In this document: in pieces, positions 1-23,679 of the stretch | How the letters are laid out: each line of letters opens with the position of its first letter | Numbering within the stretch: position 1 is the stretch's first letter | Virus record (IMG/VR): IMGVR_UViG_3300030107_003648 | Location: 1-23,679 of that record | Length of the DNA: 23,679 bases | Reading direction: 5' to 3' (one strand) | Origin: a virus | Position numbers and translations under genes: made by a program | Notes under the pieces: generated by a model | Databases searched by the model: none | Seen by the model: the letters and a program-made list of their open reading frames with translations, nothing else | Told to the model about the DNA's origin: nothing

Positions 1-17
1 ATAGAGATTATTGGAGT

Positions 18-920
18 ATGTTCAATCATACTCAATATGAAGATAAATGGGTTAGTCAAACTTTAGGATTAACTTCAGCTAGATTAAAAAGTTATGATGC
101 TACTCCAATATCAAGGAGTATAACACATTTAAGGAGTGGAGCAAAATACTTAGAAAATGGTCAAAGCTTTATATATCAAAATGATAGAGGATTGTATCAT
201 TCCCCTCAAGTAGTATATAATTTAACTCATTGGATTCATAATAATATAAAGACTGAAGATATAACAATTAATCAAGCTTTACCATTATGTTCTTATTTAG
301 TTAATAAAATAAAAGAAGAAGTTAAGAAAAACCAGATGATAGTAGAAGGTGACTGGGAAGAAGGTTATACACAACTTATATATGATATAACAAATACTAG
401 AGAAATATATGTTACTGAATATAGAAATGAGTATAGAGGAGGCCCACAAAGGCATTATCATGATGTGGCTTCTAAACTTTATAGATTAACTTCTCAAAGA
501 GATAATCCAGACACACATCAAGAAGCAAGTGATTTAATTTCTGAGTTAAATGATATGAGTAATTATATAAACTTACTTAAAGAGTGTGTTATAGATGAAT
601 ATCAAATGAACCATTCAGAAATAAAAGATGGTTTATATTCAAATCTTAACAAAGTAATAAATTCAACACCAGTAGACAGCTATGCATGGGAAACTGTTGA
701 AGAGTTTATAAATTTTGTTGACAAATTTTCAATATCTAGAGACAATGAAGTTAAGAATTTAGAGGTTGAAATGGATAATGCTAGAAATAATTATGAGTGC
801 ATTAAAAGTGAACTTATGAATTTAATGAGAGAATGGCGAATAAAATATCACAAAACAGAGTTAAGGAGGCTCGAAGAAAATGGAAAAAATACAGTGCAGA
901 TTGAAAGTCTCAATCTATAA
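18..920 (+). CDS. Hypothetical phage protein, possibly 5'-truncated
   Basis: I do not recognise this 300-residue protein. It is soluble-looking, with no signal peptide or membrane segment, and the last third (about residues 240-295) is charged and helical, probably coiled coil. The first ATG is at 18, but the only purine-rich ribosome site (GGAG, 13-16) is one base away, too close to work normally. The reading frame is also open to the window edge (codons for R, D, Y, W, S precede the Met). The true start may therefore lie outside the window. The 3' end overlaps the next gene by 41 bases, so it belongs to the same rightward operon as the JAB protease and E1-like protein. I looked for an E2 active-site pattern or a C-terminal Gly-Gly that would make it the missing partner of those two and saw neither. 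Confidence 0.75.
   Translation: MFNHTQYEDKWVSQTLGLTSARLKSYDATPISRSITHLRSGAKYLENGQSFIYQNDRGLYHSPQVVYNLTHWIHNNIKTEDITINQALPLCSYLVNKIKEEVKKNQMIVEGDWEEGYTQLIYDITNTREIYVTEYRNEYRGGPQRHYHDVASKLYRLTSQRDNPDTHQEASDLISELNDMSNYINLLKECVIDEYQMNHSEIKDGLYSNLNKVINSTPVDSYAWETVEEFINFVDKFSISRDNEVKNLEVEMDNARNNYECIKSELMNLMREWRIKYHKTELRRLEENGKNTVQIESLNL
863..869 (+). promoter_or_regulatory. Ribosome-binding site of the JAB gene
   Basis: AAGGAGG lies 10 bases before the ATG at 880, inside the 3' end of the upstream gene. It supports the overlapping start of the JAB-family gene. Confidence 0.7.
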
Positions 921-1749
921 ACAAATACAACACTTATTAAATCTATATCCTAAAACAGAATGGTCAGGTGTAGCATTTTATGATAAGTTAAATGAAGATA
1001 AACATGGTTGGTGTACAAAATGGGAGCTTGTAGCATTCTACCCTATTGATTTAGGAAGTACTGCAGCTACTGAATTTAGTGGAGAAGACCAAATAGAAAT
1101 GATTCAAAAAGCTTATAAAGAAAAACCTAAGCTTAAAGAATGTTATAAAGGTCTTATTCATAGTCACCATACATTAGGTGGCGGTGCTTTCTTTAGCGGT
1201 ACAGATAGAGAGCATATGGAAGAATGTGCTAATGTAGTAGGTTACCCATCATTAGTAGTAGCTTGTGAAAGTACAAAAAGTCCATTTGCATTTTCATTTA
1301 GTTGGGTTGACAGCTTTAAAAAGGTTCATTGGACTGAAGAAAAAGCTGGATATGTAGCTATTGATTATGCTAATTACAAACCTAATGGTCTATTTGAAGA
1401 ATGTCTTGACTCTTTAGAAAAACAAAAGAAACAAGTTATTACAACTGCACCTGTTTATTATAGTAGAACAGGAATGAGAGGCCAAACTGCTTTATTCAAT
1501 CAATCGTTTCAACCAAATTCTAAACCATTTAAAGAAAATGATGTGTTTGAATATTATGACCCTAACATTGAAGATGATAAATATCAAGAACTATTGAAAA
1601 AATATAACGAAGCTGATGAAAAGTATATGGATTTACCTGTAGGTGACCCAAATACAGAAAAATTTCAACAGTTAGCTATAGATGCAGAAAAAGAACTTGA
1701 TGATTATTGTATTGCAAACTCTTTAAATGATATAGGAGGGTTATGGTAA
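880..1749 (+). CDS. JAB/JAMM-family metalloprotease
   Basis: A 289-aa protein whose N-terminal half carries the JAMM zinc-protease signature. E27 sits in a T-E-W-S-G context, H94-S-H96 follows in a G-L-I-H-S-H-H strand end, and S106-x2-D109 completes the site. In the family, the two His and the Asp bind zinc and the Glu activates water, to cleave isopeptide or peptide bonds after ubiquitin-like tails. The usual spacing is H-x-H-x7-S-x2-D. Here it is x9, because the loop has extra glycines (H-T-L-G-G-G-A-F-F). Residues from about 155 to the end form an extension I do not recognise, acidic and helical near the C-terminus. The gene is followed, with a one-base stop/start overlap, by an E1-like ThiF protein, so the pair is probably co-translated. 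Target unknown; counter-defence deconjugation or sulfur-carrier processing are both possible. Confidence 0.85.
   Translation: MEKIQCRLKVSIYKQIQHLLNLYPKTEWSGVAFYDKLNEDKHGWCTKWELVAFYPIDLGSTAATEFSGEDQIEMIQKAYKEKPKLKECYKGLIHSHHTLGGGAFFSGTDREHMEECANVVGYPSLVVACESTKSPFAFSFSWVDSFKKVHWTEEKAGYVAIDYANYKPNGLFEECLDSLEKQKKQVITTAPVYYSRTGMRGQTALFNQSFQPNSKPFKENDVFEYYDPNIEDDKYQELLKKYNEADEKYMDLPVGDPNTEKFQQLAIDAEKELDDYCIANSLNDIGGLW
1734..1740 (+). promoter_or_regulatory. Ribosome-binding site that decides the ThiF start
   Basis: AGGAGGG ends only 2 bases before the ATG at 1743 but 8 bases before the ATG at 1749. The second ATG, which overlaps the JAB stop as TAATG, is therefore the likely start. Confidence 0.65.
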
Positions 1750-2498
1750 TGGCAGATAGATTCTTAAGGAATAAAGACCTAATTGACCAAAAGAATCTTA
1801 AAGAAGTTACTATTATAGGAGCTGGTGGTGTAGGGTCCGCACTAATACTATCAGCTGCTATAATGGGCTTTAAAAAGATTCATGTCTGGGATTTTGATGT
1901 ACTTGAAGAACATAATTTAAGTACAACAATGTATCCAGAAAGTTATTTAGGAGAATCAAAAACAACTGCAGCTAAAGAATTAGTAAGATACTTTGGCTGT
2001 AAAACAGAAATTATTGAACATGATAAATTCGGTTACACTGACAATGTAACTGCATGTACAATGATGGCTCCAGATAACATGGAGATAAGAAAAATAGTAT
2101 ATATGAATTGGATAAGAGTACCAGGTAGAAAAGTACTTGTAGATGGTCGTATGGGAGCATTGTCAATGGATATTCATACCGTTGACGCACTGCACGACAA
2201 TTATCTAAGTAATTGGAAACCAAGTAGAGATATACCTGATTTACCTTGTACTGCAAAACATACAATATTTACAGCTAATATAATAGCTGGCATAATGTTG
2301 TCACAAATATTTAATGTCTTGCATCAAAGGTCATATTATTCGTACATTTGGAAGTCGTTAGCACCGTATATGACTAAAGAATACGGTAAAGTAAACCCTT
2401 TAATTAAGGAGAATAACAGTGATAAAGAAAGAGAAACGCAAACCAGTGTCTCTCAATCCCAAAGTACTTCTATTATACGGAGCACCCAAAGTAGGTAA
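1749..2498 (+). CDS. ThiF/MoeB/E1-like adenylating enzyme
   Basis: A 249-aa protein of the E1-like superfamily, which uses ATP to adenylate the C-terminus of a ubiquitin-like or sulfur-carrier protein. Visible motifs: the Rossmann glycine loop G-A-G-G-V-G-S (residues 24-30), D48-F-D50 with N56 for nucleotide and Mg binding, K71, and D109-N-M-E-I-R114, which matches the conserved D...R pair. C167 (L-P-C-T-A-K) is a candidate thioester cysteine just before the last core helix. The arginine that usually follows the N-L pair (N-L-x-R) is replaced by N-L-S-T-T, so ATP contacts may differ. The start at 1749 is chosen over 1743 from ribosome-site spacing. The last 27 residues are polar and Ser/Gln-rich because they share DNA with the next gene in another frame. 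No ubiquitin-like protein or E2 is seen nearby. Confidence 0.85.
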   Translation: MADRFLRNKDLIDQKNLKEVTIIGAGGVGSALILSAAIMGFKKIHVWDFDVLEEHNLSTTMYPESYLGESKTTAAKELVRYFGCKTEIIEHDKFGYTDNVTACTMMAPDNMEIRKIVYMNWIRVPGRKVLVDGRMGALSMDIHTVDALHDNYLSNWKPSRDIPDLPCTAKHTIFTANIIAGIMLSQIFNVLHQRSYYSYIWKSLAPYMTKEYGKVNPLIKENNSDKERETQTSVSQSQSTSIIRSTQSR

Positions 2499-3090
2499 AA
2501 CTACTATGCTCTCAAAACTAGAAGACTGTTTGATTGTAGATACTGAAAAAGGTACAAATATGCTTGAAGCATATGTGCAAGAAGTAAATAACCGAGAAGA
2601 GTTAATCCAAACTCTTAAAGATGCTATGGAAGGTCACGATTTTAAATACATAGCTATAGATACTATCGATAAAGTTGTAGAATGGGCTGAAAAGGCTGTT
2701 TGTGCAGAATATGAAGTAGCTTCTATTGCTGATTTAACATTCGGAAAAGGTTATGCGTTAGCTCGTGAGAAAGTAATGAATACTATCAATGCTTTTAGAG
2801 ACTGTTGTGACCATTTAATTATCGTTGGACACAGAAAGGTTGCTAGGGCAGTCATAGATGGCAAAGCCCTAGTTGAACCTGAATCTTTGGATATAACTGG
2901 TAAGCTGAAGAATTTGATTATGTCAGATTGTGATGCTATCGGTTATGTCTTAAGAGAAGACGATAAACTAATGGTTTCATTCAAAGCAGATGAATCTATA
3001 GAAGCAGGTAGTAGATGTGAACACTTACGTGGCCAATGCATAGAATTTGATTGGTCTAACATATACAAAAAAGAAAGTGAAGGTAAATAA
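2419..3090 (+). CDS. Sak4-like RecA-fold ATPase (recombination)
   Basis: A 223-aa P-loop ATPase. Walker A is G-A-P-K-V-G-K-T-T (residues 21-29), an acidic D-T-E-K-G strand follows at 41-45, Walker B is Y-I-A-I-D-T-I-D (77-84), and a sensor-like I-I-V-G-H ends at 138. Size and motif order match phage Sak4/AAA_24 proteins, short RecA-core ATPases that promote single-strand annealing with a phage SSB. The gene directly before a probable SSB supports this. Translation starts at GTG (2419), placed by AAGGAG at 2406-2411, seven bases upstream. The gene overlaps the end of the E1-like gene by 80 bases, one of the longest overlaps in the window. Several cysteines near the end (C200, C207) are not part of an obvious zinc site. 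Confidence 0.85.
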   Translation: MIKKEKRKPVSLNPKVLLLYGAPKVGKTTMLSKLEDCLIVDTEKGTNMLEAYVQEVNNREELIQTLKDAMEGHDFKYIAIDTIDKVVEWAEKAVCAEYEVASIADLTFGKGYALAREKVMNTINAFRDCCDHLIIVGHRKVARAVIDGKALVEPESLDITGKLKNLIMSDCDAIGYVLREDDKLMVSFKADESIEAGSRCEHLRGQCIEFDWSNIYKKESEGK

Positions 3091-3702
3091 ATGGCAATAT
3101 TCAGGCCAAAAGGAACAAGTAGTGGTTCTAACTTTTATGGTATAACAGAGATAGCTTTAATGGGTTTTGAAGATAAATCTTCAGAATTTGAATGGGCTGA
3201 TATATATCTTGATGTTGAAATAAAACAAAAAGGTAGTGATTATACTAAACAGTTAAGAATAACAGGTAATCTTGAAAAAGATGCTAATGGTAAAATAACT
3301 GGTGGAAATGCATTAAAAAGAATTTATGGATTCTTTGATGTGATAGATGAAAAATCAGGATTAAATGTAGATGGTGAATGGGAAGATGCAGAAGGCAATA
3401 AAATTGCTGGTATAGCTGCACAATTAAACCAAGGTCACGCTGCATTGGTAATGCCTGACCAAGAGCCAGATTATAACTATTTAGCATATGTTTATAAAGA
3501 GAAGCCTAAAACTCCTGGAGCTAAAGTTTATTCTAGAGTATTTTATAGAATACAAAAGAATGATGAAGATGGAAGAAGAAAGCTTGAGGAGGATGTTAAA
3601 TGGTTCAAGTCAAAAGGCTTTATAAAAGAAGCTAGTGAATCAGATATGGCTACACCTGAACAGACTGTAGAAATGTCTTCAAGTGGTATCGGAAACTTAT
3701 AG
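3091..3702 (+). CDS. Probable single-stranded DNA-binding protein
   Basis: A 203-aa acidic protein that starts immediately after the Sak4 stop codon, with AAGG seven bases upstream. The N-terminal part (about 15-60) and middle (about 105-155) look like alternating beta strands, consistent with an OB-like fold. The tail (about 180-203) is a flexible Ser/Thr/Glu-rich segment such as SSBs use for protein contacts. Sequence similarity to a named SSB family is not certain by eye. The call rests on size, composition and position: in phages a Sak4 ATPase is typically followed by a DUF669-like or other SSB. It would coat ssDNA for the adjacent Sak4 and the primase-helicase. Confidence 0.6.
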   Translation: MAIFRPKGTSSGSNFYGITEIALMGFEDKSSEFEWADIYLDVEIKQKGSDYTKQLRITGNLEKDANGKITGGNALKRIYGFFDVIDEKSGLNVDGEWEDAEGNKIAGIAAQLNQGHAALVMPDQEPDYNYLAYVYKEKPKTPGAKVYSRVFYRIQKNDEDGRRKLEEDVKWFKSKGFIKEASESDMATPEQTVEMSSSGIGNL

Positions 3703-5480
3703 TGCACGACTATGTTGAAATAGCAGTAGGGAGCCCTCGTCACAGAGGGCGACTTATTGCAAAGAAAGATTTAGTCAACTATATTAAATCTGATACACCA
3801 CTATTTAGGTCAGTTTATTTATATACTAAACAAGCAGTAGATTATGCCGAATCAAACGGTGGGCTAAAGAATTACTTTGGTGAAAGAAGTATAGACTGGA
3901 TATTGTTAGATATAGATAAATCTGGTAATAGTGATGAATACACATTAGATAAAGCAAGAAATATAATATATAGATTAGATGACTTAGGTGTTGATAAAGA
4001 TAGTGCAATACAAGCATACTTTAGCGGCAGTGGTTATCATCTGGCTTTACCTAATAGTATATTTAACTTTCCAAGTAGTGATAATATACATTACTTGGTA
4101 AAAGGGACATTAAAGGGGATTTTTGGAAACGATATAGATAGTTCAATATTTATGAGAACTGGAATATATCGTGTTCAGCACACAATAAATAAAAAAACTA
4201 ATTTACATAAGATACCATTAACAGTTGCAGAATTATTAAATAAAGATGCACAAACAATACAAGAATGGGCTAAAGAACCTAGGCTTGATTATGGTTACAG
4301 TGAATTAGTTGGAAATGGTGAGCTAGAAGACAAAATTGTACGAAAAGCTCCTAGAATGACCCAAATAAGCAAAGTAGTTGAACCAAGGGACGTCATCCCA
4401 TGTGTACAAGAAATGTTGACAAATGGGCCTCAAGAGGGCAATAGAAACCAAACGCTTATAAGAATAGCGTCACATTTCTTTAGACATGGTATACCCTCAG
4501 AATATGCAAAAACCGCTATTTTACACTGGAATAATAACAGTTTAAATGAAAATAGTGTGGTCGAAAAGGTTGAGTATGTTTACAACAGAGGTTATAGATT
4601 TGGTTGTCAAGATGAAATAATGTTAAAGCATTGTAAAACTAGATGCATACATTTCAAAAGGAAAGACTACTTAATAGATGTTATGAGTTCAGATGATTTA
4701 CAAGCAAAGTTAGAGGAAAGAATGTCAGCAAATTTTGCAGGACGTTCATTGCCTTTATCTGAAATGTTAGGTGTTAAAGAATCTGATACAGAGATATATC
4801 CAGGTGAGTTAGTTACTATATTTGGACCAACAGGTTCAAGTAAAACTACACTTGCCCAGAATATAGCTCTAGGTGTCGATTTTGCTAATGACGATATTAA
4901 TCCCGATTGGCAAATACCTACACTATATTTATCTTTAGAGTTATCAGCTTGGTATATGCATAGACGTAATATGCAAATAGTATCGGGCTTAACAAAAGAA
5001 GAGATAAATGACAATCCTAAAGATGTCTATAAAGACAATAAAGATAAGTTAAATCATATGGTAATTCAAACAATACCTCCTACATTGGAGCAAATACAAG
5101 CAAAGGTTAAAGAATTAAGACCAGCTTTAGTAATAGTGGATTATATAGATTTAGTTGAAACTCCACCTCACGTTAGAGGCGAGTATGAACAGATTAAATA
5201 TATATCACACTCACTATCATCTATGGCTGTTAATAACGATTTAATTATAATTCAGGTATCCCAAGTATCTAGAGAATATTCTAGAAACGAAGTTCTTGAC
5301 TTATACGCTGGTAAAGGCTCTGGTGCAATAGAAAACGCATCACGTAAAGTGATAGGCTTGAATGGTCAAGCTAATTCATCTAATAAAACACTTGAAGTAT
5401 TAAAGAATACTGATGGTGAATTGTTTAAAACTGAATTAGAGTGGCAACCAAGCTTTAGATTAAGGAGAAGATATGATTAA
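3702..5480 (+). CDS. AEP primase - PriCT - DnaB-type helicase fusion
   Basis: A 592-aa replication protein. An archaeo-eukaryotic primase (AEP) core occupies about 1-200: catalytic D70-I-D72 (L-L-D-I-D), the S-G-S-G-Y-H motif (108-113), and a third acidic site D144-I-D146 followed by an R...N-K-K-T segment. A PriCT-like helical domain follows (about 230-300, E-G-N-R-N at 245-249). A possible zinc knuckle comes next (C302, C311, C315 with H310). The C-terminal half is a RecA-fold helicase: Walker A G-P-T-G-S-S-K-T-T (375-383), S-L-E (411-413) in the DnaB pattern, Walker B L-V-I-V-D (476-480), and Q518...Q521...R524. It would make primers and unwind the phage DNA as a hexamer. Translation starts at GTG overlapping the previous stop by one base (TAGTG), with only a weak ribosome site, suggesting coupled translation. 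Confidence 0.88.
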   Translation: MHDYVEIAVGSPRHRGRLIAKKDLVNYIKSDTPLFRSVYLYTKQAVDYAESNGGLKNYFGERSIDWILLDIDKSGNSDEYTLDKARNIIYRLDDLGVDKDSAIQAYFSGSGYHLALPNSIFNFPSSDNIHYLVKGTLKGIFGNDIDSSIFMRTGIYRVQHTINKKTNLHKIPLTVAELLNKDAQTIQEWAKEPRLDYGYSELVGNGELEDKIVRKAPRMTQISKVVEPRDVIPCVQEMLTNGPQEGNRNQTLIRIASHFFRHGIPSEYAKTAILHWNNNSLNENSVVEKVEYVYNRGYRFGCQDEIMLKHCKTRCIHFKRKDYLIDVMSSDDLQAKLEERMSANFAGRSLPLSEMLGVKESDTEIYPGELVTIFGPTGSSKTTLAQNIALGVDFANDDINPDWQIPTLYLSLELSAWYMHRRNMQIVSGLTKEEINDNPKDVYKDNKDKLNHMVIQTIPPTLEQIQAKVKELRPALVIVDYIDLVETPPHVRGEYEQIKYISHSLSSMAVNNDLIIIQVSQVSREYSRNEVLDLYAGKGSGAIENASRKVIGLNGQANSSNKTLEVLKNTDGELFKTELEWQPSFRLRRRYD

Positions 5481-5694
5481 TATCATTAACTTAGCAGAGG
5501 CTAAAGGTATAGAATTATTTAATATACTTAGAATCTGCATCACAAAAGATACAGGGCTATCAATAAACTCAATAGGTTTAAATATAAAAATATTGAATTT
5601 TCATATAGCTCTAGCTATCGGAAAGGAAACAAAACATGGCGAGAAGACCAGACAAGAAATCAAAGAGTCAAAGAATATTAATGCATCTGCTTAA
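5473..5694 (+). CDS. Hypothetical small protein
   Basis: A 73-aa frame that overlaps the end of the primase-helicase by 8 bases and the start of the next gene by 59. Its ATG is preceded by a good AAGGAG (5462-5467, five bases away), the main reason to accept it. The first 50 residues are hydrophobic and Ile/Leu-rich without a clear membrane helix; the rest is charged. No family recognised. Confidence 0.5.
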   Translation: MINIINLAEAKGIELFNILRICITKDTGLSINSIGLNIKILNFHIALAIGKETKHGEKTRQEIKESKNINASA

Positions 5695-5881
5695 AGGTAA
5701 AACTTTAAATCAAGCACAAGCAGCAACATTATTTGGCGCTTGGAGATTATCAGCAGTTATACATAACTTGCGTAAAAAGGGCTTTGAGATAGATATGAAG
5801 CACAATACAAGAGGTAAGTATAAGGGTTTTGGTAGATACCAAATGATAAAAACTCCGACTGGACAAAGAGTAAGTAAATAA
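5636..5881 (+). CDS. HTH_39-type DNA-binding protein
   Basis: An 81-aa basic protein with a helix-turn-helix pattern: helix 1 at about 11-20 (S-Q-R-I-L-M-H-L-L-K), helix 2 at about 24-34 (N-Q-A-Q-A-A-T-L-F), and recognition helix at about 36-49 (W-R-L-S-A-V-I-H-N-L-R-K-K-G), then a short beta wing (F-E-I-D-M). This matches the small phage HTH family Pfam calls HTH_39, of uncertain role, perhaps a transcription or replication accessory. AAAGGA lies about nine bases before the ATG. It overlaps the upstream small gene by 59 bases and is followed ten bases later by an HNH nuclease gene. Confidence 0.75.
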   Translation: MARRPDKKSKSQRILMHLLKGKTLNQAQAATLFGAWRLSAVIHNLRKKGFEIDMKHNTRGKYKGFGRYQMIKTPTGQRVSK

Positions 5882-5891
5882 CAATCTAGTT

Positions 5892-6368
5892 ATGAGTACT
5901 AATTCCAATCGGAAGTCGCGTAGTCCTAAAGAGTGGGAAGCGAAGTTTATGCGTAAGCTTCGTCCCGCTCATGGGACACATGCTAAAAGAATGTTTCATA
6001 GATTAATGAAGAAATCTTCTACTCTTAAATCATCTCTTAAAAAGAGAAGTAAAGAATATGAAGTTAAGTTTAATATATCATTAACAGAAATACGTGAAAT
6101 GCTTTATTTAGCATACAGCAGACCCTGTAAATACTGTAAAAAGAAGCTAGATGTAACTAATATGGTTTGTGACCACAAACACCCTATATCATCTGGAGGA
6201 GGTTCATTTAAAAGCAACCTTCAAATGATATGCGCATCTTGTAATACTAAAAAAGGTCCACTTACTGATAAAGAGTATAGGACATTTATTAAATGGATTA
6301 GTAAACAAGATGATAGGGTTAGAAGTTATATCTTAAGAAAACTAGCAAAATCAGATGTATTTAATTAG
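5892..6368 (+). CDS. HNH endonuclease
   Basis: A 158-aa protein with a very basic N-terminal half and a C-terminal HNH nuclease domain. Two zinc-binding pairs, C79-x2-C82 and C114-x2-C117, flank the catalytic D94-H95 and N109, with the usual S-G-G-G stretch between (101-104) and C-N-x-K-K-G at 117-122. The enzyme should nick or cut DNA with a metal ion. Free-standing HNH genes in phages are either homing enzymes or packaging/processing nucleases. Nothing here shows an intron or split gene, and it sits within the replication operon rather than next to a terminase. No clear Shine-Dalgarno precedes the ATG at 5892. An internal Met at residue 20 is an alternative but has no better site. Confidence 0.82.
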   Translation: MSTNSNRKSRSPKEWEAKFMRKLRPAHGTHAKRMFHRLMKKSSTLKSSLKKRSKEYEVKFNISLTEIREMLYLAYSRPCKYCKKKLDVTNMVCDHKHPISSGGGSFKSNLQMICASCNTKKGPLTDKEYRTFIKWISKQDDRVRSYILRKLAKSDVFN

Positions 6369-6376
6369 GAGATAGA

Positions 6377-6526
6377 ATGGCACTTACAGAAAAGCAAAAA
6401 AAAGTAATGAACAAGTTGAATGATAAGAAGAAACAACGAATTTTAAAAGCTACTAACAATGGTCGATGTTGGTGGGTTTATCAACAATTAATAGCTAACC
6501 CTAGACAAAATAGGACAACTAGATGA
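6377..6526 (+). CDS. 49-aa basic hypothetical protein
   Basis: A short frame (starts M-A-L-T-E-K-Q-K-K, ends N-R-T-T-R) preceded by AGGAG (6367-6371) five bases before the ATG. It is Lys/Gln/Asn-rich with a central C-W-W motif. Its stop overlaps the next start as ATGA, a typical coupled junction, which supports both. No family recognised. Confidence 0.55.
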   Translation: MALTEKQKKVMNKLNDKKKQRILKATNNGRCWWVYQQLIANPRQNRTTR

Positions 6527-6651
6527 AGAAATTAAATAGTTATAAAACATTTCTTATAAATATTCTTTGGAAATTAGGTTATAAACCTAGTAAATTATCG
6601 ATACTCTTTAAAGTATCAACAAGGACTATTTATAGGAAATTATGGAAATAA
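6523..6651 (+). CDS. 42-aa helix-turn-helix mini-protein
   Basis: A tiny protein (starts M-K-K-L-N-S-Y-K) whose second half, G-Y-K-P-S-K-L-S-I-L-F-K-V-S-T-R-T-I-Y-R-K-L, has the helix-turn-helix pattern of resolvase/Hin-type domains. The start overlaps the previous stop (ATGA) and the end overlaps the next start by ten bases. It is probably a stand-alone DNA-binding peptide or a remnant of a larger regulator. I see no ribosome site, so it likely depends on coupled translation. Confidence 0.5.
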   Translation: MKKLNSYKTFLINILWKLGYKPSKLSILFKVSTRTIYRKLWK

Positions 6652-6734
6652 ATAACTGTTTACAATGTGGTAGTATCGTTCCAGGTGGCGATTGTGGTTA
6701 CGTATGTATGACATGCGGCTACAGCGAAACCTGA
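6642..6734 (+). CDS. 30-aa zinc-ribbon micro-protein
   Basis: The frame encodes 30 residues with two Cys pairs, C6-x2-C9 and C22-x2-C25 (C-M-T-C-G), plus C18, separated by a Gly-rich turn. This is the layout of a complete minimal zinc ribbon. AGGAA lies a few bases upstream of the ATG, overlapping the preceding HTH mini-gene. The regular cysteine spacing makes it unlikely to be random. Role unknown; single zinc ribbons often contact nucleic acid or polymerases. Confidence 0.5.
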   Translation: MEINNCLQCGSIVPGGDCGYVCMTCGYSET

Positions 6735-6765
6735 AGCGATATTACACCTAGAACTGGAGGTTCTA

Positions 6766-6900
6766 ATGCAAGGAGTAAGCAAAGAGTGGTTAAGGAGATT
6801 GAATGAACAAACTACTAATAGAGTACATAACAAAGTATCTAAGAATGCCTGTAAAAAGACTAGATGTAGGGAGAAGATGGTACAGCAAAGGAGAAAGTAA
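6766..6900 (+). CDS. 44-aa very basic hypothetical peptide
   Basis: A frame with a strong GGAGG (6756-6760) five bases before its ATG. The product is Arg/Lys-rich (ends Q-Q-R-R-K) with two Cys (29 and 34). It overlaps the PD-(D/E)XK nuclease gene by 98 bases in another frame. The ribosome site argues that it is translated. Alternatively it is a leader whose translation opens the nuclease start, whose own AAGGAG lies inside this frame. Confidence 0.4.
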   Translation: MQGVSKEWLRRLNEQTTNRVHNKVSKNACKKTRCREKMVQQRRK

Positions 6901-7561
6901 AAACTGGAAACCTTCTGTAACAACTGTAATAGGAGAAACATGTGCTAAAGGAAAATTCTTTGAAGAATGGTTAATGAAAAATGGTTTAAATGCGATGCAG
7001 CTGAGGGACGAAGCTGCAGAGCGAGGGACCGAGGTGCATGAGGCAGTAGAAAAACTGTTAGATAAGGAAGAGGTGACTACAACTAACGAATTTATCCAAA
7101 AGTCACTTATGTCATTTGAGAAGTGGTATTCCGATACCCAGCCAAAAGTGGAAGCGAAAGAACTGTTTCTATACCACAAAGACATTCCTTGGGCAGGAAC
7201 TCCAGATATTATAGCTGAAGTTAATGGACGTTTATCTATAATAGATATAAAAACTGGAGATTACAGAAAATCACATGAAATACAACAGTTAATGTATAAA
7301 GACTTATGGAATAGCATATTTCCAACTCATCGTATTGAGGATATATATGGTTTATACATTAAAGGTAAATGGATAAAAGAACCAAGTTATGGGTTTAGGA
7401 AGTTCAAAACGGACACAGATATACATGATAAAGTGTATGAATTGTGGTGCTTCCTAAACTTCCCTTATGGAAAACCTTGGCCTAAACAAAAAGCAAAATT
7501 AAAGGAGGTGTTTAGTCTTGAACAAGATGGAGCTGAACGATGCCTTGAACAAATGCTGTGA
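6803..7561 (+). CDS. RecB/Cas4-like PD-(D/E)XK exonuclease
   Basis: A 252-aa nuclease of the PD-(D/E)XK superfamily. Motifs in order: R74-G-T-E-V-H79 (the R-G-x-x-x-H helix), E120, A-G-T-P-D135 as motif II Asp, I-I-D148-I-K150-T-G as motif III, and Q161-x3-Y165 as motif IV (Q-x3-Y). These define the RecB/Cas4/lambda-exonuclease-like branch. No four-cysteine iron-sulfur cluster like that of Cas4/AddB is obvious. It likely resects dsDNA ends to make ssDNA for the Sak4-SSB annealing pair in the same operon, or degrades host DNA. AAGGAG (6792-6797) sits five bases before the ATG. The 3' end contains the ribosome site and TTG start of the next gene. Confidence 0.85.
   Translation: MNKLLIEYITKYLRMPVKRLDVGRRWYSKGESKNWKPSVTTVIGETCAKGKFFEEWLMKNGLNAMQLRDEAAERGTEVHEAVEKLLDKEEVTTTNEFIQKSLMSFEKWYSDTQPKVEAKELFLYHKDIPWAGTPDIIAEVNGRLSIIDIKTGDYRKSHEIQQLMYKDLWNSIFPTHRIEDIYGLYIKGKWIKEPSYGFRKFKTDTDIHDKVYELWCFLNFPYGKPWPKQKAKLKEVFSLEQDGAERCLEQML
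7501..7510 (+). promoter_or_regulatory. Strong ribosome-binding site for a TTG start
   Basis: AAAGGAGGTG, nearly a full anti-16S match, ends seven bases before TTG at 7518 and lies inside the nuclease gene. It is the reason to accept the TTG start rather than the ATG three codons later. Confidence 0.65.
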
Positions 7562-7721
7562 TAAAGTAAGAGATTTATCAATAGAGTTAAGACATAAGGA
7601 TAAAACAATAATGAACCTAAAGCGTCAGCTAAAAGGTGAAAAACAACTTCGAGAGAAAGCTGAGAGCTACTACAAAGAGCTCGAAAGCTTTCTTGAGAAA
7701 GAAGGAGAAAACAATGGCTAG
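7518..7721 (+). CDS. 67-aa coiled-coil hypothetical protein
   Basis: Starts at TTG behind the strongest ribosome site of the operon and overlaps the nuclease gene by 44 bases. The product is highly charged and helical from about residue 5 to 63, with heptad-like Leu/Ile spacing, so it is probably a coiled coil. No catalytic motif or family is recognised. Its stop overlaps the next start region by eight bases. Confidence 0.65.
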   Translation: MNKMELNDALNKCCDKVRDLSIELRHKDKTIMNLKRQLKGEKQLREKAESYYKELESFLEKEGENNG

Positions 7722-8007
7722 AAAAGGTGGTAAAGGAAAACCAACTAGAAAAGAAATAGATAATGCAATACAAAATCTTTATGAAGGTTTGCAACTTATA
7801 GGGCAAAAATTACAGTATTTAGAAGGTTATGCTAAATCTACTGAAACTGCTTTAGATTTATATATTAAATTCAAAAAAGATGAAAAAGGATTTGGTGAAA
7901 GAATTAAGGAATTTAATAAGGAATTAGAAAAAAAAGCTAAAGAAGAAGAGAAAAAGGTAGCTTCTGAAAAGAAACTGCTTAAATTTAACTATGGATATAT
8001 GCGATAA
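7714..8007 (+). CDS. 97-aa charged helical hypothetical protein
   Basis: The chosen ATG at 7714 has AAGGAG (7702-7707) six bases upstream. An in-frame ATG at 7636 would add 26 residues but has no such site and would overlap the previous gene heavily. The protein begins with a basic Gly/Lys segment (K-G-G-K-G-K-P) and continues as a long amphipathic helix ending in a Lys/Glu-rich stretch. Coiled-coil or small scaffolding-type proteins look like this, but I do not recognise a family. Confidence 0.65.
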   Translation: MARKGGKGKPTRKEIDNAIQNLYEGLQLIGQKLQYLEGYAKSTETALDLYIKFKKDEKGFGERIKEFNKELEKKAKEEEKKVASEKKLLKFNYGYMR

Positions 8008-8173
8008 ATGTGAAAAGGAGATAAGTACACTAGAACCTTGCTTTAAAGTAAGCTATGGTTTCTCAAATGAAGATGAGTCTTTTTTTGAAGATATTTATTT
8101 AATACTACATTTAGAATGCTTAAATGATGAGGAAGTTTTATCTGCTATATTGAGTAGTTTAAAAAAAAATTAG
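7991..8173 (+). CDS. 60-aa putative zinc-binding protein
   Basis: A small acidic protein with C4-x2-C7 near the start and H40-x2-C43 (H-L-E-C-L), the ligand layout of a treble-clef or zinc-knuckle fold, plus C17. It overlaps the previous gene by 17 bases without a visible ribosome site, so coupled translation is likely. It is the last gene of the rightward block: its TAG shares four bases with the end of the convergent 561-aa gene. Confidence 0.55.
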   Translation: MDICDKCEKEISTLEPCFKVSYGFSNEDESFFEDIYLILHLECLNDEEVLSAILSSLKKN

Positions 8174-8205
8174 TCTTCGTTGTCAGAAAGAGCTGAAAGA
8201 CCTTT
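8161..8205. terminator. Possible bidirectional terminator at the convergent junction
   Basis: TCAG (8183-8186) pairs with CTGA (8193-8196) around a 6-base loop. GTCTT (8173-8177) pairs with AAGAC (8197-8201), leaving a 5-base bulge on one side. On the leftward transcript the hairpin is followed by nine T after TAA (A-run 8161-8169). On the rightward transcript it is followed by CTTTT. The hairpin is imperfect, so this is a candidate only. Confidence 0.4.
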
Positions 8206-9855
8206 TAAAGTAGCCATTCCAGCAACTGCAGGACCAACAACATCCAATCCTAATTTCATTCTAGCTTTATTAAAAGCTCTTATTTGTTCAGGTGTAGCTG
8301 TACCATTAGTAACTGAAGTATAATATTTATAATAATCAGCTACATCTTGATTCCAAGTTTTAGTACTTCTTGTATATTGAGACAAATGAGCTCTATTTTT
8401 AGGAGTTTTACCTATTAAACCAAAGTATTCTTCGACATCTTGAGAGTATTCTTTGGTTTCTTTTATACCATATTTTTTAGTTTGAACTTCCTCTAATTCA
8501 GGTACAACTTTTTCTTTAACTTTTCCATTGTAAGAATTTTTAGTTACTTTATTAACATCAGTAAATTTAGGAACTTTTTTGTTCTTAATAGTAGGAACTT
8601 TGATATATTTAGCAGTGGAAACATTTAATAAAGTAGTAGGCCTTAATTTACCTAAAGTATCTAAAGGAACATCATAAACATCAGTACCAAAAACACCTAC
8701 CTGACCTTTATGCATTTTTTCATTAAAAATTAAGTTACCATTAAAACCACCCCAATGATAATTACCTTTTCTTGAAGGACTAAATTGTAAATGTGTGGTA
8801 CCCTTTTTAGTCTTTTTAATTCTTATGAATAATTTATTATCACCTTTACCAACAAAAAACCTTGTTTTAGAACCTTCTATAGGTTTCCATCCAGCGTCTA
8901 CAAAAAATTTATGAAGTTTATTTATACTACTTCCAGGACCCATTAAACCTTTTTCATAAGCCAAAAATGCTGTTTTTCCTTGTTTACTCATAATTATATC
9001 TTGAACTGGATTTTGTAATTGATTTACTTTAAAATTAGCTACATTTACTTTACCTGTTTTTAAAGCTTCTTTTAAACCTTTTTCCCAAGGTGCTAAACCA
9101 GTTGTTAAAACATCTGGGTCCTGTATATTCATATCTTTTCTTAATCTAACAAAACCACCATCTTTACCAAGTTTACCATATTGTTTATATTCAGCCATTG
9201 GTTTTATAACTTTATACAAAGGAGAAGCCATAGCCGCATCTATACCTTCTTTTCTAACTTTTAAAGCAAAAGCATTATTAAATTCACCTAATAATTTTTT
9301 ATCTAAATGAGTAATAGAGGCTCTAGCTGTATCTGTTAATTTACTAGTTATATCACCACCAACCCAATTTGTTTTATTTTGTAATATAAGGTTTTTAGCG
9401 CCTATAATTTCATCAACAGATTGTTTAATTGCTGGTTCTAAACCAACTTTAGTTTTTGCTAAATCAATATTAACATCTGCTAATTTCCTAAAACCTTTAC
9501 CTGTCCCTTTTACACCTTCTTTAGCTAGTAAACCAACTTTACCTAAAGTAGATATACCAGAAGCGTAATAACCATCAATATAATTTCTCATATTAGAAGC
9601 AGCATTTCTCATTATTCTACCATTTTTTAATATTAAACCAGCTCCCAACATCATAGCTGCAGATATTAAAGCACCTTTACCACTTCCAGTTGCTTTTTCA
9701 GCAATATTACCAATACCTTTTAAAACTTTAGCTTCTGGATACCAATTAGTATTAGACATATTAGTATCTCTAAAAGCATCTATAGTGCCTTCATCTTTAG
9801 ACATGTTCCAGTCTTTATTAACAATTTGTTGTAATATTTTTTCTGATTCAGTCAT
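8170..9855 (-). CDS. Probable internal virion/ejection protein (561 aa)
   Basis: Last gene of the leftward block. I recognise no named family. Residues 61-76 are a glycine/alanine-rich hydrophobic stretch (S-A-A-M-M-L-G-A-G-L-I-L) and residues about 538-556 form another, both of the kind seen in phage proteins that insert into membranes during DNA ejection. A central region (about 310-400) rich in aromatics, Gly and Lys looks like a separate beta-rich globular domain (W-K-P, F-F-V-G-K-G, N-Y-H-W-G-G-F-N-G). The ATG lies two bases after the giant gene's stop and has no Shine-Dalgarno, so ribosomes probably reinitiate. Placed directly behind the giant protein and ejection-type genes, it is most simply another injected protein; an attached effector domain cannot be excluded. 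Confidence 0.75.
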   Translation of the reverse strand: MTESEKILQQIVNKDWNMSKDEGTIDAFRDTNMSNTNWYPEAKVLKGIGNIAEKATGSGKGALISAAMMLGAGLILKNGRIMRNAASNMRNYIDGYYASGISTLGKVGLLAKEGVKGTGKGFRKLADVNIDLAKTKVGLEPAIKQSVDEIIGAKNLILQNKTNWVGGDITSKLTDTARASITHLDKKLLGEFNNAFALKVRKEGIDAAMASPLYKVIKPMAEYKQYGKLGKDGGFVRLRKDMNIQDPDVLTTGLAPWEKGLKEALKTGKVNVANFKVNQLQNPVQDIIMSKQGKTAFLAYEKGLMGPGSSINKLHKFFVDAGWKPIEGSKTRFFVGKGDNKLFIRIKKTKKGTTHLQFSPSRKGNYHWGGFNGNLIFNEKMHKGQVGVFGTDVYDVPLDTLGKLRPTTLLNVSTAKYIKVPTIKNKKVPKFTDVNKVTKNSYNGKVKEKVVPELEEVQTKKYGIKETKEYSQDVEEYFGLIGKTPKNRAHLSQYTRSTKTWNQDVADYYKYYTSVTNGTATPEQIRAFNKARMKLGLDVVGPAVAGMATLKGLSALSDNED

Positions 9856-9857
9856 AA

Positions 9858-12800
9858 TTATTTTGCAAATTTAGGATGATATAGTTCTCTATCATTTATT
9901 TGTTTTCTTAATTTACTAATATCTCCTAACGGAAATCCAGCCATTTTTTCTAAAATTCTATGTGGGTTATCAATTAAATTACCTTTAGCCAAAGGTGACA
10001 CATCTCTAACCATTCTTCCAAAAGGCATCATAGTATATACATGATAATTAGCTAATTTTTCATAATCATTATCTAAAAATGCTCTCAAACCTGCAACTGG
10101 AAGTCTCATAATAGGAGGAGTAATCATTTGTAATGGAGCTACAGCAGCAGGCCAAGTTCCAAAGAAAGCTTTATTTCTTTCATCCTCATCACCAAATACC
10201 CATTCAGAAGTATCTTTTAACCAGTTATAAGGGGCAGGTAAAGCACTATCAAATAAACTATAAGCAAACACATTAGCAAGAGCTAGTACAAACATATCAA
10301 TTTGCATAGTTCTTTTAAATCTTTCAAACTCAGCTGTACCTCTTCTAAATCCTCTTATTCTAGCTTCTCTTATAACATCGTTTCTAAATTTTACAGCATT
10401 CCAAGACCATAATTGGAAACGTGTCATAACTTTACCAAGAGCTGTTCTTGCAAAAGCAGGACGATAAGGAGCACTATATAAGAATTGTGTAGCTTTAACA
10501 CCTTTCTTAGCCATTTCTACTAAAAATGGATGGTCTGGGTTCTTTATTGTACCACCAAATCTTTCCCAATTTTGTATAAAATGAGCCATATAAGCATCTC
10601 TACGAAGCTTTCTTTCAGGAACAGACATAAATTTAGCTGCTGTATTCATTAGTTTTTCACCAACTTTATGTTGTCTTGCTAATTCTCTTAGAGTAGTTTT
10701 TTCAACTTCACCAGAGTTAGTCATCTTTTTACCTAAGTCTCTAATAAATGCTTTAGCATTAGCTGTTTGGGCTTCTCTAGATAAACCTAATTCAGCAGTA
10801 ATAAACTCAGGAAGAACACCTTTACTTACAACATAATCATCTACATCTTGCATAGATTTCATATGAGGAAATATTTTCTTTATTTCATTTATATCATTAG
10901 CTTTTTTAAGATACTTTAAACCAGTAGATTGAACAGTGTGTAAACTACCACCAAATATATTAGCAACTGCTGATTTAGGATGAGCAAGTAAAGACATAAG
11001 TTCAAATTTAGCTTCCATATTAGACCAGTTTCTAATATCACTATAACTAATACGTTCTAAATCATGTTTAACAACTGCTAAGTTTTTACCTCTTATACCA
11101 AGTTTTTTAGCTATTCTATTAACTTTTTCTTTAACTTTATTATCAGCCCACCAAGCATAAGGAGTTCCTTTAAGTTTCATTTCAGGAGAATCAATCATCT
11201 CTTGTGGAACAATACTAGGATTACCCATAGCATCTTGTAGATAAAGTCTTAAGAAATTATTCCATCTATCTAAAAGAGAGTAATTATCACCATAATCTTT
11301 TATTTTATGCCAACCATTCTTTTTACCTCTTTCGTTAAACTTATGCATTAATTGTCTAGACATTATTTGAGACATTTGTTTATAAAAAGTACTTATCTGA
11401 TTACGAGTATAAGATTCAGCTGCTTGTGCGTCTATAGAATAACCACCTATATGTGTTTTTCTAGACTGCATATTACCAGTCATTTGATTAGCATCAGGCC
11501 AAGAAACACTCTCTCTAGTTAATGACTGTTTTTCTTTTACTCTAGCTGCTGCAGCATCAAAAGCATCCCAATCTTCAGTACCTAAAGACCAATCACCTGT
11601 TATAGATTTACTTTTTTGTAATAATTGTGATAAAGCTATTTTCTTCTCTTCTTCAGTCATTTCCATATCATTTTTAATACGCTCATAAGTTTTCTTTACA
11701 GCTTTCATAGCTTCTTTACTATTAAAATGCATATGAGGCCAATAGCCTTCTGCTATTTTACCAACAGATTTTATCTCTTTACTTAATAAATAAGACTTCA
11801 TTTCTTTAGGGGCTAATTCTATCATCATAGATTTAGCAATACGTCTTAAATTAGTTAAACCAATATCCATAGATATACCTTTACCTAAATTAAAATCTTT
11901 TTGAACATCTCTTATAAATTTAGCATGGTCAACAATAGGGTCTAATTTAGTTTTTTTATCATAATAACCTATAATATACCTATCTTTCATTTTTTTCTTA
12001 CCAGCTTCAGTACCTTCTATCGTCTCATACATTTTTTCAAAATGCTTTTTATAAACATTTTTAACTCTATCAACAATGTCTTTGCCTGTAACTTCAATCC
12101 GCTTAGTAGTCCCATCAGCTTGTTTTTCAGATATGTAATATTTTTCATCCTTTATCCTTTCATAATCATGTTTTTCAACTGATTTTTTATAACTATTTCT
12201 ATACTCTCCAGCTATAATATTTCTTTGAGTAACACTTTTACCTTCATCATTCATTACTCTGTTAGCTTCTGATAACTGAGCCTCTCTAACAGCTACCCTT
12301 CTTAAAGCCTCACCATCAGTTATGCCTTCTAAAAATCCTAGTTGTCTTCTTAGTTCATTTATATAAAGCTCAGACATTTCTTGTCCTTGCTCATTCATTC
12401 TTCCTACAATGTTTTGAGCTGCTTCTATAATATTAGTAGGTTTTCTTATATCACCTTCAACAAATTCACCTTTATTATTAAGAAATAATCCTCTTTTCTT
12501 CAAAAACATAATATCATATTTCATCATTTCCCTATTAACAGTTTCAGGGAATTGAAGCCAATATCTACGTCTCATATCAGGTGTCTTTTCCTTAAATAAT
12601 CTTTGCCAAATAGTACCTCTTTTTACCTCTTTAAAGTAATTATTTAAATCAACGAAATCTTGTAGATTCATAGTATTTAAATCTTTTTCTAGCACACCTC
12701 TAACTATTTCATTTAAATTTAAACCAACTTTATTATTATAAAACTTTAAATTATCAACTAGCTCTGTAATAGCTTCTTTATGTTCTTTAGATAACTCTAC

Positions 12801-15800
12801 TTTAGCATCAGGTCTTCCAGTAACACCTTCAAAACCAGAAAACACTTCTGGTAAAGTATTACCTTCTACTTTTATATCAACTTCTGCTTCCATAAAAGAT
12901 TCATTCTCTAAATCTTTAACTTTCTTAGAATCCTTTTCAAAGCTGATGTCAGGTTTTTTAAATGATTTATTCATAACTGTAGAAAATTGTCCCATAAATT
13001 CTCTAACACTAGCTCCATCAACAGCTTCAGCATTAAATCCTAACATACTAGTGCTAGTTTTAGCTGATAACATTTTAAAGTGATGAAATAAATCATTATA
13101 CAATAGGTCTTCAGCTAATTTTTTACCCCATTTCTTTTCTAAATTCTCTATAGTTTTTAATTTTCCTCTATTAGCAGAACCTAATATCATCATATCAAGA
13201 AGTTTTCTACCTTGTGGTGTCAATGTTTGTTTAAAAGCTTTTATTTCAGCATTTACTTGAACTAAATCCTTTAAGGCGGATAGTTCTTCAGTTGGTTTTA
13301 CAAGAGTTTTCTTAAAACCTTCACCAAGTTGCTCTGGTCCATACATTTTTAACCAAGCTTCATTTAGTTCTTCTATAAATTTATCAACCTTTTTATCATT
13401 TTTCATTGCACCAAGAGACCTAATAAAAGACTGTCTCTCTTTAGCGTTTAACCAGCTTTGAGTTTTTATCTTTTGTGCAAATCTATTTATAGCAGCAATA
13501 TCAGATTTTGACATTCCTTTTGAATATTTACTTATTAAGTTAAAAGAAACCATATCAGTAACATCATTAGTAACAAAATCTTCACCCATCTCTACTAAAT
13601 CTCTTAATAACTTAGCTCTATCTTGCCATCTTCCTTTACCTTCTCTCATTTCTTTAGTAACATATTTTTCAAAAGGAGTATCTTTTATTATAGATAAAAA
13701 TTTTGAAGGGTCTTTTGCCGCTTTAATTAAAAAGAAATCGTGCATTAAACTTTCATTAACTATCTTTTCTAGTATAGGTCCTTTTTCAACAGCTATAGTA
13801 CTTCTTTCTAATATTTCTGCTAGCTCTGGATTTTCTTTAATAAACTTTAAATGCTCTTTATACATAGCTTCTAACCCATCAGTATTGATTCTTTTTAAAA
13901 CAGCATCATTTAATTTTATACCATTAGCTAGTTTTCCAATTCTAGATAGCATAGAGTTATCTGTTAAACCTAAAGCTTTGTAAGTTAAATTATTTACCTC
14001 TTGCATATTAAAGGCTCTATTTTCACCGTAATTTCTACTATACAACCCTTTATTTACATCTCTTAACTCACCATATTTACCTTTAAACATAAGTTTATCT
14101 ATATAATCTAATCTATCCGAACGAGATGCTTTTTTACCATCAATAGTAACATCAAAATAAGCTTCATGTAACCTACTAAACCAAGAATTTATACCCTTTA
14201 AACCTGCTTCATCCATAGGGTCTGAAGAAAATGCTATCATTGAAGAAGACAATTTTCTAGCTTTATCAACATTCTTTTTAGGTGTAACATTTATCACAAC
14301 TCTTTCACCATCTTCTTTAAATACTATTAAATCAGAAGAAGTATTTTGAAGTTCATTATGATATTGTTTCATTAATTGAGTCATAGTTACAGCTTCACCT
14401 AATTGATTTCTTCCGTCTCTAGCTCTTTCTGAAATCATTACTCTCCAACCTGGATTATATTTCCAAATGGCACTGTCTCTATTTTTAGGGTCAATACCAG
14501 TTTCCTTTTCAGAATCCTGTAAAGTTAAATCTTTTCTCGTTTCGGCTGTTTTATTTTTGTATATAGTACCGTCTTTTTCATAAAATTCTTCTTTATTTGC
14601 TTCAAATCCATCTTTCCATTCTTTTTTCCAACCTTCCCCTTTATTTCCTTTACGTCCTCCAAAGAATATAAACGATTCATCTCCATCAAGGTCTGCTCCT
14701 CCTTCTGCTTTCATAGCTCTTGAATGCATAAGAATACCATGACCTTTTCTACCAGTAAATCCTTTAAACTCTAATACTTGCAATCCACTTGTAGCATCCA
14801 TAGGGACACGAACTGTTGCAGCTCTTAATATTTCACCTACATCTTTATTTTGGTACATTTTATGTTTAGGATTATTATAGTCTGTCCATAATTTTTCCAA
14901 AGTTGTTTCAGTGTATCCATTTAAATGTGTTTTAATTTTTAGATTCCTAAATCCGTCATCAAGATAAAATATCTTGTCATTTTTTTCTAACTCTGGGAAT
15001 TGAATTTTAAACCATTCATCATAACCACGCATACGTGCAGCTGCAGAGTTTTCAACTGTAGGTTTAGATATTGCGTCCATAATAAAGTTTTTCATTACTT
15101 GTAATCTATAACTTCTAACATTTTTGTGTAAGAAAATAGGATTTATTTCACCACTTCTTCCAGCAGCACGTTCTGATTTAGCCCATAAAGCACCTTCTTT
15201 TATCATACGTTCAGCAGGTGTATTAAAATCTACTAAATCATTATCTAACTTAGCAACTTCAGCTTCAGTTACTTCACCAGATGCAACAAGTTCTCTAACC
15301 ATTTGTCTATTAAATTTCATTATTTGAGCAAAAGCAGCATCAGAAAATTCTGGTGTCCCGTGTTTTATTCCTTCTAATAACCTAGCTATACCTACCTTTT
15401 CTATATTTTCTGCTAGATATTTAGCATCAGTTTCATTTGGTGCTCTTAAATAATTATCTAAAATTCTATTAACCTCTGGGTCACCTTCATATCTTCTTAC
15501 TACAGTATCATTAAAGAAGTCTTCTAATACTGATTTTGGAAAGGGAGCAAAAGTATTCTGAGTCATATGAGTAAGAACCTGTTTAGGAATACGTTTAGGA
15601 TTTAACATTTCTTTACCTTGTATAACAGAGTAATTGTATTTTATATCATCTATTGGTAAATCATAAACATCTTTGTTATTTTTATAAAACATAGTTCCGT
15701 CACTATTACGACCATAATTATTTAATTGACGACCACCTCTTTGTTTAGCTGCTGATTCTTGTATTATCATATGAAGACCTTTTTTCTTCATAGCAGCAGA

Positions 15801-18800
15801 CATCTCAGGCCCAGCTGAATGCATCATATGCTTACCAAGTAATGCACCATTTTCATAATCAGGACTAACGATAAAGTTTTTATTTTGTCCAGTATTAGAT
15901 TCCATGCCAGCATCTCTTTGTAAAGCATCTATAACATCGTCTCTTACAATAGTCATACCATCAACACTAGTTTCATCATCGCTATTTTTATCTTTTATAG
16001 TAAGCTTTCTACCTAATTCTTTTTCTACATCTTTACTTAAAATATATCTAAACTTTATTCTTTGGTCATTTGGGTCTATAATTAAATCGGTAATACCTTT
16101 CTTTTCAAGTTGTGTCTTAATATATTCAGGAGATGCTTTATATCCAGGAGTAAACCATATCTGTTGTCGCTTATTCCAGGCTGTAGCATTCTTTATTGTG
16201 TGAAAATCCTTTGTTTTACCCAATAATTTACTTATAGCGGTACCCCATGCACCCTTCGTATTATCTCCGTTTAAAAGAGGGCTCATACCATTTAAATCTA
16301 TATCGTATAACATATTAGAGAATATCATTTCAGCTGTTCTCTTTTCATTAAATCCATATTTTTTATTAAACATTTTCATAGATGCTTGAAGTACTTTCAT
16401 ATCTTTAGAACCTACAGCTTTACTTATTTCTTTTAAAGGTATTCCACCTTCTTTTGAGTTTAACAATGGGTGTTTTTTAACAAAGTATATAGCATCAGCA
16501 TCACTTTTACCACCTAATGGATAATAACCTTGTTTATCCATTTCAGTAAATACTTCTCTAATTTTTCTATAGTATGCTTCCATACCATTGCCTTCACCCA
16601 TATCTCTTTTTAGGTTATATCTGTATCTGGATAAATCAATATCTTTGTAGCCATTTTTCCCACCCTCAGTTATAGTTTTAAATACAACTATAGTAGGTTC
16701 ATTAGTTAATTTATTACCTAAAACTAAATCATTAGCTTCATAAACCTCTTCTATTGCCTTTGTTGGTTCTACGACATAATCTTTATTACCTGCTCTTGTA
16801 TATACTTCTCCTTCTTTAGCAATGTATATACCAGTATCATCTACTCTTAAATACCTTACTTCTTTACCAAAGTTTTTTAATGTAAGCCATTGTCTTAAGC
16901 TACCTAAATCTTCACCTTTAAATTCTTTCTTTTCACCAAAGTTGTCTAATAAAAACTTCTCAAATTCTTTAGCAATAGCTTTTTCATTGACCTCTACATT
17001 TTTACCTACATAGTCAGATTTCTGCATTATATCCTGTAATATAGAAGCATATTCAGCTCTTTTTCTATTCTTCATAGCAGATGAATAACCATCTATGTCC
17101 CACAAGTCTTTTAAATGTCTATCTACAAACTGAACTGATTTCTTTTCAATTTGGTCTGCTATCATACCTATATCATTTCCATCTTCACTACGATTAGGTT
17201 CTACAGCTTCTTCTCTAACAAATTCTAAATTACCTTCTAAATCTTTTATTTTCTCTGCTATAGGAACTATTTTGTCCCTTGTAGCTTTAGCTTCTCTTTC
17301 AGCAATAAGTCTTTGACTTTTAGATAAATTCTTATCTTTAGCATCTGCTTCAAAAATATTTAATTCTTTTTCTAACTCTGTAAGTTCTTGATTTAATTTA
17401 TGAAACTCTTTTAACTTTACAGGGTCAAGGGTATTTATGTCTTTTTCTGATACAGCTTCTTTATTCTTAGAAACTTTAGGTTCGCCCTTACCAAAAGTAA
17501 CCCTATATAAGTCCTCAATAGCCTTATATCCAGCACTATTCTTTTTAATCTTTCTAGAACCAACACCAGCAAATCTTTTTACTAATTTAGGTGTTTCTTT
17601 TATCATAGTAAAACGTTTTAACTTATAATCGTATCTATGCCAATTTTTATTTTTTACATCAAAAACATATACATGTTTCTTTTTAGCATCAACAGCCATT
17701 TGAGCAGTCCAACCAGCTCCACCTTTAACTTGAGTTCCACCTTTTTGTAATTCACCTACAACATAAATACCATTAGCAGTCTTTACTTGCCACCATCTTT
17801 TTCTTAAATCATTAGATACAGATTTTCTTACCTTTTTACTTCCAATTCTTTCTAAACTTTGGTCAGCTAACCTTACCTTTTCATTAGCTTCACCTAATTC
17901 CCCTTCTTCAACTACCCTATCTAAACCTTTTGTATTACCTTTCTTTTGACCTTTTGTAACGTAATTAACAAATGGTACTTCATATTGTTCAACACCTATC
18001 CTAGCAAAATGAGTATCAGCACCTTGAGAACCTCCAGATATACCATGATGAACAACTTTATTAGGGTCGTCTAGTCTAACAACCTCTTGTCCATCTACTA
18101 ATTTATTTATAGTTTTAAATCCTTCAGGAGTAGGCAATCCAGTTTCTGTGTCTATAAGACCCATCTTTTCAGCAAAGATATTTATAGCTGCATGTCTTTC
18201 TTCTGGAGTTCCCCATTGTTTTGTAGCTAGCTCTTTTAATTCTTTTTGTACTTCAGGTTCATAACTTTTCCATTCCTTTAAAAGTTCAGGGTCCATAGTA
18301 AGCTTCATTTGTGGGTCAGTTTGAGCTTGTTTTTCCATCTTACCCATACCCTTAAATGCTTTAGCTTTATACCAAGGCATTTCCTTACCACCAAAATATG
18401 CACCTAATAAATAGTCATATATTTGCTCAGGAGTAGTAGCCCCTCTCATTGTAGAGGGTAATCCTTGGAATAAAGAACCTGCTAAAGTTCTAACAGCAGT
18501 ATCTGAACCTTTACTTCCAGTATTGATAAAGTTTCCTATAGCTCTAAACCCAGCACCAGCAACAGCTCCTCCGAATGCTGATTGCATCATACCATCTATA
18601 CCTTGTTGCCAACTACTAATAGCACTAGCAGTTCCTAAATGAAATGCTCCTTCAACTATATGTTTAGTTCTACCATGAGTAAGGAATTTAGTAGCAGTGC
18701 TAAATGCATCATATCTACCTTGAGTTGCACCTTCTATTGCAGGTTTAACAATTGATTTAGCTTTCTTTGTTAAAAAATTAGCACCCATCATAGGGACTGA

Positions 18801-19226
18801 ATAAGGGTTTAAAGCTCTAGCAGCTTGAGCTAAAGGATATGCTCTCATCATTTTTAATGGGCCAGCAGCAATACCTGGTGCAAAACCTACTAAATGCCCT
18901 ACATTACGTGCAATTGCTTCATATTCATTATCTGGGTGGTCAAAAGGGTCTAATGTAGTAAACCCTGAAATAACACCTTTACCAAATTCAGATAAAGCAC
19001 CCATAATACTAAAGTCACCTTTATAAAAGGGTATATTATACTGTACTGCATGTTTTTGGATTTCATCTACTTTTTGTGCTGTTATTGAACTAGGGGATTT
19101 TTTATATAACTCTATGTACTGCTGAACCACTTCAGGGCTCATAGTAGGTTGAAATCCCTCTTCAGGTGTAGCATTATCACCTATCGGAACATAAGGTTGA
19201 TTACTATCGAAATATGGATATACCAT
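9858..19226 (-). CDS. Giant polyvalent protein with two-barrel RNA polymerase core
   Basis: A single 3122-residue frame. Order seen: residues 1-390, Gly/Ala-rich helical segment with weak hydrophobic patches; about 390-590, SLOG-like nucleotide-binding region; about 1085-1165, candidate beta-like double-psi barrel (D1089-G; lysines K1149, K1161); 1473-1520, beta-prime-like barrel with R-V-P and A-D1512-L-D1514-G-D1516. In cellular RNA polymerases the three Asp of DxDGD hold the catalytic Mg, and R-x-P precedes them by a similar distance (35 in E. coli beta-prime, 39 here). Downstream, N-Q-L-G-E-A (near 1605) and S-S-D-P-M-D (near 1662) resemble conserved segments of crAss-like polymerases. 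From about 2100 it is mostly charged helices; about 2970-3045 holds hydrophobic segments. I infer a virion-packaged, injected transcriptase. The ATG follows the upstream stop by one base, without a Shine-Dalgarno. Confidence 0.75.
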   Translation of the reverse strand: MVYPYFDSNQPYVPIGDNATPEEGFQPTMSPEVVQQYIELYKKSPSSITAQKVDEIQKHAVQYNIPFYKGDFSIMGALSEFGKGVISGFTTLDPFDHPDNEYEAIARNVGHLVGFAPGIAAGPLKMMRAYPLAQAARALNPYSVPMMGANFLTKKAKSIVKPAIEGATQGRYDAFSTATKFLTHGRTKHIVEGAFHLGTASAISSWQQGIDGMMQSAFGGAVAGAGFRAIGNFINTGSKGSDTAVRTLAGSLFQGLPSTMRGATTPEQIYDYLLGAYFGGKEMPWYKAKAFKGMGKMEKQAQTDPQMKLTMDPELLKEWKSYEPEVQKELKELATKQWGTPEERHAAINIFAEKMGLIDTETGLPTPEGFKTINKLVDGQEVVRLDDPNKVVHHGISGGSQGADTHFARIGVEQYEVPFVNYVTKGQKKGNTKGLDRVVEEGELGEANEKVRLADQSLERIGSKKVRKSVSNDLRKRWWQVKTANGIYVVGELQKGGTQVKGGAGWTAQMAVDAKKKHVYVFDVKNKNWHRYDYKLKRFTMIKETPKLVKRFAGVGSRKIKKNSAGYKAIEDLYRVTFGKGEPKVSKNKEAVSEKDINTLDPVKLKEFHKLNQELTELEKELNIFEADAKDKNLSKSQRLIAEREAKATRDKIVPIAEKIKDLEGNLEFVREEAVEPNRSEDGNDIGMIADQIEKKSVQFVDRHLKDLWDIDGYSSAMKNRKRAEYASILQDIMQKSDYVGKNVEVNEKAIAKEFEKFLLDNFGEKKEFKGEDLGSLRQWLTLKNFGKEVRYLRVDDTGIYIAKEGEVYTRAGNKDYVVEPTKAIEEVYEANDLVLGNKLTNEPTIVVFKTITEGGKNGYKDIDLSRYRYNLKRDMGEGNGMEAYYRKIREVFTEMDKQGYYPLGGKSDADAIYFVKKHPLLNSKEGGIPLKEISKAVGSKDMKVLQASMKMFNKKYGFNEKRTAEMIFSNMLYDIDLNGMSPLLNGDNTKGAWGTAISKLLGKTKDFHTIKNATAWNKRQQIWFTPGYKASPEYIKTQLEKKGITDLIIDPNDQRIKFRYILSKDVEKELGRKLTIKDKNSDDETSVDGMTIVRDDVIDALQRDAGMESNTGQNKNFIVSPDYENGALLGKHMMHSAGPEMSAAMKKKGLHMIIQESAAKQRGGRQLNNYGRNSDGTMFYKNNKDVYDLPIDDIKYNYSVIQGKEMLNPKRIPKQVLTHMTQNTFAPFPKSVLEDFFNDTVVRRYEGDPEVNRILDNYLRAPNETDAKYLAENIEKVGIARLLEGIKHGTPEFSDAAFAQIMKFNRQMVRELVASGEVTEAEVAKLDNDLVDFNTPAERMIKEGALWAKSERAAGRSGEINPIFLHKNVRSYRLQVMKNFIMDAISKPTVENSAAARMRGYDEWFKIQFPELEKNDKIFYLDDGFRNLKIKTHLNGYTETTLEKLWTDYNNPKHKMYQNKDVGEILRAATVRVPMDATSGLQVLEFKGFTGRKGHGILMHSRAMKAEGGADLDGDESFIFFGGRKGNKGEGWKKEWKDGFEANKEEFYEKDGTIYKNKTAETRKDLTLQDSEKETGIDPKNRDSAIWKYNPGWRVMISERARDGRNQLGEAVTMTQLMKQYHNELQNTSSDLIVFKEDGERVVINVTPKKNVDKARKLSSSMIAFSSDPMDEAGLKGINSWFSRLHEAYFDVTIDGKKASRSDRLDYIDKLMFKGKYGELRDVNKGLYSRNYGENRAFNMQEVNNLTYKALGLTDNSMLSRIGKLANGIKLNDAVLKRINTDGLEAMYKEHLKFIKENPELAEILERSTIAVEKGPILEKIVNESLMHDFFLIKAAKDPSKFLSIIKDTPFEKYVTKEMREGKGRWQDRAKLLRDLVEMGEDFVTNDVTDMVSFNLISKYSKGMSKSDIAAINRFAQKIKTQSWLNAKERQSFIRSLGAMKNDKKVDKFIEELNEAWLKMYGPEQLGEGFKKTLVKPTEELSALKDLVQVNAEIKAFKQTLTPQGRKLLDMMILGSANRGKLKTIENLEKKWGKKLAEDLLYNDLFHHFKMLSAKTSTSMLGFNAEAVDGASVREFMGQFSTVMNKSFKKPDISFEKDSKKVKDLENESFMEAEVDIKVEGNTLPEVFSGFEGVTGRPDAKVELSKEHKEAITELVDNLKFYNNKVGLNLNEIVRGVLEKDLNTMNLQDFVDLNNYFKEVKRGTIWQRLFKEKTPDMRRRYWLQFPETVNREMMKYDIMFLKKRGLFLNNKGEFVEGDIRKPTNIIEAAQNIVGRMNEQGQEMSELYINELRRQLGFLEGITDGEALRRVAVREAQLSEANRVMNDEGKSVTQRNIIAGEYRNSYKKSVEKHDYERIKDEKYYISEKQADGTTKRIEVTGKDIVDRVKNVYKKHFEKMYETIEGTEAGKKKMKDRYIIGYYDKKTKLDPIVDHAKFIRDVQKDFNLGKGISMDIGLTNLRRIAKSMMIELAPKEMKSYLLSKEIKSVGKIAEGYWPHMHFNSKEAMKAVKKTYERIKNDMEMTEEEKKIALSQLLQKSKSITGDWSLGTEDWDAFDAAAARVKEKQSLTRESVSWPDANQMTGNMQSRKTHIGGYSIDAQAAESYTRNQISTFYKQMSQIMSRQLMHKFNERGKKNGWHKIKDYGDNYSLLDRWNNFLRLYLQDAMGNPSIVPQEMIDSPEMKLKGTPYAWWADNKVKEKVNRIAKKLGIRGKNLAVVKHDLERISYSDIRNWSNMEAKFELMSLLAHPKSAVANIFGGSLHTVQSTGLKYLKKANDINEIKKIFPHMKSMQDVDDYVVSKGVLPEFITAELGLSREAQTANAKAFIRDLGKKMTNSGEVEKTTLRELARQHKVGEKLMNTAAKFMSVPERKLRRDAYMAHFIQNWERFGGTIKNPDHPFLVEMAKKGVKATQFLYSAPYRPAFARTALGKVMTRFQLWSWNAVKFRNDVIREARIRGFRRGTAEFERFKRTMQIDMFVLALANVFAYSLFDSALPAPYNWLKDTSEWVFGDEDERNKAFFGTWPAAVAPLQMITPPIMRLPVAGLRAFLDNDYEKLANYHVYTMMPFGRMVRDVSPLAKGNLIDNPHRILEKMAGFPLGDISKLRKQINDRELYHPKFAK
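10092..10319 (-). other. C-terminal hydrophobic segments of the giant protein
   Basis: Residues about 2970-3045 contain F-V-L-A-L-A-N-V-F-A-Y-S-L-F and, further on, W-P-A-A-V-A-P-L-Q-M-I-T-P-P-I-M. These are long enough for membrane contact or insertion. A basic aromatic stretch rich in R, F and W lies before them. This fits a protein that crosses the cell envelope during infection; topology is not established. Confidence 0.45.
14652..14834 (-). other. Beta-prime-like barrel with RNA polymerase active-site motif
   Basis: Residues about 1465-1525 of the giant protein. R1473-V-P is followed by a strand-rich stretch (L-Q-V-L-E-F-K-G-F, G-H-G-I-L-M-H) and then G-A-D-L-D-G-D-E-S-F-I-F (D1512, D1514, D1516). 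The layout matches the E. coli beta-prime segment from R425 to D460-F-D-G-D. All three metal-binding Asp are kept. Confidence 0.78.
15732..15974 (-). other. Candidate beta-like double-psi barrel
   Basis: Residues about 1085-1165. S-V-D-G-M-T-I-V-R begins the segment, followed by N-K-N-F-I-V and later K-K-K-G-L-H-M-I-I-Q-E-S-A-A-K. Single-chain two-barrel polymerases carry a first barrel with conserved D-G and lysines upstream of the DxDGD barrel, the order seen here. The match is by pattern only and weaker than for the second barrel. Confidence 0.45.
17457..18059 (-). other. SLOG-like nucleotide-binding domain in the giant protein
   Basis: Residues about 390-590. S-G-G-S-Q-G-A-D-T (G398-D404) matches the S-G-G-x-x-G-A-D signature of DprA/YpsA-type SLOG domains. 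G-G-T-Q then G-A-G-W-T-A-Q-M-A (about 495-510) and H-V-Y-V-F-D follow as in the related phage and molybdenum-carrier-like branch. A second signature, F-A-G-V-G-S-R-K-I (about 551-559), usually found before G-G-x-x-G-A-D, appears after it. Confidence 0.6.
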
Positions 19227-19227
19227 A

Positions 19228-20412
19228 TTAGACTACTGATTGATAAGGTTTTTTCTTAGGTTCTTTAGTAGGCTCAACAGTATTTGAAGATTCTTTAAAA
19301 GAACCAATTCCTGAATATATCATCCATAAAGCCATAGCGACCTTTCCAGGAACTCCTGCTTTTGATATCATTTGCATAGCTTTACCTTTAGGTGCAGATT
19401 TAAAAGCTTGGAATGCAGTTGTAGCTGCACTTGCTCCGTATCCAGCACCTATAGTATAATTAGCCATACCTTCTAATTTTTTAGAATCCTTTTTATTTAA
19501 ACCAGCACCTTCAGCTAACATACTAATAGCAGTAGGAGCAAACATAGCACCGGCACCTCTTATCATTCTAGCTTGAGTACTCTGAGGCCCACCTGTTTTT
19601 CTCATCCAAGATTCCCATCTTGTAACTTTAGGGTCAACAGTAGGTTGTGGTCTTCCAGCTCTCCATTCAGCCATTTTCTTCTGATAAGCAGTTTGGTCTG
19701 TTGTATATTTTGCCTTACCACCTCTCTTCCAATGACCTTTTTTAGATTTATAGTCAGATTCTACAGGAGCAACAGGTTTAGGGTTGTTTTTAATATACTG
19801 TCTTAATCTATCCCTTTCAGCAAATTGAGCTCTTCTTGTTCTTTCATCGATACCTTCAGGAGTATCATCTACCATTCCTTGAGTATAACCATACCCAGCA
19901 AGACCAGCAGCAGTAAGTCCTGTTATAGTTCTTGGACCAAATACTTCACCTAATGATTTTTCAATAGGAGGAACAAATTGAGATAAAGCAGCTCTTTGAT
20001 TCTCATCTGCTGTATTTGCAATAGTTTTTACAAGTTCATCTCTAAAACCTGGATTGGTTCTAACAGCATCATGAATTTTATTTAAAGGTATTCCTGATAG
20101 TTGAGCTTGTTGTAAACTGCTAACCATTTGTTGGTTTTTAATTGTTTTTAATTGGTCATAATACTTTTTAAAAGTCATAAAATCAGGTACAGCACCTCTT
20201 GATTTAGCTCCCTTTTGATATTGTGACCACATAGCAGGTAATGAAGGTAAAGGAATATTAGGTTTACTATAAGAAGCAGTACCAGTATCACTATCCCAAT
20301 TTATTCTACCACCCATTTGAGTATAAGTACCAGCTATATTACTCCAATATTGTTTATCATATTTAGCTAAAGCTTGTTCTTTTAATTTAGTAAAATTCCA
20401 ATCTACTGCCAT
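19228..20412 (-). CDS. Probable ejection-type protein with hydrophobic segments (394 aa)
   Basis: Unrecognised by family. It begins M-A-V-D-W. The N-terminal half is Gln/Lys-rich and helical. Four glycine/alanine-rich hydrophobic stretches follow (about 163-180, 285-305, 320-337 and 353-371), separated by a strongly basic, Pro-containing linker (about 185-280). Proteins that form the trans-envelope channel in short-tailed phages have this sort of composition, and it lies immediately upstream of the giant protein. The start is set by GGAGGAG (20420-20426) seven bases before the ATG, which overlaps the upstream stop as TAATG. The C-terminus ends one base before the giant gene's ATG, so the two are translationally linked. 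Confidence 0.7.
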   Translation of the reverse strand: MAVDWNFTKLKEQALAKYDKQYWSNIAGTYTQMGGRINWDSDTGTASYSKPNIPLPSLPAMWSQYQKGAKSRGAVPDFMTFKKYYDQLKTIKNQQMVSSLQQAQLSGIPLNKIHDAVRTNPGFRDELVKTIANTADENQRAALSQFVPPIEKSLGEVFGPRTITGLTAAGLAGYGYTQGMVDDTPEGIDERTRRAQFAERDRLRQYIKNNPKPVAPVESDYKSKKGHWKRGGKAKYTTDQTAYQKKMAEWRAGRPQPTVDPKVTRWESWMRKTGGPQSTQARMIRGAGAMFAPTAISMLAEGAGLNKKDSKKLEGMANYTIGAGYGASAATTAFQAFKSAPKGKAMQMISKAGVPGKVAMALWMIYSGIGSFKESSNTVEPTKEPKKKPYQSVV

Positions 20413-21179
20413 TAAACTACTCCTCCAGTATGATGTGTTTGAGTTTTCTTTTTATTTTTTACTGGAGCTTCGCCTGTTCTTAAAGATACTGGATGGCCAA
20501 ACTCAGGACCTGCATTAGGATTTGCTCTGTTTATTCTAGATAACTCAGCACCATAACCCCCTACTGGTTGTGTTCTTCCAGGTACCCATTCTCCAGCTTC
20601 ATTCTGCACTAATCCTAATTTATTAAATTCAGGAGAAGGTAAATGTTTTAAAGAAGGTTTTATAAATTGTGGCTCTATTTCTTCAGAATACCCTGTATCT
20701 GGCATAGTAAATGAATCTCTTACCATATCTACGTCTGTAACATTATAGTCCTTAAACATATTAGCATACTCTTTAGGAGAGGCATTTTCAAAGTATTTAT
20801 ATATATTAGCAGTTCTATGAGCATTTTTACCTAAAGCACTTGTAGTGTCACCAGACTCTATAGCTTTAGCATAATCTGTATTAGGGTCTAAAATCTTTTC
20901 AAAATCCATTCTTTTATTACCAAGTACTAATTTTACAGCAAGTTCTGGTTCCATTCCATTTCTTATATAATACTCTACATCAGCGCGCAAACTATCTAAT
21001 ACATCACTTTTTATTCTTCTTTTTTCTATATAAGCTTTTAAAGGAATGTTATGGTCTTGTTGTATAGGACCCATAGGTAAATGTCCTCCTACAAGTCTAT
21101 CAGCAGCACCATAAATAGCACTACCCGCATCTTTAATTCCTCTACCAAATTTTTGTAATATATTAAATTCGTCTGCCAT
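20412..21179 (-). CDS. Hypothetical late protein (255 aa)
   Basis: No family recognised. The first 40 residues are Gly/Ala-rich and amphipathic (K-F-G-R-G-I-K-D-A-G-S-A-I-Y-G-A-A); the middle is charged and helical; the last third is Pro/Gly/Asn-rich and probably unstructured, ending in His-His-Thr-Gly-Gly-Val-Val. TAGGAGAG (21183-21190), overlapping the previous gene's TAG, serves the ATG. Its own stop overlaps the next start as TAATG. Position within the run of ejection-type genes suggests a minor virion protein. Confidence 0.65.
   Translation of the reverse strand: MADEFNILQKFGRGIKDAGSAIYGAADRLVGGHLPMGPIQQDHNIPLKAYIEKRRIKSDVLDSLRADVEYYIRNGMEPELAVKLVLGNKRMDFEKILDPNTDYAKAIESGDTTSALGKNAHRTANIYKYFENASPKEYANMFKDYNVTDVDMVRDSFTMPDTGYSEEIEPQFIKPSLKHLPSPEFNKLGLVQNEAGEWVPGRTQPVGGYGAELSRINRANPNAGPEFGHPVSLRTGEAPVKNKKKTQTHHTGGVV
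20420..20426 (-). promoter_or_regulatory. Ribosome-binding site for the 394-aa gene
   Basis: On the minus strand GGAGGAG lies seven bases before the ATG at 20412, inside the end of the upstream gene. It fits the TAATG coupled junction. Confidence 0.6.
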
Positions 21180-21187
21180 TTTCTCTC

Positions 21188-22216
21188 CTATCTATAGCCT
21201 ACTTTATATACTTGTTTAGCCCATTGTTCTGGTGACATTGGGAAATTGTGAGAACCTGCTAAATATTCTGAATATTCTTTTCTAAATCGCTCACCATCAA
21301 CTCCAGCTTTCTTTAAACCTTCTGAAAGTTGTGGGTCTATTGAAATAGGGTCACCACCTCCTTTAGGGTCATAATAATAAGCATTACCCAAACCTTCTAC
21401 TTTTATTTTAACACCACCACCTTGATTATTATTATTGTTATTTTTAGTGTTATTATTTTGAGTAACATCCCCAGTTTGGTCACCTCCCCCAGTTTGGTCA
21501 CCTCCCCAAAGTTTATTAACTAATTTAGCTAAATAACTATTAGCAGCTGGTTGATAATTACCAGTTACTATAGAACCAGGATACCATCCTAGTCCAGATT
21601 GAGGTGTAGTTAAATCTGCAAAATTTTGTGCGTTAGGATTAGTTCCTGATATTCTATCAAATCTTGATTGAGCTCCAGCTTTTCCTGCATCTTGATAAAG
21701 GTTAGATACTGGTCTGTATCTTTCTTTGCTAAATAATGCTTCTAAAGGTGACATTGAGCTTCTGTATGTCATATCTCCACCAACCCAATCAGCCATCATA
21801 TGCTCTCTCATTTGAGTTTCAAAAGGATTTAACTCATCTCCACCATATGGGTCCCAAATTCCATCATCTCCTTCTGTACCTAAAGTTTCCCACTTACCTT
21901 CAGGAGTTTGAAGCATCCATTTTCCATCAGCATTTCTAAATTGACCACCAGCTTCTGCAATATTTAAAAATCTTCCACCTTCTTCTTTTAACCATTCATC
22001 ATAAGAACCGTATACAGACTTATCAACATGGTCTTTATAGTAACTTCTTCCTGTCCCTCTTATAGCTTCACCTACGTTTTGAGTAGAAATATCATTTCTA
22101 GATGTACCTTTTAATAATATACTACCTAAAGCGCTACCTACATCTCTTGACGATTCTCTAGCATCTTTAGCAGCTAAATAACCTGGTATTTGATAACCTG
22201 ACCAATCTATTGCCAT
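21188..22216 (-). CDS. Hypothetical late protein with Asn/Gly-rich linker (342 aa)
   Basis: No family recognised. The start is placed at the ATG at 22216 (M-A-I-D-W), not the TTG at 22234, because the TTG codon lies within the purine-rich GGAGGAAAGG ribosome site and the ATG overlaps the upstream stop (TAATG). Residues up to about 230 are Gly, Trp and acidic rich. A low-complexity Asn/Gln/Gly linker follows, including two copies of G-G-D-Q-T-G encoded by an 18-base tandem repeat. A small domain closes the protein, with K-I-K-V-E-G-L-G-N-A-Y-Y-Y then a helical end. The layout suits a virion or ejection protein. Confidence 0.7.
   Translation of the reverse strand: MAIDWSGYQIPGYLAAKDARESSRDVGSALGSILLKGTSRNDISTQNVGEAIRGTGRSYYKDHVDKSVYGSYDEWLKEEGGRFLNIAEAGGQFRNADGKWMLQTPEGKWETLGTEGDDGIWDPYGGDELNPFETQMREHMMADWVGGDMTYRSSMSPLEALFSKERYRPVSNLYQDAGKAGAQSRFDRISGTNPNAQNFADLTTPQSGLGWYPGSIVTGNYQPAANSYLAKLVNKLWGGDQTGGGDQTGDVTQNNNTKNNNNNNQGGGVKIKVEGLGNAYYYDPKGGGDPISIDPQLSEGLKKAGVDGERFRKEYSEYLAGSHNFPMSPEQWAKQVYKVGYR
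21423..21462 (-). repeat. Asn-codon low-complexity tract
   Basis: A run of AAT/AAC codons on the minus strand (seen as ATT/GTT repeats on the plus strand) encodes a stretch of mostly asparagine with one Thr-Lys interruption. It is a simple-sequence tract that can change length by slippage. Confidence 0.6.
21472..21507 (-). repeat. 18-bp tandem repeat, two perfect copies
   Basis: The unit CAGTTTGGTCACCTCCCC (plus strand) occurs at 21472-21489 and again at 21490-21507. In frame on the minus strand it encodes G-G-D-Q-T-G twice, next to the Asn-rich linker. Confidence 0.85.
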
Positions 22217-23118
22217 TAATAACCTTTCCTCCAATTTTGCCCACGAGAACTAGTATTCCAACTTTGACCACTTAAATCATCTTGTATTAAATCATTATCC
22301 ACTTGAGATGGATTAATATTTGCAAAAGGACCTAAAAGACTATTAGTAAAATTCCAAACACCAGATTGAACATCTCCTGGTATATTTGAAAAATCAAGAT
22401 TATTTCCAAACGAAAAATTATTATCAAAATTTAAATCAGTTCCACCATCTACTTCAATTCCTGGAGCTGCTCCAGGAGCACCGTCTCCTCTTAGACCTTT
22501 AAGATAGTTTTTAACTTCTTCATCTTTATCTCCTAATAAAGTCGGTGACCAATTACTTATATCAGATGGGTCATAGCCTTCCATCCAATTTTTTCCACCA
22601 CCCCAACTAAGATTAGGTGTCGAGCCTGTAAAAGCAAATGGACTATTTGGGTCACCATAATTTAATTGACCTTTTACAACATTACCTAATCTTGCAAACC
22701 TATTTTGTCCAGGAAGAACATTATCAGGGTCTACAACGCTATCATCAGATACAAAAGCGTTAGGGTCACCTCCAATAGAATCATCTTCATACTCTAAATT
22801 TTCATCATCCCAATCCCATTCATAGTCAGGATTATCTTCATGCCATTTGTCATAAATAGCTTTATTTTTAGCTGCTTCTTCAGGACCAACATCATATGCT
22901 TGAGTAGGTTCTATTCCTAAAAAATCTTTAATCCTTCCAAAGGTTCTACCATATTTACCACCTTGAAATAAACCTTTATCATCAGTCATCCATGCAGGAT
23001 TATCACTACTATCACTAGCAATCCTACCTAAAAGTCCTTTTAGTTGGGAACCAGTATTCATCATATCATCTTTAAATTGTCGTCCTATATTACCATATCC
23101 ACCAAAAAATAAACTCAT
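22216..23118 (-). CDS. Hypothetical acidic Asp/Asn/Gly-rich late protein (300 aa)
   Basis: No family recognised. Residues 1-70 are Gly/Phe-rich and amphipathic. About 75-130 is extremely acidic (Y-E-W-D-W-D-D-E-N). The rest is Asn, Asp, Gly and Pro rich with many short repeats of N-F-D-N-type sequence (about 225-250), and looks largely disordered. Such acidic late proteins may mimic DNA, chaperone basic partners, or stay unfolded for transport through a narrow channel; I cannot choose between these. GGAGGAGGAGGAG (23123-23135) provides a very strong ribosome site, and both ends overlap neighbours as TAATG. Confidence 0.7.
   Translation of the reverse strand: MSLFFGGYGNIGRQFKDDMMNTGSQLKGLLGRIASDSSDNPAWMTDDKGLFQGGKYGRTFGRIKDFLGIEPTQAYDVGPEEAAKNKAIYDKWHEDNPDYEWDWDDENLEYEDDSIGGDPNAFVSDDSVVDPDNVLPGQNRFARLGNVVKGQLNYGDPNSPFAFTGSTPNLSWGGGKNWMEGYDPSDISNWSPTLLGDKDEEVKNYLKGLRGDGAPGAAPGIEVDGGTDLNFDNNFSFGNNLDFSNIPGDVQSGVWNFTNSLLGPFANINPSQVDNDLIQDDLSGQSWNTSSRGQNWRKGY
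22223..22232 (-). promoter_or_regulatory. Ribosome-binding site that decides the 22216 start
   Basis: GGAGGAAAGG on the minus strand ends six bases before the ATG at 22216. It overlaps the alternative TTG start at 22234, which has no site of its own. Confidence 0.6.
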
Positions 23119-23675
23119 TATTCTCCTCCTCCTCCGCTAAAATCCATACCTGCAACATCTAGTAATCCAGAACCTAATCCAGCCCATTTAGCTTGTGTCA
23201 TTTGTCTTTTTAATTGGTCATTTTGTAACCATCCTTGAGCTAAAGTTTCTCCATAACCTTTTTGTCCCTCAAGGTATTTATCCATTAAAGATATACCAGT
23301 TTGCCTATTGTTTAACAAATTTTGTTTCCATGTCTCCATTGCTTGATTTTGTGCTTTCATATAATTAGATTGAGATAATGCATTTTGTAACCCAGAAAAT
23401 CCACCAAGACCACCACTAGCTAAATTTCTTTGATTCATTCTATTTTGAGATGAAGCAAAATCCATTCCACTTTGTTGGTATTGGTTTAATAGATTTTGAT
23501 TTAAACCACTAGTAGAATCCATATATTCTTGAGACATATCATCGTATCTGTCAAGACCCTTTTTATAGTCTTGCATATAAAACTTTACTTTTTCTAAATT
23601 TTCATCTAGCCCTTTTGTAGCTTCATGAGCGCCTCTAAATTTAGAGTATAAGCCTGCACCAGCTAATGCTAACAT
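23118..23675 (-). CDS. T7 gp14-like internal virion protein, possibly 5'-truncated
   Basis: A 185-aa frame with an N-terminal glycine/alanine hydrophobic patch (L-A-L-A-G-A-G-L-Y), a Gln/Asn/Met-rich helical body, a Gly-rich spot (A-S-G-G-L-G-G-F, about 86-93), and a glycine tail (S-G-G-G-G-E). This composition and layout are typical of the T7 gp14/internal virion protein B type that inserts into the outer membrane during DNA ejection; the assignment is by pattern, not by confirmed alignment. The ATG at 23675 lies four bases from the window edge and the frame is open beyond it, so the true start may be upstream. It is the first visible gene of the leftward late block. Its tail codons double as the next gene's ribosome site. 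Confidence 0.6.
   Translation of the reverse strand: MLALAGAGLYSKFRGAHEATKGLDENLEKVKFYMQDYKKGLDRYDDMSQEYMDSTSGLNQNLLNQYQQSGMDFASSQNRMNQRNLASGGLGGFSGLQNALSQSNYMKAQNQAMETWKQNLLNNRQTGISLMDKYLEGQKGYGETLAQGWLQNDQLKRQMTQAKWAGLGSGLLDVAGMDFSGGGGE
23123..23135 (-). promoter_or_regulatory. Extended GGAGGAGGAGGAG ribosome-binding site
   Basis: A four-fold GGAG repeat on the minus strand lies four bases before the ATG at 23118 and at the same time encodes the Gly-rich end of the upstream protein. It is the strongest ribosome site of the late block. Confidence 0.6.
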
Positions 23676-23679
23676 CCCT

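Follow-up and report, generated by a model that had tools for sequence, protein, structure and literature searches.

What is the active-site signature of a cellular-type RNA polymerase doing in the middle of a phage protein of 3122 residues? The protein, here called the giant protein, is encoded by a single open frame of 3122 codons on the minus strand (9858-19226) of the window, i.e., the whole stretch of 23,679 nucleotides of viral DNA which was analysed. The initial annotation had reported an R-V-P and, 39 residues later, a GADLDGDE and had read them as the hallmark of a beta-prime double-psi barrel. The minus strand of 14652-14834, EILRAATVRVPMDATSGLQVLEFKGFTGRKGHGILMHSRAMKAEGGADLDGDESFIFFGGR, lies within this frame and encodes R1473-V-P1475 followed 39 residues on by G-A-D1512-L-D1514-G-D1516-E, which confirms residues and spacing. 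Given the amino-acid composition of the giant protein, chance would produce DxDGD 0.05 times, and 0.0014 times when an R-x-P is required 30-45 residues upstream. Packaged two-barrel RNA polymerases have been characterised from crAss-like phages, from P23-45 and from phiKZ-type jumbo phages. The gene and its parts are as follows.

9858..19226, minus strand: gene of the giant protein, 3122 aa, a putative virion RNA polymerase; single open frame, almost wholly covered by homology to full-length and ~50 partial relatives
17070..19226, minus strand: N-terminal part, residues 1-719, conserved among relatives
13527..17069, minus strand: modelled RNA polymerase module, residues 720-1900 (AlphaFold2, 52 family sequences, mean pLDDT 87, pTM 0.85)
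15732..15971, minus strand: predicted beta-type double-psi barrel (DPBB-B), residues ~1086-1165, approximate limits, from conservation; within the stretch aligned to crAss-like RNA polymerases and QDE-1
14652..15089, minus strand: predicted beta-prime-type double-psi barrel (DPBB-A), residues ~1380-1525 (model 661-806), approximate limits, from the model and the alignment to the largest subunits of Pol IV, Pol I, vaccinia and phiKZ RNA polymerases from model residue ~661-665
14802..14810, minus strand: R1473-V-P1475, the R-x-P of the beta-prime-type barrel; R and P invariant
14679..14693, minus strand: D1512-L-D1514-G-D1516, predicted catalytic metal-binding triad
13917..14453, minus strand: putative bridge helix and trigger loop region, residues ~1592-1770, approximate limits, assigned by position (long helix at model 873-910, alignment to model residue ~1050); holds the conserved F.SDP.DE.GL
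9861..13526, minus strand: C-terminal part, residues 1901-3122, conserved in relatives, with the most conserved stretch at 2881-3060

In the N-terminal part, residues ~390-430 (window ~17937-18059, minus strand), HHGISGGSQGADTHFARIGVEQYEVPFVNYVTKGQKKGN, resemble a Rossmann-like (SLOG/cpYpsA) nucleotide-binding loop; a profile hit was not obtained for them.

Are the supposed catalytic residues conserved? When peptides unrelated to the motif were taken from the giant protein as queries, two full-length relatives came to light (3123 and 3361 aa), which share ~55% identity and preserve the motif. Searching DNA for the pattern GGADxDGD[E/Q] gave 58 viral stretches, all of which, except L014, L053 and L064, belong to the giant-protein family. 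This set was selected by the motif itself and its motif conservation is circular. The homologue search was therefore repeated with the C-terminal third, which starts >600 residues away from the motif, and it yielded 62 loci. Of these, 56 rows cover the site, and not one of them has lost any of the three Asp, the Arg or the Pro, while the Gly between the Asp varies (DLDID, DLDAD, DHDID). Invariant Asp around a variable Gly match the prediction for a metal-binding triad, and the conservation expected at the outset is thus borne out in homologues chosen without regard to the motif. In the family alignment K1116, K1132 and K1161 of the beta-type barrel are invariant as well; pairwise identity of the family core has a minimum of 27% and a median of 37%.

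In three members of the family a DUF7831 domain is inserted in the polymerase stretch (Pfam, best E 4e-30); in the giant protein of locus L003 it seems to follow the catalytic barrel closely, a short way past the triad. As an inserted domain it does not identify the giant protein. Loci L014, L089, L126 and L177 encode other proteins of ~860-1160 aa with GGAD[VF]DGDE in different flanks, and these may be YonO-like single-chain RNA polymerases.

The barrel fold which had been anticipated around residues 1473-1520 is present in the confident AlphaFold2 model of residues 720-1900, and Foldseek and VIA both match this model to two-barrel RNA polymerases, with model residues 23-1061 matching complete enzymes of this type. 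Against the PDB, Foldseek returned five chains below E 1e-3, the phi14:2 virion RNA polymerase (2.8e-8) and four chains of QDE-1, in loose alignments with a TM of ~0.33. VIA listed QDE-1 (Z 16.0, 603 residues, 5.3 A), maize RDR2 (Z 14.9), P74 gp62 (Z 13.3, 456 residues, 4.7 A), phi14:2 gp66 (Z 12.4, 727 residues, 4.0 A) and the P23-45-type gp64 (8f72, Z 10.4). At lower ranks the largest subunits of Pol IV, Pol I and the vaccinia and ASFV enzymes align from model residue ~661, the triad region. All rows listed by VIA are two-barrel polymerases. The order of elements in the giant protein is beta-type barrel (~1086-1165), beta-prime-type barrel (~1380-1525), long helix and downstream region, and single-chain two-barrel enzymes have the same order (PMC10770324). 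By its modelled fold and its active-site residues the giant protein almost certainly is a member of the two-barrel superfamily. Residues 2120-3122 gave a low-confidence model and no PDB match below 1e-3; because a recognisable fold was not found there, an ejection role of the C-terminal part would rest on position.

How is the giant protein related to known enzymes at the level of sequence? The profile comparison suggested in the initial annotation had a divided outcome. Pfam, PHROG and PDB sequence profiles recognised nothing relevant in the giant protein or in 48 relatives, whereas hhalign against a profile of 11 crAss-like RNA polymerases from GenBank phages gave a score of 47 (P 4.4e-4, 367 columns), collinear through both barrels; the best of 40 column-shuffled controls scored 22.7 and the reversed control 20.4. 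The match indicates distant kinship only. Single sequences of YonO and of P23-45 gp96 and gp64 had no significant profile match to the family. The sole tblastn matches in INPHARED were again crAss-like RNA polymerases, in register, at E 6, which by itself is not significant, and among 50,697 GenBank phage records no significant relative was found. A scan of genomes for the motif gave, among the matches listed, chance hits in genomes rich in GC, as well as YonO-like proteins of Oscillospiraceae, and no family member. Two close relatives at 25-27% identity, A0A516LW39 and A0A516LAI4, are present in BFVD without names; thus, sequences of the family are already in UniProt. In the literature searched we found no published description of the family, which the P23-45 survey of viral two-barrel RNA polymerases (Supplementary Data 4) may list, and it appears to be undescribed.

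The likeness to crAss-like enzymes which had been drawn from the motif holds for the distant profile match and needs qualifying at the motif itself: the crAss-like RNA polymerases examined carry DFDID, DFDVD and similar, not DxDGD. Shared with phi14:2 gp66 (PDB 6VR4) are the single chain, the beta-type barrel ahead of the beta-prime-type barrel and a large protein. Both groups also have R-[IV]-P and a GF.P..G motif (GFTGR.G in the giant-protein family) ahead of the triad: the crAss-like string reads Y-R-[IV]-P ... GF.P..G ... G[SA]-D-F-D-[IV]-D, that of the giant-protein family V-R-V-P ... GFTGR.G ... GGADLDGD, with DLDGD as the usual form and DLDID in some members. Identity is ~11%, the genomes measure ~51 kb in the giant-protein lineage vs ~100 kb in crAss-like phages and, unlike the crAss-like enzymes, the polymerase is fused to a conserved C-terminal part of >1,200 residues. 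The Thermus phage enzymes P23-45 gp96 and gp64 and P74-26 gp62 are likewise two-barrel single-chain enzymes, with DFDGD or DYDGD, and gp96 is fused to a giant virion protein, the tape measure. However, P23-45 has a long tail and its RNA polymerase sits at the N-terminus of the tape measure; here the phage is of podovirus type and the polymerase lies mid-protein, encoded after the tail genes. YonO of phage SPbeta is a single-chain two-barrel RNA polymerase with DNDGD, yet it has 839 aa, shows no significant profile match and its gene is not of the giant virion type. The RNA-interference polymerases QDE-1 and RDR2, nearest in fold by Z score, are eukaryotic cellular enzymes with 10-12% identity.

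Which phages carry the giant protein, and where is its gene positioned? At least 22 contigs of 44-56 kb contain it; they come from uncultured phages, form one podovirus-type lineage and were each searched whole. The polymerase frame is present in 22/22, mostly with 2975-3364 aa and in two cases interrupted by contig ends. A P22-type portal was detected in all 22 and an SU10-type capsid protein in 21. A T7-type RNA polymerase was not found in the 22 contigs with PF00940, a profile which in controls detects T7 RNA polymerase and N4 RNAPII and misses N4 gp50. Judged by its portal and capsid, the lineage seems not to be of crAss-like type, in agreement with the suggestion of a phage lineage unrelated to crAss-like phages: in phi14:2 the SU10-type capsid was not detected and the P22 portal reached 1.9e-6, below the cut-off, vs values down to E 6e-76 in the giant-protein lineage.

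In the mapped contigs portal and capsid are on the polymerase strand, and in two relatives mapped gene by gene the terminase, portal, capsid, adaptor-like and tail fibre genes are consecutive on it. Eight near-complete genomes share one order, i.e., small early genes, a 500-aa gene, ThiF-like, Sak4, primase-helicase, endonuclease VII and then the convergent end of the late operon, of which the polymerase gene is the last or next-to-last member, facing the replication genes. In the window the surroundings of the gene are these.

3..8007, plus strand: opposing replication block with JAB, ThiF, Sak4-like, primase-DnaB helicase, HTH, HNH/endonuclease VII and exonuclease, by profile matches
8170..9855, minus strand: 561-aa gene following the polymerase gene, found in some relatives and missing from others
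19228..23678, minus strand: five genes (394, 255, 348, 300 and 186 aa) preceding the polymerase gene, where podoviruses encode internal or ejection proteins

The gene stands opposite the replication block, as had been noted, and its neighbours are putative ejection genes by position. In the relative G001 the 348-aa protein has a homologue whose gene lies between those for the tail fibre and the polymerase; this homologue carries a LysM domain at its C-terminus (E 5e-8), fitting a virion protein which meets peptidoglycan. Within the set of genes compared with Pfam and PHROGs, drawn from the plus strand of the window and from G001, a DNA polymerase was not recognised; primase-helicase, Sak4 and nucleases are present. 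The replication block also contains a Prok-JAB-like gene (window 880-1749, plus strand, E 1e-4, narrowly short of the Pfam cut-off), and the gene immediately after it is of ThiF (E1-like) type (1743-2498, plus strand, E 9e-16). The pair is kept in G001 and in a second relative, G002, and ThiF in most relatives; such a ubiquitin-like conjugation or deconjugation pair is unexpected in a small phage.

A repeated early promoter motif was not found in the early regions, and sigma-70-like sites occur at chance level. A TTAATTAAATTA-like word with three copies in G002 was rejected as a repeated promoter, its copies being at or inside reading frames. A hairpin with a stem of 11-13 bp and a conserved loop precedes the first of the small early genes by about 26-35 bases in G001 (L066:441-481) and G002 (L071:5221-5258); it was not seen in a third relative, G017. 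Its stem differs by paired changes, CTGATAAG/CTTATCAG vs CTGACAAG/CTTGTCAG. It could be a promoter hairpin as used by the N4 virion RNA polymerase, or an RNA element. A strong hairpin CTAGC...GCTAGG, terminator-like and conserved in both genomes, is located directly 3' of a 104-aa gene (L068:11048-11079 in G001, L071:7954-7981 in G002).

What, then, is the giant protein for? The computed fold, the conserved active-site residues, the place of the gene and the coherent phage lineage form the basis of the answer. We consider it a packaged early-gene transcriptase with a probability of roughly 0.8, by analogy with known virion enzymes. The closest parallel in layout is gp50 of N4 (Schitoviridae), of ~3,500 aa, which has N-terminal, RNA polymerase and C-terminal parts and is ejected together with gp51 and gp52, forming a transcribing channel (PMC12633501). 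Ejection proteins, by position here, are encoded with both, and both genes close or almost close the late operon, opposite the genes for replication. Because of this position, shared with gp50, packaging is favoured, and packaging with subsequent injection is the best reading of the locus. The N4 enzyme is a T7-type polymerase and the giant protein a two-barrel polymerase of unrelated fold; thus, it would be an analogue of the N4-type enzyme and not a member of that group.

We infer activity, packaging, injection, a DNA template and promoter use along the following lines. A single-chain DNA-dependent two-barrel RNA polymerase would be built into a three-part ejection protein, with an N-terminal part, the polymerase (~residues 780-1780) and the long conserved C-terminal part. 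The protein would be made late, be packaged into the capsid and enter the host via the short tail together with the DNA, where the injected polymerase would transcribe the early genes. In the active site, D1512, D1514 and D1516 of the beta-prime-type barrel are predicted to bind the catalytic Mg2+, the facing beta-type barrel would supply the conserved lysines and R1473 may contact the substrate.

It is unlikely that the giant protein is an active two-barrel RNA polymerase which is not packaged and which, like P23-45 gp64, is made during infection and serves middle or late transcription. The non-virion enzymes gp64 and P74 gp62 (roles according to PMC10770324) do align well, at the Z scores given above, yet they comprise ~600 aa and are encoded among early genes, whereas in every mapped genome of the giant-protein lineage the polymerase is embedded in a 3,100-aa protein of the structural operon and adjoins putative ejection genes. 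A packaged two-barrel polymerase which serves another purpose, be it as primase, as replicative polymerase or in copying RNA like QDE-1 and RDR2, is very improbable. QDE-1 and RDR2 are among the closest structures, and no DNA polymerase was recognised among the scanned genes; however, QDE-1 also takes DNA templates (titles of 7y7r and 7y7s), the phage encodes its own primase-helicase and transcription is the role described for comparable phage enzymes (PMC10770324, PMC7886860). Hardly credible is a structural ejection protein retaining an inactive RNA polymerase fold: most of the 3122 residues are non-polymerase and conservation among relatives is higher in the far C-terminal part than in the polymerase, yet the catalytic residues are invariant while their neighbours, including the Gly between the Asp, vary.

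A packaged early-gene transcriptase at this locus fairly probably represents an additional family of packaged giant two-barrel RNA polymerases, in which a podovirus-type lineage combines the gene layout of N4 with an enzyme of unrelated fold. Transcription coupled to genome entry from a giant ejection protein would then have evolved more than once, with different polymerases. N4 offers a direct comparison, with an equal genome position, a similar protein size and an unrelated polymerase. The finding would add a diverse family from small-genome podovirus-type phages which standard profile libraries miss entirely. The RNA polymerase core shares its fold with the enzymes which transcribe genes in all cells, and the family would contribute new sequence diversity to the deepest part of the RNA polymerase tree.
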